A stretch of DNA of 62,510 nt from Bacteroidales bacterium (GTDB lineage Bacteria > Bacteroidota > Bacteroidia > Bacteroidales > UBA932), in the NCBI GenBank assembly GCA_017477465.1, contig JAFUVU010000020.1, forward strand, positions 1-62,510, given 5' to 3'. Numbering within the stretch: the first letter of the stretch is position 1; every line of letters starts with the position of its first letter. Positions 1 to 62,510 of the stretch are shown one piece after another. The notes under the pieces are model-generated. The model was given only the letters and a program-made list of their open reading frames with translations, had not been told where the DNA came from and did no database searches. Position numbers and translations under genes: made by a program.

Positions 1-126
1 AATGCTTACATGCTTGACCGATTTATTTCCATTTCCGGGAAATCCCCGAAACTGCGAAAAAATGACACTGATTTCAAAGAACTATTATTCCTGGGCGTCC
101 GTGACGCCGCTTGAACTTTTATAAAA

Positions 127-489
127 TTAACGTACTATTGAAATTAAGGGTTGGTGATAATAGGGAATGCCAAATTGCGAGAACAGTGACGCTGCCGATG
201 CCATAGGCAGGTAAAAGCCTTCCTGCCCTGTTTGAGCCCATAGGTCGATGGCGCAGAATGATGGATATTCTCCATACTGCAAGATGCCCATGACGCTGAT
301 GCAACTGAGAGAGGGGAGCATAGATTCAAGCAAATTGAATATGGCGCAGAGACCGGACTGATAATAATCCGGCAGGGAGTGCGAGCCTGGCCATTCGGGA
401 ACGCCGTCGGCCTGGACTGTGTTGCCGTCTGCGGTTATGCGGACGTGCGCTTCGTGAGTAGGGTAGAGATAGTTTTTCAGTTTCTGCAT
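127..489 (-). CDS. Small hypothetical protein, 120 aa
   Basis: I do not recognise the product. The chosen start is the ATG at 489 (MQKLKNYLYPTHE...). It is preceded by a purine-rich AGGAG about 4 nt upstream and by a TAGATTTG box (507-514). The frame stays open further upstream to 558, but that extension would run through the promoter. No signal peptide or membrane segment is visible. The protein is rich in aromatic residues and Pro/Ser and has no catalytic motif I can name. A perfect 25-bp palindrome (538-562) lies just upstream of the promoter and may be an operator. The neighbourhood is accessory, with an integrase remnant downstream, so this could be a recently acquired or decaying gene. 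Confidence 0.4.
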   Translation of the reverse strand: MQKLKNYLYPTHEAHVRITADGNTVQADGVPEWPGSHSLPDYYQSGLCAIFNLLESMLPSLSCISVMGILQYGEYPSFCAIDLWAQTGQEGFYLPMASAASLFSQFGIPYYHQPLISIVR

Positions 490-506
490 GGCTCCTGTCT
501 TTTTTG

Positions 507-562
507 CAAATCTAAGACAGAAAGCACTCGCTGCAGCAATTTTGGCAAGCCTTGCCAAAATT
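507..562 (-). promoter_or_regulatory. Promoter box plus 25-bp perfect palindrome
   Basis: Read on the minus strand, TAGATTTG (514-507) matches the Bacteroidetes -7 consensus TAnnTTTG. Upstream of it at 538-562 lies a perfect dyad with 12-bp arms (AATTTTGGCAAG) around a single C. A TTGC inside the dyad (540-537) could serve as a loose -33 element, though its spacing to the -7 box is a little long. The arrangement suggests a repressor or activator site for the 127-489 gene; that is inference. Confidence 0.4.
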
Positions 563-758
563 TGGTAAAGTCAAAAAGAATACTATATGATCGTCAGTAC
601 ATCATAGGGCCGATTAAAAAGAGATTCTTCAGTAGGTCCCACCGCCTCAGAATGAGACCGATTTGATTTAGGCCTGAGCTTGAGCGAAGGTTTTATCCAT
701 CATTGGGTTTTTCTAACCCTGTTGGAATATTTTCCGGGATTTCTGATTCATATCAAGG

Positions 759-884
759 ATGGTTCAATCCAAGGCGCAGAAGGTCACCGGCCACGCCTCC
801 CCGAAGATGCTTAAGAAATACATCAAGGCCGACTCCCTGGAAGTGGTGGAGAAACTCACCGACAAGTACGAGTACTTCCGCTAA
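759..884 (+). pseudogene. Tyrosine recombinase (integrase) C-terminal remnant
   Basis: A 41-codon reading frame ends in residues typical of the C-terminus of phage/transposon tyrosine recombinases. It has a VTGHASPKMLKKYIKAD segment followed by EKLTDKYEYFR. In intact integrases the H-x-S/T motif is followed by the catalytic Tyr in a K-Y-I context, as here. Everything N-terminal, including the first catalytic Arg, is missing, and a TGA at 744-746 closes the frame shortly upstream. It is too short to be functional. It marks a former integration site next to the ATPase gene at 989. Confidence 0.7.
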
Positions 885-927
885 TAACAAACATTTTGAG
901 ATTCTATACATAATTTGTGAAAAACAT

Positions 928-958
928 TTTGAGATTCCGTCGAAATGGCCTATTTTTG
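928..958 (+). promoter_or_regulatory. Bacteroidetes promoter of the ATPase gene
   Basis: TTTG (928-931), a 19-nt spacer and TATTTTTG (951-958) give an exact TTTG-N19-TAnnTTTG match about 30 nt before the ATG at 989. The -33 element sits in the second copy of a direct repeat (AACATTTTGAGATTC, first copy about 890-904, second about 924-938). Confidence 0.7.
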
Positions 959-988
959 CATCTGAACAGTAATTAAAATGTGAGGAAA

Positions 989-2338
989 ATGGAATATCCA
1001 GAACGCATATTCAAACGCAAGATATACGAAAAGCTTCAGGAATGGAAGCGGACCAAGGACGGAAGCACCGCCCTTCTTATCAAAGGTGCTCGCCGTGTTG
1101 GAAAGTCAACTATCGCAGAGGAATTCGCAAAGAATGAATACTCCTCATACATTAAAGTTGACTTTGCCGATGCCCCCGACGCCCTTTGGGAAGCCGTCGC
1201 ACACATAAGTGATCGCGACCGTTTCTTCCTTCAACTACAGTTCATCTATAATGTCCGTCTGGAGGAGCGCAAATCTGTCATCATCTTCGATGAGATCCAG
1301 AAAGCCCCCAAAGTCCGTGAGGCAATTAAGTATCTGGTAAAAGACCACCGCTACGACTATATTGAGACGGGTTCTCTCCTTTCAATCAAAAAGAACACTC
1401 AAGGAATTGTCATTCCCAGCGAAGAAACCCGTATCGAGATGTATCCGATGGATTATGAGGAATTCCGTTGGGCTTTGGGTGATGACGTCACCGTTCCGCT
1501 CATGAAGGAGACCTTTGAAAAACGCCAGGGCGTCGGTGATGCTACCTGTCGCAAACTGATGAGGGATTTCCGCCTTTATATGTTGGTTGGAGGAATGCCC
1601 CAGGCGGTTAACGCTTATCTTGATACACATAATCTAAGTGACGTTGATGCAAAGAAGCGTGAAATTATTGAGCTTTACGCCGATGATTTCCGGAAACTAG
1701 ATCCCACCGGACGCGCCACACGCATGTTTATGGCTGCTCCATCCCAACTCACGGGCAATGCATCACGTTATCAGGTTACCAGTGTATTGGGCCGGAGTCA
1801 GGATGAAGAAGACATGGACGAACTTATTCAGGATATGGAAGACAGTATGGCCGTCAATTTCTCCTACCACGCCAACGACCCGTCCGTAGGCTTGTCCCAG
1901 CACAGGAACATCGAACAGTACAAAATGTACGTTGGAGACACCGGACTCTTCGTCACCATGGCCTTTTGGGATAATGCTGTCACGGATAATATCATCTACC
2001 AGAAGCTTCTTAGCGATAAACTGGCTACGGACCTCGGTTACGTATATGAGAATGTTGTTGCCCAGATGCTTCGAGCCCGTGGAGAGAAACTCTATTACCA
2101 TACTTGGCCAACTCCCAGTGGCAAACACAATTATGAGATTGATTTCTTGCTCTCTCGTGGATTTAAGATTTGCCCCGTTGAAGTCAAGTCTTCTGGCTAC
2201 AAGACACACAAATCAATGGATGAGTTTTGCAAGAAGTTCTCACAGCATGTCGGGCCCAGATATCTGGTTTACACGAAGGACTCCCGGAAGGACGGCGAAT
2301 TAACAATGATTCCGGTTTATCATTGTATGTTCATTTAG
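989..2338 (+). CDS. ATP-binding protein, AAA_14 + DUF4143 type
   Basis: A predicted P-loop ATPase of the widespread AAA_14/DUF4143 family, whose cellular role is not established. Visible features are a Walker A GARRVGKST near residue 35, a Walker B-like VIIFDEIQK near residue 95, a sensor-like ETGSLLS, and a C-terminal nuclease-like segment with the EIDFLL...CPVEVKS pattern typical of DUF4143 proteins. Its 449 aa is normal for the family. ATG 989 is preferred over the in-frame GTG at 980. These genes are commonly accessory and patchily distributed, and an integrase remnant lies directly upstream. The frame downstream of the stop stays open, without a start codon, to 2563. Confidence 0.85.
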   Translation: MEYPERIFKRKIYEKLQEWKRTKDGSTALLIKGARRVGKSTIAEEFAKNEYSSYIKVDFADAPDALWEAVAHISDRDRFFLQLQFIYNVRLEERKSVIIFDEIQKAPKVREAIKYLVKDHRYDYIETGSLLSIKKNTQGIVIPSEETRIEMYPMDYEEFRWALGDDVTVPLMKETFEKRQGVGDATCRKLMRDFRLYMLVGGMPQAVNAYLDTHNLSDVDAKKREIIELYADDFRKLDPTGRATRMFMAAPSQLTGNASRYQVTSVLGRSQDEEDMDELIQDMEDSMAVNFSYHANDPSVGLSQHRNIEQYKMYVGDTGLFVTMAFWDNAVTDNIIYQKLLSDKLATDLGYVYENVVAQMLRARGEKLYYHTWPTPSGKHNYEIDFLLSRGFKICPVEVKSSGYKTHKSMDEFCKKFSQHVGPRYLVYTKDSRKDGELTMIPVYHCMFI

Positions 2339-2513
2339 CCCGGTCAATATTCACAAGCGCACAACGCCGGATACCTGGAGAAACTGACTCCGGTATCCGG
2401 TTTTCGTATCCAGAAGGATGCAGCGGGCGTGAATCTGGTAGGACTGGAGGTCAAGGCCCCAAATGGAAGTGTAGCCAGGTATGCACGTGGAAAGGGTATT
2501 TATAAACGCAACC

Positions 2514-2553
2514 GCCTGGAGACGCCTTTCAAACGCGCCTCCAGGCATTTTTT
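2514..2553 (+). terminator. Rho-independent terminator after the ATPase
   Basis: Arms GCCTGGAG (2514-2521) and CTCCAGGC (2539-2546) form an 8-bp GC-rich stem followed by ATTTTTTA. It ends plus-strand transcription about 180 nt beyond the ATPase stop. The stretch between (2339-2513) has a second weak dyad (about 2368-2402) and no gene with a start codon. Confidence 0.65.
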
Positions 2554-2598
2554 AGGTACATGAGAAAATTAAATTTTATACCAACCCCCAAAAACAAA

Positions 2599-2630
2599 AA
2601 GATGCCTCACAATTGCTTGTAAGGCATCTT
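2599..2630 (-). terminator. Terminator of tRNA-Asp
   Basis: Nine-bp arms AAGATGCCT (2599-2607) and AGGCATCTT (2622-2630) lie just 3' of the tRNA on the minus strand and are followed there by a T-rich run. Confidence 0.75.
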
Positions 2631-2634
2631 TGAG

Positions 2635-2709
2635 CGGTGCGGACGAGGCTCGAACTCGCGACCCCCGGCGTGACAGGCCGGTATTCTAAACCGACTGAAC
2701 TACCGCACC
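2635..2709 (-). tRNA. tRNA-Asp(GTC)
   Basis: On the minus strand the cloverleaf starts GGTGCGG and closes with CCGCACC plus discriminator G. The anticodon stem CCGGC/GCCGG carries loop CTGTCAC, giving anticodon GTC. The T-arm reads GAGTTCGAGCC. CCA is not encoded. A hairpin terminator follows directly. Confidence 0.95.
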
Positions 2710-2798
2710 AAGTTTTCAGTGAACTTCCCTTTCGGGATTGCAAAGGTACAACCTTTTTTTGATTCTGCAAGGGGTTACTGAAACTTTTTTCAAAAAAT

Positions 2799-3233
2799 TT
2801 ACTCGACGGTAATCTGCTTCTTTGTGTTTTCGGGTTCTACCTTCTTGATTTTCGGAAGATTAACTGTTAAAACGCCGTTTTCTACCTTTGCGCTGATTGC
2901 TTCGCGGTCGGTGTCGTCAGGCAGGAGCATGGTCTGCTGGAATTTGGTGTATGAGAATTCGCGGCGGACGTAGTGGCCTTTTTCATGTTCCTTCTTGTTG
3001 TCGGATTTCTTCTCCATGTTGATGACCAGGTCGCCCTGCTCGTCCAGGTGCACGTCAAAGTCGGATTTTGTCATGCCCGGTGCGGCGAGTTCCAGCTGGT
3101 AGGCTTCAGGAGTTTCTAAAACGTTGATGGCCGGAGCTGTGGCCTTAGGCCTTTCCATCCAGGTGTTGTCAAAGAAATCGTTGAAGATGTCGGGCATCCA
3201 AGTCTGGTTGTAATTTCTTCTTACGGGTAACAT
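2799..3233 (-). CDS. Small heat-shock protein, Hsp20/alpha-crystallin family
   Basis: A cytoplasmic ATP-independent holdase that binds unfolding proteins under stress. The 144-aa length fits the family. The alpha-crystallin domain spans about residues 35-144, with the conserved APGMTKSDFDVHLDE strand region, EFSYTKFQQTMLLPDD, and the A-x-x-x-NGVL-T-V-x-LPK signature near the C-terminus. The start ATG has a TAGGAG ribosome-binding site about 9 nt upstream. The promoter appears to be of the -24/-12 (sigma-54) type with three upstream palindromes, not the usual -7 box. That would make expression activator-dependent. Confidence 0.93.
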   Translation of the reverse strand: MLPVRRNYNQTWMPDIFNDFFDNTWMERPKATAPAINVLETPEAYQLELAAPGMTKSDFDVHLDEQGDLVINMEKKSDNKKEHEKGHYVRREFSYTKFQQTMLLPDDTDREAISAKVENGVLTVNLPKIKKVEPENTKKQITVE

Positions 3234-3310
3234 AACTAAATCTCCTATATTAAATGTTTAACTTCTGTTTTTCTGGACGCTGTATCAAACTGCGTTCGCC
3301 AGTAGTTATG

Positions 3311-3325
3311 GCAAAGCTGGGGCCA
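3311..3325 (-). promoter_or_regulatory. Probable sigma-54 (-24/-12) promoter of hsp20
   Basis: On the minus strand TGGCCC-N5-TTGC matches the RpoN consensus TGGCAC-N5-TTGC, with the invariant GG (3324-3323) and GC (3312-3311) separated by exactly 10 nt. It lies about 80 nt upstream of the hsp20 ATG. No TAnnTTTG box is evident in this leader. Confidence 0.55.
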
Positions 3326-3348
3326 ATGCCTGTTTATGCTCAAAAGGT

Positions 3349-3403
3349 TGACAAACAGTCATATAATAGTGCCAAAATGGCATATATTACTGTCAAAATG
3401 GCG
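3349..3403 (-). promoter_or_regulatory. Three phased 13-bp palindromes (activator sites)
   Basis: TGACAAACAGTCA (3349-3361), TGCCAAAATGGCA (3370-3382) and TGTCAAAATGGCG (3391-3403) share a TGnCA-n3-TGnCA-like dyad. Their centres (3355, 3376, 3397) are exactly 21 bp apart, two helical turns. They lie about 25-90 bp upstream of the -24/-12 element of hsp20, where an enhancer-binding protein would bind. They could alternatively affect the divergent NusG-like gene. Confidence 0.55.
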
Positions 3404-3468
3404 CTTTTGGGGCTAGTTCTTGTGTAATCGGCCAAAAAATAGTATTTTTGCCACCCTTTCAAATAGTT

Positions 3469-4095
3469 ATGGATAAGGAGCAGCTAAACTGGTATGCAGT
3501 AAAGGTTTTCTACAACAAAGTTTTCGAAATGGAAACCTTGTTGCACGACCATGGCCTTACAACCTACCTCGCAGCAGAAAAACGTCGGCTCAAAGGCCCC
3601 GCTCACACGGCTGCAAGGCGTAAGCTGGCTCTTTTGCAGGAGGAGCACAAAACCAGTCCTCGCTATATCCAGGAAGGCCCTTTCATCTACGAAAGAGTGC
3701 CGATGGTAAGCTCGCTCATTTTCTTCCAAGCCACAGAATCGGACCTCTCCGCATTGGAGAAGGAGTTGAAGGATCCGAGCGGCGGTTCTCCCAAGGGCTT
3801 CATCTATAAGACCCCGGACTGGAAGTCCTATGCCGTAATCCCGCAGCGCCAGATGGAAATATTCCGCCTGGTGACCGATTCGGGCGCAAGCGGACTGGAC
3901 TTCTTCTCGCCCGACGATATCGCCCTTTATAAAGAAGGCGGCAAGGTAAGAGTTACCGAAGGCCCGCTGCAAGGCGTCGAGGGCTATGTCAAGCGCATAC
4001 GGAAAGACCGCCGCCTGCTGGTATGCCTGGATGGCATCATAGGCGTCGCCACTTCCTATATTCCAATGCAATTCCTGGAACCGGTTGAAGAATAG
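3469..4095 (+). CDS. NusG-family transcription antiterminator, UpxY-like
   Basis: A NusG paralogue expected to bind RNA polymerase through its NGN domain and help transcription through long leader regions, typically of surface-polysaccharide operons in Bacteroidetes. The NGN domain begins LNWYAVKVFYNKVFEMETLL, and a KOW motif (GGKVRVTEGPLQGVEGYVKRI) lies near residues 160-185 of 208. ATG 3469 is chosen over an upstream in-frame TTG at 3448 because the -7 box TATTTTTG (3443-3450, with TTG at 3420-3422) overlaps the TTG. It stands alone: uvrA follows from its own promoter and no polysaccharide operon is in cis on this strand. It might act on the nonulosonate/rfb region a few kb away, which is inference. 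Confidence 0.85.
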   Translation: MDKEQLNWYAVKVFYNKVFEMETLLHDHGLTTYLAAEKRRLKGPAHTAARRKLALLQEEHKTSPRYIQEGPFIYERVPMVSSLIFFQATESDLSALEKELKDPSGGSPKGFIYKTPDWKSYAVIPQRQMEIFRLVTDSGASGLDFFSPDDIALYKEGGKVRVTEGPLQGVEGYVKRIRKDRRLLVCLDGIIGVATSYIPMQFLEPVEE

Positions 4096-4120
4096 ATTTG
4101 CCGGAGCGCGGTAGTTTTTG

Positions 4121-4137
4121 TATCTTTGCACTCTATG
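4121..4137 (+). promoter_or_regulatory. uvrA promoter with near-leaderless start
   Basis: TATCTTTG (4121-4128) ends only 6 nt before ATG 4135-4137. As transcription in Bacteroidetes starts a few bases after this box, the mRNA probably begins at or next to the start codon. Confidence 0.5.
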
Positions 4138-7041
4138 CCGGCAGAAGGTAATATCATCATTAAAAACGCCCGGGTAAACAACCTGAAGGGCATTACGCTT
4201 GAAATTCCCCGCAATAAACTGGTAGTAATAACCGGAGTGAGCGGCAGCGGAAAAAGTTCACTTGCTTTCGACACCCTCTTCGCGGAAGGGCAGCGTCGCT
4301 TCGCGGAAAGCCTGTCCTCATACGCCCGCCAATTTCTGGGCCGAATGGCCAAGCCGGACGTGGACATCATCGAAGGCATCCCTCCCGCAATAGCCATAGA
4401 GCAGAAGGTGAATATCCGCAACCCCCGCTCCACCGTTGCAACGACAACGGAGATATACGATTACCTTCGTCTCCTTTTCGCCCGCATCGGCCGCACATAT
4501 TCGCCTGTCAGCGGGGAGGAGGTCAAAGCCCAAGGCGTCAAAGACGTCATGGATTATATTGCCGACGGTAACCCCCATGCCTTTTACATCCTGTCGGACA
4601 TTCACTGGAATACCAGGGCCGACAAGGTGGAGTTCCTCCTCTCCCTGAAGGAAGAAGGCTACGGCAGAATGTTCAACGAGGCCGACGGCAGCGTCCTTCC
4701 CATCGAAGACGTGCTCAAGATGGACGGCAATTACCCTGAGGGACTATGGCTCCTTGTCGATCGCGTCAAGACGACAGGCAGCCTGTCCGCCGATCTGAGA
4801 ACCCGTCTCAACGCCTCCATCCAGGCCGCGTTTGACAAAGGCGGGGGAGACATGGCCCTTTGGGAGCTCTCAGAAGGCATGAAGCACTTTTGCTCCCGCT
4901 TTGAAAAGGACGGCTTGACCTTCCGCCATCCCGACGAGTACCTTTTCAGCTTCAACAGCCCCCTTGGCGCCTGCCCAGTCTGCGGCGGCCTAGGAAAAAT
5001 AGTAGGAGTGAGCGAAGACCTGGTGGTCCCGGACAAGACCAAAAGCATCTACGAAGGCGCAATAGCTTGCTGGCGGGGCGAAAAGATGAGCTGGTTCAAA
5101 GACCAGGTCGTTAAGAATTCAGACAAATACGGCATTCCCATCTTCACCCCATACTGCAAACTGACGGAGGAACAAAAGCGAACCCTCTGGGAATCAAGGG
5201 CCGATATGAACGACGACACAACCATAGTCGGCATAAACGAATTCTTCGAATGGGTCGAAGCCAACCGCTATAAAATCCAGTACAAGTACATGCTCAGCCG
5301 ATACTCGGGCCGCACTACCTGCCACGCATGTGGCGGCAGCCGCCTGCGCAAGGAAGCGCTTTGGGTAAAGGTCGCCGGCAAGACGATTCACGATCTTCTG
5401 AGCATGACGGTGGAAGAGCTGCTGGGCTGGTTCGACTCGCTGATGAACGGAGAATCAGCTGTTTCACTGACCGAAACCGAAAGGGAAGTGGCCGGCAAGG
5501 CAATCGACGAAATTCGCTACAGGCTACAATGCATAGAGGATGTCGGCCTTGGATACCTTACGCTTTCGCGAACCATGAATACTCTCTCAGGCGGTGAAAG
5601 CCAGCGAGTCAATCTCGTAACCGCACTCGGCAGTTCTCTGGTAGGCTCACTTTATATCCTGGACGAGCCTTCAATCGGCCTGCATCCAAGGGATACGGAC
5701 AGGCTCATCGCAGTGCTTAAACGCCTCAGGGACATAGGGAACACTGTGGTAGTAGTGGAGCACGACCAGGAAATAATCCAATCGGCCGACTGGCTGATAG
5801 ACCTTGGCCCCATGGCCGGCGTAAACGGCGGCGAAGTGGTATTCCAAGGAAGTCCGGCGCGCTTGAAGATCCCCGGTCAAGCCGGGGATGACGTCATGGC
5901 CAGCTCGACTGGGGGTGCCGTCAAGGCCGGCTCGACTGGGGATGATGCCGTCATGGCCGGCTCCGACCGGCCATCTCTCACCCTTCAGTACTTGGCCGGC
6001 ATCCGCAAGCCGTACGTGCGGGAAAAGAATCCCTGGCGGTACTCCATCACCGTGGAGGGAGCCATGCAAAACAACCTCAAGGACATCGACGTCCGCTTCC
6101 CGCTAAATGCCTTCACCGTGGTGAGCGGCGTTTCCGGCAGCGGAAAAAGCTCCCTTGTGGGCGATATCCTGTATCCGGCGCTGCATCGCAGACTCAACGA
6201 GACAGGCGACCAGCCGGGCACGTTCAAAGGCCTGTCGGGAGATATCAGCCGCATAACGCGGGTGGAGTATGTGGACCAGAATCCAATCGGCAAGAGCAGC
6301 CGCTCCAACGCCGTCACGTACCTTAAAATCTACGACGACATCCGCAAGCTCCTAAGCGACCAGCAGTACGCCCGCATCAACGGCTTCACGCCCTCCTATT
6401 TCTCCTTCAATCAGGATGGCGGCCGATGCCCGGAGTGTCAGGGAGACGGCTTCGTAAAGATAGGCATGCAATTCATGGCCGATGTCACAATGGTCTGCGA
6501 ATCCTGCGGAGGAAAACGCTTCAAGCCGGAAATCCTGGAAGTGAAGTATCAGGGCAAGAATGTTGACGACATCCTGAATATGAGCGTCGAGGAGGCAATC
6601 GCTTTCTTCGGGGCGCAGAAAGAGGAAGCCGCGCACACCATTGCCGCCAAATTACAGCCTCTGGTCGATGTCGGCCTGGGTTACATCAAGCTTGGGCAAC
6701 CTTCCAGCACCCTCTCCGGAGGCGAAAGCCAGCGTATAAAACTGGCCTACTTCCTCTCCCTTGCAGGCGGCGGACGTGAGAAGATACTCTTCATCTTCGA
6801 CGAGCCCACCACCGGCCTGCATTTCTACGACGTTGAAAAACTGCTCAAAGCCTTCGACGTGCTCCTGGCAAAAGGCCACACGGTGATAGTGGTGGAGCAC
6901 AACCTTGACGTAATCCGCAGTGCCGACTGGGTGATAGACCTTGGCCCCGACGCCGGCGACAGAGGCGGCGAAGTGGTCTTTGCAGGAACGCCGGAAGAAC
7001 TGGCCAAGCAAGGCGGCAGCTTCACGGCGCAATATCTTTAA
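4135..7041 (+). CDS. uvrA: Excinuclease ABC subunit A
   Basis: The damage-recognition ATPase of nucleotide excision repair, acting with UvrB and UvrC. It has two ABC ATPase halves. The first has Walker [10 protein letters not shown] near residue 36 and signature LSGGESQRV near 485. The second has Walker [10 protein letters not shown] near 665 and another LSGGESQRI. Zinc-binding CxxC pairs (CPVCGG, CHACGG, CPECQG, CESCGG) are present. The start ATG 4135 is preferred over TTG 4126. About 36 residues between the halves (codons at 5869-5976) are an inserted palindromic-repeat sequence that canonical UvrA lacks. The stop abuts, with no gap, the stop of the convergent waaA-like gene. Confidence 0.97.
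5869..5976 (+). repeat. In-frame palindromic repeats inside uvrA
   Basis: This segment starts with a perfect stem-loop, ATCCCCGG-TCAAG-CCGGGGAT (5869-5889). It continues as three degenerate tandem units of 27-30 nt, each beginning GTCA(T/A)GGCC (5893, 5920, 5950). The last forms ATGGCCGG-CTCCGA-CCGGCCAT (5953-5974). All are in frame and stop-free. They encode a Gly/Ala/Ser/Asp-rich linker at the end of the first ATPase half. Related units occur in pcrA (31508-31633) and secA (47959-48002). Confidence 0.8.
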
Positions 7042-8211
7042 TCAGTCAAATAGAATATGCATTATGGCGTCGGTGGCGCCTGCGTTGGCGCGGCAATAGG
7101 CGCCGGCCTTTTCCGATGCCTCCGGAAGCATTGTCGGAAGCTTGTCAAACCAAGCTACGGCTTCATCGGGTGTTGAAACTGACGTTCCGGCACCCAGTTC
7201 CAGCAAATCGACAAAATGCGTTTCGCGTAAATAATTGGGACCCACCAGCACGGGCAGTCCGTAAACTGCCGGTTCGATGACGCTGTGTGGCATATAGGCA
7301 AAAGCGCCTCCTACCACTGCGGCATATCCGTAACGGTACAGATGGGCGAGCATCCCCACTTTATCCACGATAAGCACCTGAACCTTTTCTATTCCGGCAG
7401 GGTCTTTCTCGAAATCGGAATACAAGGCGCTGCGGCCCTTCACGGCAGCAATCATTCTGCGCATGGGGCCAGGGTCCATTTCCTTGGGGACGACCATGAT
7501 TTTTTTATCCGGATGGGAGTTGGCAATGGCTATGATGAGGTCGTCGTCACGTAAGGAAGAGGTGCAACCGCCGATCAGAACTTTTTCCCCGTTGCACCAT
7601 TTCTCGGTCAGGGCGTCGCTCCAGGGTTGGGCTGCGATTTTGAGCACGCGGTCCACACGTGCGTCGCCTACCTTCTCCACGTTGGGAGCGCCGATGGATT
7701 GCAGTAACTCCTTGCTCCTTTCGTTCTGGACTAAAATATGCCGATAGCAGGTCCTGAAAATCTGTCGGCGACCTCTTCCCAGCCATCCGAAGAGGCTGGA
7801 GCCCGGTTCTGTCCTGACAGACATGATGGAAGCCTCAATCCCTCTTCTTCGAATCTCCCTCATCATATTGGGCCACAGTTCCCCTATGGTGAAAATCGCT
7901 TTGGAAGGGCGTACGATGTCCAGGAAACGGCGCATATTGCGGCGGGTGTCGAAGGGCAGGTAGAAAACCCAGTTCGCTATCGGCCAGTCCTTTCTGGCTT
8001 CATATCCGTTGGGGGAGAAGAAGGTAAGCAGAATACCGGCCTCCGGAAAGCGCTGGCGGGTGGCTTCAATCACCGGCCGCGCCTCTTCGAATTCTCCCAA
8101 GGAGGCTACGTGGAACCAGATGGTGCCTTCGGCCTTTCCGCAGGCATCGGCCAATTTTTTCAGCAGTCCTATCCTTCCGGCGACGGCCTTGTATATTTTC
8201 CCTGGCTTCAT
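7042..8211 (-). CDS. WaaA-like (GT30) ulosonic-acid glycosyltransferase
   Basis: Related to Kdo transferase WaaA, which moves CMP-Kdo onto lipid A. The 389-aa protein keeps the SLGE motif with the proposed catalytic Glu40 (FHVASLGEFEEARPV) and the LLTFFSPNGYEARK block. It lacks the usual N-terminal membrane-anchor segment. Canonical family motifs are altered: GELWPN for YEFWPN, and GGAFAYMPHSVIEPAVYGLPVLVGPNY for the GGGFG-HN-EA version. Start ATG 8211 lies 4 nt after ptmE, making it the last gene of the nonulosonate operon. It is the only glycosyltransferase there, so it may transfer the nonulosonic acid instead of Kdo. A plain Kdo transferase is the alternative. Confidence 0.8.
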   Translation of the reverse strand: MKPGKIYKAVAGRIGLLKKLADACGKAEGTIWFHVASLGEFEEARPVIEATRQRFPEAGILLTFFSPNGYEARKDWPIANWVFYLPFDTRRNMRRFLDIVRPSKAIFTIGELWPNMMREIRRRGIEASIMSVRTEPGSSLFGWLGRGRRQIFRTCYRHILVQNERSKELLQSIGAPNVEKVGDARVDRVLKIAAQPWSDALTEKWCNGEKVLIGGCTSSLRDDDLIIAIANSHPDKKIMVVPKEMDPGPMRRMIAAVKGRSALYSDFEKDPAGIEKVQVLIVDKVGMLAHLYRYGYAAVVGGAFAYMPHSVIEPAVYGLPVLVGPNYLRETHFVDLLELGAGTSVSTPDEAVAWFDKLPTMLPEASEKAGAYCRANAGATDAIMHILFD

Positions 8212-8215
8212 CGAA

Positions 8216-9226
8216 TTAGTCCCTGACTGTGAGTTCGCAGGCCTTCTGATACTCCTCGAAACTGCCGATGTCGATCCAGATACCGTTGATGGGGAAGTGT
8301 ACCACCTTGCCGCCGTTCTCGGAAAGAGTGTTGACAAGGTCCGTGGCATGGAACACTTTGCCTTCAGGGATGAGATCGAGGACGGATTTCCGTATCAGGT
8401 ATATGCCTGCATTGATGTAATAGTTGAATACGGGCTTTTCCTTTATGGCTTTTACCTGTCCGTTGCGAAGTTCTATGATGCCGTAAGGAATGGAAACGTC
8501 GTAGGGAGTCGTCGCTATGCACATATCAGCCCCGGTTTGACGGAAATGCAGATAAAATGCTTCCAGGTCGATCTGGGTGTAAATGTCCGAATTCATGACA
8601 AGAATCTCATCCTTAAGATTCTCGATGAAGCGGAGCGAGCCGATGGTTCCCAAAAACTCCTGCTCCCGTACGCACTGAACTCCGGAAACGTCCTTGAAAT
8701 GATCGATGATCTGTTCGGCCAGATAGTTCACTGTGACATAGGTATTGCTTACGCCATAGCGATGCAGGCGCTGGACCAAATGGTCGATGATGGCCTTTCC
8801 GCCCACTTTCAGAAGCGGTTTTGGGATATTGTCGGTAAGGGGACGGAGGCGCTTTCCAAGACCGCCTGCCATGAGCACGGCGTCAACGGGAAGGATGCTT
8901 TTCTTCTCCTTGAGGTTGATGGTGTCCTTCAGCCTGCCTTCGCCGTCAAGCACGGGGATTATGAAAATATGCTTTTCCCTGCAGTTTTTGAGGAATTCCA
9001 CATCAATTTCGGACTCCTTTACCGAGCGGAAGGAACGGTACATGAAATCTTCTACGGTGCGGTCCAATCCCTTGCCGGCCATGATGCCGCGGCGGATATC
9101 CCCGTCGGTGAGGGTACCCTGCACGCGTCCGTCTTCGGAGAGGACAAAAAGCGTCTGAAAATCAAGTTCTTCCAGCCTGGCCAGGGCTTCCTGGACGGAG
9201 GAATGTACGGAAATTGTATTGTTCAT
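8216..9226 (-). CDS. ptmE: CBS-domain nucleotidyltransferase, PtmE-like
   Basis: It has an N-terminal CBS pair (about residues 1-115) followed by a sugar-phosphate nucleotidyltransferase domain that starts VDAVLMAGGLGKRLRPLTDNIPKPL, the NTP-binding signature. In Campylobacter, PtmE is the GlcN-1-P guanylyltransferase that commits sugar to the GDP-linked legionaminic acid route, and it has this same CBS-NTP architecture. The start ATG 9226 lies 1 nt after the ptmA stop, arguing for translational coupling. The catalytic domain has the expected metal-binding MNSDIY block. Substrate assignment is by architecture and operon context. Confidence 0.85.
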   Translation of the reverse strand: MNNTISVHSSVQEALARLEELDFQTLFVLSEDGRVQGTLTDGDIRRGIMAGKGLDRTVEDFMYRSFRSVKESEIDVEFLKNCREKHIFIIPVLDGEGRLKDTINLKEKKSILPVDAVLMAGGLGKRLRPLTDNIPKPLLKVGGKAIIDHLVQRLHRYGVSNTYVTVNYLAEQIIDHFKDVSGVQCVREQEFLGTIGSLRFIENLKDEILVMNSDIYTQIDLEAFYLHFRQTGADMCIATTPYDVSIPYGIIELRNGQVKAIKEKPVFNYYINAGIYLIRKSVLDLIPEGKVFHATDLVNTLSENGGKVVHFPINGIWIDIGSFEEYQKACELTVRD

Positions 9227-9227
9227 A

Positions 9228-9983
9228 TTAAATCGCTGTCCAACCGCCGTCGGCGGCAATATTCTGTCCGCTTACGTAGCGAGCCATGTCGGAGGCGAGG
9301 AAGATGGCTACTGGAGCTATGTCTTCGGGTTCGGCCATGCGCTTCATCGGACATTTGTGTGTATAATTGCGGATAAATATTTCGTTCTGCTCCGGGCTGT
9401 TCTTGTCGAAAACGCCGCCGGGAGATACGCAGTTCACGCGTATGTTCCACTTGCCAAGATATGAAGCCAGGTAACGCGTGAAATTGATTATGCCACCTTT
9501 GATGGCGCAGTAGGCGCCGGTGGAGGTGCCGCCGTATTCTTCGTAAATGGTAAAATCGTTGCCCACGATGCCGTAAATGGAGCCGAAGTTGACGATTGAA
9601 CCACCTTTCTGCTCCATCATCACCTTCGCCACTTGCTGGTCAAGATAGAAAACGCTGTCAAGCTGCAGCTCGACATTGCGTTTGAAATGCTCGAAGGGCT
9701 CTTCTTCGAAGAAATAGTCGCTCCAATCCTTTGTATGAGGATATGCGGCATTGATAAGGGCGTCTATGCGGCCGAAGTGCTCCCGGACAAATGCCACCAG
9801 CGAATCTATGGAGGCATTGTCGGAGAGGTCCAGTCGGAAGGTTCCGGCCTCGGCGTCGGTGTCCAGGGCTATGTCGGCATTGATTACACGGGCCCCGACT
9901 TCCTTGAGTTCTTTCACTATTTCCTTGCCGATGAGGCCGCAGCCCCCGGTAACAATGACTGTCTTGTCTTTTATCCCAAGCAT
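9228..9983 (-). CDS. ptmA: Short-chain dehydrogenase/reductase, PtmA-like
   Basis: An SDR-fold oxidoreductase of 251 aa. The N-terminal TGGCGLIG is the NAD(P)-binding motif, NAA and a Ser-x12-YCAIK catalytic set are visible, and the C-terminus ends in GQNIAADGGWT as in classical SDRs. PtmA works with the PtmF oxidoreductase in the early steps that supply the glucosamine derivative for legionaminic acid. It overlaps ptmF by 13 nt. The precise reaction cannot be read from the sequence. Confidence 0.82.
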   Translation of the reverse strand: MLGIKDKTVIVTGGCGLIGKEIVKELKEVGARVINADIALDTDAEAGTFRLDLSDNASIDSLVAFVREHFGRIDALINAAYPHTKDWSDYFFEEEPFEHFKRNVELQLDSVFYLDQQVAKVMMEQKGGSIVNFGSIYGIVGNDFTIYEEYGGTSTGAYCAIKGGIINFTRYLASYLGKWNIRVNCVSPGGVFDKNSPEQNEIFIRNYTHKCPMKRMAEPEDIAPVAIFLASDMARYVSGQNIAADGGWTAI

Positions 9984-10876
9984 AATTTCAAAACTTCGTA
10001 AGCTTCAAATACATCGTTGTCAGATGATACGGCATTCTTCTGCACAAGTTCCACGAAACTGCGCATCTGTGCCATATAGTCTGCGTCCGGCTCCTGACTG
10101 CTCCGGAAGAGCACTTCGCCGGTATCGTCTGTGACTGTTCCGGCGGCGAAATCGGCCGTCCAGGTGCTTCCTTCGGCTACTATTTCAAGTGTGCGTTTAT
10201 AGTCCTTTCTGTAATAATTGAGGACTACGGAGGCCGTGAATCCGGTATATTCCCAAAGATAATGTGCGTAGTCCACGGCCGGGATTCCCAGCGTTGAGGA
10301 ATTGCGCAGCAGTTTGTGCGTACGCAGTGGCCGTCCGAAGAGCCACCACAGGTAGTCGAGTTCGTGGATAAGGTCCAGATGGACGCCGCCGCCCATTTCC
10401 GGCCGGGCGCTGTAGCCGTTTTTCCAGTCGGTCCCGGGACGCCAGGAAGGCAGCCAGGAGCCGCAGTACACGTTCACCTCGTTAACTTTCAGATCATTGA
10501 CATGCTCCCGAATGAACTGCATTGTATCCAGATAGCGCATGTCGCAGGCTACGTGGGTGAGAATGCCCGTCCGGCGGATTTCTTCCAGCAGCCCCTCTTG
10601 GCCGAGGGTGGAAAATACGGGCTTTTCGATATAGAGAGGAATCCTCAAGGCAAGAAGTTTCCTGACTGTATCTGCGTGGCAGGAGGTGGGGTTGGAAACG
10701 ATGGCAAAGTCAAAGCCTCCGTCCAGGGGCAGGTCGAAGACATCGGCCACTCCTTCCACGGGAGCCGCTCCGCGGGAACTGCGCCACGCCGTGAATTGGA
10801 CGCAAGGGTCCAGACGTCTGAGGGTGGCAATATGTTTCCGGGCTATCGAGCCCAGTCCTACCAGCAGTACTTTCAT
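9971..10876 (-). CDS. ptmF: Gfo/Idh/MocA oxidoreductase, PtmF-like
   Basis: An NAD(P)-dependent sugar oxidoreductase of 301 aa. It has an N-terminal Rossmann motif GLGSIARKHI, the family's EKP signature (YIEKPVF near residue 95) and a C-terminal alpha/beta substrate domain with GGGVHLDLIHELDYLWWLFG. In Campylobacter legionaminic acid clusters PtmF pairs with PtmA. It overlaps legF by 4 nt upstream and ptmA downstream. The name rests on the cluster composition as well as on the fold. Confidence 0.8.
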   Translation of the reverse strand: MKVLLVGLGSIARKHIATLRRLDPCVQFTAWRSSRGAAPVEGVADVFDLPLDGGFDFAIVSNPTSCHADTVRKLLALRIPLYIEKPVFSTLGQEGLLEEIRRTGILTHVACDMRYLDTMQFIREHVNDLKVNEVNVYCGSWLPSWRPGTDWKNGYSARPEMGGGVHLDLIHELDYLWWLFGRPLRTHKLLRNSSTLGIPAVDYAHYLWEYTGFTASVVLNYYRKDYKRTLEIVAEGSTWTADFAAGTVTDDTGEVLFRSSQEPDADYMAQMRSFVELVQKNAVSSDNDVFEAYEVLKLCLG

Positions 10877-11589
10877 AATTCAAAATCCAGTTTACCTTTT
10901 TCCAGAAGGTATTCCATGTACTCGAAGTCGGCAGGTTCGTCCAGGTCGAAGCAGCGGTGCGGCATTACATAGACCAGCGACAGGGGAGTGTTAGGATCCC
11001 TCCGGCCTTCTTCGAAGAATTTGCGCCGATAAATGTAGTAGGAGGCATTCATGTCGTAAACCTTCGGGGCGCTCTGCCGGCTGGTGTAGGCGCTGCCGTC
11101 GCAGACCAGGTCGTAATAGCCGCCGGGCTTTTCCTCCACCATGTTGAAGTACGGATTGCGGCCGGCCGGGCTCACCGAGAAAAGATCCAGGGCTACAGGG
11201 TCCGCTTCCAGGATGCGGAAGCCTTCCAGGACATCCTCAAGTGTACGTAAGGGCGACGTGCAGTCCATGTCCAGCACATAGTCATATCGGGTGTTCCAAT
11301 GCTCTTCGGCCCAGCGCCAGGCGTGATCAATGGCGTCCAGCTTGCCGCAGGTGTCGTTGGCCAGTTCAGCGGGCCGATGGTAGGGGGTCTCCAACCCCAG
11401 GGAGGCCGCCACGGCCGTGATTTCCGCGGAGTCGGTGGACAGGATGATGTCGGCGCCGACGGCCGCCTGCACCTTACGGGCGCAGTCTATGGTATAGCCC
11501 ATCAGCGGTTTTCCGGCGATGGCCTTGATATTCTTCCCCGGGATGCCTTTGGAGCCGCCGCGGGCGCAGATTGTGATGAGCGTTTTCAT
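10873..11589 (-). CDS. legF: CMP-nonulosonate cytidylyltransferase
   Basis: It activates a nonulosonic acid with CTP to the CMP-sugar donor. The 238-aa protein begins TLITICARGGSKGIPGKNIK, the diagnostic acylneuraminate cytidylyltransferase motif, and has LDMDCTSPLRTLEDV and the C-terminal VYVMP...FDLDEPADF block. Neuraminate, legionaminate and pseudaminate enzymes share these motifs. The LegB/LegC/LegG/PtmE neighbours point to a legionaminic-type substrate. It overlaps legI by 4 nt. Confidence 0.88.
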   Translation of the reverse strand: MKTLITICARGGSKGIPGKNIKAIAGKPLMGYTIDCARKVQAAVGADIILSTDSAEITAVAASLGLETPYHRPAELANDTCGKLDAIDHAWRWAEEHWNTRYDYVLDMDCTSPLRTLEDVLEGFRILEADPVALDLFSVSPAGRNPYFNMVEEKPGGYYDLVCDGSAYTSRQSAPKVYDMNASYYIYRRKFFEEGRRDPNTPLSLVYVMPHRCFDLDEPADFEYMEYLLEKGKLDFEL

Positions 11590-12584
11590 AGCTGAATGGC
11601 TTGATTCTCTTTATAGTCCCGCTTTGCAGCAGTTCCGCATACTTCATCCCAATGCTCTGGGCTCAGGCCTTCAGGAGCCCGTTTCAGGGCAAGGTTGTCG
11701 GCCGCCAGTATTTCGCCTTTTTTAATGTCCCGCGCTGCTACGATGCGTTTGAGCACAACGCCGGAGATGGCTTTTTCACTGGCATTTGGCTCCTTTACGC
11801 CGCTGCCGAGAGCCTTTTCCACGGCGCGTATCTGGCGGCACATCTCGCCGAAGGCGGTTGGTTCCATGGAGGCGGCGTGATCCGGCCCTTCCATGTTCCT
11901 GTCAAGCGTCAGGTGTTTTTCAATTACGCTGGCACCGAGAGCTACGGCGGCAACCGGAACCTCTGTTCCCAGCGTGTGGTCAGAATATCCTACGGGGCAG
12001 CCCAGTTCCTCTTTTATGGTGAGCATGGCCCGCAGGTTAACTTCTTCCGCAGGGCATGGATAATTGGTGGTGCAGTGAAGGACGGTGATGTCTTTTGCCC
12101 CCGCATCCTTCAGAGTGCCGAAGGCGCGGCGCACCATCTCCATATCGGCCATTCCGGTGGAGAGGATGACAGGTTTCCCGCAGGCCCCGATGTGGCGGAG
12201 CAGGGGAATGTTGGTGATGTCTCCGGAGCCTATCTTTACCATCGGCATGCCAAGTCCCAGCAAGAAATCCACGTCTTCGGGATTGTCTCCTGTGGAGAGG
12301 AAGGTTATGCCGATTGAGTCGCAGTAAGCCTTGATTTTGGCGAATTGGTCGTAGCCCAGCTCCAGGGCCTTGAGCATTTGGAACTGAGATTCTCCGGCTC
12401 CGCTGTTGGCTTTTTGATAATCGGCCTTCTGCGTGTGAGGAGCTATGATTTTTTCCGTCACCCAGGTCTGAAACTTTACGGCATCGGCCCCGGCGGCCTT
12501 GGCGGCATCACAGAGCTTGAGCGCCAGTTCCGGACGGCCGTTGTGGTTAACGCCGGCTTCTGCTATTATGAAGGTCCTAGTCAT
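11586..12584 (-). CDS. legI: N,N'-diacetyllegionaminate/neuraminate synthase family
   Basis: It condenses a 6-carbon amino sugar with phosphoenolpyruvate to form the 9-carbon nonulosonic acid. The 332-aa protein starts RTFIIAEAGVNHNG, a NeuB hallmark, and carries VKFQTW, VILSTGM and YSDHT...VIEKHLTLDR active-site strands in a TIM barrel. The C-terminal SAF/antifreeze-like domain covers about residues 270-330 (AARDIKKGEILAADNLALKRAPEGL). The gene overlaps both neighbours, so it is part of one transcript. Confidence 0.92.
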   Translation of the reverse strand: MTRTFIIAEAGVNHNGRPELALKLCDAAKAAGADAVKFQTWVTEKIIAPHTQKADYQKANSGAGESQFQMLKALELGYDQFAKIKAYCDSIGITFLSTGDNPEDVDFLLGLGMPMVKIGSGDITNIPLLRHIGACGKPVILSTGMADMEMVRRAFGTLKDAGAKDITVLHCTTNYPCPAEEVNLRAMLTIKEELGCPVGYSDHTLGTEVPVAAVALGASVIEKHLTLDRNMEGPDHAASMEPTAFGEMCRQIRAVEKALGSGVKEPNASEKAISGVVLKRIVAARDIKKGEILAADNLALKRAPEGLSPEHWDEVCGTAAKRDYKENQAIQL

Positions 12585-13575
12585 GGTAGTCTCTCAGTAA
12601 ATCGGACTCGCGGGCAATGACGACATCGTCATACATGAGCATCAGGATTCCCTCGTCATATTGGCCGATTTCTCTCTCGCAGGCCTTTCCGTCCATGTTC
12701 TGCATGATGTACTTGACGAAGTCAACCCCGGCTCCATAGGCGTGGAGATACGCTCCGCCGAAGCGCGGGTTGATTTCCGACAGGTAATACTGACCGTCCT
12801 TGAAGAAGAAATCCATGTCGCAGGGGCCGCTGAGTTCCAGGACGGAAACCACTTCTTCCACAAAGTCGAAGAGTGCGGGGTCCTTGAAGCTGATGGTCTT
12901 GGATGCGCCGCCGATGCGGGTCTCAATCTTTCTTTTGCTGAAGACCGATATCACCTTGTGGGAGATGCAATCGACGTAAACATCTGCGTCACAGTCTCCT
13001 CCGGTCATAAGTTCCTGGATGATGTAGTCGTAGGCGCCTTCGGCGAACAGGTCCTTGAGGGTTTCCATGTCGTTCACCTTTCTTGCTCCGACGCTGCCGC
13101 TGCCTCTCACCGGCTTGATGAAAACGGGGAAATCGATTTCACCGGCGCCCAAGCCTGCCTGGAAATCGGCCAGGGTCCTGTAGGTTAGTACGGTCCTTAC
13201 GCCCTTTGAGCGAAGGTGCCTGAACATCAGGTATTTGTCCATACAAAGCCGTGCCGTCTGAAGGGAGGGGCAAAGAGGAAGTATGCCTTTTGCCTGGAAT
13301 TCGTCCCTGTGGGCGGCCAGGACTTCGATTTCCGGATCGATGAAAGTGCCGACTGCGCGGATTTTCTCCTTCTCACAGATGGCAAAAACTTCATCCATAT
13401 AGTGAGGATCCGTGATTTTCGGAGTCACGTACATTTTGTCGGCCAGGAAGAGGGCTGGCGCTACCGACCAGTTGTCGGTGCCTACGACAAGGCCCTTTCC
13501 GGAGAGAGATTTCCGAAAATCAAGCATCAGTCGGCCGCGTCGGCCTACATTGCAACATAGCAGGTTATAATCCAT
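12577..13575 (-). CDS. ATP-grasp ligase embedded in nonulosonate operon
   Basis: An ATP-grasp fold protein of 332 aa related to carbamoyl-phosphate-synthase-like carboxylate-amine ligases. Visible are the P-loop region FPVFIKPVRGSGSVGARKV (about residues 145-163), the acidic ELMTGGDCDADVYVD and the metal-binding C-terminal YYLSEINPRFGGAYLHAYGAG. The N-terminal CNVGRRGRL resembles the pre-ATP-grasp domain of such ligases. It overlaps legI and the PLP decarboxylase gene. Standard legionaminate pathways have no ATP-grasp enzyme. A role in attaching an amino acid or other acyl group to the sugar amine is inference. Confidence 0.82.
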   Translation of the reverse strand: MDYNLLCCNVGRRGRLMLDFRKSLSGKGLVVGTDNWSVAPALFLADKMYVTPKITDPHYMDEVFAICEKEKIRAVGTFIDPEIEVLAAHRDEFQAKGILPLCPSLQTARLCMDKYLMFRHLRSKGVRTVLTYRTLADFQAGLGAGEIDFPVFIKPVRGSGSVGARKVNDMETLKDLFAEGAYDYIIQELMTGGDCDADVYVDCISHKVISVFSKRKIETRIGGASKTISFKDPALFDFVEEVVSVLELSGPCDMDFFFKDGQYYLSEINPRFGGAYLHAYGAGVDFVKYIMQNMDGKACEREIGQYDEGILMLMYDDVVIARESDLLRDYHD

Positions 13576-14704
13576 AAGCGTGTAAAAAGTCTTGGGCGCT
13601 CCATTGCTTGCTTGTCAGGCTGTAACAGCCGTCTTCAAGTACATAGACCCGAGGGAAATAACGGATGAACAGGGGAGAGAGCGCCATGGTGTAGGCTCCG
13701 GTATTGGCGAAGGCGATGCGGTCGCCATTGCGCAGGGCAGGAGCATTATCCAAGTGGAAGAGGCGGTCGTTTTCCAGACAGGTGCCACCGACGACCGTCT
13801 GGTTTTCGGCAAGCGGTCTGTCGGCTTCCACTGTGGGGAAGGATTTGAAATAGTCGGTTTTGCGGAAGAAGGGATCTACGTCGTTGCGGCTGCCGTCGCA
13901 GACGACTATCGTATCCCCATTTATCTTTTTCACGTCCAGAACACTGGTGAGGAAGGAAAAAACACCTGCGCAGAGGGCGTTGCCCGGTTCTACGATGATG
14001 CGGGCATTAGGGAATTCCTTAAGGCCTTGGGCCAGGGTGGCGGCATAGTCTTCGAATGTGGGCTTTCCGGGCATATCGCCGAAGTAACCTCCGCCGATGT
14101 CGATATAATCGGGGCTGATGCCAAGAGTCTTGAGTACATCGGAGGCCTTGGCCGCGATGGCGGAATACACTTCCAGGCTGCGGGAATGCGAGGTGCGGTG
14201 GAGGTGAAGACCTGCAATGCGCACGTTCGGAAGTGCCCGGATGCGGCCTGCCGCCTCTTTCAGTTCTTCCATGCCGAAGCCGAAGCGGGAAAAGGTCTCG
14301 TCCTCCGGCAGGGCCACGTTCACCCGCAGTCCCACTGAAGCCTGGCAGTCGGAAGGGAGCTCTTCCAGCCAGTCCAGTTCGCGCTTGCTGTCTATATTGA
14401 CCACCTGGCCGTCCTCGACGGCTTTCAGAAAATGCTCTTTGCCTTTGACGGGACCGTTGAAAACCAGGCGTTTGAATCCAAGTGCCGAGGCAAGGTCGTA
14501 TTCAGTGTCTGAAACCACCTCCGCTGTTGCGCCCTCTTCCATGAGGATGCTCAGCAGGGTTGGATGCGAATTCGTCTTTACTGAATAGGCTACTTCCGAG
14601 ACGGGAAAATGCTTGGCCAGCGCATCACGGAATTCGCGGTACAGTCTTCTGAGTTCCGATGCGTCCAGGATGAAACAGGGGGTGCTGAGCTCTTTAAAGG
14701 TCAT
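13565..14704 (-). CDS. Fold-type III PLP-dependent decarboxylase
   Basis: An alanine-racemase-fold decarboxylase related to diaminopimelate/ornithine decarboxylases. Lys43 in VAYSVKTN is the expected PLP lysine. GLHLHRTSHS, DIGGGYFGDMP, IIVEPGNALCAG and the GGTCLENDRLF cysteine strand match the family's cofactor and substrate sites. At 379 aa it is slightly shorter than LysA. Its place between the ATP-grasp ligase and legG in an overlapping operon suggests it acts on the same aminoacyl group. BtrJ/BtrK of butirosin (ATP-grasp ligase plus Glu-ACP decarboxylase) is a precedent for such a pair. A housekeeping LysA is less likely in this context. Confidence 0.85.
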   Translation of the reverse strand: MTFKELSTPCFILDASELRRLYREFRDALAKHFPVSEVAYSVKTNSHPTLLSILMEEGATAEVVSDTEYDLASALGFKRLVFNGPVKGKEHFLKAVEDGQVVNIDSKRELDWLEELPSDCQASVGLRVNVALPEDETFSRFGFGMEELKEAAGRIRALPNVRIAGLHLHRTSHSRSLEVYSAIAAKASDVLKTLGISPDYIDIGGGYFGDMPGKPTFEDYAATLAQGLKEFPNARIIVEPGNALCAGVFSFLTSVLDVKKINGDTIVVCDGSRNDVDPFFRKTDYFKSFPTVEADRPLAENQTVVGGTCLENDRLFHLDNAPALRNGDRIAFANTGAYTMALSPLFIRYFPRVYVLEDGCYSLTSKQWSAQDFLHAYGL

Positions 14705-15791
14705 GGAAGTATTCTTTTAAGTGCTTGACTATGAGCTCGGAAGTGTGTCCCGCGCCGGGAAGGATATCGGGCATGAATCGGCCATTTACAGTTCCGATGG
14801 CGCGCCGGATGTCTTTTTGGGAAGCCTCGCAGTTTATTATGCAGGAGCTCATTTTCCTGCCTGTCTGGCGCTTGCCGATATTAATCACGGGCGTCCCGAA
14901 AAGCGGTGCCTCGATAACTCCGCTGCTGGAATTGCCGATCATAAAGGCTGCTTCCTTCATCATACCAAGGAAGCATTCCTCTCCAAGGGAATCGTAGAGA
15001 TGGAATTCTTTTCTGCTGCTATACAGCGCATTCATCTTGTTCCCGCAAAGGTCGGCATTGGCTTTGGTAAGCACTACTTCGTATCCTGTCAGTCCGGATA
15101 AGGCTTCCAGCATTGCCTCTGCCATGGCGATGTTGTATTCTTCGCTTTCCTTGGTCTCCGGATGGAGGGCGGCAAGTGCCCATGGCTTGCCTGAATCAAG
15201 GCCCAGGCGGGCGGCCAGCTCTTCTCTTGCAGGGATCTTGGCCTTTAGGATATTCTCGGCCCCTGGTTCTCCAACTTCAAAGACGTTCTTTGAGCTGTTC
15301 CGGAGGCGGATTACTTCACTGGCGGCTTCGGGGTTGTTGGGGAAATGTACGGTTGCGAGCATGGTGACGGCATTGCGTACAGCGTCGTCAATGGCGCCTT
15401 CTGTGTGTTCTCCTCCTGCGATATGGGCGATTGGAATCCCCATCAGAAGCGCAGTGCCGCAGATTGGCAGAAGCTCGTAACGATCTCCAAGGACGAGAAT
15501 CAGGTCCGGCTTGATGGCGGAAAAGGCATCGGCAAATTGCCGGGCGCAGCTGCCTGCCTCGCGGGCGATACCGGCAGGGGAACGGTCCTTGGAAATGTAG
15601 TCGATGCGGGCGTCTATGCGCAGGCCGTCGGCCTCAATCTGCTTCCAGGTTTCCCCGAAGGCGGGACTAAGGTGTGTGCCGGTCACAACAAGGCGGATGT
15701 CGAAGGCAGGCTCTTCCCGCAGGGCTTCAATGGTCCGGCGGAGAAGGCCATATTCGGCCCGGGTTGCGGTGATGACGGCTATTGTCTTCAT
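14694..15791 (-). CDS. legG: UDP-GlcNAc 2-epimerase, hydrolysing type
   Basis: In this pathway it hydrolyses and epimerises a nucleotide-linked 2,4-diamino-6-deoxy sugar to release the 2-epimer used by the synthase. The 365-aa protein starts KTIAVITATRAEYGLL and has LVLGDRYELLP, HIAGGEHTEGAIDDAVRNA and GNSSSGVIEAPLFGTPVINIGKRQTGR, the NeuC/LegG family signature. ATG 15791 overlaps the legC stop as ATGA. NeuC, for sialic acid, is the alternative; the adjacent LegB and LegC make LegG more likely. Confidence 0.88.
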   Translation of the reverse strand: MKTIAVITATRAEYGLLRRTIEALREEPAFDIRLVVTGTHLSPAFGETWKQIEADGLRIDARIDYISKDRSPAGIAREAGSCARQFADAFSAIKPDLILVLGDRYELLPICGTALLMGIPIAHIAGGEHTEGAIDDAVRNAVTMLATVHFPNNPEAASEVIRLRNSSKNVFEVGEPGAENILKAKIPAREELAARLGLDSGKPWALAALHPETKESEEYNIAMAEAMLEALSGLTGYEVVLTKANADLCGNKMNALYSSRKEFHLYDSLGEECFLGMMKEAAFMIGNSSSGVIEAPLFGTPVINIGKRQTGRKMSSCIINCEASQKDIRRAIGTVNGRFMPDILPGAGHTSELIVKHLKEYFHDL

Positions 15792-16933
15792 AGCTTGGGG
15801 CTGCTTGGAATATTGACTATGCGGTCGGCCAGCCATGCTGTATTGGCCAGGCCGTCGGTTTCGCAGTTTTGGAACATGGGAAGGCGGTTGATCATCTCCC
15901 AGACGGGGCGCGTCATCACTCCGTTGTCGTTGCTGTAATTGAGGAATTCATCCCTTGCAGTGCGGTTTTCCAGAATGATGGCATTGAGCCAGTAATTGGA
16001 GCGGCAGCCTTCCGGTTCGGTGAAGAAACGCACGCCCGGCATGTCCTTGAAAAAGGCCTCGTAAGCTGCTGCAATCCGGCGTTTGCTTTCGATGAAACGG
16101 TCTAAATTCTCCAACTGGGCGCATCCGAGGGCCGCATTGATATTGGGCATGCGGTAATTATAGCCGATTTCGTCGTGCCTGAACTCCCAGCGGTGCGGAA
16201 GTTTTGCCTGGGTGGTAAGGTGCTTGGCATGGGCGCCAACTTGCTCGTCTTGGCAGAGAATCATGCCGCCGCCACCGGTGGTGATGGTCTTGTTGCCGTT
16301 GAAACTGAGCGCGCCGATAGGGGAAAAAGTGCCCGTATGCTGCCCGTGATAAAGACTGCCGATACTTTCTGCGGCGTCTTCCACCACCTCGATATGCCAC
16401 TTGCGGCAGATGTCGATGATATCCTTTATGCGGACGGGATGGCCGAAGGTATGCATGGGAACGCAGGCTTTTACGCGGCGTCCGCTGTTACGGTTATAAC
16501 AGCCGTCTTCCCGCAGCTCTGCGTTGTTTTCCAACCAGCCCCGTAAGGCGTCCGGGGACAGTCCCAAGGTTTCGCGGTCCACGTCCAGAAAGACAGGATG
16601 TGCGCCCAGGTAGCTGATGGCGTTGCATGTGGCAATGAAAGAGAGGGCCTGAGTTAGCACCTCGTCATCCCGTTTTACGCCGGAAAGGAGCAGGGACATG
16701 TGCAGGGCATTGGTGCCGCTTACGCAAACGACGGCCCGCACAGCCCCGGTATAAGCGGCTATTTCTTTTTCGAATCTATCTACAAACGGTCCTACGCTGG
16801 AAACGAAAGTACTGTCGATGCACTCCTCAAGGTATTTCTTCTCATTGCCGGCGAAAACCGGCACGCTGAGGGGAACAAAGTCCTTTGTGGCGTACAGTTC
16901 GTGTACAAAATCTGTTATTTGTTTGTATTCCAT
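15788..16933 (-). CDS. legC: PLP aminotransferase, DegT/LegC type
   Basis: It transfers an amino group to C4 of the 4-keto-6-deoxy nucleotide sugar made by LegB. The 381-aa DegT/DnrJ/EryC1 protein has SGTNALHMSLLLSGVK, VEDAAESIGS and the PLP-binding lysine in SFNGNKTITTGGGG. RMPNINAALGCAQLE, also typical, follows. It overlaps legG by 4 nt (ATGA) and follows legB by 1 nt. Confidence 0.9.
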   Translation of the reverse strand: MEYKQITDFVHELYATKDFVPLSVPVFAGNEKKYLEECIDSTFVSSVGPFVDRFEKEIAAYTGAVRAVVCVSGTNALHMSLLLSGVKRDDEVLTQALSFIATCNAISYLGAHPVFLDVDRETLGLSPDALRGWLENNAELREDGCYNRNSGRRVKACVPMHTFGHPVRIKDIIDICRKWHIEVVEDAAESIGSLYHGQHTGTFSPIGALSFNGNKTITTGGGGMILCQDEQVGAHAKHLTTQAKLPHRWEFRHDEIGYNYRMPNINAALGCAQLENLDRFIESKRRIAAAYEAFFKDMPGVRFFTEPEGCRSNYWLNAIILENRTARDEFLNYSNDNGVMTRPVWEMINRLPMFQNCETDGLANTAWLADRIVNIPSSPKL

Positions 16934-16934
16934 T

Positions 16935-18143
16935 TTACATTTTTTGATCCAGGTTCTTTCCCTTTTCCTCGTGGACGAAGTTGGGTACGAAGGCGTGGAT
17001 GGCTTCCACCACTTCTTCCTTTGTGAAGGCGGGATCGGAAAAGATGCTTTCCAGGCTGTTCATGAAAGCGCGTACTTCCGGAAGCTTTTTCCGGGGGCTC
17101 TCAAGAATGACGCCCAGTGAACGGAAGCGATTCATGTCCAGTTTCTCCCCAGGGACGAAGAACTCTTCGAAGTCTTTTTCGCCGGTTGTGTCGCTTTTAC
17201 TGTAAACGACAGGATAAACGCTACTGTCCGGCGACATGGTTGCCGCAAAGTCGCGGGCATCGGCATCTGAGGAAAACTCCTTCTTTACAAGGCCGTTGGC
17301 CTGCAGGAATGCGTCGCATATCTCCGAGAAGGTTTTCATCTGCTTTTCCTCCAGGCGAGGGAAAAAGATTTCTCCGCTTTGCCCCAGGATGCATGCCATC
17401 AGGCATATCTGGCCGCTTTCCGCCGGTGAGACGAAATATCGTTTGACGTCGCTTGGAGCAACGAGGGGCTGGTGTTTCCCGAGACGTTGGATCCATGAGT
17501 CGGGAAGGGAACCGTTGCTGAAAGCCACATTGGCAAAGCGGGCCGTGGTAACGTGGATGCGGTCCTTGTAAGCCATTATGAGGTCTTCCATTATGCGCTT
17601 GCTGGCACCCATGACGTTCACCGGATTGGCGGCCTTGTCCGTGCTTACACAGAAAAACCGCTGCGGGGGGAACTCGCACATCAGGTCCATAAGGCCTGCG
17701 GCTTTGATGACGTTGTTTTCCAGAAGGGCCTGTACGGCGTATTTGTCCTTTTCGCTGCGGACGTGCTTGTGTGCGCTGAAATTCGCTACGATGTCAAAAC
17801 CTTTCTCTTCGCGGAAAATGCGTTTGAAGATAGGATCGGCATAGTTTAGGGCATAGGTTCTGTATGTTTCCGGCATGGTGAGGCCGGCGGTGGAACGGAG
17901 GTCTCTGGTGAGTTCGGCCAGGCCGTTTTCGCTCAGATCCACAACCGTAAGAGAAGAGGGGCCGAAGCGGACAATCTCTTTGATGAACGAGCTGCCGATG
18001 GAACCGGCGCCGCCTATCACGCAAACCTTCTTCCCTGCAATCTGAGCCCTGATTTGCGAGGCATGGGCCTGAAGGTCATCCTCGAAGAAACTTCTTGTTC
18101 TGCCGGTTACGTGTTCAGCGATGAATCTCTCTATATCTAACAT
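16935..18143 (-). CDS. legB: UDP-GlcNAc 4,6-dehydratase family
   Basis: The first gene of the nonulosonate operon. It makes the 4-keto-6-deoxy intermediate from a nucleotide-linked GlcNAc (GDP- or UDP-linked). The 402-aa extended-SDR (Polysacc_synt_2) protein has GGAGSIGSS for NAD binding (about residues 42-50), the SAHKHV catalytic segment and STDKAANPVNVMGASKRIME. ATG 18143 is used instead of the in-frame TTG at 18146. The C-terminal extension EDFEEFFVPGE is seen in LegB-type enzymes. Promoter TAATTTTG lies at 18176-18169. Confidence 0.88.
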   Translation of the reverse strand: MLDIERFIAEHVTGRTRSFFEDDLQAHASQIRAQIAGKKVCVIGGAGSIGSSFIKEIVRFGPSSLTVVDLSENGLAELTRDLRSTAGLTMPETYRTYALNYADPIFKRIFREEKGFDIVANFSAHKHVRSEKDKYAVQALLENNVIKAAGLMDLMCEFPPQRFFCVSTDKAANPVNVMGASKRIMEDLIMAYKDRIHVTTARFANVAFSNGSLPDSWIQRLGKHQPLVAPSDVKRYFVSPAESGQICLMACILGQSGEIFFPRLEEKQMKTFSEICDAFLQANGLVKKEFSSDADARDFAATMSPDSSVYPVVYSKSDTTGEKDFEEFFVPGEKLDMNRFRSLGVILESPRKKLPEVRAFMNSLESIFSDPAFTKEEVVEAIHAFVPNFVHEEKGKNLDQKM

Positions 18144-18168
18144 CAATTCTCAGTCAAATTATAAAATA

Positions 18169-18232
18169 CAAAATTAGAAAAAAAAAGGAATAATCCCAAT
18201 GGCGAACTATCTGTAATAAATTCGTATATTTG
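18169..18232. promoter_or_regulatory. Divergent promoters, legB operon / rfbA
   Basis: The minus strand has TAATTTTG at 18176-18169, giving a leader of about 20 nt for legB. The plus strand has TATATTTG at 18225-18232, ending 6 nt before the rfbA ATG at 18239. The two polysaccharide-precursor operons are therefore driven from one 95-bp intergenic region. Confidence 0.6.
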
Positions 18233-18238
18233 TGCACT

Positions 18239-19144
18239 ATGAAAGGAATTGTACTCGCCGGAGGCTCCGGCACCAGACTGTATCCGATAACCAAGGGCGT
18301 AAGCAAGCAGTTGCTGCCTATTTACGACAAACCGATGGTATATTATCCTGTGTCCGTGCTCATGCTGGCCGGCATACGGGATATTCTGATCATCTCCACT
18401 CCGGAGGACACGCCGGCTTTCCGGCGTCTTCTGGGTGACGGATCGGCTTTTGGTGTAAGCTTTTCGTATGCCGTTCAGCCTTCTCCGGACGGGCTGGCGC
18501 AGGCTTTCATCATCGGCAAGGAGTTTATAGGCGACGATTCCGTGTGCCTTGTTCTTGGCGACAACATCTTCCATGGCGCGGGATTTACGCCGCTTCTGAG
18601 GGATGCCGTAAAATCGGCAGAGGAAGATGACAAAGCCACGGTATTCGGCTATTGGGTAAGCGATCCGGAGCGCTACGGAGTGGCCGAATTCGACAAAGAC
18701 GGCAACTGCCTTTCCATAGAGGAGAAGCCTGCCGTTCCAAAGAGCAATTATGCAGTGGTGGGGCTTTATTTTTATCCGAATAAAGTGGTGGACGTTGCCT
18801 CGAGTATCAAGCCAAGCGCCCGCGGAGAGCTGGAAATCACTTCAGTGAACCAGGAATTCCTCAAATGCGGCAAGCTGAAAGTGCAGACCCTTGGCCGCGG
18901 CTTCGCATGGCTCGACACCGGCACGCACGACTCCCTGGCCGAGGCATCCATCTACATAGAAACTATCGAAAAGCGGCAGGGCCTCAAGGTCGCCTGCCTT
19001 GAAGCCATCGGCCTGCAAAAGGGATGGATTTCGCCCGCCAGGCTGCGTGAAGTGGCTCAGCCGATGTCCAAAAACCAGTATGGCCAATATCTTCTGAAAA
19101 TGGCCGATGAATTTGAAAAGCACGGCCCCGTAAACTATGATTAA
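18239..19144 (+). CDS. rfbA: Glucose-1-phosphate thymidylyltransferase
   Basis: It forms dTDP-glucose, the first step of dTDP-L-rhamnose synthesis. The 301-aa protein opens [20 protein letters not shown] and has [16 protein letters not shown] and VLGDNIFHG, all RmlA signatures. ATG 18239 is chosen; it sits 6 nt after a TATATTTG box, so the mRNA may be leaderless. The gene overlaps rfbC by 8 nt. No rfbB (dTDP-glucose 4,6-dehydratase) is present in the window. Confidence 0.95.
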
Positions 19145-19691
19145 AGTCATTGAAACGCAGATTCCCGGCGTCGTAATCATCGAACCGGCGGTGTTCGGTG
19201 ATACGCGGGGCTATTTTCTCGAATCCTGGAATCAGCGGGACTTCGAGGAGGCCGTCGGGCCCGTAAATTTTGTCCAGGACAACGAGAGTAAAAGCCGGTA
19301 CGGAGTGGTTCGCGGCCTGCATTTCCAGAAGGCTCCTTACTCGCAAAGCAAGCTGGTAAGGGTAGTGAGCGGCAAAGTGCTGGATGTGACGGTAGATATC
19401 AGGAAAGGCTCTCCAACTTTCGGCCGGCATGTAGCAGTGGAACTGAGCGGGGACAGCCACAGGCAAATCTTCATTCCAAGCGGTTTTGCTCATGGTTTTG
19501 CCGTTTTAAGCCCGGAGGCCGTCTTCCAGTACAAGTGCGACAAATTTTATAATCCAGATGCGGAAGGCGCAATCTCCTGGGACGATCCGGACCTGGGAAT
19601 AGACTGGCATCTTCCTCTTGAGGATATAATTCTGTCGGAAAAGGATAAGCATCATCCTTTCCTTAAGGACATCAATCCGGAATGCCTATGA
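19137..19691 (+). CDS. rfbC: dTDP-4-dehydrorhamnose 3,5-epimerase
   Basis: It epimerises dTDP-4-keto-6-deoxyglucose at C3 and C5. The 184-aa cupin-type protein has [10 protein letters not shown] near the N-terminus, the catalytic-His segment [33 protein letters not shown] and [12 protein letters not shown]. It overlaps rfbA and, by 10 nt, rfbD, so the three are translationally coupled. Confidence 0.95.
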
Positions 19692-20551
19692 AAATCTTGG
19701 TGACGGGTGCCTGCGGGCAACTTGGCATGAGCCTTCGTGCAGTGCTGCCGGCCGGTACTGTCTTTACGGATGTAGTGGAAGCTCCGGAAACTACATATCT
19801 TGACATTACGGACAGGCAGGCCATAAAGCGGCTCGTGTCGGCAGAAAAGGTGGACTGCATCATAAATTGCGCCGCCTATACCAACGTGGAAGCGGCGGAA
19901 GACAATTACGACCTTGCGGAACTTCTGAACGCCAAAGCGGTGGAAAACCTTGCCGCAGTAATGAAAGAGGCCGACGGCATGCTCGTACACATCTCTACGG
20001 ACTATGTCTTCGGGCTGGAGCCGTACAACACACCCTGCAGGGAGGACCAAAAAGGCACGCCCACAGGCGTTTACGGACTCACCAAGCTTCACGGAGAAGA
20101 GGCGATACTTTCAAGCGGCGTACGTCACATCATTATCCGTACATCTTGGCTATACAGCGAATATGGCAAGAACTTCGTAAAAACCATACTCCGTCTGATG
20201 GCCGAAAAACCCTCATTGAAGGTTGTATATGACCAGGTGGGCACTCCCACTTACGCCGGCGACCTTGCCCGGGCCATTTGGCAGATGCTCCTGCAGCCCA
20301 AGTTCGGCATTTTCAATTATTCCAACGAGGGCGTGTGCTCCTGGTACGACTTTGCCAAAACCATTGCCGATTATTCCGGCCATCTGTCATGCGACATTCA
20401 GCCTTGCCGCAGCAGCGAATTCCCGTCCCGAGTGCATCGGCCGGCATATTCCGTGCTTGACAAGGCCAAAATCAAGGATGCTTTCGGCTTGCGGATACCT
20501 TATTGGAAAGATTCGTTGAAGGCCTGTCTCTCAAGGCTAAAAGAAGCCTAA
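19682..20551 (+). CDS. rfbD: dTDP-4-dehydrorhamnose reductase
   Basis: The last step to dTDP-L-rhamnose. The 289-aa SDR protein starts [15 protein letters not shown] (an alternative start is Met3) and has the STDYVFGLEPYNTPCREDQ segment and a YGLTKLHGEE motif with catalytic Tyr and Lys. It ends convergently with the DUF47 gene, and their stop codons overlap by 4 nt. Confidence 0.94.
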   Translation: MPMKILVTGACGQLGMSLRAVLPAGTVFTDVVEAPETTYLDITDRQAIKRLVSAEKVDCIINCAAYTNVEAAEDNYDLAELLNAKAVENLAAVMKEADGMLVHISTDYVFGLEPYNTPCREDQKGTPTGVYGLTKLHGEEAILSSGVRHIIIRTSWLYSEYGKNFVKTILRLMAEKPSLKVVYDQVGTPTYAGDLARAIWQMLLQPKFGIFNYSNEGVCSWYDFAKTIADYSGHLSCDIQPCRSSEFPSRVHRPAYSVLDKAKIKDAFGLRIPYWKDSLKACLSRLKEA

Positions 20552-21189
20552 CGAACGTAGCGCATTACCAGTATGCGTACGCAGTCTGCCACGTGCTTTT
20601 CGGAGTCCGTGGCTTTTTCGAAAAGTTCCGCCAGGTTCTTGTATTTGGTCATTTCCCTAAGGTCGGGCTCTTCTGAAAAGATGTGGCCGATGTAGTCTTC
20701 GTAGGCTTCGTCGGCGTCGTGCTCCAGTTCCGTGATTCTGTCGGCCTGAAGCGTGATGGAGGTGGCTTGCTTGCGGATGTTGTCCAGCAGCGGGAGCAGG
20801 GCGTTCAGTGCAAGGGCTTCTTCTTCTATGATGCGTGCAAGCTCCAGGAGCTGGGTGTCGATTTTTGCAGGTTTGTAGATGATGAGGGCGTTGGATGCGT
20901 CCTTGATGACATCCAGAGCGTCATCCATTGACATGGCTACTGTCGTGAGTTCCCTGCGGGCGCCTGCCGACAGGAGGCTGCGGGAAATCTGGGCGCGGAA
21001 TTCGTTGAGGATTGCGTCTCCCTGATGTTCGAGTGAACGGATATCCTTATAGGTGCTTTTCCATTTTACAGGATCCAGCGACTCCAGCATATTGCATAGC
21101 AGTTGGGAGCTTTGATGTAGAATCTGAGCCTGTCGTCCATAGATGGGCATCAGGTCTTTCATAGGATGAAAAATGCGCCAAGACTTCAT
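20548..21189 (-). CDS. DUF47 family (PhoU-like) phosphate-transport accessory protein
   Basis: A cytoplasmic all-alpha PhoU-like protein. The family is usually partnered with PitA-type phosphate transporters. Visible are the LEHQGDAILNEF and ELEHDADEAYED helices, which carry metal-binding acidic/His patterns typical of DUF47/PhoU. No transporter gene is adjacent here. The start is uncertain among ATGs at 21162, 21189 and 21243. I use 21189, which gives an aromatic N-terminal leader as in other DUF47 proteins. Confidence 0.85.
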   Translation of the reverse strand: MKSWRIFHPMKDLMPIYGRQAQILHQSSQLLCNMLESLDPVKWKSTYKDIRSLEHQGDAILNEFRAQISRSLLSAGARRELTTVAMSMDDALDVIKDASNALIIYKPAKIDTQLLELARIIEEEALALNALLPLLDNIRKQATSITLQADRITELEHDADEAYEDYIGHIFSEEPDLREMTKYKNLAELFEKATDSEKHVADCVRILVMRYVR

Positions 21190-21302
21190 ATAAAAGATGT
21201 TTTTTTTGACCGATTTCCCGTTCAAAAGATAAAAATTTTTCAAAAAAGCTGCAAAACAGCTAAAATTACTGCATGTTGTTGGTTTTCTCCGATCTTCTTC
21301 TT

Positions 21303-21310
21303 TAGTTTTG
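21303..21310 (+). promoter_or_regulatory. -7 box upstream of lipoprotein pair
   Basis: TAGTTTTG matches TAnnTTTG, with a TTG about 21 nt upstream. It lies about 50 nt before the ATG at 21363 of the fimbrillin-like operon. Confidence 0.5.
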
Positions 21311-21362
21311 CTGAGGGTCTTTCGGGGCTCAAGTTCGTTAAACCAGGAAAGAAAAAGGCCGG

Positions 21363-22346
21363 ATGTATCACCAGTATTTTAACTTCTCTCTTCGCCTTGT
21401 TGCGCGCTACATGTCTGTAGTAATCATTGCTGCTGTCCTGCAGTGCCCGGCCTTTTTACTTTCCTGTACAAAAGCCGCAGTGACACCCCCAACTGTCGAG
21501 AGTGCGCAAATTTATATACAATGGACCAAAAATCCAACAATAGAGGCCGTAGATTTGTTCTTTTTTGATACCACAGGCGCCAAAAATCTGGATGCTTATC
21601 AGCAGATACTTGAAAAACAGGCCCCGGTTTACGGTGTTTCCGGGGCCGGCGCCAAAATCCTGGTCGCTTTGTCGGCCAAAGCCGGCGAAAGTGCGCAGTG
21701 GTATCGGATATGTACCTTCGGCCAGCTTTGCAAACACACTTTCTCCATGATGGAGGATAGCCCCGAGAGGCCGCTTCTCAGCGCCTGCATGCTCTTGGAC
21801 GATGCCGCCTCCAGGCGTGTGAATCTTGTTCTGAAACCCATGCTGTCTCAAATCCGGATTCGTTCTGTCTCCTGCGATTTCAGCGGACGTCCTTACTCCG
21901 GGCTTTCCTTTCATAATAGTAAACTTTATCTTTCATACGCCGGTACAGAGTGCCGCCCGTTGGAAGCAGGAGACAGACAGCCGGTATCATGGATTAATTC
22001 CGGAGCTCTGGACAGCATTGCCGTCATGTCCTTTCCTCGGCCTCAATTGTTTATGAGGGAAGGACTGGGAAACATCGGCAGTGCCCGGAAAAACTCTGAT
22101 GCGGAGTTTGCCTGTTATCCGCATCCGGATACGCGTCTTGTCCTTGAAGGAGACATAGGGGGGACTCGCTGCTTTTATCCGATTCCTCTTAAAATGCTGG
22201 CTCCCGGCAAAATAATAAGCATGGACATTACCCTGCGCCGCTTTGGCGTTCATGACCCGGATATCCCGGTGGAAAGCGACGCGGTTTCCCTGGATATAGT
22301 CACCGCTCCTTGGGATGAACGTGAAGCTCAATATGTAAATTTTTGA
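21363..22346 (+). CDS. Fimbrillin-like lipoprotein 1
   Basis: A surface-associated lipoprotein of 327 aa. The signal peptide ends in the lipobox FLLSC (Cys near residue 35). The ATG at 21363 is preferred over ATG 21411 because only the longer form gives a basic n-region. The body is all-beta in appearance, with a FFFDTTGAKN segment and a C-terminal DITLRRFGVHDPDIPV...TAPWDE ending. This resembles fimbrillin/Mfa-type (FimB, DUF1812, DUF4906) proteins of Bacteroidales. The assignment to a specific fimbrial family is tentative. The next gene, of similar type, follows after 2 nt. Confidence 0.6.
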   Translation: MYHQYFNFSLRLVARYMSVVIIAAVLQCPAFLLSCTKAAVTPPTVESAQIYIQWTKNPTIEAVDLFFFDTTGAKNLDAYQQILEKQAPVYGVSGAGAKILVALSAKAGESAQWYRICTFGQLCKHTFSMMEDSPERPLLSACMLLDDAASRRVNLVLKPMLSQIRIRSVSCDFSGRPYSGLSFHNSKLYLSYAGTECRPLEAGDRQPVSWINSGALDSIAVMSFPRPQLFMREGLGNIGSARKNSDAEFACYPHPDTRLVLEGDIGGTRCFYPIPLKMLAPGKIISMDITLRRFGVHDPDIPVESDAVSLDIVTAPWDEREAQYVNF

Positions 22347-22348
22347 TT

Positions 22349-23338
22349 ATGAAGCGTTTGCTTATATTGTTTATTTTTATTCTGGCAGCCTGCACGCGTG
22401 AGGCATCCTCTCGTTATGTTTCATGTAATCTCATCCTGATCCCGCATGTAGCCTCTACGCGTGCAGGTGTGCCGGATGAAGGGCTGATAACGGATTATAA
22501 CCTGTTTATATTTAACTCTTTAGGGATATTGGAGGAAAGTTGTTATGTGTCGGCCCGCCAGCTAAAGAAAGACCATGGCCTAGTAGTTCACAACAGCAGG
22601 CTGCTGCTGGACGCGCCATATACTGTACTGCTTGCCGCTAACTTAGGCTTCGAGCTCAAGATTTCGTCGCTGGAACAAGCCCGCAGCTACAGGTACTATC
22701 TGGCCTATCCGGACGAATATAGCCGGGGAATTCCGATGGCCTATTCCGGCGAAGGCGTCAGGATAGGGGAAGACGGACAGCTCGAACTCCCACTCGAAAG
22801 GCTAATGGCAAGGATAGACCTTCAGTTGGACCGGTCGGCGCTGGACCAGGATGTGCGCATAAAGGTCACTCAGGTGAGGGTAGCGGGCTGCCCGTCCTCG
22901 GTGCTGCTGTTCTCGCCCAGCAAGGCCCAAACTGCCGCTCAAGTGTTTCCCCTTGGCTTTACGCGGGAAGGTTCGGCGGTGAGTGCGCTCAACGAAGAAA
23001 TCACCCTCGGCCATAGTAAAACGCTTAGCTTGTATCTTCTGGAGAACCTACAGGGCGATTTGCTGGATAACGTGCAGGCCGACAGTGACAAAGTCCTCAC
23101 CGACGGCCTGTATAACCAAGTATGTTCCTACATAGAAATCCAGGCCGATTATCATTCATCGGCCTGGCATACGCAGGCAGGGGGAAAATTGGTGTATCGC
23201 TTCTATCTTGGTGAGAATCTGAATAACTTCGACGTGGTGCGAAACGGCCTGTATCGAATAACCGTGCGTCTGAAAGGGAACGGTTTGTCGGAGGAAAGCT
23301 GGCGCATTGATAAAAGCGCCCTTGTGCCCGGCGCATAA
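22349..23338 (+). CDS. Fimbrillin-like lipoprotein 2 (DUF4906-like)
   Basis: A 329-aa lipoprotein with signal peptide MKRLLILFIFILAAC (Cys at residue 15). It carries the THRAG-like SRAG/ASTRAG segment and the YNLFIFNSLGILEESCYV motif characteristic of fimbrial subunit N-domains. The C-terminal YRITVRLKGNGLSEESWRID is typical of Mfa/FimA-like subunits, where a donor strand completes the fold. It likely forms one fimbria or surface-anchor unit with lipoprotein 1. No tip or major subunit gene is in the window. Confidence 0.65.
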   Translation: MKRLLILFIFILAACTREASSRYVSCNLILIPHVASTRAGVPDEGLITDYNLFIFNSLGILEESCYVSARQLKKDHGLVVHNSRLLLDAPYTVLLAANLGFELKISSLEQARSYRYYLAYPDEYSRGIPMAYSGEGVRIGEDGQLELPLERLMARIDLQLDRSALDQDVRIKVTQVRVAGCPSSVLLFSPSKAQTAAQVFPLGFTREGSAVSALNEEITLGHSKTLSLYLLENLQGDLLDNVQADSDKVLTDGLYNQVCSYIEIQADYHSSAWHTQAGGKLVYRFYLGENLNNFDVVRNGLYRITVRLKGNGLSEESWRIDKSALVPGA

Positions 23339-23343
23339 ATAAA

Positions 23344-23367
23344 GCCCCGGTCTTGTGAGGCCGGAGC
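23344..23367. terminator. Shared terminator between lipoprotein pair and nqrF
   Basis: GCCCCGG (23344-23350) and CCGGAGC (23361-23367) pair with one mismatch in the 48-nt space between the convergent genes. On the minus strand the stem is followed by TTTATTTAT. Confidence 0.5.
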
Positions 23368-23386
23368 TGTAATAGAGAGGGGGTGA

Positions 23387-24661
23387 TTAACCGCCGAAGT
23401 TGTCGTAGAGGATGCTCTCCGGTGCAACGCCGAGGGAATCCAGCAGTTCGTTCACGCACTTGACCATCATAGGCGGGCCGCACATGAAGTACTTGATGTC
23501 CTCGGGAGCCTCGTGGTTCTTGAGGTAGGTTTCGTACATCACGTTGTGCACGAAGCCGGGAGTGTACTTGACACCGGCGGCGTCGGCTGCGGGATCGGGA
23601 CGGTCCAGGGCAAGGGTGAAGTGGAAGTTCGGGAATTCTTTCTCGATCTCGGCGAAGTCTTCAAGATAGAAGGCTTCCACGAGGGCGCGGGCGCCATAGA
23701 AGAAACGCACGGGCTTCTTGGTCTTCAGAGTCTTGAACAGGTGCATGATGTGGCTGCGAAGGGGAGCCATACCGGCACCGCCGCCGACGAAGATGTATTC
23801 CTGGGTGTCCGGGTCGTCCTTCGGGAGAAGGAACTCACCGTAAGGGCCGGAAATCATCACCTTGTCACCTTTCTTGCGGGAGAAGACATAGGTGGAGGCG
23901 ATTCCCGGAGGAACGCCGGGGACAAACTTGAATACGCCCTTGGGCTGAGTGCGGTCGAACGGGGGAGTTGCGATACGCACGTTCAGTTTGATGAGGTCTT
24001 TTTCGGCAGGATACGAAGCCATGGAGTAGGCCCTGATGGTGGGTACGGTGTTTTTGAACTTCAGGGAAGTGATGCCGTACTTCTCCCAGTCGCCTTTGTA
24101 GATATCGGCAACGCCCATATCGGCAAAATCGGCCTCGTATTCAGGGATGTCGATCTGGATGTATTCACCGGACTTGAAGTCGATGTGCTCGCCTTCGGGG
24201 AGGCGGACGGTGAATTCCTTGATGAAGGTTGCCACGTTCTCGTTGGAGACTACCTCGCACTCAAGTTTCTTGACGCTGAGGGCGCTTTCGGGAACTGCTA
24301 TCTGGATGTTGTCCTTTACCTTTACCTGGCAGCCAAGACGCCAGCCTTCCTTGATCTGCTTGCGGGAGAAGAAGCCCGTTTCGGTGGGAAGGATGGTTCC
24401 GCCGCCTTCCAGGACCTGCAGTTTGCACTGTCCGCAGTTGGCCTTGCCGCCGCAGGCTGAGGGAAGGAAGATGCCGTGGTCGGCAAGAGTGTGCATGACG
24501 TCGCCGCCGGGAGTCACCTCAAGTTCCTTGGTGCCGTTGTTGATGTTAATTTTGACGGTGCCGGAAGGAGTGACTGCGGCTTTGATGACCAGCAGAAGGG
24601 CCACGAGGAGGAGTGTCACCACTACGATGACTGCGATGGAAGCTAAAATTGTATTTCCCAT
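23387..24661 (-). CDS. nqrF: Na+-translocating NADH:quinone reductase subunit F
   Basis: The electron-entry subunit of Na+-NQR. It oxidises NADH through FAD and a [2Fe-2S] cluster. The 424-aa protein has an N-terminal membrane helix (residues 4-30), cluster cysteines C70, C76 and C79 in ACGGKANCGQC plus a later GWRLGCQV Cys, the FAD-binding RAYSMASYP segment and a C-terminal NAD domain with GGGAGMAPLRSH. It is the last gene of nqrABCDEF. Confidence 0.97.
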   Translation of the reverse strand: MGNTILASIAVIVVVTLLLVALLLVIKAAVTPSGTVKININNGTKELEVTPGGDVMHTLADHGIFLPSACGGKANCGQCKLQVLEGGGTILPTETGFFSRKQIKEGWRLGCQVKVKDNIQIAVPESALSVKKLECEVVSNENVATFIKEFTVRLPEGEHIDFKSGEYIQIDIPEYEADFADMGVADIYKGDWEKYGITSLKFKNTVPTIRAYSMASYPAEKDLIKLNVRIATPPFDRTQPKGVFKFVPGVPPGIASTYVFSRKKGDKVMISGPYGEFLLPKDDPDTQEYIFVGGGAGMAPLRSHIMHLFKTLKTKKPVRFFYGARALVEAFYLEDFAEIEKEFPNFHFTLALDRPDPAADAAGVKYTPGFVHNVMYETYLKNHEAPEDIKYFMCGPPMMVKCVNELLDSLGVAPESILYDNFGG

Positions 24662-24674
24662 AATCTTGTCCTCC

Positions 24675-25271
24675 TTACAGTGAAATGCCCATGAAGGTCA
24701 TGAAGGCTATGCCCATCAGACCGACGGTAATGAAAGTGATGCCCAGGCCCTTGAGGGCTGCAGGGACGTTGGAGTAGCTCATCTTCTCGCGGATGGCTGC
24801 AAGCGACACGATTGCCAGGAACCAGCCGATACCGGAACCGAGGGCATATACTGTAGCTTCGCCGATGTTGAGGAAGTCTTTCTGCTGCATGAAGAGGGAA
24901 CCGCCAAGGATGGCGCAGTTCACGGCGATCAGGGGCAGGAAGATACCCAGGGCGGAATAGAGTTCGGGTGAGAATTTTTCTACCAGCATTTCCACGATCT
25001 GCACAATGGCGGCGATGACGGCGATGAAGACGATGAAGCTGAGGAAGCTCAGATCCACGCCTTTGATGAGGGCATCGGGAGCCAGTACATAAGTGTTGAG
25101 GAGGTAGTTCACCGGCAGGGTGATGAGGAGCACGGCAATAACCGCGACACCCAGGCCAGCTGCCGTTTTTACACTCTTCGATACTGCCAGGAATGAGCAC
25201 ATTCCCAGAAAGTAAGCGAAGATCATGTTGTCCACAAAGATGGACTTGACGAATAAGCTAAGGTATTCCAT
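24675..25271 (-). CDS. nqrE: Na+-NQR subunit E
   Basis: An integral membrane subunit of 198 aa with six predicted helices. NqrD and NqrE share an inverted-repeat fold and coordinate an Fe centre in the membrane. It begins [32 protein letters not shown], the conserved RnfA/NqrE start with the cluster Cys, and has a second Cys in [13 protein letters not shown]. Confidence 0.96.
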
Positions 25272-25280
25272 AGGGCGCGA

Positions 25281-25895
25281 TTATTTTTCCTGGAGATCTT
25301 TCTGGATACTGCGCTGCACCCATACGATGCATCCCAGGAGGATGAGGGCGAACGGAGGCAGAATCACCAGGTTGTTAGGTACATAGCCGAAGCGATTGAG
25401 GATATCGAAGCCGAAGAGGGTTCCGCTGCCTAAGAGCTCGCGGAAGAAGGCGACGATAATGAGGATGAGTCCGTAGCCGACGCCGTTGGCCACACCGTCA
25501 AGGAAGGAGGGCCAGGGCTTGTTGCCCAGGGCGAAAGCCTCGATGCGGCCCATCACGATACAGTGGGTAATGATGAGGCCGATGTACACGGAAAGCTGCT
25601 TGTCGATGGCGTAGGTGGCTTCGAAGGATTTGAGGATCTGGTCCACCAGGATAACCATCATGGCAACTACGACCAGCTGGACGATGATACGTACGCGGCC
25701 GGGAATAGTGTTGCGAAGCAGGGAGAGGATGAGGCTGGAAATGCCCGTAACCACGATTACGGAGAGAGCCATCACCAGGGCACCTTTCAGCGTGACGGTG
25801 ACCGCCAGGGAGGAGCAAATGCCCAGTACCAGGACGGTAATAGGGTTCCCCTTGAAAATGGGGTTCAGAATGGTTTCTTTAAGTTTTGCATCCAT
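25281..25895 (-). CDS. nqrD: Na+-NQR subunit D
   Basis: A membrane subunit of 204 aa, the partner of NqrE. Recognisable are LGICSSLAVTVTLKGA with the cluster Cys, IGLIITHCIVMGRIEAFA with the second Cys, and DGVANGVGYGLILI. It ends near VWVQRSIQKDLQEK. The gap to nqrE is 9 nt. Confidence 0.96.
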   Translation of the reverse strand: MDAKLKETILNPIFKGNPITVLVLGICSSLAVTVTLKGALVMALSVIVVTGISSLILSLLRNTIPGRVRIIVQLVVVAMMVILVDQILKSFEATYAIDKQLSVYIGLIITHCIVMGRIEAFALGNKPWPSFLDGVANGVGYGLILIIVAFFRELLGSGTLFGFDILNRFGYVPNNLVILPPFALILLGCIVWVQRSIQKDLQEK

Positions 25896-25898
25896 GAT

Positions 25899-26804
25899 TT
25901 ATTCCTCCACATGTTTCATGTTTCCGCTGCATTCAGGGCATTCGCAGCCGGGGCAGTGGCAACCGTCCTGACCGGGGGTGCAGTGACAGTCGCAGGGGCA
26001 CTCCTCGCAAGGACAGGAGGCGCACTGGCAGGGATTCTTTTCCGCTGCAGGGGCAGCTCCGATAAAGTATTTGGCGTAAGCGGCAAGCCAGGTGTCGATG
26101 GCCGCGTCAAGGCCCTGAGAGGTCATGGTGGCGCCGGTAATGGCGTCGATCTTGTTGTCGATCAGGGATTTTCCTTCGGCATCTTTTGGTGCGCCGCCCT
26201 TTACGATGTCAAATACGTTGGCATCGGCAAAGTTGGCTTTCTCGCCTACGAAAGAAGCCTGGAAGGACGGGTCGTCCTTGATTTTTGCGCCCAGGCCGGC
26301 CGTCTCGCTTTCGTGGTCGAAGTATGCACCGCCGATGGTGCAGGCATCCTGCTCGAAAGAGAGGTAGCCCCAGATGGGACCCCACAGGCCTGCGCCATAG
26401 ATGGGCACTACCGTGCGTCCGTTCTTGAAGATGAAGACGGGAATCTCCGGCTCCGCGGTTTTGTTTGCGCCGCCTTTGATATTGTAATTCTGGCGTTTGA
26501 GATCTTTTGAACCGTACACCTTGTCAAGGGGAAGGTCGCCAAGCTTTTCACCGCTCAGGTTGATGATGAAAGCTTTGTCGATTTCCTGGGCATACTTGTC
26601 CAATTTTGCCACATTGCTCAGCTTGTCCAGGTCGGCCTTTGTTCCGTACTGGGCGGCGGTGAGCATCTGGGAGATGGTTTCGGCCTTTTCATTTGCGTCC
26701 TGCTTGCTCTTAAGGCTCTGGGACACAAATGCAAGGAGCGCTGCTACTACCACTACGATAACGGTGGTGTAGATGACTGTGTAAACATTGTTGTTTGTAT
26801 TCAT
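25899..26804 (-). CDS. nqrC: Na+-NQR subunit C with cysteine-rich C-terminal tail
   Basis: The periplasm-facing subunit that carries covalent FMN. It has one N-terminal helix (about residues 8-28) and an FMN-binding domain with the attachment motif AITGATMTSQGL (about residues 223-234). After the normal C-terminal helix (WLAAYAKYFIG) the protein continues for about 45 residues with 13 cysteines in CxC, CxxC and HC patterns (codons about 25902-26042). Canonical NqrC ends before this. The tail looks metal-binding, like a metallothionein or ferredoxin-type cysteine cluster, but its role is unknown. Confidence 0.95.
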   Translation of the reverse strand: MNTNNNVYTVIYTTVIVVVVAALLAFVSQSLKSKQDANEKAETISQMLTAAQYGTKADLDKLSNVAKLDKYAQEIDKAFIINLSGEKLGDLPLDKVYGSKDLKRQNYNIKGGANKTAEPEIPVFIFKNGRTVVPIYGAGLWGPIWGYLSFEQDACTIGGAYFDHESETAGLGAKIKDDPSFQASFVGEKANFADANVFDIVKGGAPKDAEGKSLIDNKIDAITGATMTSQGLDAAIDTWLAAYAKYFIGAAPAAEKNPCQCASCPCEECPCDCHCTPGQDGCHCPGCECPECSGNMKHVEE

Positions 26805-26816
26805 AGCGCTGATCCT

Positions 26817-27941
26817 TTAGGCGTTGATTGCTTTCTTGGCCCTGCGGCTTGTGTGAACCGATACGACGCAGTGGTCGATGAGCGGGGCCATGGTGTTCAT
26901 GAGCAGGATGGCGAGCATCATGCCTTCCATGTAGCCGGGGTTCCACAGGCGTACGACAACTGCCAGGGCACCTACCAGGAAGCCATAGATCCACTTGCCT
27001 GTCTCAGTTTGGGCTGCAGTTACAGGGTCGGTGGCCATGAAGACGGATCCGAAGAGGAAGCCGCCCATCACAATCTGATAGTAGCAAGGCAGTGCGGTTG
27101 CACCTGCAAGCTGACCGAGCCAGCCGACGAGAAGACCGCCGGCGATGGAGCTGACCATGATCTTCCAGGAAGCTACGCCGGTCCATACCAGGAGGATGGC
27201 ACCGAGAAGGATGGCCACTACGCTGGTTTCACCGGTGCTGCCGGGAATGAAGCCCCAGAACATATCCATGAAGGAATACTGGCCGACGGCGCCGGTTGCG
27301 GCGTCGAAAGCACCGTCATGGGCGATAGCCAGAGGTGTTGCGGCCGATATTGCATCCACGTCCTTGAGTGCAGGCACCCAGGTCTTTGATACCCAGACGC
27401 TTGAGCCGGACATGCTGGAAGGATATGAGAAGAAGAGGAAGGCGCGGGCTACGAGAGCCGGGTTCCAGATATTCATTCCGGTGCCGCCGAAGACTTCCTT
27501 TACGAAGATTACGGAGAAAGCGACGGCCAGTGCCAGCATCCACAGCGGAACGTCCACGGGGACGATGAGCGGGATGAGGAAACCGGTGACGAGATAGCCT
27601 TCGTTCACTTCTTCTCCACGGATTTGGGAGCTTGCGAACTCAATTGCAAGGCCTACGATGTACGAAACCACGAACAGCGGAAGCATCCGGAGCAGTCCGT
27701 ACCAGAACATGTGCCAGAAATTCCAGTCGAGGCCATAGAGGGTGGAGGTCTGCAGACCTACGTTGTACATGCCGAACAAGGCAGCGGGAACAAGCGCAAT
27801 CACAACCATGATCATGACGCGCTTCAGGTCGATACCGTCACGCACATGTGCGCCCTTTGCCGTTACGGTGCCGGGAACACGGAGGAAGGTGTCGAATGCG
27901 TCGAAGGTGGAATACCACCAGGGTTTTTTCTCTTCTGCCAT
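26817..27941 (-). CDS. nqrB: Na+-NQR subunit B
   Basis: The large membrane subunit of 374 aa, which holds riboflavin and covalent FMN. Markers are the N-terminal KPWWYSTFDAFDTFLRVPG, the VKEVFGGTGMNIWNPALVARAF helix and the DAISAATPLA segment that contains the FMN-linked Thr (SAAT context). It is one of two NqrB-type lengths and is normal for Bacteroidetes. It starts 4 nt after nqrA. Confidence 0.96.
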   Translation of the reverse strand: MAEEKKPWWYSTFDAFDTFLRVPGTVTAKGAHVRDGIDLKRVMIMVVIALVPAALFGMYNVGLQTSTLYGLDWNFWHMFWYGLLRMLPLFVVSYIVGLAIEFASSQIRGEEVNEGYLVTGFLIPLIVPVDVPLWMLALAVAFSVIFVKEVFGGTGMNIWNPALVARAFLFFSYPSSMSGSSVWVSKTWVPALKDVDAISAATPLAIAHDGAFDAATGAVGQYSFMDMFWGFIPGSTGETSVVAILLGAILLVWTGVASWKIMVSSIAGGLLVGWLGQLAGATALPCYYQIVMGGFLFGSVFMATDPVTAAQTETGKWIYGFLVGALAVVVRLWNPGYMEGMMLAILLMNTMAPLIDHCVVSVHTSRRAKKAINA

Positions 27942-27945
27942 AGTC

Positions 27946-29280
27946 TTATGCCATTTCTTTGATCATGAGGTCGATACCCTTTTGGATAATGGCCTGGATC
28001 TCGTTCTTGGAAGGATCTACATAGTCGCAGAGGGCCAGGTCTTCGGGGAGAACCTCGTAAATGCCGAACTGTTCCATCTTCTCAATGTTGCCGGCGAGGC
28101 AGGCTTTGATGAGGTAGATGGGGAAGATGTCCATAGGGGTTACATCTTCGAAGCATTTGGTCTGGACGAAGGCGCGGGGACCGCCGTGAAGATTGGTGTC
28201 CATGTCGTACTTCTTGCCGGGAGTGAGCCAGGAGAAGTAGCACCAGGAAGAGCTGTGCACTTTGGGACGGAAGGGCTTGGCCCAGCCGAACCATTCGCGC
28301 TCAGTGCCTTCCTTGAGGAGGGTGAGCTGGTTTTCAAAGAAACCGAGGTAGCCGTCTGCACCGAGGATTTCACCGGTGAGCACATCTCCGCCGATTACGC
28401 GTGCGCCGTCCGGGACAGCGGTCAGGGACTGTACGGGTGTGCCGGGGAGGGCGGTGACATAACCGGTCTTGGGAGCTGCGGGGCCTGTGACGGCCACCTT
28501 GCGGGTAAGATCCAGTTTGCCGGTGTTCACTACGTGGCCGATGGCGGCCAGGTGGAGCAGAGATACGGTCCATACGGTTTCACCTTTGCGGATGGGGGCG
28601 ATGTGGCTGATCTGAACGCCTACATTGCCGGCCGGATGGGGACCGCTCACCACATGGATGACTGCGTTCTCCACTTTATGGAAAGGAGTGGAGGAGACGA
28701 CATCCTTGCGGATGGAAAAATGCACTGGGGCGATTTTGGCGAGGGCATCTACGCCGGCCTGAATGTCGGCCAGGCTGTTGCCAAGGGCAAAATCGGTGTC
28801 CGCTGCAAGCGGAGCTGTGCTGAAAGAGGAAACGAAAATGGCTTTGGGCATCAGATCAGGGTTGGCTGTGACGCCATAGGGACGCTGCACCAGAGAGCCC
28901 CAGAGACCGCTGCGCAGGAGCAGGTCTTTAGCCTCTGCGGCGTTTCCGGGAGCTTTGGCGCCGAAGTCCACGTAGGACTGCTCAGCGTCGGCCTTGATGA
29001 TGACTGCAAGCAATTTTCTCTTTTCGCCCCTTACGATTTGCTGCACGCTGCCGCTGACGGGAGATGTGAGCAGAATCTCGGGACGGTTTTTGTCGGCCAT
29101 TACTGGGGAGCCTGCTTTTACCGTGTCGCCTTCTTTTACAAGAAGCCTGGGGACCAGGCCTTTGAAGTCTGTAGGCTTAACGGCAATGATGTCAGGACTC
29201 ACGGTTTTGATGACCTCGGGGGCTGCGGCACCCTTTATGGGGATGTTCAGGCCCTTTTTCAAATCGAGATTGTTTGACAT
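27946..29280 (-). CDS. nqrA: Na+-NQR subunit A
   Basis: A peripheral cytoplasmic subunit of 444 aa. It starts MSNNLDLKKGLNIPIKGAA (ATG 29280 chosen over upstream in-frame codons). A barrel-sandwich segment VKEGDTVKAGSPVMADK follows near residue 60, and the SLBB-like domain and IYLIKACLAGNIEKMEQFGIYEV come near the C-terminus, as in all NqrA. It is first in the operon. The upstream region is a mirror-image promoter shared with pcrA. Confidence 0.96.
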   Translation of the reverse strand: MSNNLDLKKGLNIPIKGAAAPEVIKTVSPDIIAVKPTDFKGLVPRLLVKEGDTVKAGSPVMADKNRPEILLTSPVSGSVQQIVRGEKRKLLAVIIKADAEQSYVDFGAKAPGNAAEAKDLLLRSGLWGSLVQRPYGVTANPDLMPKAIFVSSFSTAPLAADTDFALGNSLADIQAGVDALAKIAPVHFSIRKDVVSSTPFHKVENAVIHVVSGPHPAGNVGVQISHIAPIRKGETVWTVSLLHLAAIGHVVNTGKLDLTRKVAVTGPAAPKTGYVTALPGTPVQSLTAVPDGARVIGGDVLTGEILGADGYLGFFENQLTLLKEGTEREWFGWAKPFRPKVHSSSWCYFSWLTPGKKYDMDTNLHGGPRAFVQTKCFEDVTPMDIFPIYLIKACLAGNIEKMEQFGIYEVLPEDLALCDYVDPSKNEIQAIIQKGIDLMIKEMA

Positions 29281-29315
29281 TATTGATACAGTTTTGTGTA
29301 TTTGCAAAAAACTGG

Positions 29316-29347
29316 CGCGAAGTTACGAAAATTTTACTAATTTCGCG
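29316..29347. promoter_or_regulatory. Mirror-image divergent promoter nqrA/pcrA
   Basis: CGCGAAgTTA (29316-29325) and TAAtTTCGCG (29338-29347) are inverted copies around a 12-nt A/T-rich centre. Read outward, each strand has TAAnTTCGCG, a variant of TAnnTTTG with C in place of the third T. They point at nqrA (minus) and pcrA (plus). No TTTG -33 element is placed for either. Confidence 0.5.
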
Positions 29348-29364
29348 TCATAATTAAGGCCGAT

Positions 29365-31857
29365 ATGAGCGAGATTTTGAAAGAACTGAACGAGGAACAG
29401 AAAAAGGCCGTCACCTGCATCGCAGGGCCAATATTGATTGTGGCCGGCGCCGGTTCGGGAAAAACCCGCGTCCTAACCTCCAGAATAGCGTATTTAATTG
29501 AAAATGGGATTCCGCCGGAGCGAATTCTCTCCCTCACTTTTACCAAAAAGGCGGCGGGAGAGATGAAAGAGCGCATCGGCCTGATGATAGGGGAGCGCAA
29601 GGCCCGCCATATCTGGATGGGCACCTTCCACTCAGTGTTCATCCGCTTCCTCAGGGAATTTGCCGATGTCATCGGCTTTCCGCCCAATTTCACGATTTAC
29701 GATACGGCCGATTCCGTAAGCGCTGTCAAGACCTGCATAAAGCAGCTGGAACTTGACGACAAGGTTTACAAGCCTAAGGAAGTGCTCTCGCGCATCTCCA
29801 AAGCCAAGAACGACCTTGTAACCCCAACCCCATACATGAACGGAACCGGCGGCTACAGGGAAGACGACAACCATCACAAGAAACCGGAGATTTACCGCAT
29901 CTATGCACGCTACTGCCAGCTATGCCAAAGCTCAGGCGTAATGGATTTTGACGATATCCTCCTGTATATGAACATATTGCTGAAGCGAAGCCCCGATGCT
30001 CTCAAAACCATCTCCGAACGCTTCAGCCACATACTTGTGGACGAGTATCAGGACACCAACCTGGCCCAGTATTTCATCCTTAAGAAACTGGCGGCCGACC
30101 ACAAAAACATCTGCGTAGTAGGGGACGACTCCCAGTCAATCTATGGCTTCCGCGGCGCTCAGATCCAGAATATCCTCAATTTCCGGAAGGATTTTCCCGG
30201 CGCGAGCACCTTCCGTCTGGAACGGAACTACCGTTCCACCCAGACTATCGTCAACGCCGCCAATACTCTCATCGCCCACAACGAAGGCCGCATCCCCAAA
30301 AACTGCGTCTCGATGGGCGAAAAAGGGGAGTTGATCCATCTGGTGCGCTCCTTCACCGAGCAGGAGGAAGCGATGCAGATAGCATCGGCCATACTTTATA
30401 GAATGAGAACGGAAAAGGCTCGGTATGAGGATTTTGCAATTCTATATCGAACCAATTCCCAATCACGTGCACTGGAGGAGCAACTGCGCCGCAGAAATAT
30501 TCCATACATGATTTATTCCGGCAACTCTTTCTTTGAAAGGGCGGAAGTTAAAGACCTTATGGCTTACTTCAAGCTTGCCGTGAATCCATCCGATGACGAA
30601 TCCTTCAAAAGAGTGGTGAACAAGCCGGCGCGCGGTATCGGCGACACGTCCCTGAATGCGCTTCAGGCAGCAGCCCTGGATGCTCGTACATCGCTTTTCA
30701 ATGCGGCATCTCTGCCCGATTTGGAAAAATACGGGCTGAAGAGCGCCGCCATCGGCAAGATACGCGCATTCACTGCGATGATGGAAAAGGCTATGGCCGA
30801 AGCCGCGGAAGGCGATGCATACGATGTGGCTATGACCCTTGCCCAAGAAAGCGGCCTGTATCTGTTCTATAAGGCCGATAATTCAGTGGAAGGCCAATCC
30901 CGCTTCGCCAATGTCGAGGAACTTCTCAACAGCGTCAAGGCATACGTCGAAGAAAGAAATGGCGATTATCGCAATTCGATGGTGGAAGACGGCGCGGTTT
31001 CGGACGCTTCCCTTATCCCGGATGCCGACCTTCCCCGAGTGCCCCTCTCCGATTATCTGGAAAACGTGTCCCTCCTTTCGAATGTGGATGTTGCCGATGA
31101 CCAGATTAATAACAAAGTAGCGCTGATGACTGTCCATACGGCCAAAGGCTTGGAGTTCCCATATGTTTTCGTGTCCGGAATGGAGGAAAATCTCTTTCCG
31201 TCCGGCGGCTGGATGCTCACTCCCCAAGAGCTGGAAGAGGAGCGCCGCCTTTTCTATGTTGCAATCACAAGGGCAGAGCGTGCCGTCTCCCTCAGTTTCG
31301 CACAAACTCGCATGCGCAACGGAAAGCACGAATCCAATGCGCCAAGCCGGTTCCTCAGGGAACTTGCTCCGCAGTACCTTGATCATCCGCTGCGCAAAGA
31401 GGATATGGTCGCGGCGGAAGATGACGGCCCCGCAGGCTTTTCATGGCGTGGTGGCGCCTCCGGTTTCGGCAGTGCTTCCCGCGAGAGGTCTTCGGCTTAT
31501 GGCTCCTCCCGTCCCTCCTCCGTCATGCCCGGCCGTTCTTCAACTGTCATGCCCGGCCCCGACCGGGCATCCCGTCCCTCTTCCGTCATGCCCGGCCGTT
31601 CTTCAGCTGTCATGCCCGGCTCCGACCGGGCATCCCGTGTCCCCGAGATAGAACGTCCGCCCATCATTGACCAGAATTTTATCCCGGACCCCATGTCCTC
31701 TTTCCATGTGGGCGATCGAATTGAGCACAATCGTTTTGGGGGTGGAAAAGTCCTTGAAATAACAGGTCAGATTCCGGACTTAAAAGCCAAAATATCCTTT
31801 GACCGTTATGGTGAAAAGCTACTTTTGCTGAAATTTGCAAAAATTCGGCATATTTAA
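29365..31857 (+). CDS. pcrA: ATP-dependent DNA helicase PcrA/UvrD family
   Basis: An SF1A 3'-5' helicase for nucleotide excision repair and removal of recombination proteins. It has motif I GAGSGKTRVLTSRIAYL (about residues 30-46), DEYQDTN (II), VGDDSQSIYGFRGA (III), RNYRS (IV), TVHTAKGLEFPYVF (V) and LFYVAITRAERAVSLS (VI). Its 830 aa is slightly long. Between the helicase core and the C-terminal Tudor-like segment (GDRIEHNRFGGGKVLEITGQ) lies a linker containing two tandem 21-residue repeats (codons 31508-31633) of the palindromic-repeat family also in uvrA and secA. Confidence 0.95.
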   Translation: MSEILKELNEEQKKAVTCIAGPILIVAGAGSGKTRVLTSRIAYLIENGIPPERILSLTFTKKAAGEMKERIGLMIGERKARHIWMGTFHSVFIRFLREFADVIGFPPNFTIYDTADSVSAVKTCIKQLELDDKVYKPKEVLSRISKAKNDLVTPTPYMNGTGGYREDDNHHKKPEIYRIYARYCQLCQSSGVMDFDDILLYMNILLKRSPDALKTISERFSHILVDEYQDTNLAQYFILKKLAADHKNICVVGDDSQSIYGFRGAQIQNILNFRKDFPGASTFRLERNYRSTQTIVNAANTLIAHNEGRIPKNCVSMGEKGELIHLVRSFTEQEEAMQIASAILYRMRTEKARYEDFAILYRTNSQSRALEEQLRRRNIPYMIYSGNSFFERAEVKDLMAYFKLAVNPSDDESFKRVVNKPARGIGDTSLNALQAAALDARTSLFNAASLPDLEKYGLKSAAIGKIRAFTAMMEKAMAEAAEGDAYDVAMTLAQESGLYLFYKADNSVEGQSRFANVEELLNSVKAYVEERNGDYRNSMVEDGAVSDASLIPDADLPRVPLSDYLENVSLLSNVDVADDQINNKVALMTVHTAKGLEFPYVFVSGMEENLFPSGGWMLTPQELEEERRLFYVAITRAERAVSLSFAQTRMRNGKHESNAPSRFLRELAPQYLDHPLRKEDMVAAEDDGPAGFSWRGGASGFGSASRERSSAYGSSRPSSVMPGRSSTVMPGPDRASRPSSVMPGRSSAVMPGSDRASRVPEIERPPIIDQNFIPDPMSSFHVGDRIEHNRFGGGKVLEITGQIPDLKAKISFDRYGEKLLLLKFAKIRHI
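31508..31633 (+). repeat. 63-nt in-frame tandem repeat in pcrA
   Basis: Two adjacent 63-nt units (31508-31570, 31571-31633) differ at three positions. Each contains a short GTCATGCCCGGCC unit and a stem-loop ATGCCCGG-C(C/T)CCGA-CCGGGCAT. They encode VMPGRSS and VMPGxDRASR peptides in frame. The stem-loop has the same loop and flanks as the last unit in uvrA (5953-5974). Confidence 0.8.
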
Positions 31858-31962
31858 TTGAAATATAGAAAATTATTCATATATTTGCATCGAAGTTTTT
31901 CATAGTTTAAGTTTAGGTTAAGTAACCGGCCCTTCGCAGTGATTGTGAGGGGCCGGTGAATT
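31858..31962 (+). ncRNA. Candidate small RNA with own promoter
   Basis: TTG (31858-31860), 19 nt and TATATTTG (31880-31887) form a good promoter just after the pcrA stop, with no coding sequence ahead. The transcript would start near 31894 and fold an 8-bp hairpin, ACCGGCCC/GGGCCGGT (31923-31955). No T-run follows the hairpin, so its 3' end is uncertain. It points convergently at glnA. Confidence 0.35.
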
Positions 31963-32003
31963 ATTAGTCCTAATTGGACTATGGAAAATAGGCGTAAAAT
32001 GTC

Positions 32004-33518
32004 CTAGCCGCAATAGAAATATTGGGCAACGAGCCGCCTCATAAGCTTTGTGTCATTATGCGCCATTTGGTGTAATTTTGCATCATTATGTGCACGTAGA
32101 GCCTTTAGAATACCGTCGATCATGCGGGGGCGGAACACATCGGCCTGTTCGTAAACCGACCGTACTTTTTCAAGGCATTCGGCCGATTCGGTGCAGCAAG
32201 TGGGAAGCTGAGCCAGCGTTGCCAACCGCTCTGCGTTCTCGCTCTTGTGAATATCCATATCTACGTAAGTCTCTTTCGCCAGAGCTAGGGCTTCATCCTT
32301 AGGCATCTCAAGGCCGATACGGGCGGCTACGCAAAGACCTGCCATGAGCTGGTAGATATCGGCTGAGCAGTCCGGGCTGCGCATTTCGAAGGTCTGTTTG
32401 GCCGTTGTGTCGTGATGGGCGGGCTTTTCCTGGGGATTGGCGCTGTGGCACATGTCGGTGCCTGCACTCCACCCGAGAGGCACGCGTACGAGGGCGCTGC
32501 GGTTGCAGTCTCCCCAGCAGACATTGGTGGGAGCCTCCTGATGGGGAACGAGGCGGAAGTAAGAAGTCGGATTTTTGTTGCCGAACGCAGTGATCGACGG
32601 AGCCATCTTCATCAGGCCTGCTATTGCGCGGAGGGCTTCTTCGGACAGTTTGCTGTCTTTGCCAAGAGTGACGTTCTTGCCGTCTTTCATGAGGCGCATG
32701 TGTATATGCATGCCGCTGCCGGCCTTCCCGGTTGTGATTTTGGGAGCAAAGCTTACGTCAAGATTGTATTTGTAAGCCAGGTTGCGGATAACCCATTTCG
32801 CAAGGAGAAGCTGGTCTGCCGCAGTTTCCACAGGGCAGGGGAGGAACTCGATTTCGTTCTGCTCGTAAACTTTGCCGTCCAGTGTGAAATTGCCGACCTC
32901 CGAGTGCCCGTACTTGATTTGTCCGCCGGTTTTGGCTACATGGTCCATGCATTCGCGGCGGAAGTCGTTCAATTTGGCGAAGGGCTCCGATTCGTGATAG
33001 CCTTTCTGGTCCGTTGCGGGGAAAAGCGGATCCTCATCGCAGATTACGTAGTATTCCAGCTCTCCCATGGCTTCGAACTGGAGGCCGGTGGAGGCTTCGA
33101 AGGCTTTTTCGGCCCTCATCAGCGTTGCGTGCGGGGCGCAGTCGAATGGTTCGCCGTCTTTGTTGAAAAAGCTGCAGAGGAAGCACAGGGTGGGTATTTC
33201 GTTGAAAGGATCCACGAAGGCGGTGCGGTAGCGGGGGACCACATAAAGGTCGCTGTTGCCTGCTTCGATGAAAGAAGGGAAGAGGCTGGAGCCGTCCACG
33301 CGTTCTCCTTCCGTGAGGATGGTTTCGGCGTATGCCAGGTTGTTGATAGTGAAGTTAAGGGTTTTTACACGACCGTCTTCGGCCGGGTACATGAAGTCTA
33401 TCATGCGTATGTTCTTTTCACAGATGAAGCGTAGCATGTCTTCACGTGTGAAAGTTTCCGGTGCCTTTTCAAGGAAGGTCACCACTTCGTTCGGGTTCAG
33501 GGCAATTGTTTTATCCAT
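32004..33518 (-). CDS. glnA: Glutamine synthetase
   Basis: It assimilates ammonia by ATP-dependent amidation of glutamate. The 504-aa protein has the beta-grasp domain (residues about 35-110, with DGSSLFPSFIEAGNSD), MGELEYYV, GSGMHIHMRLMKDG and NPTSYFRLVPHQEAPTNVCWG...NRSALVRVPL metal/substrate motifs. The length fits a class-I-type enzyme rather than the roughly 720-aa GSIII. ATG 33518 is chosen: TTGAC (33569-33565), 20 nt and TATCTTTG (33546-33539) precede it. The last 25 residues contain a duplicated AHND-KL motif, an unusual C-terminal extension. Confidence 0.93.
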   Translation of the reverse strand: MDKTIALNPNEVVTFLEKAPETFTREDMLRFICEKNIRMIDFMYPAEDGRVKTLNFTINNLAYAETILTEGERVDGSSLFPSFIEAGNSDLYVVPRYRTAFVDPFNEIPTLCFLCSFFNKDGEPFDCAPHATLMRAEKAFEASTGLQFEAMGELEYYVICDEDPLFPATDQKGYHESEPFAKLNDFRRECMDHVAKTGGQIKYGHSEVGNFTLDGKVYEQNEIEFLPCPVETAADQLLLAKWVIRNLAYKYNLDVSFAPKITTGKAGSGMHIHMRLMKDGKNVTLGKDSKLSEEALRAIAGLMKMAPSITAFGNKNPTSYFRLVPHQEAPTNVCWGDCNRSALVRVPLGWSAGTDMCHSANPQEKPAHHDTTAKQTFEMRSPDCSADIYQLMAGLCVAARIGLEMPKDEALALAKETYVDMDIHKSENAERLATLAQLPTCCTESAECLEKVRSVYEQADVFRPRMIDGILKALRAHNDAKLHQMAHNDTKLMRRLVAQYFYCG

Positions 33519-33538
33519 GTCTTTGTGGTTAAGGATTG

Positions 33539-33569
33539 CAAAGATACCCAATCCCTGCCGATTTGTCAA
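33539..33569 (-). promoter_or_regulatory. glnA promoter
   Basis: On the minus strand TTGAC (33569-33565), then a spacer and TATCTTTG (33546-33539). The leader to ATG 33518 is about 15 nt. Confidence 0.65.
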
Positions 33570-33584
33570 GAGCCCCGCAAAAAG

Positions 33585-33618
33585 AAGATGAAGCTGACCG
33601 AATGGTCAACTTCATCTT
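33585..33618. terminator. Strong hairpin upstream of glnA
   Basis: Fifteen-nt arms (33585-33599 and 33604-33618) pair with one mismatch around loop GAAT. On the minus strand the stem is followed by CTTTTTG, so it could end transcription arriving at glnA from upstream. On the plus strand TTTATAG follows. It lies outside the glnA promoter, so it is not an attenuator of that promoter. Confidence 0.5.
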
Positions 33619-33624
33619 TATAGT

Positions 33625-34095
33625 AGGCTAAACGCTGAAATCTCTAACATTTCTTTTTCATGGTTTGGCGAGGAGGTAATCAACATCTTCTATCCTGCAT
33701 ATCTAATCAAAGTGAGACAGAGATGGTATGTGATCGGCTATTATACAGATTACGCCCAAATTCAGATTGTCCCGTTTGGGTTATTATGGATGTCAAATGT
33801 TGTGATTGTTACTGACGCTATCAAAGCTCATCCGCCAAAAGATTTTCATGTAAATGAGTATTTGGAATTCCTGAAGGAAAAGGATGCCAACAAGAGTTTT
33901 GGAAAATACTATAACGATCCCCATCTCAAAGATTTATGCGAAGGCGCCAGTGGAGAGAAAGACTTGAAGAATGAACTGTTTGACACCTACTTCGTCTATC
34001 CTGGCACCATGGAATATCATTATGACATTCCCAGATAGACTGCACTAAGAGCTGCTGAAGCATACTATGAGAAGAAACTTCCGGATGATGATTGA
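33625..34095 (+). pseudogene. Decayed WYL-like regulator fragment
   Basis: An open frame with no convincing start codon upstream of ATG 33712 encodes INIFYPAYLIKVRQRWYVIGYY, which resembles the core of WYL ligand-binding domains, and later PPKDFHVNEYLEFL, similar to the segment after it. A TAG at 34036-34038 interrupts it, and the same frame then continues for 18 more codons (TALRAAEAYYEKKLPDDD) to a TGA at 34093. The N-terminal DNA-binding part is absent. It is most likely a remnant. If the 33712-34038 frame is expressed it would be a 108-aa protein. Family assignment is moderate. Confidence 0.45.
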
Positions 34096-34107
34096 ATTAT
34101 ACATTTA

Positions 34108-34245
34108 TTTGCAAATCCGGAATTATTCCTTACCTTTGCATTGGAATCGTCGCAGGGAATTCGGGTAGAAGGGATGACAACCCTCTCAAGGAAACTTGAT
34201 TCGAGCCCTAAAGTCAGCGTCCCAGGCTGGCTTTATTTTTTTGCC
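34108..34245 (+). ncRNA. Candidate small RNA, promoter to terminator
   Basis: An exact TTTG (34108-34111)-N19-TACCTTTG (34131-34138) promoter is followed about 75 nt later by an 8-bp hairpin (AAGTCAGC 34211-34218, GCTGGCTT 34226-34233) and TATTTTTTT. The predicted transcript is about 100 nt, from near 34145 to 34243. Its only ORF (ATG 34174, 37 codons) runs through the terminator, so a non-coding RNA is more likely. Its 3' end overlaps the stop of the convergent gene at 34233. Confidence 0.5.
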
Positions 34246-34622
34246 GTTATACAGTACTGCACATACTCATCGGTGCTTTTCTGGTGACCAGCCAGAAGCC
34301 GGATTCCGTGATGATACAAAAAGACCATCTTGTCAAATGCCTTCTGATTCTTGTCATTGGTCTTGGCAGGCTTTGATTTGGCAAAAACGGCATTTTGTAG
34401 AATATCCGTAAGCTGCATCACAGCGCTGGTAGACTCATACGATATAGATGCCTGTCCGGCAGTTTCATTGATAGACTGGAACTTCACATGGATATACGCC
34501 TCCAGCGATTTGTTCCACACTTTCTTGTCCGGGTGTTCAGCACACCAGGCAGCATAGAAGTCTTTTATGATTTGACGCCGGGCTTTGATGTCTTCCCGGC
34601 TTGTTCCCCTCGGAATCTCCAT
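34233..34622 (-). CDS. Conserved hypothetical protein, 129 aa
   Basis: I cannot assign a function. The start ATG 34622 (MEIPRGTSREDIKARRQIIK) is supported by TTTG (34686-34683)-N19-TACTTTTG (34663-34656). The protein is basic and mostly helical, with KVWNKSLEAYIHVKFQSINETAGQAS and a C-terminal EYVQYCITAKK. It looks like one of the small conserved Bacteroidales proteins often found near mobile or variable regions. No catalytic motif, signal peptide or membrane span is visible. The longer reading to 34826 would cross the promoter. Confidence 0.65.
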   Translation of the reverse strand: MEIPRGTSREDIKARRQIIKDFYAAWCAEHPDKKVWNKSLEAYIHVKFQSINETAGQASISYESTSAVMQLTDILQNAVFAKSKPAKTNDKNQKAFDKMVFLYHHGIRLLAGHQKSTDEYVQYCITAKK

Positions 34623-34822
34623 AGTTTCAGTTCCTGCCCGTCCGGGGCAGTCGTACAAAAGTACGGTTTTTCCCTGACACGTCAAAAATAATCCAATGTT
34701 TCTGGACAAGATACAAAAAAAGGAAACTTCACTGGGAAATTTCCTTTTAGTAGAACAGCTGTTAAAAATTTCGAACGGATTTATAGAAGGGTTTAAGGCA
34801 GCAATAGGGTTTGAGGCCTTTC

Positions 34823-35518
34823 TCAAACAGAAACAAGTGCAATCTGAATGAAGTATGCCGCGGCATCTATCTTATCTTTGATTTCTTCTGAATATTGGTC
34901 CTTGGGGACTTGAAAGACAATGATACTGCTCTGATTTGTCAGAGTAACATACAGTTGGATGTCGGATAATCGTTTAGAATTGCCGCCGACAGAAACCTCA
35001 CCACACTCCTCTTTCAATGCTTCTATTTCCGACAAAGGTTTCGGTTTATTAAAAAGCCACTTTCTCCATACGGCGATATGGTTCGCTCCTGCTATCGGAG
35101 ACTTTGTGATTATTTCGACCTTGATATCATATTCCGTAATAAACTTATCAAGTAGAAGAAGCATTATCTCATATCCATACCGATACCGAATATCGTAGCC
35201 AATAGCAATCCATGAGCCATTCTCTCTCGTTCCAATGCTGTTTATGTCATCCAAACTCTCTCCTGTAAGAAGATGTCTTATCTCCTCTGCCGTAGAATAA
35301 TAGACGGATGGTTTATCGTGTAAGTCGAAAGCCTTATTGAAGACATCAGTTATAACTTCCGCTATTTGTATGATGGAATCGCTTTCTGAAATACGGTCAG
35401 ATATCTCCTTTGACTCGGAATCAAACTCATCGTCAGGGGCACCACCTTCCAATAACCCATAAACATCAAGTTTATCTATGGCCTTTTTAACAAGTTGATA
35501 TTTAGACATCTCATCCAT
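34823..35518 (-). CDS. Hypothetical protein with DUF1871-like N-terminus
   Basis: A 231-aa cytoplasmic protein. The N-terminal 65 residues (VYGLLEGGAPDDEFDSE...IAEVITDVFNKAF) match the pattern of DUF1871/immunity-like small domains (LL-GAP-DEYD-E). The second half has GSWIAIGYDIRYRYGYEIMLLLLDKFITEY and no motif I know. The A/T-rich codon use differs from the GC-richer housekeeping neighbours, suggesting acquisition. Promoter TAATTTTG lies at 35549-35542. A role as an immunity or defence accessory protein is only a guess. Confidence 0.55.
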   Translation of the reverse strand: MDEMSKYQLVKKAIDKLDVYGLLEGGAPDDEFDSESKEISDRISESDSIIQIAEVITDVFNKAFDLHDKPSVYYSTAEEIRHLLTGESLDDINSIGTRENGSWIAIGYDIRYRYGYEIMLLLLDKFITEYDIKVEIITKSPIAGANHIAVWRKWLFNKPKPLSEIEALKEECGEVSVGGNSKRLSDIQLYVTLTNQSSIIVFQVPKDQYSEEIKDKIDAAAYFIQIALVSV

Positions 35519-35541
35519 AAAGCATCATATCAATACTATCA

Positions 35542-35558
35542 CAAAATTAGTATTTTTG
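35542..35558. promoter_or_regulatory. Abutting divergent -7 boxes
   Basis: The minus strand TAATTTTG (35549-35542) serves the 34823-35518 gene. The plus strand TATTTTTG (35551-35558) immediately adjoins it and would read into a short region containing only an 18-codon ORF (from about 35578) before the terminator at 35642. Confidence 0.4.
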
Positions 35559-35641
35559 GGGGGAACTACCAATCATTATGAACCAAGTCTTCAATAGATT
35601 TCGAACTCAAATTGAGGAATCTATGATAGTGTAGATACGAA

Positions 35642-35671
35642 AACAGGACACTTCCGAAGAAATGTCCTGTT
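35642..35671. terminator. Terminator downstream of tRNA-fMet
   Basis: AACAGGACA (35642-35650) and TGTCCTGTT (35663-35671) form a 9-bp stem just 3' of the tRNA on the minus strand, followed there by TTTTCG. It can also stop plus-strand transcription. Confidence 0.7.
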
Positions 35672-35674
35672 TAG

Positions 35675-35747
<73 letters not shown>

Positions 35748-35791
35748 GTTTGGGATTGCAAAGATAGGAAGTTTTTATCAAAAAACAAAAT

Positions 35792-37135
35792 TTATCTCAA
35801 AAAACCGGCTATTTCATCTATCTCGGATGCTTTGAAGGCTTTTTGTTCCCCGCTTTGGAGGTTCTTTACATTTACGCTTCCTGCCTCTATCTCGTTGCTG
35901 CCGTTGATGGAGATGAAGGGGATGTTGTGACGGTCGGCGTATTCGAACTGCTTCTTCAGTTTTGAAGGCTCGGGGTAGATTTCCACCGAGATGCCCTTGG
36001 AGCGGAGCGCTGCGGCGATGGGGATGACGTAGCAGAGTTCATCGGCCCCCATGACTGCGAAAAGAAGCGTTGTGCTCTGCTCAAGGGTAGGGGGGAAGAG
36101 TTCCAGGCCGGTGAGGACGTCGTAGATGCGGTCGGCCCCGAAGGAAATGCCGACGCCGGACAGGCCGGGTAGGCCGAAGATGCCGGTGAGGTTGTCGTAT
36201 CGGCCACCTCCGCAGATGCTGCCGATTTCCCAGTCCAGGGCCTTGACTTCGAAGATGGCGCCGGTGTAGTAATTGAGGCCGCGGGCGAGGGAAAGGTCCA
36301 GATCTACCTGGGAAGATACCCCCGCGATGTCGATGAGGCCGAAGAGTTCTTCAAGCTCTGCAAGCCCTCGCAGACCCTCTTCGGATACGATGCCGGAAGA
36401 GCTGCCGCCTTCGAACAGGGCCTTCATCGAGGAGAATTTCTCGCGGAATGAGCCTCCGAGCGAAAGGATTTCGCGGATAACGTCAATGCCGGAGGCGGAA
36501 ACGCCCTTCTCGGCCATTTCCTCCACCACTTTGTCCATGCCGATTTTGTCCAGCTTGTCGATGGCGACCGTGATGTCCACCACCTTGTCCGGTGCGCCGG
36601 CGATTTCTGCAAAGCCGGTGAGAACCTTGCGGTTGTTGATCTTCACTGCAACGCGGACGCCGAGTTTACGGAACACCGCATCCACCATCTGCACAAGTTC
36701 AAGCTCGTTAAGAAGGCTTGTGGAGCCGATGACATCCACGTCGCACTGGTAAAACTCCCTGTAGCGCCCTTTCTGGGGACGGTCGGCCCTCCAGACCGGC
36801 TGGATCTGGAAGCGCTTGAAGGGCATCGAGATTTCGCTCTGGTGCTGGACTACGAAGCGTGCAAAGGGGACTGTAAGGTCGTACCTCAGCCCTTTTTCGG
36901 GTGCCAGGGCCGCCTTTTCGCCGCTGTTCTGGATGCGGAAAAGGAGTTTGTCGCCTTCCTCGCCGTATTTACCGAGCAATGTCGAGAGATTCTCCTGAGC
37001 TGGGGTCTGTATCTCGGAATATCCGAAAGTTGCAAATACACTGCGGATTGTATCGAAGATATAGTTCCTTCTGGCCATTTCCTTTTGGCCGAAGTCCCTT
37101 GTGCCCTTGGGTATGGATGGTTTTTGTATAGACAT
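35792..37135 (-). CDS. hisS: Histidyl-tRNA synthetase
   Basis: It charges tRNA-His in the cytoplasm. The 447-aa class II synthetase has [11 protein letters not shown] at the N-terminus, motif 2 [19 protein letters not shown], the histidine-binding ARGLNYYTG and CGGGRYDNL, and motif 3 [10 protein letters not shown], followed by an anticodon-binding domain from about residue 345. Promoter TATTTTTG (37158-37151) gives a leader of about 10 nt. It is back-to-back with the tRNA-Gly promoter. Confidence 0.96.
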
Positions 37136-37150
37136 ATCCGAAAATTTTTA

Positions 37151-37178
37151 CAAAAATACGAAAATTTGCTTATATTTG
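37151..37178. promoter_or_regulatory. Divergent promoters hisS / tRNA-Gly
   Basis: TATTTTTG on the minus strand (37158-37151) and TATATTTG on the plus strand (37171-37178). The latter ends 10 nt before the tRNA 5' end. Confidence 0.65.
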
Positions 37179-37188
37179 CAGTCCCGAT

Positions 37189-37261
37189 GCGAGATTAGCT
37201 CAGTTGGTAGAGCGTTGGCTTCCCAAGCCGAAGGTCGCGAGTTCGAGCCTCGTATCTCGCT
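37189..37261 (+). tRNA. tRNA-Gly(CCC)
   Basis: Acceptor GCGAGAT/ATCTCGC with discriminator T. The anticodon stem TTGGC/GCCGA has loop TTCCCAA (anticodon CCC), and the T-arm is GAGTTCGAGCC. CCA is not encoded. Confidence 0.94.
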
Positions 37262-37269
37262 CAATTTCC

Positions 37270-37297
37270 CCAGCCTGTTTCAAGGGCTGGTTTTTTT
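37270..37297 (+). terminator. Terminator of tRNA-Gly
   Basis: CCAGCC (37270-37275) and GGCTGG (37285-37290) are followed by seven T residues. Confidence 0.8.
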
Positions 37298-37353
37298 ATT
37301 GTCACGGAATAATTTTTATTTGTATATTTGTGCTATCGAAAACAAACAGTGCC

Positions 37354-38058
37354 ATGAAAAAATTATTCTTAATCATCAGCATTCTCGCTCTGAGCGCATT
37401 CTCTGCCAAGGCACAGCTCTTCTATGGAGCCCAGTTCGGCATCTATACAGACGGTGCCGCCAAACTTTTTGACAGTGGAGACAAGGAAACGGGGCGTGCT
37501 CAATTCAACATAAGCATAAAGCCCAGTATCGGTTATTATTTTACACCCAAACTGGCGGCAGGACTCAAACTGAATTTTACCAGTTGCACCTTTTCGGAAG
37601 TTGACGAAAGTTTTTCGGCTTCCTCTATAAACAGTACTGTACTTAATGTCCTTATGGGCAACGGCTTCGGTGGCGACTACCTAGCTTGGAATGCTGCCCC
37701 CTATGTACGTTATCAGGTATTCTCCCTTTTTAACGAAAAAGTCAAACTCTGGGCAGAACTGGACGGCTACTTCGGCATGCGCTTCTCCAGAGACGCAGAA
37801 CATAAGGTCGATCCCGACACCCGTTCCCTAACCTATGGCGTGGAACTCCATCCGCTGGTTAGCTACGATATCTACGATAACTACATGCTCTACACTTCTT
37901 TGGACTTCCTTTCCCTGAGCTGGGACGGATCGGCCAAACGTGAGACCTCAGTGGACGGGCCATACACCAAAACCACCAGTCAGTTCCTTTTCCAGGCAAA
38001 TCCGCTCGTAGCCATCGCCCGTGCCTTCCTTAACATTGGCGTGATGAAAAAATTCTAA
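37354..38058 (+). CDS. Outer-membrane beta-barrel protein
   Basis: A 234-aa secreted protein. It has a Sec signal peptide (MKKLFLIISILALSAFSAKAQ, cleavage after SAKA) and alternating aromatic/polar strands throughout, e.g. SIGYYFTPKLAAGLKLNF and FLNIGVMKKF, with a terminal Phe as in OmpA-like/PorT-type barrels. The true start is ATG 37354. An in-frame extension to 37204 only crosses the tRNA and its terminator. Promoter TATATTTG is at 37323-37330. The ligand or role is unknown. Confidence 0.8.
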   Translation: MKKLFLIISILALSAFSAKAQLFYGAQFGIYTDGAAKLFDSGDKETGRAQFNISIKPSIGYYFTPKLAAGLKLNFTSCTFSEVDESFSASSINSTVLNVLMGNGFGGDYLAWNAAPYVRYQVFSLFNEKVKLWAELDGYFGMRFSRDAEHKVDPDTRSLTYGVELHPLVSYDIYDNYMLYTSLDFLSLSWDGSAKRETSVDGPYTKTTSQFLFQANPLVAIARAFLNIGVMKKF

Positions 38059-38079
38059 GGTTACATTGTAATTTGAGCT

Positions 38080-39339
38080 ATGATAGTAAAATCTTTCGTG
38101 CTAAAGCAGCACTCCATTGAAGCGATTGCCGGTCTTTGCGGCTCCGGTACTGTAGCCGTAATCCGCCCCCAGAAGAAAATCGAGGCGGTCTTTCGTGACG
38201 CAATCCGCACGGTTCTGATAGAAAAGAAATCGGCCGATACCCAGATTCAGGCAATTCTGGATTACTTCCTCTCGATGTCGGACTCCCTGTCCTACATCGA
38301 TAAGGTGGAGAACACCGTCCAGTCAGTCTCGACATACCTTCGGGAAGGGATGTACGTTCAAACCTCTCCGTCGGCGGTGGAAGACTATGTCATGGCCAAA
38401 TGCGCACGCCTTTGCGCCGAAGCCGTGAACTCCTATGTAGGCGGAACGCTGATTGATGGAACCGAACTCATGCTCTGCACCAGCGATGAAAAAGGCGACC
38501 AGCACTTCGACTGGGCCGCATCCAGGCAGCAGATAGAGGCCCGCTGCAAAGTCGAAGGACCAATCGTCATCTCCGGAGGTTACGGACGTCTTGACTCCGG
38601 CTACATCGTCAGGGTCGGCAAGGACGGCGCCCATCTCATGGCTTCGCTGATTGCAGTCGCCCTCAAGGCGGAAAGCATCGAATTCCATATTGAGGCCCAC
38701 GGAGTGGAAGGCATATCGGCAATGACGTATGACGAGGCGGCGCACTACTGCGCATCGTCTGCGGCGCCGTTCTCTTCATCGGCCATCTGGCCTGCCAAGA
38801 ATGCCAATATTCCCATTCTGGTTAAAGACATATCCGACGACAGCTTCCCGGGAACCGTCATTTCCACAGGCTCATCCCACCAGCGAGATGTGATAGCAGA
38901 GGCGGATCTCAGCCTCCTGACCGTCTATGGTACAGGTCTTTTGGGCCGCGTGGGAATGTCCGGGGCAATTTTCTCGGGCCTTGCATCGGCAGGGGTGAAT
39001 GTGCGCTTCATAGCCCAGACCTCCTCCGAGTACAGCATAAGCTTCGCCGTCAGGAGTGCCGATAAAGAACCGGCTCTCGAAGCCATCCGCAGTCTTTTCC
39101 GCAGCAATCCGCTCCTGCCCTTGGACGATATCATCGTCCTTGACCAGGAAGTCGGCATCGTCACTGTCTTCGGCAGCAAGATGAGGAATGCCCCCGGAGT
39201 TTCCGGAGAAGTCTTCTCAAAAATGGGCGCCGCAGGCATAAATATCATCGCCTCGGCCCAGGGCGGGGAAGAGCTGAGCATATCGCTCGTAGTCTCCGAA
39301 GCCGATCTGGACAAAGCCAAATCAATACTCAAGGCATAA
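38080..39339 (+). CDS. Degenerate aspartokinase homologue with ACT domains
   Basis: The 419-aa fold resembles an aspartate kinase: an amino-acid-kinase region (residues about 1-280) followed by two ACT regulatory domains (about 290-419, with TVYGTGLLGRVGMSGAIFSGLASAGVNV and TVFGSKMRNAPGVSGEVFSKMGAAGIN). However, the catalytic N-terminal KFGGTS motif is absent (the protein starts MIVKSFVLKQHS), and the usual GR-GSD-A motif is replaced by GKDGAHLMAS. It is probably inactive as a kinase and may serve as an amino-acid sensor or regulator, or retain a changed activity. A terminator follows 5 nt after the stop. Confidence 0.8.
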   Translation: MIVKSFVLKQHSIEAIAGLCGSGTVAVIRPQKKIEAVFRDAIRTVLIEKKSADTQIQAILDYFLSMSDSLSYIDKVENTVQSVSTYLREGMYVQTSPSAVEDYVMAKCARLCAEAVNSYVGGTLIDGTELMLCTSDEKGDQHFDWAASRQQIEARCKVEGPIVISGGYGRLDSGYIVRVGKDGAHLMASLIAVALKAESIEFHIEAHGVEGISAMTYDEAAHYCASSAAPFSSSAIWPAKNANIPILVKDISDDSFPGTVISTGSSHQRDVIAEADLSLLTVYGTGLLGRVGMSGAIFSGLASAGVNVRFIAQTSSEYSISFAVRSADKEPALEAIRSLFRSNPLLPLDDIIVLDQEVGIVTVFGSKMRNAPGVSGEVFSKMGAAGINIIASAQGGEELSISLVVSEADLDKAKSILKA

Positions 39340-39344
39340 AAAAA

Positions 39345-39366
39345 GAGCGCTGCGGCGCTCTTTTTT
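39345..39366. terminator. Bidirectional terminator
   Basis: GAGCGC-tgcg-GCGCTC (39345-39360), flanked by A-run and T-run on both sides, serves both the aspartokinase homologue (plus) and spt (minus). Confidence 0.85.
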
Positions 39367-39367
39367 A

Positions 39368-40557
39368 TTACTTGATGATGCCTTCTTCCTTGAAGACCTT
39401 GGTGAGGGCGTCAACCGCGCGGTCAACCTGTTCGCGGGTGTGGGTCGCCATCAGGGAGAAGCGGATAAGCGTATCCTGAGGGGCGCATGCCGGCGGAATC
39501 ACCGAGTTGATGAAAACGCCTTCGTCGAATGCGCGTTTGGTGACGATGAAGGTTTTCTCCAGGTCGCGTACATACAGGGGGATGATGGGGCTTTCGGTTT
39601 CGCCGATTTCGAAGCCTTCTTCCTTGAAACGTCTGAGGGCGTAATTGGTTACGTCCCAAAGGTTTGTGATGCGCTTGGGCTCTTTCTGGATAATGTGAAG
39701 CGCCTCAAGTGCCGATGCCGTGGCGGCCGGAGTGTCGGAAGCCTGGAAGATGTAGGTGCGGGCGGTGTGGCGCAGGTAGTTGATGATTACGCTGTCGGCC
39801 GCTATGAAACCGCCGATGGCTGCGAGGCTCTTGGAGAAGGTGCCCATGATGAGGTCGATCTCCTTGGAGAGTTTGAAGTGGTCGCAGACACCTCTGCCCT
39901 GGCGGCCGAAAACGCCCAGACCGTGGGCTTCGTCCACCATTATCACTACATTGTCGTACTTGTGTTTGAGCTCTACGATTTCCGGAAGTTTGGCAAGGTC
40001 GCCTTCCATTGAGAAGACGCCGTCAACCACTATAAGCTTGACAGTGTTCTTGGGGCAGCGGCGGAGGCAGCGCTCCAAGTCCTTCATGTCGTTGTGCTTG
40101 TAATGCATGCCCTTGGCGAAGGAGAGGCGGCGGCCATCGACTATGGAGGCGTGGTCCCTGTCGTCACAGATTATGAAGTCGTCTTTTGTGAGGAGCTGGG
40201 GGATAACACCGCTGTTCACGGTGAAGCCGGTGGAGAAGACCAGAGCTTCGTCTTTGCCGACGAAGGAGGCCAGTTCCTTTTCCAACTGGACGTGGATGTC
40301 GAGCGTGCCGTTGAGGAAACGTGAGCCGGCGCAGCCGGAACCGTATTTCTTGAGAGCTTCGATGCCGGCGTTGATTACTCTGTCGTCACCTGTAAGACCG
40401 GTGTATGCGTTGGAGCCGAACATGAGGATTGGCTTGCCGTCCATGATGACTTCGGTTCTTGTTTGCTGGTGATCTGGCGGAAATATGGGTAGATGCCCTT
40501 CTCCATCATTTTTTGGGGAAGGTCGTATTTGGCCAGTCTGGCGTGTAAAAGTCCCAT
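39368..40557 (-). pseudogene. spt: Serine palmitoyltransferase-like gene with frameshift
   Basis: An alpha-oxoamine synthase that in Bacteroidetes starts sphingolipid synthesis from serine and acyl-CoA. The frame from 40458 down to 39368 has DDRDHASIVDG, VDEAHGLGVFG and the PLP-lysine GTFSKSLAAIGGF. The conserved N-terminus (MGLLHARLAKYDLPQKMMEKG...YFRQITSKQ) is in another frame, from ATG 40557 to about 40458. Restoring one base next to 40458 joins them as SKQ-x-TEVIMDG, which matches the family. So this is either a one-base deletion in the gene or a sequencing error. The function is otherwise intact along 396 codons. Confidence 0.85.
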
Positions 40558-40667
40558 TTCTAGTAGGTTTTAGTCTGTTAAACAGGTGCAAAATTACTAA
40601 AAAAATCTTAATCCTCGCAAATGTGCCTTTTTTTTCGTACCTTTGAAAGTTCAATGCTTATTGTTTT

Positions 40668-42320
40668 ATGGAAGAGCGCAAACTCAATTTTCTGGAAGAA
40701 ATTATAGAAAAAGACCTTACCAGCGGCAAAGTGGACAGTGTAATGACCCGTTTCCCCCCGGAGCCCAACGGCTACCTTCATTTGGGACACGCAAAAAGTA
40801 TCTGCCTCAATTTTGGCCTGGCGCAGAAATACGGCGGCAAAACCAACCTCCGCTACGACGATACCAACCCCACGAAGGAAGACACGGAATACGTAGATTC
40901 CATCAAGGAAGACATCCAGTGGCTGGGCTTCCATTGGGATAAGGAACTCTACGCAAGTGACTATTTCGACCAGCTCTACCTCTGGGCCGAAGACCTTATC
41001 AAAAGAGGCCTGGCCTATGTCGATGACCAAACCCAGGAAGAAATCCGCCTGGGCAGGGGTACCGTCGATAAACCCGGCGTAGAAAGCCCCTGGCGCAACC
41101 GCACCCCGGAAGAGAACCTCAAACTCTTCCGCGAAATGAAAGCCGGCAAATATGCAGAAGGCGAGAAGGTCCTGAGGGCCAAGATAGACATGGCCCACCC
41201 GAACATGATGTTCAGGGATCCTCTCATGTATCGCATCAAATTCGCCCATCATCACCGTACGGGCGACAAGTGGTGCATCTATCCTATGTACGACTACACC
41301 CACGGTCAGTGCGATTCCATAGAGCATATCACCCATTCCATCTGCACTTTGGAATTTGACGTCCACAGGCCTTTGTACGACTGGTTCATCGAAACCCTCG
41401 GCATCTACCCGTCTCACCAATACGAATTTGCACGCCTTAACCTCACCTACACCCTCATGTCCAAGCGCAAGCTTCTGGAACTGGTGCAAAAAGGTCTCGT
41501 AAGCGGCTGGGACGATCCGCGCATGCCCACCCTCTGCGGTGTCCGCCGCCGCGGCTATACCGCAAAGGCACTGCGCATGTTCTGCGACAAGATCGGCGTT
41601 TCAAAGCGCGACCAGCTGATGGATATCCAGCTTCTGGAATGGTGCGTCCGTCAGGATCTCAACGAGCGCAGCAACCGCTACATGGTAGTGCAGGATCCTC
41701 TGAAACTCACCATCACCAATTGGCCCGAAGGCAAGGTGGAATGGTTCGACTGCCCCCTGAACCCGGCAGAACCGGAAGGCGCAACCCGCAAAGTTCCATT
41801 CACGGGCAACCTTCTGATAGAAAAAGCAGACTTCATGGAAGACGCTCCCAAAAAGTTCTTTCGCCTGAAACCCGACGGCGAAGTGCGCCTCAAATACACC
41901 TATATTATAAAGTGTAACGAGGTAGTGAAAGACGAAAACGGTGAAGTCGTAGAACTGAAATGCACCTACGACCCCAGCACCCGTCCCGGAGCGGAAGGCA
42001 CCTGGCGTTCGGTCAAAGGCACCATCCACTGGGTAAGTGCTTCACACGCCAAAGAACTGGAACTCAGAAACTACGACCGCCTGTTCACCCTGGCCGATAT
42101 GTCCCAGGTCCCCGAAGACAAGGACTACAAGGATTTCCTGAATCCGGAGTCTCTGGTAATCGGCAAAGGATATGCGGAGCCGGCACTTCTGGACGACAAG
42201 TCGGGAATAGCGGTTCAGTTTGAGCGCACGGGCTATTACGTGGCCGACAAGGATTCCACACCGGAACATCCGGTATTCAACAAGACTACCGCCCTGAAGG
42301 ATTCTTACAAGCCGGAATAG
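40668..42320 (+). CDS. glnS: Glutaminyl-tRNA synthetase
   Basis: It charges tRNA-Gln directly, replacing the Glu-tRNA amidotransferase route. The 550-aa class I enzyme has the HIGH motif in RFPPEPNGYLHLGHAKS (about residue 35) and the KMSKS equivalent TLMSKRKL, then two beta-barrel anticodon-binding domains. Promoter TACCTTTG is at 40638-40645. Its last 35 bp overlap the convergent TupA-like gene. Confidence 0.96.
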   Translation: MEERKLNFLEEIIEKDLTSGKVDSVMTRFPPEPNGYLHLGHAKSICLNFGLAQKYGGKTNLRYDDTNPTKEDTEYVDSIKEDIQWLGFHWDKELYASDYFDQLYLWAEDLIKRGLAYVDDQTQEEIRLGRGTVDKPGVESPWRNRTPEENLKLFREMKAGKYAEGEKVLRAKIDMAHPNMMFRDPLMYRIKFAHHHRTGDKWCIYPMYDYTHGQCDSIEHITHSICTLEFDVHRPLYDWFIETLGIYPSHQYEFARLNLTYTLMSKRKLLELVQKGLVSGWDDPRMPTLCGVRRRGYTAKALRMFCDKIGVSKRDQLMDIQLLEWCVRQDLNERSNRYMVVQDPLKLTITNWPEGKVEWFDCPLNPAEPEGATRKVPFTGNLLIEKADFMEDAPKKFFRLKPDGEVRLKYTYIIKCNEVVKDENGEVVELKCTYDPSTRPGAEGTWRSVKGTIHWVSASHAKELELRNYDRLFTLADMSQVPEDKDYKDFLNPESLVIGKGYAEPALLDDKSGIAVQFERTGYYVADKDSTPEHPVFNKTTALKDSYKPE

Positions 42321-43146
42321 CCACCCGGTCTCCCAATTCTTTAAGGAAGGCATCGGTATAGAAATCCATCCTTCCCATCAGACTTGCAAAGGTCATCTCT
42401 CCAAAATAGAGATGGCCTTTTGCTTCCATGAAATCGACCCTCACTTCGGGGAAACCGGCGGATAAGCGGGCGGCGGCGTCCAGCATCTGCGGCAGTGTTA
42501 CAGGACGGGGCAGGGAACAGCCGCCGTCCCGATAGTGCTCCGTGAAGACTGATGCCTCCGGCCTTGGTTTCCAGTCAAGGTCATAGACATTTACATAGAC
42601 GTAGTCCTTGGTCCTTCCGTAGCAAGCCCAGATGCAATAGGGTTTTCCGTCAAAGCACCAGATCTTGTAATCTACAGGAACGGCGGAGCCGCTGTCCAGA
42701 TAAGCCTCGGCCAGGATGCGGGGAGCTATCCGGTTGTAATGCATTTCTCCGTGCCTGTAGCCGTATTTTTGACCCAGCGCTACATCCAGTTCCCTGTTTA
42801 CGCGTTCCAGGTCTGTTCCCGGCTCGATTATGTGGGTGGAACCGCTGTCGTGATTGCATTTTAGTACAAACTTTTCGGGAAGGCTTCCGTATGGAATATC
42901 GGCCGATTTTTCCCAAGTTCCAAGCAGCGGGACAAGCAAGTCCTGCAGGCCTTTTTCGGCCACATAGTCGCGTACTTTTATCTTGTCCGACAGGCGGGCC
43001 CATTCATCCATCGGCCCATAGCACATGAGCCAGCGGATTTTTTCGTTTATATCCTTTGGATGGCGTCCGGGCTTGAGAATGACTGCGGGATAATGGTCAA
43101 GCAGCCATCGGCGGACAGTGTGGTACAGGCGTTTTCGGAGGGTCAT
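42286..43146 (-). CDS. TupA-like ATP-grasp protein
   Basis: A member of the ATP-grasp_TupA family, named for teichuronopeptide synthesis and found in many surface-polysaccharide clusters. The 286-aa protein has the signature KDINEKIRWLMCYG...LSDKIKVRDYVAEKG and KFVLKCNHDSGS, the ATP-grasp lysine region, and ends with DFMEAKGHLYFGEMTF. It probably ligates an amino-acid-like or acyl group to a glycan. It overlaps the flippase gene by 4 nt (same strand) and glnS by 35 nt (opposite strand). Confidence 0.85.
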   Translation of the reverse strand: MTLRKRLYHTVRRWLLDHYPAVILKPGRHPKDINEKIRWLMCYGPMDEWARLSDKIKVRDYVAEKGLQDLLVPLLGTWEKSADIPYGSLPEKFVLKCNHDSGSTHIIEPGTDLERVNRELDVALGQKYGYRHGEMHYNRIAPRILAEAYLDSGSAVPVDYKIWCFDGKPYCIWACYGRTKDYVYVNVYDLDWKPRPEASVFTEHYRDGGCSLPRPVTLPQMLDAAARLSAGFPEVRVDFMEAKGHLYFGEMTFASLMGRMDFYTDAFLKELGDRVAIPACKNPSGR

Positions 43147-44693
43147 TTTCTGCGGATTTTTTCAAGGGCGAAGTCCTTTTCTCCAGGGGTGAGGGCGAAG
43201 AGCCAGGTGGTTATGACAACCAGCAGCGTTCCCCCCGCCAGGACTGCAATCAGGCGCCACCATCCGGCGGGAAGCGCCAGATAGATGCCCCATGTGCCGA
43301 TAAAAGACAGAATGCCCACCGGAGCAACGCGCAGAAGCGTTTCCTTGAAGAACATGCCGATGGGGAAGCGGTATGTGCGGCTTCCTACTACAAGCTTCAG
43401 GATGTCAAGGAGCAGATAATCGGCCATCAGCACAAGATACATGCTTGCCGGGGGGCAGCCCAGACGGAACAGCAGCCAGGTCACGGGGAATACCAGCACC
43501 GTGACGCAGGAGTACATGATGTAGAAGCGTTTGATATTGCCCTGGGCTTGGACGAAGGTGGACAGCGGATTGAACGAAATGTCCAGAATCATGCACACCA
43601 GGCCCAGTTTTGTGAACAGGTCTGTCCCTTCGGGGACGAACTTGTCGCCAAGCCAAAGGTGGAGGATGGCATCGGCCTCGAAGAAAAACGGCAGGGAAAG
43701 AGTAAAGCCGATAAGGAAGGCGAACTTGACGCCCTTGCAGACAAGAAGACTGCTATGGGCTATGTTTCCGGAGGCGTAAGACTTTGTGATTTGCGGGTTT
43801 ATGGCAACAATGACGTTGGCAATGAACTGTTTGACCATGTTTTCCGCATTCAGGGCCAGCCCTCGCATTGTGTTGAATACGACGCCGAAGAAATAGTTGA
43901 CCAGCTGCGTCACTCCATGGGCGTTGAGGATGGCGATTCCCTGGCTGAGCCCGTTCCAGCCTGCAAAACCGAACATGGCGCCCACGTATTTGCGCTCCAG
44001 TTTGACGCCTGCCCTGCTTTCCGGGAAATGTGCGCGGCAATAGAGCACGTATGCTGTGCGCACCGCAATGGCAACGACGAGCAGGAGAAGTCCGTAGAAG
44101 ACCAGGCGGTCGAAGGGTGCGTGGAGAATGGCGATTGCCACTCCGAGTTTGAGAAGTCCCTCGGCCATGCCGATGACGGCGTAAACGCCCATCTTCTCAT
44201 GTGCGAAAATGCTGGCGTTGAATGGGATGCTGAGCAGGGTGACAAGGAATGTCCCCAGGGAGAACTGGAAGAGCCAAAGTGCGGCCTCGGTGCGTCCCGG
44301 GGGCAGATTCATCACGTTTTGTACATACCAGATGCCAAGCGGCTCCGCTACCAGCAGCACCGCTGCGCTTATAATCAGCAGAATGCCTTGTGCCGTGGCG
44401 AAGACTTTTCTCATCGCATCGGCATCCGACCTTGCCATTTCTACGGTTAGAAACCGGCTTATCGCTGTGGAAAGGGCGCTTGTGAGAAGCGACATCATGG
44501 AGACGAAACTGCCAACTGTCTCATATACTCCGCGGTCCTCCGTGCCCAGGGCGTTGAGGACTATCCTGGCAGTGAACAGGCTCACGAGCATGAGCACGAA
44601 CATGCGCACATACAGTGCGATACTGTTGCGTGCAATCCTCCGGCTGCTTTCCGATATTCCGCCTTCCTGACTCATAAACGCAAAGATAGGCAT
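43143..44693 (-). CDS. Polysaccharide flippase, Wzx/MATE-like
   Basis: An inner-membrane protein of 516 aa with about 14 predicted helices, of the oligosaccharide-flippase superfamily. Early features are SRRIARNSIALYVRMFVLMLVSLFTARIVLNALGTEDRGVYETVGSFVSM, a typical Wzx-like N-terminus. It presumably exports the lipid-linked repeat unit assembled by the glycosyltransferases on the other strand. The start is back-to-back with the DUF616 gene, 28 nt apart. Confidence 0.88.
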   Translation of the reverse strand: MPIFAFMSQEGGISESSRRIARNSIALYVRMFVLMLVSLFTARIVLNALGTEDRGVYETVGSFVSMMSLLTSALSTAISRFLTVEMARSDADAMRKVFATAQGILLIISAAVLLVAEPLGIWYVQNVMNLPPGRTEAALWLFQFSLGTFLVTLLSIPFNASIFAHEKMGVYAVIGMAEGLLKLGVAIAILHAPFDRLVFYGLLLLVVAIAVRTAYVLYCRAHFPESRAGVKLERKYVGAMFGFAGWNGLSQGIAILNAHGVTQLVNYFFGVVFNTMRGLALNAENMVKQFIANVIVAINPQITKSYASGNIAHSSLLVCKGVKFAFLIGFTLSLPFFFEADAILHLWLGDKFVPEGTDLFTKLGLVCMILDISFNPLSTFVQAQGNIKRFYIMYSCVTVLVFPVTWLLFRLGCPPASMYLVLMADYLLLDILKLVVGSRTYRFPIGMFFKETLLRVAPVGILSFIGTWGIYLALPAGWWRLIAVLAGGTLLVVITTWLFALTPGEKDFALEKIRRK

Positions 44694-44721
44694 TTTAAGA
44701 TTCTTTTGTTAACTTTGTGCA

Positions 44722-45474
44722 GTGAAAAAAGTTATTTATACCGTCCTCACAGGAAATTACGACCATCTGGAACAGCCAAAGGCCGTAGATTCCTCTTACG
44801 ATTATGTCTGTTTTACGGACAAGGCAGGGGAGGACGGTGTATGGCAACTGAGGGAAATTCCTTACCAATCGGAAAGCCCCGTACTTCGCTCACGTTACGC
44901 CAAAATGCATCCGCACGTCCTTTTGCCGGAGTATGATTTTTCGGTCTTTATGGATGCGAATCTTCGCATTCTAAGCCCGGATTTCTACGACAAGGCGGCT
45001 GCGTTCACCGGCAATCTTGGCGTTCTGGAGCATCCTCAAAGGAACTGTGTGTATGAGGAACTTCGCTATTGCTACTTAAAGGAAAAGATAAACACATCCA
45101 CGGCCCTTCGTCAAATTCGGCGGCTAAAGGACATGAATATCCCAAGGCACTACGGCCTTTACGAGTGCAATGTCCTTGCCCGTAGGCATAACGATCCGCA
45201 GGTAGCAGCCTTGGACGAAAAGTGGTGGGAGTATCTTCTTGCCTCTGGAGGGCTCAGGGACCAGCTTTGCTTCACTCCGGCCCTTTATTCGCTTGCCGTA
45301 AAGCCCGATCTTTTCCTCGGCCCCGGCCTCAATGCCCGCAATGTGCCGTTTATCGGCTATACGCTTCATCCATCGGCAAAAGCGGAAAGGATTCCGGGCA
45401 AACTTAACCTGGACAACCTTTGCTATAATCTCCGCCTCCTTTGGCACAAGTTTATGCTCTTATGGTTGAAGTAA
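44722..45474 (+). CDS. DUF616 glycosyltransferase-like protein
   Basis: A 250-aa protein of the DUF616/TOD1-type family, which has a glycosyltransferase fold. It begins KKVIYTVLTGNYDHLEQPK and has YDYVCFTD, SRYAKMHPHVLLPEYDFSVFMDANLRI and HPQRNCVYEE, all family markers. It uses a GTG start at 44722; the box TAACTTTG (44710-44717) is only 4 nt upstream. It overlaps the next gene by 13 nt. Confidence 0.82.
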   Translation: MKKVIYTVLTGNYDHLEQPKAVDSSYDYVCFTDKAGEDGVWQLREIPYQSESPVLRSRYAKMHPHVLLPEYDFSVFMDANLRILSPDFYDKAAAFTGNLGVLEHPQRNCVYEELRYCYLKEKINTSTALRQIRRLKDMNIPRHYGLYECNVLARRHNDPQVAALDEKWWEYLLASGGLRDQLCFTPALYSLAVKPDLFLGPGLNARNVPFIGYTLHPSAKAERIPGKLNLDNLCYNLRLLWHKFMLLWLK

Positions 45475-46394
45475 GCATAGTCATTGTAAGCATGAACCGT
45501 CCGGACATCCTTTTCCCTTGTCTGGACAGCATCCGCAAAAATACAAGTGTTTCATACGAGACGCTGGTAGTGGCCTATCTTTACGCCCCTGATAAGCTTC
45601 AGCTGCTGCGCGAAAACTACCCCTGGGTGAAGGTCATCGTCTCCGATGAAGTGAGGGGCTTTTCGGAAAACAACAACCTGGCCCTCAAAGAATCAGCTGG
45701 CCGGTACTGCTTTGTTGTAAACGACGACACCCTGATGTATATGCCGGTCATTGACAGGCTGGTGGAAGATTTCGCTTCTCTGCCGCTTTCGGCCGCAGCT
45801 ATATCGCCCTGCATCAATTTCCCTTCCGGAAAAGTCCAAACCTGCGGTCGCGCCCCCTGGAATGCCTGGCGCTATGTCCTGCATTATCTGCATCTGGTGG
45901 ATGAGACCAAACCCACCCGCTGGAGCATGCGCAAGGGCGTTTTCCAAACCTGGACGCTTAACGGGGCGTGCTTTCTTGCAAGAAGGGAGGCTTTTGCCAA
46001 AGCCGGCTGGCTGGACGAGCGCTTCTTTTTCACCCCGGAGGATATCGCCCTCGGCCATAAGTTCAACAGTATGGGCCGCACTGTCTGGGTGGACGCATCG
46101 GTAAATATCACGCACCTTGCCGGCGGCTCGGTGTCGATGATGGAAGCTGCGATAAAACCCGCCAGGGTGCGCGGAGCGCTGCTTTTCTATGGAGACGGAA
46201 AATGGCTGAAAACCAATGCCTTGCGTCTTTTTGTCTGGTCCTTCGAATTCCTCAGGGCCTGCCGATATCGTTTTGTGAACCGTCCGGCAGGCAGCCGTGC
46301 CGACATAATGTACCGCACTGCACTCAACGTCATGAAAACCGCTTTCTCCAAAGCGACGCCTAAGGAACTCTTTATCCGCTTCTCCCACTCATGA
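45462..46394 (+). CDS. Family 2 glycosyltransferase
   Basis: A GT-A fold transferase of 310 aa. It starts VEVSIVIVSMNRPDILFPCLDSI and has VSDEVRGFSENNNLALKESAGRYCFVVNDD, in which the final acidic pair stands in for the DxD metal site. WTLNGACFLARREAF...ERFFFTPEDIALGHKFNSMG follows, typical of rhamnosyltransferase-like GT2 enzymes. ATG 45462 is used. It overlaps the next gene by 4 nt. The donor and acceptor are unknown; dTDP-rhamnose is possible given rfbACD elsewhere. Confidence 0.88.
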   Translation: MVEVSIVIVSMNRPDILFPCLDSIRKNTSVSYETLVVAYLYAPDKLQLLRENYPWVKVIVSDEVRGFSENNNLALKESAGRYCFVVNDDTLMYMPVIDRLVEDFASLPLSAAAISPCINFPSGKVQTCGRAPWNAWRYVLHYLHLVDETKPTRWSMRKGVFQTWTLNGACFLARREAFAKAGWLDERFFFTPEDIALGHKFNSMGRTVWVDASVNITHLAGGSVSMMEAAIKPARVRGALLFYGDGKWLKTNALRLFVWSFEFLRACRYRFVNRPAGSRADIMYRTALNVMKTAFSKATPKELFIRFSHS

Positions 46395-47422
46395 AAAAAG
46401 TCATTGTCATAGTAGTGACCTATAATGGCCGACAGTGGCTGGAGCGCTGCCTGAGCTCGGTATGCCCGGTCTCCCAGGGAGAGATGTCGGGGAATGTCGT
46501 TTCGAGCGGGGCGGAAGGCGGAATAGAGACATCTCTCTTCGTTGTGGACAACGATTCCACCGACGGCAGTGCCGATTTCGTGGCTTCGCATTTTCCCCAG
46601 GCAAAGTTGGTCCGAAGTGCGGAGAACCTGTTATTCTCGGCCGCCAACAATTTGGGCTTTGAGTACGCATTGAAAAAGGGCTTCGATTACGTATATCTGC
46701 TGAATCAGGATGCCTGGCTTGCCCCGGGTGCCCTTGAGACATTGGTGGCATCGGCAGAGCTGCATCCGGAATATGCCGTCCTAAGTCCACTTCAGATGAC
46801 GGACGCTTACAAATCCCTTGACCCCCAATTCGCCAAGTTGTTCGGCTCCGGAGAGGTATTCTCTTCGCAAACCTGTGGCCACCCTCGGCCACATAAGAGG
46901 GAGGGGCCCACAGTAACTGGCGAGGAGGACTTGTCCGGCTTAGCAGGACGCGATGGGAGGGGCCGGAGCGAAGCGGAGGCGGTTTGCGAAGAGAATACCT
47001 CTCCGGAGCCGATGAGCGTAAAGCGGGTAATGGCGGCCCATTGGCTGGTGCCTTGCGCAGCGCTTAAGAAAATCGGCCTGTTTGAGGAAAAACTCTTTCC
47101 TCTCTATGGCCAGGACGACGACTGGTGCAACAGGGCGCGTTATCATGGCTTCAAGATAGGAATCGTTCCTTCTGCCCGTGCAGTACACGACAGGGCGGAA
47201 AGGAAAGAGTCTAAGGAAAAGATTGTCAAGCGTAATTATTATACCGGATCGCTCGTCAGACTTTGCGACCAGAACCGTCCCCTGTGGGAGCGTTTCCTGT
47301 ATGTCTGCGCATTCACGCTTGTAAAGGGCATAAAGTACCGCAGCCTGCTGTCGCTCAAGTATTTCCGCAATATTTGCCGACAGCTTCCGGCAGTGCGTGC
47401 ACATAGGCTTGAATATCGTTGA
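46391..47422 (+). CDS. Family 2 glycosyltransferase with inverted-repeat insertion
   Basis: A GT2 enzyme of 343 aa. It starts KKVIVIVVTYNGRQWLERCL and has VVDNDSTDGSADFVASHFP, ENLLFSAANNLGFEYALKKGFDYVYLLNQDAW and the acceptor-side GLFEEKLFPLYGQDDDWCNRARYHG. Residues about 151-208 (codons 46842-47012) are an insertion bounded by a perfect 32-bp inverted repeat. It is in frame and rich in Gly, Arg and Glu. The flanking GT sequence reads continuously on both sides. It is last in the glycan cluster; secA follows from its own promoter. Confidence 0.87.
   Translation: MKKVIVIVVTYNGRQWLERCLSSVCPVSQGEMSGNVVSSGAEGGIETSLFVVDNDSTDGSADFVASHFPQAKLVRSAENLLFSAANNLGFEYALKKGFDYVYLLNQDAWLAPGALETLVASAELHPEYAVLSPLQMTDAYKSLDPQFAKLFGSGEVFSSQTCGHPRPHKREGPTVTGEEDLSGLAGRDGRGRSEAEAVCEENTSPEPMSVKRVMAAHWLVPCAALKKIGLFEEKLFPLYGQDDDWCNRARYHGFKIGIVPSARAVHDRAERKESKEKIVKRNYYTGSLVRLCDQNRPLWERFLYVCAFTLVKGIKYRSLLSLKYFRNICRQLPAVRAHRLEYR
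46842..47012. repeat. 32-bp perfect inverted repeat inside a glycosyltransferase gene
   Basis: Arms 46842-46873 and 46981-47012 are exact reverse complements (left arm begins TCGGCTCCGGAGAGG). They flank 107 nt that contain a further short stem GTGGCC/GGCCAC (about 46875-46892). The whole 171-nt element is in frame with the glycosyltransferase and has no stop codon. Confidence 0.85.
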
Positions 47423-47514
47423 ACTGTCAGTTTGTCAGCCCTTGTCCGGGGAATGATATTTGTATAATCCAAGCAAAGTTTGTAACTTTGTAAGATTAAC
47501 GAAAATAGCATTTT

Positions 47515-50500
47515 ATGGCAATAGGTGACGTACTGAAAAAGATCTTCGGCTCCAAGAGCGACAGGGACATGAAAGTCCTGCGTCCGGTCCTGGATAAAAT
47601 CCTGAAGCTTTATCCCGATATAGACAAACTCTCCAACGACGAGCTCCGTGCCCACAGCCAGGCCCTTCGTGAAAAGATAGCCGCGGTAGAAAAACCTTTC
47701 GAAGACCGCATAGCGGAAATCAAGCAGCAGCTGGAAGGAGATATCCCCATTGAAGAGAAGGAAGCCCTAGCAACAGAGAGCGACAAACTGGTCAAAGACG
47801 AAGACCAGGCCATCGAAGTAATTCTGAATGAACTTCTTCCGGAAGCATTCGCCATCATGAAGTCCACCGCAAGACGTTTTGCTCAGAATGAGAACGTGGT
47901 GGTTACTGCAAGTGAGTTTGACAAGAAGCTCGCTGCAGAAGGACGCGACTTTGTGGAGATTGCCGGTCAAGCCGGCAATGACGGAGTGGTTGGCAATGAC
48001 GGTAGCGTTAAGGCTATATGGCACAACCATTGGCTGGCCGGCGGCAATGAGATAACCTGGGACATGGTCCATTACGACGTGCAGCTCATCGGCGGCATAG
48101 TCCTCAACGGCGGCGTCAAAACCAACAAGGACCAGCGTGGCATGATTGCGGAAATGGCAACGGGTGAGGGTAAGACCCTCGTCGCCACTCTGCCCGTATT
48201 CCTGAATGCCCTCGCCGGAAAAGGCGTACACGTCGTCACGGTGAACGATTACCTGTCAAAGCGTGACTCGGAATGGATGGGCCCCATCTACATGTTCCAT
48301 GGCCTCAGCGTGGACTGCATCGACAAGCATCAGCCCAACTCCGACGCCCGCCGCAGAGCCTACGAATGCGACATCACCTTCGGCACGAACAACGAGTTCG
48401 GCTTCGACTACCTGAGGGACAACATGTGCGCCAGAGTCACCGACCTTGTCCAGCGCAAACACCACTACGCAATAGTTGACGAGGTTGACTCCGTCCTGAT
48501 CGACGACGCCCGTACCCCTCTGATCATCTCCGGCCCCATGGAAAAGGCCTCCGGGGACGAGCAGTTCATGGAATATCGGCCCTATGTGGAGAATCTTTAC
48601 AATAAGCAGCGCGCCCTTGTAAACCAGACGCTTAACGAATCCAAGCGCCTTATCGCCGCAGGCAATGAAAAGGACGGCGGCCTGCTCCTGTACAGGTGCT
48701 ATAAGGGTCTGCCCAAGTACCAGCCTCTAATCAAGTTCCTGTCGGAACCGGGCATGAAGCAGCTGATGCAGAAGACAGAAGCATACTACATGCAGGACAA
48801 CGAGCGTGAAATGCCCACAGTCACCGACGAGCTCTACTTCGTCATCAACGAGGTGCTCAACACTGTAGATATGACCGACAAGGGTCACGACACCCTCGCC
48901 GGCAGCGTTTCCGACCCCAACTTCTTCGTCCTCCCGGACATGGGCGCCTCAATAGCGGAGATTACCAACGACCTTAGCCTCAGCCCCGCAGAAAAGGCCG
49001 AGAAGAAAGACGCCCTAATGGAGGACTTCTCCCTCAAGAGCGAGCGTGTACATACTGTAATTCAGCTCCTTAAGGCATACGCAATGTTCACAAAGGACAT
49101 CGACTATGTGATTGTCGATAACAAAGTGAAGATTGTGGACGAATCCACCGGCCGTATCATGGAAGGCCGACGCTGGAGCGACGGTCTGCACCAGGCCGTG
49201 GAAGCCAAGGAAAACGTGAAGGTGGAAGCTGCAACGCAGACCTTCGCCACCATCACCCTGCAGAACTACTTCCGTATGTACCACAAGCTTGCAGGTATGA
49301 CAGGTACGGCAGAAACCGAGGCAGGTGAGTTCTGGGATATCTACAAACTGGATGTGGTGGTAATCCCTACCAACCGTCCCGTAATCCGCGACGACCAGAA
49401 CGACATAATCTACAAGACCAAGAAGGCCAAGTTCAACGCAGTTATCGACAAGGTTGTGGAGTTGTCCAATGCAGGACGTCCGGTCCTTGTAGGTACAACC
49501 GACGTGGAAACCTCCGAGCTGCTTGCCCGCATGATGCGCATCCGCGGTATCACCGCTAATGTGCTTAATGCAAAAGAGCATGCCCGCGAGGCGGAAATCG
49601 TCGCCCAGGCAGGTCAGAGCGGCCGCGTAACCATCGCTACCAACATGGCAGGCCGTGGTACCGATATCAAGCTGAGCCCGGAAGTGAAGGCCGCGGGCGG
49701 TCTGGCAATCATCGGCACGACAAGGCATGACAGCCGCCGTGTGGACCGTCAGCTGCGTGGCCGTGCAGGACGTCAGGGCGACCCCGGAAGCTCATGCTTC
49801 TACATTTCCCTGGAAGACGACCTTATGCGTAAATTCGGCTCCGAGCGTATCGCCGGCGTCGTTGACAAGCTCGGTATGGCCGAAGATGAGGCCCTGGTCA
49901 GCGGAATGCTCTCCAAGAGTATCGAAAACGCACAGAAACGTGTGGAAGAGAACCACTTCGGCTGGCGTAAACGCACCCTCGAATACGACGACGTGATGAA
50001 CTACCAGCGTGAAGCCGTGTACGCCCGCCGTCGCAACGCCCTTTCCGGCGAAAGGATCGAGATTGACATCCAGAACATGATGACCGACACCGCCTCCATC
50101 CTTGCCAGGCAGTCGGAAGGCATGAGCTATCAGGAGTTCGAGGAATACATCATCGGCAAGTTGTCCATCGACCTTGGCTTCGACGAGGAATTCTTCTCCC
50201 ATGCAAAGGCCGAAGACATTGCCGAAAAGCTGTCGGCCCACATGAAGGAAGTTTACGAGCGCCGTATGAACGCCATGGTGGAAAAGGTGAATCCCGTCAT
50301 CAAGACCGTCTATGAGAAACAAGGCTCGATGTACGAGAATATCGCCATTCCCATCACCAATGGCAAACGTCAGCTTACCCTGTCGGTCAATCTGAAAAAG
50401 GCCTATGAGACCGAAAGCCGTGAGATTGCCAAAGCCCTCAGCCGCAATATCCTGCTTTATTATATCGACGATTACTGGAAGCAGCATCTGCGCGACATGG

Positions 50501-50868
50501 ACGACCTTCGCCAAAGCGTCCAGAATGCCGCGTACGAGCAAAAAGACCCTCTGGTGGTGTACAAGCTCGAAAGCTACAACCTGTTCACCGACATGCTCGA
50601 AAAGCTTAACGAAGAGGTGCTCACCTTCCTGCTCCGCGCATTCATACCGCTCCGCGACGCTTCCGACGCCCGCGAAGCACGCCCGGCCACTCAGCCTAAC
50701 CGGAATATGCAGCAGATGCGCACCAACGACCCTTCCCAGCTCTCCACCAACGGTGAGCAGAAGAGTCGCATGCCTGTCCGGGTGGACAAACATGTAGGCC
50801 GAAATGATCCCTGCCCCTGCGGCAGCGGTCTCAAGTACAAGAACTGTCACGGTAAAGGAATCGCTTAA
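47515..50868 (+). CDS. secA: Preprotein translocase ATPase SecA
   Basis: The motor that drives unfolded proteins through SecYEG. The 1117-aa protein has Walker [28 protein letters not shown], the preprotein-binding region, [16 protein letters not shown] and [13 protein letters not shown], and a C-terminal zinc site [14 protein letters not shown]. The length is typical of Bacteroidetes SecA. Near residues 149-163 it has an extra segment with [13 protein letters not shown] (codons 47959-48008) derived from a palindromic repeat, just before the conserved [20 protein letters not shown]. Promoter TAACTTTG is at 47483-47490. Confidence 0.97.
47959..48002 (+). repeat. In-frame palindromic repeat inside secA
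   Basis: ATTGCCGG-TCAAG-CCGGCAAT (47959-47979) is followed by a directly repeated GGCAATGACGG (47974-47984, 47992-48002). Its loop and right flank are the same as the first unit in uvrA (5869-5889). It adds about 15 residues. Confidence 0.75.
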
Positions 50869-50871
50869 GTT

Positions 50872-51261
50872 ATGGCAACAAAAATGGAAAACAGCGTGAA
50901 TGTTAACGACGTAAGCCGCATCAGCGCCGGCACAAGCGTCAAAGGTGAAATAACCACTCCCGGGGATCTGCGTATCGACGGAAGTTTCGAAGGCACGGTA
51001 CGTTCCGAGGGCCGCGTAGTGGTAGGGGAGAAGGCTACGGTAAAAGGCAATATCTTCTGCCAGAACATGGATTTCTGCGGCACCATGACCGGGAATTTCT
51101 ATGTCAAGGACACCCTTTCGCTGAAAAGCGGCTGCAAAGTTGACGGCGACCTTCACATAAAACGCCTTCAGGTAGAGCTTGATGCCCAGTTCAACGGCAA
51201 TTGCCGCATGATTGACGAAACCCAGTTCGAAGCTCTGTCCGGAACAGCAGAAGAAGCCTGA
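50872..51261 (+). CDS. Bactofilin family cytoskeletal protein
   Basis: A polymer-forming bactofilin of 129 aa. The central beta-helix repeats read SRISAGTSVKGEITTPGDLRIDGSFEGTVRSEGRVVVGEKATVKGN, with short polar tails at both ends, as in the family. It may organise cell-envelope or wall enzymes. It starts 3 nt after the secA stop, so it is likely co-transcribed, an uncommon pairing. Confidence 0.9.
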   Translation: MATKMENSVNVNDVSRISAGTSVKGEITTPGDLRIDGSFEGTVRSEGRVVVGEKATVKGNIFCQNMDFCGTMTGNFYVKDTLSLKSGCKVDGDLHIKRLQVELDAQFNGNCRMIDETQFEALSGTAEEA

Positions 51262-51318
51262 GCCTGCCTGTTGATAAGTCCTGTTGATAACTTTTTTTGA
51301 AAACTAAGGGCTGGTAGG

Positions 51319-51350
51319 TTTGTTTTAAAATTTTTTATTATCTATCTTTG
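51319..51350 (+). promoter_or_regulatory. Promoter of the nucleobase-uptake operon
   Basis: TTTG (51319-51322), 20 nt and TATCTTTG (51343-51350). It is followed by a 50-nt leader before ATG 51408, in which I see no clear riboswitch fold. Confidence 0.65.
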
Positions 51351-51407
51351 TTTGGTCATAATGGGCCTGAAGGGTAGATAATACATTTTTTTCAAACCTA
51401 TATAGTT

Positions 51408-52760
51408 ATGACAAAAGCACAGCAAGGTATCTACGATGCCCGCACATTAGGCACGGGCAAGATGCTTACCCTCGGTCTCCAGCACATGTTTGCCATGTTC
51501 GGAGCCACGGTCCTGGTCCCTGTTATCACAGGTCTTTCGATGAGTGCCACCTTACTTTTCGCAGGTTTGGGCACTCTTATTTTTCACCTTCTCACCAAGA
51601 TGCGGGTCCCGGCGTTCCTCGGATCGTCATTCGCTTTCCTGGGCGGGTATGCTGCAGTTGTCTCGATGGGGGCACAGCAAGGCCTCAGCGCTCAGGAATC
51701 TCTACCTTATGCCTGCATCGGAGTCTTTTCGGCAGGCATTATTTATTTCATCCTGGCGGGGCTCATCGCTGCGTTCGGGGCAAAGAAGGTGATGCGCTTC
51801 TTCCCTCCCATCGTGACAGGGCCGATTATTATCGCCATCGGCCTCACCTTGTCGGGAAGCGCTATCCAGAACTGTAACAACAACTGGTGGATCGCCTTGC
51901 TGGCCATTGCAATTATCATCGTTTGCAACATCTGGGGCAAGGGGATGATCCGTATCATTCCTATTCTGCTGGGTGTCCTGGGCTCCTATCTCGTGGCAGC
52001 CTGCTTTGGACTCTGTGATTTCACCGCTGTGAAGGATGCCGCATGGATTGGTGTTCCTTTCCACTGGGAGAACACTGCGTTCCACGTATTTGCAAATCCT
52101 AATTGGGGACTCGTTGTGAGTGCCATTATCGCCATAGTGCCGATTTCTCTAGCGACCATGATGGAGCATATCGGCGACATGTGCGCCATTTCCTCCACCA
52201 CTGAAATCAACTATCTGGAGGATCCGGGCCTTCACCGCACGCTGATGGGCGACGGCCTTGCCACAATGCTCGCTTCTCTGTTCGGCGCTCCTGCAAATAC
52301 CACCTACGGTGAGAATACGGGCGTTCTGAACCTCACCAAGGTTTACGATCCCAGAGTAATCCGCATTGCTGCGATTTTCGCCATCATCCTCAGTTTCTGT
52401 CCTAAGTTCAGCGCTCTTATCGCCTGCATGCCTGCAGCTACTATCGGAGGTGTTTCGCTGGTGCTTTACGGTATGATATCGGCAGTGGGTGTGCGAAATA
52501 TCGTTGAAAATCAGGTGGATTTCACCAAGAGCCGCAATGTGCTTGTAGCCGCCTTGATACTTGTGCTTGCCATCGGCATCAAATACGGCGCCGGCGATGC
52601 CATCGACCTTGGCTTCACCAAACTCAGCGGCCTTGCCGTAGCGGCCCTGGTCGGTGTTATACTGAATGCGGTATTGCCTGGCAAAGACTATGAGTTCGGT
52701 GCCAATCCAAGCGGGGATAAGGCAGTGGACTTTGAAATCAACCCTTCACTCAGAAAATAA
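51408..52760 (+). CDS. uraA: Uracil permease, NCS2 family
   Basis: A proton-coupled inner-membrane uracil importer. The 450-aa protein has 14 helices with the NCS2 signatures LGLQHMFAMFGATVLVPVITGLS at the start, IVPISLATMMEHIGDMCAISS and GAPANTTYGENTGVL. It is the first gene of a three-gene unit with a DUF5020 outer-membrane protein and an AzgA-like purine permease, so the operon probably handles uptake of several nucleobases. Confidence 0.93.
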   Translation: MTKAQQGIYDARTLGTGKMLTLGLQHMFAMFGATVLVPVITGLSMSATLLFAGLGTLIFHLLTKMRVPAFLGSSFAFLGGYAAVVSMGAQQGLSAQESLPYACIGVFSAGIIYFILAGLIAAFGAKKVMRFFPPIVTGPIIIAIGLTLSGSAIQNCNNNWWIALLAIAIIIVCNIWGKGMIRIIPILLGVLGSYLVAACFGLCDFTAVKDAAWIGVPFHWENTAFHVFANPNWGLVVSAIIAIVPISLATMMEHIGDMCAISSTTEINYLEDPGLHRTLMGDGLATMLASLFGAPANTTYGENTGVLNLTKVYDPRVIRIAAIFAIILSFCPKFSALIACMPAATIGGVSLVLYGMISAVGVRNIVENQVDFTKSRNVLVAALILVLAIGIKYGAGDAIDLGFTKLSGLAVAALVGVILNAVLPGKDYEFGANPSGDKAVDFEINPSLRK

Positions 52761-52765
52761 GCATA

Positions 52766-52788
52766 CACCCGGTCCTACAGGCCGGGTG
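52766..52788 (+). terminator. Hairpin between uraA and the DUF5020 gene
   Basis: CACCCGG (52766-52772) and CCGGGTG (52782-52788) form a 7-bp stem without a proper T-run. It may attenuate or protect the upstream mRNA end rather than end transcription. Confidence 0.4.
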
Positions 52789-52821
52789 CAACATTTATAA
52801 CCAACTCATAAACTACGCTTT

Positions 52822-53571
52822 ATGTTAAAAAAATCCGTTCTTGTTGCTGCAATGGCAGCCCTAGCCTTTGGCCAGATCGCCGAGGCTCAAACCAATCTCC
52901 AAGTCTTTTATGACTTTGGCCGCAAACACGTAACCACCACTCTCGAGGGATTCCATCCCGACAAATGGGGTAACACTTTCTTCTTCATCGATTACGATTA
53001 CAACAACAGGGACGGAAAGGAAATTATCTCTCCCAATAATACATATTTTGAAATTGCCCGTTGCCTGAATTTCTGGCAGGATACCAAGTTGGGCGGTCTC
53101 AGCCTTCAGGTCGAATACAATGGCGGTTTCGGTACCTGGGGAAACCTGTACGGCGTTGCAGGAGAGGATTATGGCGCCTTCCCGGTTAACAATGCCTTCC
53201 TCTTTGGCCTGGATTATTTCCTGCATAGCAAAGATTTCAAGAATACCCTTAACCTCAAGGTCCTTTACAAGCACTTCCTCGGCCTTAAGAGCAATGTTCC
53301 CATGCAGTTTACTGCAGTATGGGGCCTGCAGGACCTGTTTTCACTTACAGGCGTGCGTTTCTCCGGCTTTGTGGACGTCTGGTGTGAGGGTGACAAAGTC
53401 GTTGTCCTTTCCGAACCTCAGCTTTGGTATAATATAGGTCATCTGTTCGGTGTCGATAACTTCAATATCGGCGGTGAAGTTGAACTCAGCTACAATTTCG
53501 CCGGGTTGGAGGCTTCTACTGGGAAAGCGTTCAACGTTCTTCCCTGTCTTGGTGCCAAATGGGTCTTCTAA
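52822..53571 (+). CDS. DUF5020 outer-membrane protein
   Basis: A 249-aa barrel with signal peptide MLKKSVLVAAMAALAFGQIAEAQ. It starts its mature part TNLQVFYDFGRKHVTTTLEGFHPDKWGNTFFFIDYDYN, the DUF5020 signature, similar in form to nucleoside channels such as Tsx, and ends in Phe. Placement between two nucleobase permeases argues that it is the outer-membrane channel for nucleobases or nucleosides. That function is inferred from context. Confidence 0.83.
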   Translation: MLKKSVLVAAMAALAFGQIAEAQTNLQVFYDFGRKHVTTTLEGFHPDKWGNTFFFIDYDYNNRDGKEIISPNNTYFEIARCLNFWQDTKLGGLSLQVEYNGGFGTWGNLYGVAGEDYGAFPVNNAFLFGLDYFLHSKDFKNTLNLKVLYKHFLGLKSNVPMQFTAVWGLQDLFSLTGVRFSGFVDVWCEGDKVVVLSEPQLWYNIGHLFGVDNFNIGGEVELSYNFAGLEASTGKAFNVLPCLGAKWVF

Positions 53572-53586
53572 AAAGAGCGGCGCCTT

Positions 53587-54918
53587 ATGAAACCTGCTTT
53601 TGAAAAACTATTCGGCTTCGACTCCAAGAAGCACAGCGTCCGTACTGAGATACTTGCCGGTATCACCACCTTCCTTACCATGGCCTATATCCTGGCCGTG
53701 AATCCCGGTATTTTCAGCGCCCTTCCCGGTATGCCCGCCGGCAGCGTTTTCACTGCGACTGCCCTGGCCGCTATCATCGGCACGCTTGTTATGGCTCTTT
53801 ATGCTAAGAAGCCTTTCGCTCTGGCTCCCGGCATGGGTCTTAACGCCTTCTTCGTGTACACCGTTTGCCTTACTATGGGATATAGCTGGCAGTTCGCGCT
53901 GACTGCTGTTCTCATCGAAGGTATCCTGTTCATCATCCTCACACTTACCAAGGTGCGCAGCTGGCTGCTCAATGCCATCCCCGGCACCCTGAAGAAGGCT
54001 ATCGGCGCAGGTATCGGCCTGTTCATCGCCTTCATCGGCCTGCAGAATGCCGGCATCATCGTGAACAGCGATGCTACTCTGGTCACTCTGGGTAATATCA
54101 CTGAAGGGAAGGCCCTTCTGGGTCTCATCGGCCTGTTCATTACTGCCGGTCTGGTGATGGCCAAGGTGCGCGGAGGCATCCTTTGGGGTATCCTGGCCAC
54201 TACGGCCCTCGGCCTTCTGATCAAGGATCCTGCAACCGGCGAGGCTATTACCAAGCTGAACGGCGTCGTGTCTCTTCCTCAATCCGTCGCGCCCATCGCC
54301 TTCCATTTTGAGTGGCACAATATCCTTACTCTGGATATGCTGGTGATTGTTTTCACCTTCCTGTTCATCGATATGTTCGACACCATGGGCACGCTTATCG
54401 GCGTACATCAGGGCACCGACCTTATCCCCGAAGGCAACAGGAAAGATGACATCCCCGATATGGAGAAAATGTTCCTGGCCGATTCCATCGCCACTGTCTG
54501 CGGCGCTTGCCTCGGCACTTCCACTACGACAACTTACGTCGAGAGCGCATCCGGCGTAGGGGAGGGTGGCCGTACGGGTCTCACCGCCTTCTCGACGGCT
54601 GTTTGCTTTGCCCTGGCACTGCTCTTCAGCCCGCTGTTCCTGGCTATCCCCGGCGCAGCTACCGCTCCGGCACTTATCATCGTCGGCGTCATGATGATGT
54701 CTCCTCTGAAGAGCATCCACTGGGAGGATTACTGCAGGGCCATTCCCGCCTTCCTCACCATCATCATCATGCCTCTTGCCTACAGCATCAGCGACGGTAT
54801 CCTTATCGGCGTTATCTCTTATGTGATCTGCCACGCCGTAGCCGGCAAGTTCAAAGACATCTCGATAACGATGTGGATCCTTGCAGCCCTCTTCATCTGC
54901 AAGTACATCTTCATCTAA
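53587..54918 (+). CDS. Purine permease, AzgA/NCS2 family
   Basis: An inner-membrane adenine/guanine/hypoxanthine transporter of 443 aa. Diagnostic parts are FGFDSKKHSVRTEILAGITTFLTMAYILAVNPGI, FALAPGMGLNAFFVYTVC, DMFDTMGTLIGVHQG and GTSTTTTYVESASGVGEGGRTGL. It starts 15 nt after the DUF5020 gene. A 13-bp hairpin (54956-54990) ends the unit. Confidence 0.92.
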   Translation: MKPAFEKLFGFDSKKHSVRTEILAGITTFLTMAYILAVNPGIFSALPGMPAGSVFTATALAAIIGTLVMALYAKKPFALAPGMGLNAFFVYTVCLTMGYSWQFALTAVLIEGILFIILTLTKVRSWLLNAIPGTLKKAIGAGIGLFIAFIGLQNAGIIVNSDATLVTLGNITEGKALLGLIGLFITAGLVMAKVRGGILWGILATTALGLLIKDPATGEAITKLNGVVSLPQSVAPIAFHFEWHNILTLDMLVIVFTFLFIDMFDTMGTLIGVHQGTDLIPEGNRKDDIPDMEKMFLADSIATVCGACLGTSTTTTYVESASGVGEGGRTGLTAFSTAVCFALALLFSPLFLAIPGAATAPALIIVGVMMMSPLKSIHWEDYCRAIPAFLTIIIMPLAYSISDGILIGVISYVICHAVAGKFKDISITMWILAALFICKYIFI

Positions 54919-54955
54919 CCTAGGCAAGCAAATAGCTGACTATCAGCGACATCAT

Positions 54956-54990
54956 GAAATCAAGTGTGACTTTTTGCCACACTTGATTTC
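54956..54990. terminator. Convergent terminator after the purine permease
   Basis: Thirteen-bp perfect arms, GAAATCAAGTGTG (54956-54968) and its complement (54978-54990). It lies between the permease and the convergent PII-like gene and has no long T-run on either side. Confidence 0.6.
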
Positions 54991-55014
54991 TGTATAATAT
55001 TGAGTGTTAGGAGG

Positions 55015-55356
55015 TTACGCGTCGAGGTCTTCTTGGGTGTCCATGCCGATGGTGGTGCGGGAGACGGGGAGTGAGAAAACTATGCCGACGCCTTCGGTGG
55101 AGAGGCCGGCGTTTTTATAGACGGATTTCATAACGGCGTCCTTGATTGAGGAGGGGACAAGAATCATAACCACCTCTTTATCAGGCTGTATGGTGACGCC
55201 GAAGAATTCTTCCGAAGCAGGATTTGCCGATCCGCGGCCTCTGACAATACTGCCACCCCGGGCACCGGCCGAGCGGGCTGCATTCATGACATTCTCAGAA
55301 TAACCGGAATTCACGATGCAAACTACAAGTTCGTAAGCTGTTTTATTATCTGACAT
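55015..55356 (-). CDS. PII-like signalling protein, second copy
   Basis: A 113-aa ferredoxin-like PII-family protein. It has VVCIVNSGYSENVMNAARSAGARGGSIVRGRGS, where GGSIVRGRG corresponds to the nucleotide-binding/T-loop region, and the C-terminal IVFSLPVSRTTIGM. Classical GlnB modification motifs are missing. It lies directly after another PII-like gene and a DUF1538 membrane protein, all on one transcript, so it is expected to regulate that transporter rather than glutamine synthetase. Confidence 0.8.
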   Translation of the reverse strand: MSDNKTAYELVVCIVNSGYSENVMNAARSAGARGGSIVRGRGSANPASEEFFGVTIQPDKEVVMILVPSSIKDAVMKSVYKNAGLSTEGVGIVFSLPVSRTTIGMDTQEDLDA

Positions 55357-55358
55357 GG

Positions 55359-55724
55359 CTATTGTTGCTTTACTTGTTTTTCATTGCTCAGGAAGCCGTA
55401 GGCCAGAGTGCCTATCATGCTGCTGAAGGGTACGGTGAAGGCGACTCCTTTGTAATCGCCGCCTTTGTGGAAGGTTTCCTGGAGGACGGCCATTATTTCT
55501 GCTGCTTGGTCTTCTCGGATCACGCTCATTATCAGCGTCTTTGGACGGTCGATTAGGCCAAGGTAATTGAGGATTAGGTGAGTTGTTCCTTTGCAGGGCA
55601 CGGTGAACTGCAGATTGGACTGCAGGGACTGTATGAGGCTGGAAATATACGCCTGCTTCTTGTTGTGGGCAATCACAAACAGCAGTTCCAGCTTGATCGG
55701 CGCTATGTTTTTATCGGTGGACAT
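55359..55724 (-). CDS. PII-like protein, first copy (divergent)
   Basis: A 121-aa protein with a ferredoxin-like PII pattern: IKLELLFVIAHNKKQAYISSLIQSL, THLILNYLGLIDRPKTLIMSVIREDQAAEIMAVLQETF and GVAFTVPFSSMIGTLAYGF. It lacks the glycine-rich T-loop of the second copy. The gaps to its neighbours are 2 nt (to the second copy) and 1 nt (to the DUF1538 gene), so the three are tightly coupled. Confidence 0.7.
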   Translation of the reverse strand: MSTDKNIAPIKLELLFVIAHNKKQAYISSLIQSLQSNLQFTVPCKGTTHLILNYLGLIDRPKTLIMSVIREDQAAEIMAVLQETFHKGGDYKGVAFTVPFSSMIGTLAYGFLSNEKQVKQQ

Positions 55725-55725
55725 G

Positions 55726-57285
55726 CTATTCGAAGTAAATTATTGGATCTTCCTCCGGCGATGCCAGGATGCGGCGCATTGCAGCATTGCGGCGGTGGCG
55801 GGAACTGAGGACCGATTTGAAACCAAGGCACTGGATAGTGATAAGGGGCGTCATGGCAACCATTGCGACTACTCCGAAGGCAAGGTCCAGAACCCTTGAT
55901 TCCCCTTGCATGGTGACGCAGGCGCCAATCACTAGCGGCAGGATAAAACTGGAAGTGAGGGGACCGCTGGCCACGCCGCCGGAGTCGAACGCTATGGCAG
56001 TGTAAAGCTTTGGAACAAAGAATGACAGCCCCAGCGAAATCAGGTATCCGGGAATCAAGTAATAGAGAAGGGAGAAGTCGTAGTAAACGCGGATAACGGA
56101 AAGGCCGATGGAAACGCCCACGCCAACGGACAGGGCGATCATCATCTGCCGTTTTGAGACCTCGCCGCCAGTGATGTCCTGCACTTGATTGTTCAGGACG
56201 TGGACTGCAGGCTCGGCAAGCACTACCACCATGCCGATAACGAATGCGAGCCCGATTATAATGGCAGGCTGTCCGGCCAATTCCGTGCCGATTTTAAAGC
56301 CGATCGGCATGAATGCCATCTCCACCGCCGTAAGGAAAAATACGAGGCCGAGGAAAGCGTACACGATGCCGAAGACTATCTGTGAAATCTTGGTACGCGG
56401 TAGGTGCAGTACTGTAAACTGCAGGATGAAGAAGAACAGTACTATGAAAATCAAGGATTTGGCCACATCGCCCATTGCGTCGAGGATGAGGTGGTTCATG
56501 CCGCCTGAGAGGATGTTATCCATCGAATAGTCCGGAATCTTGAAGTCAAGGCTGCCGGTGGAGAAAATGGATAGCAGAAGCACGGCGGCGATGGGGCCCA
56601 CGGAGCATAGCGCAATGAGGCCGAAGCTGTTTTCATTTGCATTGCGGCCGCCCACGGTGAGTGCTATACCGACGCCGAGGGCCATGATGAACGGCACGGT
56701 GATGGGGCCGGTGGTTACACCGCCGCTGTCGAAACACATTGACAGAAGCGGCCAGTTTTCGTCATTGTCCATCAGGAGCGCCGCAAGGCAGAAAAGGGCC
56801 ATGTAAAGGAACATGAGAATGCCCGTAAGATCCTGATGGAAAAGTATTTTGAGTACGCCAAGCAGCAGCATTATGCCAACGCCGACGCCTACCGTAACGA
56901 TGAGCAAGGTTCCGTTCATCACGGCGCTTACCTGGCTTGCAAGTACGGAAAGGTCCGGCTCCGCTATCGTTATCAGAAGGCCCATGATAAAGGCTACGGA
57001 CAGCAGAAGCCCAAGCTTTTTGGAAGATGTGAGGCCTTCTCCGATGTATTGGCCCATGGGGGTCATGGCCATATCGGCCCCTAAGTTAAACAGGCCGATG
57101 CCAATGATGAGAAGGATAGTGGCAATTCCGAATACGACAAGTTCCCCGCCCGAAATATTGACCCATGGGGTGAGTGAGAGGATAAGGACTATCAGGCTCA
57201 CCGGAAGCACGGAGACAAGAGACTCCTTCAGCTTGTCCTTAAGTGAGTTGATGACTTCCTTAAATGCGTTTTTGGGTAATTTCAT
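55726..57285 (-). CDS. DUF1538 membrane protein
   Basis: An integral membrane protein of 519 aa made of two homologous halves. Each has a GLF-LG-DMAMTPMG or AEMAFMPIGFKIG helix pair, an AEPDLSVLASQV or AEPAVHVLNNQV segment and a CFDSGGVTTGP or AFDSGGVASGP re-entrant-like loop. DUF1538 is a family of unknown transport function often next to PII-like genes. The duplicated FDSGG loops look like the substrate or ion site. It is the first gene of the operon and has about a dozen predicted helices. Confidence 0.87.
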   Translation of the reverse strand: MKLPKNAFKEVINSLKDKLKESLVSVLPVSLIVLILSLTPWVNISGGELVVFGIATILLIIGIGLFNLGADMAMTPMGQYIGEGLTSSKKLGLLLSVAFIMGLLITIAEPDLSVLASQVSAVMNGTLLIVTVGVGVGIMLLLGVLKILFHQDLTGILMFLYMALFCLAALLMDNDENWPLLSMCFDSGGVTTGPITVPFIMALGVGIALTVGGRNANENSFGLIALCSVGPIAAVLLLSIFSTGSLDFKIPDYSMDNILSGGMNHLILDAMGDVAKSLIFIVLFFFILQFTVLHLPRTKISQIVFGIVYAFLGLVFFLTAVEMAFMPIGFKIGTELAGQPAIIIGLAFVIGMVVVLAEPAVHVLNNQVQDITGGEVSKRQMMIALSVGVGVSIGLSVIRVYYDFSLLYYLIPGYLISLGLSFFVPKLYTAIAFDSGGVASGPLTSSFILPLVIGACVTMQGESRVLDLAFGVVAMVAMTPLITIQCLGFKSVLSSRHRRNAAMRRILASPEEDPIIYFE

Positions 57286-57406
57286 AAAGCAAATATACCG
57301 ATTTTTCTGCCGATGTTCAAATTATCTTGCAAAGCTCGTGATTTTTAAAACACACTTGTGCATTTAAGAGGAAAAATTTGTAAATTTGACAAAATTATTC
57401 ACTTAT

Positions 57407-58195
57407 ATGAAACGTTTTCTGAGCCTAATCGCGGCCGCACTCCTCCTCACCTCCTGCGGCGTCCTATCAAACCTGAATTCCGAACGTCTGCTCCAGGGTG
57501 GCGTATATGCAATTCAAGCACTGACATTGTCCGACGAGCAAGTGGAAGCCTATGTCTCCCAATATATCGCCCAGCTGGATGCGCAGAGCAAGGTGCTGCC
57601 GGAATCCAGCCCCTACACCAAGCGCCTTCGCAAGCTTACCGCCAATCTTGACGGCGTAAACGAAAAGCCCTTGAACTTCAAAGTCTATCAGCAGGACGAG
57701 GTGAACGCCTTCGCCTGTGCCGATGGCAGCGTCCGCGTTTATACCGGCATCATGGATGCAATGACAGATAACGAGCTTCTCGGTGTCATCGGCCATGAAA
57801 TGGGCCATGTCGCTCTGCATCATACGCGCAAGCAAATGCAGAAGAGCATGCTCACGTCGGCCGCTTTGCAGGGCATCGCTTCTGCCGGCGACAAGATTGC
57901 CGCTCTCACTGATTCCCAGCTTGGCGCACTCGGTGAAGTTATACTGAATGCGAAATTCTCACGCGATATGGAAACGGAGGCCGACGATTACGGCTACAAC
58001 TATCTCTGCGAAGCCGGAAAGAATCCCTGGTCGATGGTTCAGTCCTTTGAAAAGCTGCAGAAGCTTTCCAGCGGAACTGCCGCGCAGGCCAGCGCCGTGA
58101 GCAACCTCTTCTCCTCCCACCCCGACACGCAAAGCCGTATCGAGCACATCTCCCAGCGCTGCCTGCAGGACGGTTATAAACGTCCCACCAAGTAG
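57407..58195 (+). CDS. M48-family metalloprotease lipoprotein
   Basis: A periplasmic or outer-membrane zinc protease of 262 aa. The lipobox LLLTSC (Cys17) follows a basic start. The catalytic HEMGH is at residues 130-134, with a third ligand in METEADDYGYNYL. It resembles the LoiP/YggG and BepA-type quality-control proteases. Promoter TAAATTTG is at 57381-57388. ATG 57407 is preferred over the in-frame start at 57386, which lies inside the promoter box. Its stop abuts the convergent porin stop. Confidence 0.92.
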   Translation: MKRFLSLIAAALLLTSCGVLSNLNSERLLQGGVYAIQALTLSDEQVEAYVSQYIAQLDAQSKVLPESSPYTKRLRKLTANLDGVNEKPLNFKVYQQDEVNAFACADGSVRVYTGIMDAMTDNELLGVIGHEMGHVALHHTRKQMQKSMLTSAALQGIASAGDKIAALTDSQLGALGEVILNAKFSRDMETEADDYGYNYLCEAGKNPWSMVQSFEKLQKLSSGTAAQASAVSNLFSSHPDTQSRIEHISQRCLQDGYKRPTK

Positions 58196-59191
58196 TTAGC
58201 GCTTATAGACAGTGAATCTCCAGGTGATGCCCATGTCGTAGTGATTCAGATTCAGGGTGTTATCCCGGAACCAGACAGCGTGCAGGCGTAGATTGTCATT
58301 TCCCAGCGGGAAGTACTCTACGCCTGCACCTGCGTAGAAGTAGTTGGTGCCGGCGGCAAGGATGGTGTCGTAATCCCGGCCGTCTTCATCGACATTTTCC
58401 GTGGCGTTTGTCTCGTAGCCGACCTTGGTGCAAAGGTTCCATTTGCCGAGGGTAAGAATTGCCTTTCCAATAATGGAGTAATCGGACAGGAAGAAGCGTT
58501 TCTGTGCGAACGAGGCCCTGTTGTGAAAGTCGATGTCCAAGGCCAGGGGGCCCATGAAGAAGCGGTTGCCAAGAACGATGTAGTTCATCCAGCGGTACCA
58601 CTGGTCCTGGATGAAGTTGACGCTCCAGGTGGTTTTCCAGAAAGGGGCGAAACTGCCGTTCCAGTATAGGTTGTACGAGTAGGCGTCCGCTACGCCGCCC
58701 CAGCATGGAGAAGGGCAGAACTGCAGGATGACCTCCTGTCCTTCTGCCGGTAAATAATTGGCAGTAAGGCCAAAAGCGTAAACCTGATGCATGTGCTCAC
58801 AGTAGGTGCCGTAATAGTAAACGTCGATAGGGGCGGAGTCTATTTCATATCCTCCAAGCAGTATTGCCTGTTTGCCGGCGGTGAAGGCCCAGTGAGTGAA
58901 GGGCTGCCAGCGGAGCATGAGGAAATCCGTCGCGTTGAACGGATTCTCAAGCGAAGGAGCGCGGTTGAGGCGCTGACGCACGCGGAAGCTCAGATTGTCG
59001 GTCAGCTGTCCTTTGATGTGCAGATTGAGGTAGTCTCCCAGGAAGGAGGAACTGTATTTGCCGTCAAGTGTCTGCTGATGAAAAGTGGCGCGTGTGTCTA
59101 TCGAGATTTCGTCCACATGGATTTTCTGGGCATATAAAGTGGCAGCCGCCAATAAGGCGGAGCAAAGCGTAAGGGATAATTTGCGTAACAT
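58196..59191 (-). CDS. Porin-like outer-membrane barrel (OprO/OprP type)
   Basis: A 331-aa secreted barrel with signal peptide MLRKLSLTLCSALLAAATLYAQ. It has strand patterns such as ISIDTRATFHQQTLDG...NLHIKGQLTDNLSFRVRQRLNRA and a C-terminal GITWRFTVYKR, typical of the phosphate-selective porin O/P superfamily in Bacteroidetes. The specific substrate cannot be inferred. Confidence 0.78.
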   Translation of the reverse strand: MLRKLSLTLCSALLAAATLYAQKIHVDEISIDTRATFHQQTLDGKYSSSFLGDYLNLHIKGQLTDNLSFRVRQRLNRAPSLENPFNATDFLMLRWQPFTHWAFTAGKQAILLGGYEIDSAPIDVYYYGTYCEHMHQVYAFGLTANYLPAEGQEVILQFCPSPCWGGVADAYSYNLYWNGSFAPFWKTTWSVNFIQDQWYRWMNYIVLGNRFFMGPLALDIDFHNRASFAQKRFFLSDYSIIGKAILTLGKWNLCTKVGYETNATENVDEDGRDYDTILAAGTNYFYAGAGVEYFPLGNDNLRLHAVWFRDNTLNLNHYDMGITWRFTVYKR

Positions 59192-59235
59192 TGCCGATTC
59201 TGTGGTTTAGCAGCACAAAGATACTGCTTTTTCCG

Positions 59236-60726
59236 CTATCGGGCAAGGGATTCGGGCCTGGGTTTTATCTTACGGACAGGGTCGCAGGTGAGGCCGATGC
59301 CTAACTTGTTGAAGGTCTTGCGGTCCACCTCGCTGAGCATTACGGTTGAATGGACCTGGGCGCCGGCAAGGTTAGGCAATTGCTCCAGTGCCAGTTTGCA
59401 GTTTTCGTCGATAAGACTCATCATGGAGATGGCGACCAGCACCTCGTCCGTGTGCAGGCGCGGATTGTGGCCGTGCAGGTAGGTGACTTTGGTTTTCTGG
59501 ATGGGGGCTATCATCTGCTGGGGGATGAGCTTGACGTTGTGGGCGATGCCGGCAAGGTGTTTGAGAGCGTTCAGCAACAGGGCGCTGCTGGGGCCGAGCA
59601 GGGGAGAGGTCTCTCCGGTAAGGATGGTGCCGTCTTCCAGCTCGATGGCGGCTGTGGCCATGCCGCTCTTTTCCAGACGCTCTTTGGCGGCTACCGTGGC
59701 TTTTCTGTAGGCCGTGGTGATTTTGGCCTTTTTCATCAGGAGGCTTAGCTTGTTTACCTCGGCTTCGGTGGCTTTGCCATCGGCAAAATTGCATAGGGCG
59801 GTATAGTAGCGGCGGATGATTTCCTGGTACGATGCTTCGCGGCAGACTTCGTCGTCACTAATGCAGTAGCCGATCATGTTCACACCCATGTCTGTGGGCG
59901 ATTTATAGGGCGAATAGCCGTAGATGTCGTCGAAGAGGGCGTTCATTACAGGGAAGATTTCAATGTCCCTGTTGTAATTGACCGCCATGGTCCCGTATGC
60001 TTCCAGATGGAAGGGGTCGATCATGTTTACGTCGTCCAAATCGGCCGTTGCTGCTTCGTAGGCAATGTTTACAGGGTGGGCCAGAGGAAGATTCCAGATG
60101 GGGAAGGTCTCGAATTTGGCATATCCGGCTTTGATTCCACGCTTGTTTTCCTGGTACAGCTGGCTTAGGCAGACGGCCATCTTGCCGCTTCCGGGACCGG
60201 GGGCGGTTACGACAACCAGCGGTTTGGTGGTTTCCACGTAGTCGTTTTTGCCGAACCCTTCGTCGGAGTCTATGAGGGCGACGTTATGCGGATAGTCTTC
60301 TATCGTGTGGTGATAATAGACTTTGATGCCCAGGTTTTCCAGACGTTTTCTGTATGCTTCTGCGCTTGACTGACCGTTGAAGTGGGTGATTACAACGCTG
60401 TTTACGCTTAAGCCGCGGGCCATGAATTCGTCCCTCAGGCGAAGGACATCCACGTCGTAGGTTATGCCAAGGTCGCTGCGGACTTTGTTCTTTTCAATGT
60501 CAACTGCACTTATGACGATGACGATTTCCGCATCGTCCTTCATCTGCATCAGCATTTTCAGCTTGCTGTCCGGCTCGAATCCGGGTAGGACGCGGCTGGC
60601 GTGATAGTCGTCGAAGAGTTTTCCTCCGAACTCCATGTAGAGCTTGTCGCCGAAGGCGGCGATGCGTTCCCGAATGTGTTCAGACTGGATTTTGATATAT
60701 TTTGCGTTGTCGAACCCGTATTTCAT
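59236..60726 (-). CDS. DUF1846 family protein
   Basis: A 496-aa cytoplasmic protein of DUF1846, whose function is not established. The N-terminal KYGFDNAKYIKIQSEHIRERI, EFGGKLFDDYHASRVLPGF, the glycine-rich TAPGPGSGKMAVCLSQLYQ (a P-loop-like nucleotide site near residue 175) and the KVTYLHGHNPRLHTDEVLVAIS region all match. The length equals that of the family. It is separated from the porin gene by 44 nt and probably has its own promoter near 60760. Confidence 0.92.
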   Translation of the reverse strand: MKYGFDNAKYIKIQSEHIRERIAAFGDKLYMEFGGKLFDDYHASRVLPGFEPDSKLKMLMQMKDDAEIVIVISAVDIEKNKVRSDLGITYDVDVLRLRDEFMARGLSVNSVVITHFNGQSSAEAYRKRLENLGIKVYYHHTIEDYPHNVALIDSDEGFGKNDYVETTKPLVVVTAPGPGSGKMAVCLSQLYQENKRGIKAGYAKFETFPIWNLPLAHPVNIAYEAATADLDDVNMIDPFHLEAYGTMAVNYNRDIEIFPVMNALFDDIYGYSPYKSPTDMGVNMIGYCISDDEVCREASYQEIIRRYYTALCNFADGKATEAEVNKLSLLMKKAKITTAYRKATVAAKERLEKSGMATAAIELEDGTILTGETSPLLGPSSALLLNALKHLAGIAHNVKLIPQQMIAPIQKTKVTYLHGHNPRLHTDEVLVAISMMSLIDENCKLALEQLPNLAGAQVHSTVMLSEVDRKTFNKLGIGLTCDPVRKIKPRPESLAR

Positions 60727-60773
60727 GAACTTAGGTGTTTAAATGAATACGGGGTACAAAAATAGCAAAAAAA

Positions 60774-60798
60774 ATCCGTCCGGCAATAGCGGACGGAT
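60774..60798 (-). terminator. Terminator after the kdgK remnant
   Basis: ATCCGTCCG (60774-60782) and CGGACGGAT (60790-60798) form a 9-bp stem followed on the minus strand by seven T residues. Confidence 0.85.
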
Positions 60799-60818
60799 GT
60801 ATTTGGATTCTCAGGCCC

Positions 60819-61067
60819 TTATTTTTTGAACCATTTGAGGGATTGTGCGCACAGCTCTGAGATGGCTTCCCACTTTCCCTCGGCAATGTCGTTTTTAGGG
60901 AGACGGGTTACGAAATGGGCATCCACACCATAGTTTGCCAAGGATACTGCAACATTTGCTTCACCGCCGCCGAAAGATGCGTCGAACTGACGGGCCTGGG
61001 AAAAACGAAGATAACCGGGAGTGGAAAGGCGAAGCATCACTTAGCCGAAGGTTACTACTTTTGCCAT
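60819..61067 (-). pseudogene. kdgK: 2-keto-3-deoxygluconate kinase remnant, possibly fused to an aldolase tail
   Basis: The frame starts at ATG 61067 (MAKVVTFG), which overlaps the lacI stop. It has TAA at 61043-61041 where the family has Glu (FGEIMLRL), and continues MLRLSTPGYLRFSQARQFDASFGGGEANVAVSLANYGVDAHFVTRLPKND. That is the PfkB/KdgK N-terminus. After residue about 69 the roughly 250-aa kinase body is missing and the frame ends in AEGKWEAISELCAQSLKWFKK, which looks like the C-terminal helix of a KDPG aldolase (eda), the usual downstream partner. So the gene has both a nonsense codon and a deletion junction. The aldolase origin of the tail is inference. Confidence 0.8.
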
Positions 61068-62050
61068 GTGTTATTTTTGTTGGATGATTGTCTGATATGC
61101 AGTTCCATAGGGATTACCTGGGTGTCGGTGCGGCCTTCGAGGAAGGCTTTTGCTGCGGCCTGTCCCATCTCGAAAGGATGCTGTCCCAATGAAGACATGG
61201 AAGGGAACATGAGCGCGGTGAAAGACTCGTTGGCCGTTCCCACGATGCCGAAGTCTTCGGGAATGCGTATGCCTTTTTCCTTAAGGTATTCTATGGCTCC
61301 GAGGGCCGAGAAATCGCCGGCGCAGTAGAGCGCGTCGCAGCCCTGTTCCAAGGCTTTCTCGCATGCGGCATAACCGGTTTCCTTGACGATGGTGTCGTAA
61401 TATACTATGGACTCGTCGTAGGGGAGTCCTGCGCTTTCGATGGCGAGTTTATATCCGGCCAGGCGCTCCACATAAGCAAGGGAACTCATATATCCGGCAA
61501 TAGTGCCGATTTTGCGGTATCCCTGCTCGATGAGGTGCTTGGTTGCCGTGAACGCTCCGTCGCAGTTTGCGCCTACAATTTTGGCGCCCGGAAGGTCCGG
61601 GAAAACCCTGTCGAACTGGATGAGGGGAATGTCGGAACCAAGCGAATCCTTGATGTGGGCGCTGTTTGTGCTTTCGATGGCGTGAGAGATAAGCACAGCG
61701 GCGACATTGTAATTGCGAAGGGTCTTGAGGGCTTTGATTTCGGCCTCTTTGCTTTCGATGGTCTGGCAGATGAGGACGTTGTATCCTGCCTCGCCCAGCA
61801 CATTTTCCGCTCCGCCGATTACGTTGGAGAAGAATTCCCTGTGGATGCGGGGGACTATTATGCCCACGATGTTGGAGCGCCCCTTGCGGAGATTAGCTGC
61901 GACGATATTGCGCTGATATCCCATCTCGCGGGCTTTTTTCTCGACGGCTATGCGGGTCTCTTCCTTGACGCGGCTGCTGCCGGCCAGGGCCCTGGAGACC
62001 GTGGAGGGGGTGATGCCCAAAGCGTGGGCGATATCTGTAATGCTGACCAT
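61055..62050 (-). CDS. LacI-family transcriptional regulator
   Basis: A 331-aa repressor with an N-terminal helix-turn-helix (VSITDIAHALGITPSTVSRALAGSSRV, residues 2-28), a hinge (ANLRKGRSNIVGIIVPRI) and a periplasmic-binding-like sugar domain. ATG 62050 is preferred over the upstream TTG. It precedes and overlaps the broken kdgK gene, so it probably once controlled uronate or 2-keto-3-deoxygluconate use. A near-perfect LacI-type operator (62066-62075) lies in its own promoter region. Confidence 0.9.
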   Translation of the reverse strand: MVSITDIAHALGITPSTVSRALAGSSRVKEETRIAVEKKAREMGYQRNIVAANLRKGRSNIVGIIVPRIHREFFSNVIGGAENVLGEAGYNVLICQTIESKEAEIKALKTLRNYNVAAVLISHAIESTNSAHIKDSLGSDIPLIQFDRVFPDLPGAKIVGANCDGAFTATKHLIEQGYRKIGTIAGYMSSLAYVERLAGYKLAIESAGLPYDESIVYYDTIVKETGYAACEKALEQGCDALYCAGDFSALGAIEYLKEKGIRIPEDFGIVGTANESFTALMFPSMSSLGQHPFEMGQAAAKAFLEGRTDTQVIPMELHIRQSSNKNNTWQK

Positions 62051-62065
62051 TTCCCTGCTAATATA

Positions 62066-62103
62066 CAAACGTTCGCATTAATCGCCAAATATTTTTATCT
62101 TTG
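62066..62103. promoter_or_regulatory. LacI-type operator and divergent promoter
   Basis: CAAACGTTCG (62066-62075) has the central CG and inverted halves of LacI/GalR operators, off by one base pair. It sits directly upstream of the lacI-like start, suggesting autoregulation. On the plus strand TATCTTTG (62096-62103) precedes ATG 62111 by 7 nt. Confidence 0.5.
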
Positions 62104-62110
62104 GGCCGAT

Positions 62111-62245
62111 ATGAAACGTATTTTCCACCTTCTTTGCGTATTGCTCGCTCGGCCATACGCCGAATCCCAGGGTGCGGCTTTCCACTTCCTGGGATTCGAA
62201 GGCAAACCTGCCGGATATTTCATTATGTTCTGCCTAAGTACATGA
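62111..62245 (+). pseudogene. Truncated secreted-protein gene, apparently cut by an IS
   Basis: It starts MKRIFHLLCVLLARPYAESQGAAFHFLG after a good -7 box, with a short signal-peptide-like N-terminus. It ends after 44 codons at 62245, inside or next to the insertion sequence whose transposase gene ends at 62234. The frame changes character around 62215, so the IS boundary is probably there. The intact protein cannot be identified. The far part would be beyond the IS, outside the window. Confidence 0.5.
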
Positions 62246-62510
62246 CAAAAAATCAAACACATTGATTTTGGTTGGTCTGAACGGATTGAGGAGAGTGTCT
62301 GCGATGAAGTTCAGACCGTACTTGACAAGGCTGATGGCACGCCTCCCATTGTTGAGTATCCTGATGGCATTGACTTTGAGATTGGCGGCAATGCCAACAA
62401 GATAGGCCCAGGTGTAAGCGATAATGACAACCCCGAAGAGCTGCTCGATACGATTGATATGAACCATATGCGTATCCTCAATATTGAACCCGCTGGATTT
62501 CAGGCCCTTG
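62234..62510 (-). mobile_element. Transposase, C-terminal part (IS4-type), cut by window edge
   Basis: A continuous minus-strand frame from the window edge to a TAG at 62236-62234 encodes about 91 residues. They include KSSGFNIEDTH and RIEQLFGVVIIAYTWAYLVGI, then AIRILNNGRRAISLVKYGLNFIADTLLN. This is the C-terminal region of IS4-family (DDE) transposases common in Bacteroidales, with the final Glu in the RIEQLF helix. The N-terminal part and the other IS end are outside the window, so the terminal repeats cannot be defined. Confidence 0.75.

Follow-up and report, generated by a model that had tools for sequence, protein, structure and literature searches.

A legionaminic-type operon of a Bacteroidales bacterium with a PylC-like ATP-grasp ligase and a fold-III PLP decarboxylase in its acylation interval

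Background

The acyl groups at N5 and N7 of sialic-acid-like sugars set their charge and recognition. The GDP-linked legionaminic pathway of Campylobacter uses LegB, LegC, LegH, LegG, LegI and LegF together with the products of Ptm genes. A pairing of an ATP-grasp enzyme with a decarboxylase is represented by butirosin BtrJ/BtrK, which acts on a carrier protein, as the PDB name of 7ru7 also says.

Exchange of an acetyltransferase for an ATP-grasp enzyme is described in Neisseria, where PglB2 (ATP grasp) replaces PglB (acetyltransferase) and a glyceramido sugar is found instead of an acetamido sugar; in the accessible parts of these sources the allele swap separates diNAcBac from GATDH, and the two genes are mutually exclusive (PMC11130364, PMC6959607). 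The available portion of a report on the C. jejuni HS:2 capsule describes an ATP-grasp domain that links serinol-P or ethanolamine-P to GlcA (PMC11800379). In Halorubrum, according to the accessible part of the source, legH is located away from the remaining leg genes (PMC6137143).

Results

The window analysed here is a stretch of 62,510 nucleotides from a Bacteroidales bacterium, and it contains an operon of the Campylobacter kind, with LegC, LegG, LegI and LegF-like, PtmE-like, PtmF-like and PtmA-like genes together (Table 1). It differs in its Polysacc_synt_2-type dehydratase and in the LegH interval, which holds genes for an ATP-grasp protein and a PLP decarboxylase. An earlier note on this DNA had described the two genes as an overlapping ATP-grasp ligase and fold-III PLP decarboxylase; both ORFs are found at the coordinates that it gave, with an 11-base overlap, and their Pfam domains agree with the description. 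The same note listed LegB, LegC, LegG, LegI, LegF, PtmA, PtmE and PtmF as present, which holds for LegC, LegG and LegI, all above their NCBIfam cut-offs, whereas the names LegB, LegF and PtmA miss curated cut-offs. In the case of LegB, the dehydratase has no TIGR04180 match and reaches 51 bits with the PseB model (NCBIfam cut-off 407.75). The PtmE-like protein, whose presumed role is GDP-sugar supply, has no NCBIfam model above cut-off among the 25 matches listed, and the PtmF-like and PtmA-like genes are without a match at locus L001, another locus with the pair. By inspection, translation of LegG probably starts 45 bases inside the called ORF.

Table 1. Genes of the leg-type operon in the window.
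Feature	Coordinates	Strand	Evidence
NDP-sugar 4,6-dehydratase, LegB role (Polysacc_synt_2 type)	16935..18146	-	Pfam Polysacc_synt_2 124.5 bits; TIGR04180 no match
LegC aminotransferase	15788..16933	-	TIGR04181 559.5 bits (cut-off 420)
LegG, NeuC-type hydrolysing 2-epimerase	14694..15836	-	TIGR03568 373.7 bits (cut-off 235.9)
Fold-III PLP decarboxylase, 379 aa	13565..14704	-	Pfam Orn_Arg_deC_N/Orn_DAP_Arg_deC; invariant catalytic residues; AlphaFold2
PylC-like ATP-grasp ligase, 332 aa	12577..13575	-	Pfam PylC-like_N, ATP-grasp_3; NF009406; invariant motifs; AlphaFold2
LegI, NeuB-type nonulosonate synthase	11586..12584	-	TIGR03569 450.8 bits (cut-off 399.65)
LegF-like CMP-nonulosonate cytidylyltransferase	10873..11589	-	Pfam CTP_transf_3; PseF 102 bits (below cut-off 205.7)
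PtmF-like Gfo/Idh/MocA oxidoreductase	9971..10876	-	Pfam GFO_IDH_MocA
PtmA-like short-chain dehydrogenase	9228..9983	-	Pfam adh_short_C2; FlagModPtmA 158 bits (below cut-off 350)
PtmE-like nucleotidyltransferase with CBS domain	8216..9259	-	Pfam NTP_transferase and CBS

The ATP-grasp protein matches the Pfam families PylC-like_N (92 bits) and ATP-grasp_3 (51 bits), and its score of 461 bits with NF009406, which represents PRK12767/PylC-like ligases, exceeds the cut-off of 271. It scores 28 bits with the curated PylC model TIGR03909, below the cut-off of 248.3. The ATP/Mg motifs KPxxGSGS and EINPRFGG are invariant in all 28 aligned sequences. The AlphaFold2 model (pLDDT 88.5) has the L-amino-acid ligases RizA and BacD/YwfE and a Bacillus licheniformis ligase among its structural neighbours.

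The decarboxylase has the PLP lysine, active-site His, catalytic Cys and two-domain fold of the fold-III PLP decarboxylase superfamily, with Pfam scores of 102 bits for Orn_Arg_deC_N, 32 bits for Orn_DAP_Arg_deC and 30 bits for Ala_racemase_N, and with an AlphaFold2 model of pLDDT 89.7. All 33 aligned relatives retain K43, H169 and C309. The family signature comprises EPGN242, DGSRxDxDPFF and CLExD, of which EPGN and CLExD are likewise invariant (33/33). Where LysA has the arginine of EPGR, the family has the invariant Asn242, and CLExD stands in the place of CES(x)D, the LysA letters being taken from alignments. The closest relative by both sequence and structure is FslC (N-citrylornithine decarboxylase, 7kh2), at 26% identity and 116.6 bits with the FslC model (below its cut-off of 500), and SbnH and BtrK also match. 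The earlier parallel with butirosin stands as a likeness of fold, but BtrK, the half of that pair covered by the comparison, is not nearer in sequence or structure than LysA or FslC. Butirosin also differs in being carrier-protein-based, and here the ligase and decarboxylase genes overlap, so no space exists between them for a carrier-protein gene. FslC and SbnH differ in belonging to a siderophore pathway.

A role of the pair in lysine biosynthesis was rejected because four of the five genomes that have the pair (G980, G981, G1052 and G1014) also encode a distinct LysA (382-393 bits), and because the decarboxylase falls far below the cut-off of the curated LysA model (297.9), with 143.3 bits for the protein in the window and 142-148 bits across the pair genomes.

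The ligase and decarboxylase genes are adjacent in all five genomes whose neighbourhood was read (the window, L001, L002, L114 and L115). The leg context is kept in four of these (the window, L001, L002 and L114), so the earlier suggestion to look for the pair beside leg genes elsewhere yields three further leg operons and one PglF/PglC-like cluster. In that cluster (L115/L117) the pair immediately follows the gene for a PglC-like transferase, in the downstream direction, among glycan genes without leg genes, together with a PglF-like dehydratase and a LegC-family (LegC/PglE-like) aminotransferase (TIGR04181 329 bits, cut-off 420); the genome has no PglD_N match. In metagenomes, 17 of the 120 decarboxylase clusters listed match exactly, in longest contig size, with the 119 that were typed of 120 ATP-grasp clusters listed; 120 shifted controls averaged 0.6 such matches and never exceeded 3. 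Chance neighbourhood was rejected on the basis of this linkage and the adjacency in five of five genomes, and the pair is a linked module.

The locus is rare, because the order, phylum and family samples are positive in the own genome only. For the decarboxylase, this holds among 198 genomes of the order (E<=1e-40), 395 of the phylum (E<=1e-80) and 299 of the family (E<=1e-60), each count including the own genome; for the ATP-grasp protein, it holds among 295 genomes of the order (E<=1e-50). Genus samples around G981 and G980 (151 genomes each, mostly the same list) added G1052 and G1014 to these centres. Viral contigs gave 49 pattern matches and zero relatives, and plasmids gave seven records at 26-29% identity.

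The earlier note saw no LegH within the operon, and none is found there: each adjacent ORF pair from LegC to PtmE overlaps, which leaves no space for an additional gene between them, and PglD-type profiles are negative. Its proposal to look for legH elsewhere was followed with a genome-wide search that used two acyltransferase profiles, and no PglD-type match appeared. With profile A2, the pair genomes G000, G980 and G981 score no higher than 40, 44 and 40 bits, respectively, compared with 290-302 bits in G105, G167 and G190, which have LegH inside the leg operon. PglD_N has zero matches in all five pair genomes (G000, G980, G981, G1052 and G1014) and matches in all three LegH genomes used as a positive comparison. 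The result for G000 is weaker taken alone, because that genome is 82.5% complete. A PseH-type acetyltransferase has no match in four of the five pair genomes.

A census covered 27 other leg loci from the same bacterial order, in which LegI/LegG is within six ORFs after LegC. The interval contains a PglD-type acyltransferase (PglD_N and Hexapep) at 20 loci, a different ATP-grasp protein with an HAD protein at five, a formyltransferase at one and GNAT-type genes at one; therefore, all 27 intervals include at least one type of acyl- or amide-forming gene. One of the 20 PglD-type loci (L081) combines the PglD-type protein with a formyltransferase and a PIG-L deacetylase. For the ATP-grasp protein found with HAD, no PglB2 name occurs among the 120 protein matches listed. 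In G957, a LegH-type gene is located just beyond a leg operon of the ATP-grasp and HAD type. The census supports the view that the ligase-decarboxylase pair occupies the acylation interval of leg operons.

Discussion

The reading that we favour, and regard as somewhat probable, is that the pair stands in for LegH and attaches a GABA-type or beta-alanine-type amide, made from a decarboxylated aminoacyl group, to the future N7 nitrogen. The dehydratase and LegC would produce GDP-linked 4-amino-4,6-dideoxy-GlcNAc. The ATP-grasp protein might then convert an amino acid carboxylate, which we guess to be the side chain of Glu or Asp, into an acyl phosphate and join it to the 4-amine, after which the PLP decarboxylase would strip the leftover alpha-carboxylate, so that the amide would be of the 4-aminobutyryl or beta-alanyl type. 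The later steps, by LegG, LegI and LegF, would yield a CMP-linked legionaminic-type acid whose acyl group at N7 is cationic. We infer the substrate, the amino acid, the order of ligation and decarboxylation, and the final sugar.

A PglB2-type swap fits the gene content and position of the pair. In Neisseria an ATP-grasp protein substitutes for the acetyltransferase that acts on the 4-amine of a 2-acetamido-4-amino-trideoxyhexose, and the ligase of the pair would do likewise on its 4-amino sugar. The Neisseria system differs in its glycerate-type group and in its UDP-sugar, which is directed toward a lipid-linked glycan and not a nonulosonate, and the accessible parts of its descriptions mention no decarboxylase. 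The exchange of an acetyltransferase for an ATP-grasp enzyme is of a known kind, and the decarboxylase is the new element. The TupA-like ATP-grasp domain of C. jejuni Cj1438, as far as the available part of the source describes it, also forms an amide on a surface glycan; however, it amidates the carboxylate of GlcA, whereas an amine is the expected acceptor for the pair (PMC11800379). In open-licence PMC literature, we recognised no description of a ligase-decarboxylase pair in a nonulosonic, legionaminic or bacillosamine, O-antigen or capsule context, and found no paper on BtrJ with BtrK and decarboxylase.

The same product could arise in the reverse order, if the decarboxylase makes beta-alanine or GABA from free aspartate or glutamate and the ATP-grasp protein then joins the omega-amino acid to the 4-amine. 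This order fits the gene pair and all contexts seen equally well, and the proteins structurally closest to the ATP-grasp protein include L-amino-acid ligases. It is nevertheless unlikely, since FslC, judging by its name, takes citryl-linked ornithine, and since Asn242 and CLExD in place of the LysA motifs are, by inference, easier to read as signs of a different and possibly attached substrate. The PLP protein might instead act as a racemase and provide the ligase with a D-amino acid such as D-Ala, in which case the sugar would be N-aminoacylated and no decarboxylation would take place. In NCBI MAGs, two clusters of the family are named "alanine racemase", and the N-terminal fold is common to racemases (hence the 30 bits for Ala_racemase_N); alanine racemase is also missing from the VIA-align tables of structural neighbours, an absence not counted as exclusion. 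With far higher scores for the decarboxylase domains (102 and 32 bits) and an invariant Cys309, this function is barely credible.

It is also possible, though distinctly unlikely, that the decarboxylase yields a free amine with which the ATP-grasp protein amidates a glycan carboxylate, either at C1 of the nonulosonate or on a uronic acid. The HS:2 capsule of C. jejuni, in the available part of its description, offers an example of such chemistry (PMC11800379), and L115 indicates that the pair is able to work without leg genes. However, the LegC amine would then stay unacylated, because no LegH was found; the scanned subset of L115 neighbours held no recognisable uronate dehydrogenase, and a LegC-family 4-aminotransferase is common to both contexts. 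An unrecognised acetyltransferase that provides LegH activity, with the pair modifying something else, is quite improbable. The separate legH of Halorubrum (PMC6137143, in its accessible part), the LegH-type gene just outside the operon in G957, the reliance of the search on two profiles and the incompleteness of G000 would all allow it. Against it are the absence of PglD-type matches (A2 in three genomes, PglD_N in five) and of PseH-type matches in four of five, and the acyl- or amide-forming gene type in the interval of all 27 other leg loci.

Conclusions

The census suggests that the acyl group at N7 may be predictable from the genes that separate LegC from LegI/LegG. As a rule of thumb, a PglD-type gene may indicate acetyl, a formyltransferase may indicate formyl, the pair may indicate a decarboxylated aminoacyl group, and ATP-grasp with HAD probably indicates glyceroyl. 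This makes pending assignments directly testable, for example that of the elusive Tannerella glyceroyl gene. More tentatively, the pair could be a transferable cassette that exchanges LegH/PglD acylation for aminoacylation and decarboxylation, giving zwitterionic nonulosonic acids and bacillosamine-type sugars with a GABA-like or beta-alanine-like amide. No published description of such a class of zwitterionic nonulosonic acids was found in open-licence PMC literature. If the proposal is true, a free amine on the sugar would make it zwitterionic, and the pair would serve as a gene marker that predicts such a sugar.

The leg operon and its gene pair

The leg operon lies on the minus strand of the window, running from a 4,6-dehydratase gene (18146) to a gene for a PtmE-like nucleotidyltransferase (8216). 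The gene names proposed in the earlier note stand in part: LegC, NeuC-type LegG and NeuB-type LegI score above curated cut-offs, whereas LegF, PtmE, PtmF, PtmA and the dehydratase are recognized by domain and position only, and a scan with curated models does not place the dehydratase in the TIGR04180 LegB type. The chemistry of Ptm genes is GDP-linked. The overlapping ATP-grasp and PLP decarboxylase genes are both present as that note described them, sharing 11 bases (see table). The genome assembly (G000) is 2.42 Mb and 82.5% complete.

The closest named relatives of this locus are in Bacteroidales metagenome-assembled genomes, namely L001 (sheep omasum, genome G980) and L002 (RUG395, genome G981), in line with which the window is assigned to a Bacteroidales bacterium. 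A divergent dTDP-rhamnose set (RmlA, RmlC and RmlD, named by ORF reading; window 18230-20551) begins 83 bases from the first ORF of the operon. A gene resembling KdtA (Kdo transferase), also named by ORF reading, adjoins the operon in the window (7042-8349, operon strand), L001 (14852-16042) and L002 (16517-17683), lying on the opposite strand in the latter two.

Gene pair of the window and ATP-grasp/HAD sets located between LegC and LegI, in the place of LegH
Feature	Stretch	Position	Strand	Length
PLP decarboxylase	Window	13565-14704	-	379 aa
ATP-grasp	Window	12577-13575	-	332 aa
ATP-grasp + HAD	L040	10554-11808		
ATP-grasp + HAD	L042	10563-11811		
ATP-grasp + HAD	L050	8207-9473		
ATP-grasp + HAD	L053	10552-11794		
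ATP-grasp + HAD	L060	10546-11799		

Contents of the LegC interval in other operons

LegC is found above its cut-off in 49 of 295 genomes of the order (50 matches). Sixty regions were taken: the 49 over-cut-off matches other than the window's, ten below-cut-off matches and one extra stretch. The census comprises 27 loci, all from over-cut-off matches, in which LegI or LegG occurs at most six ORFs after LegC; the other 22 over-cut-off loci were left out because of a contig end, a more distant LegI or LegG (as in L047), or none being recognized.

The interval between LegC and LegI or LegG contains a PglD-type protein (PglD_N plus Hexapep) in 20 of the 27 loci, some of which carry extra ORFs (for example, L035, L036, L037, L058, L062, L076 and L081). 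Five intervals instead contain another ATP-grasp protein, 22-27% identical to that of the window, together with a HAD-type protein approximately 104 aa long. The L060 ATP-grasp (10546-11495) is split across two frames, through either gene breakage or an error in sequencing. In L080, a formyltransferase (8524-9417) occupies the interval between LegC and LegG; in L056, the interval contains a GNAT protein and an Acetyltransf_6 protein with a weak FemAB match. These contents suggest that the interval normally houses the enzyme that acylates the 4-amine.

The L081 interval (1518-4664), one of the 20, encodes PglD-type, glycosyltransferase-like, formyltransferase and PIG-L deacetylase proteins, perhaps for acetyl-to-formyl exchange. 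Behind LegC, L047 (13859-16489) and L056 (10573-13199) share a 343-344-aa protein, whose L056 copy has no Pfam match, together with a formyltransferase (L047) or GNAT protein (L056) and an Acetyltransf_6 protein; these sets are perhaps involved in aminoacyl-type acylation.

Searches for LegH

Interval content alone is no proof that LegH, the PglD-type N-acetyltransferase, has been lost, because PglD-type genes also occur outside the interval in genomes G957 (265 bits), G919 (279 bits, separate contig) and, more weakly, G060 (114.5 bits). The G957 gene (L042:16752-17375) is about 1 kb past PtmE of an ATP-grasp/HAD operon, on the opposite strand. Genome-wide searches were therefore needed, and these were negative in the pair-bearing genomes searched. 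A profile built from 19 PglD-type leg-operon proteins yields 290-302 bits in three genomes with an operon LegH, whereas its scores in G000, G980 and G981 do not exceed 40, 44 and 40 bits, respectively. PglD_N recovers the operon copy in all three LegH genomes and has no match in G000, G980, G981, G1052 or G1014. PseH has no match in four of these five pair genomes and reaches 23 bits (cut-off 93.1) in G981; its cut-off was reached in none of 13 genomes scanned.

For LegC, which acts before acylation, similarity between pair and LegH operons matches that among LegH operons (61.9% and 62.7%); for LegI, which acts after acylation, it is lower (48.8% versus 58.1%). This contrast is weak supporting evidence, and is given little weight because LegI of ATP-grasp/HAD operons has no such drop (58.0%).

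Conservation of the pair

The earlier note proposed seeking the pair beside leg genes elsewhere, and the two genes are adjacent in all five genomes whose neighborhoods were read, within a leg operon in the window, L001, L002 and L114. Identities to the window's proteins are 79, 75 and 65% (decarboxylase) and 92, 88 and 80% (ATP-grasp) in L001, L002 and L114, respectively. In L001, LegF abuts PtmE (13116-14838) with no match to PtmF or PtmA, so the pair is independent of these genes. As a proxy for linkage in protein databases, we counted decarboxylase and ATP-grasp clusters whose longest contigs are of identical size. Among the clusters listed (120 of 2320 decarboxylase clusters at E<=1e-20; 119 of 3466 ATP-grasp clusters at E<=1e-40), 17 of the 120 decarboxylase clusters were paired with an ATP-grasp cluster, versus a mean of 0.6 and a maximum of 3 in 120 shifted controls.

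The fifth pair (L115:8453-10683, genome G1014; 46% decarboxylase and 63% ATP-grasp identity) is in another kind of glycan cluster, directly downstream of, and overlapping by 17 bases, a PglC-like sugar transferase gene (10667-11287). A DegT aminotransferase 5.6 kb off on the same strand most closely resembles LegC (TIGR04181, 329 bits; cut-off 420), and a 640-aa PglF-like dehydratase is 8 kb away, also on that strand. Between the pair and these two genes stand three genes on the plus strand, including a pair of sulfatase-like ones, which makes this link looser than in leg operons. G1014 has no PglD_N match, and a hexapeptide protein in L118 falls under the NeuD cut-off (64 versus 160.8 bits). 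As the L115 cluster demonstrates, a leg pathway is not essential to the pair.

Possible function

The LegC product bears a free 4-amine, the predicted acceptor. The ATP-grasp enzyme would ligate an amino acid to it, and the decarboxylase would then strip the free carboxylate; joining Glu or Asp by its side-chain carboxylate, a guess from chemistry, would give a GABA- or beta-alanine-type amide. The pair may act after LegG. BtrK takes an already attached amino acid as its substrate, as do FslC and SbnH according to their PDB titles.

By analogy, the pair is most likely an acetyltransferase-to-ATP-grasp swap plus a decarboxylase. Neisseria PglB2 is described as having an ATP-grasp domain in place of the PglB acetyltransferase domain, giving a glyceramido instead of an acetamido sugar (PMC11130364, PMC6959607). 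This would be the same kind of swap, to which the pair adds the decarboxylase. The likeness to PglB2 also makes the ATP-grasp/HAD set a candidate N-glyceroyl cassette; a passage on Tannerella Pse states that its C7 glyceroyl gene "remains elusive" (PMC6120980). The same PglB2-like swap would explain the five ATP-grasp/HAD leg operons.
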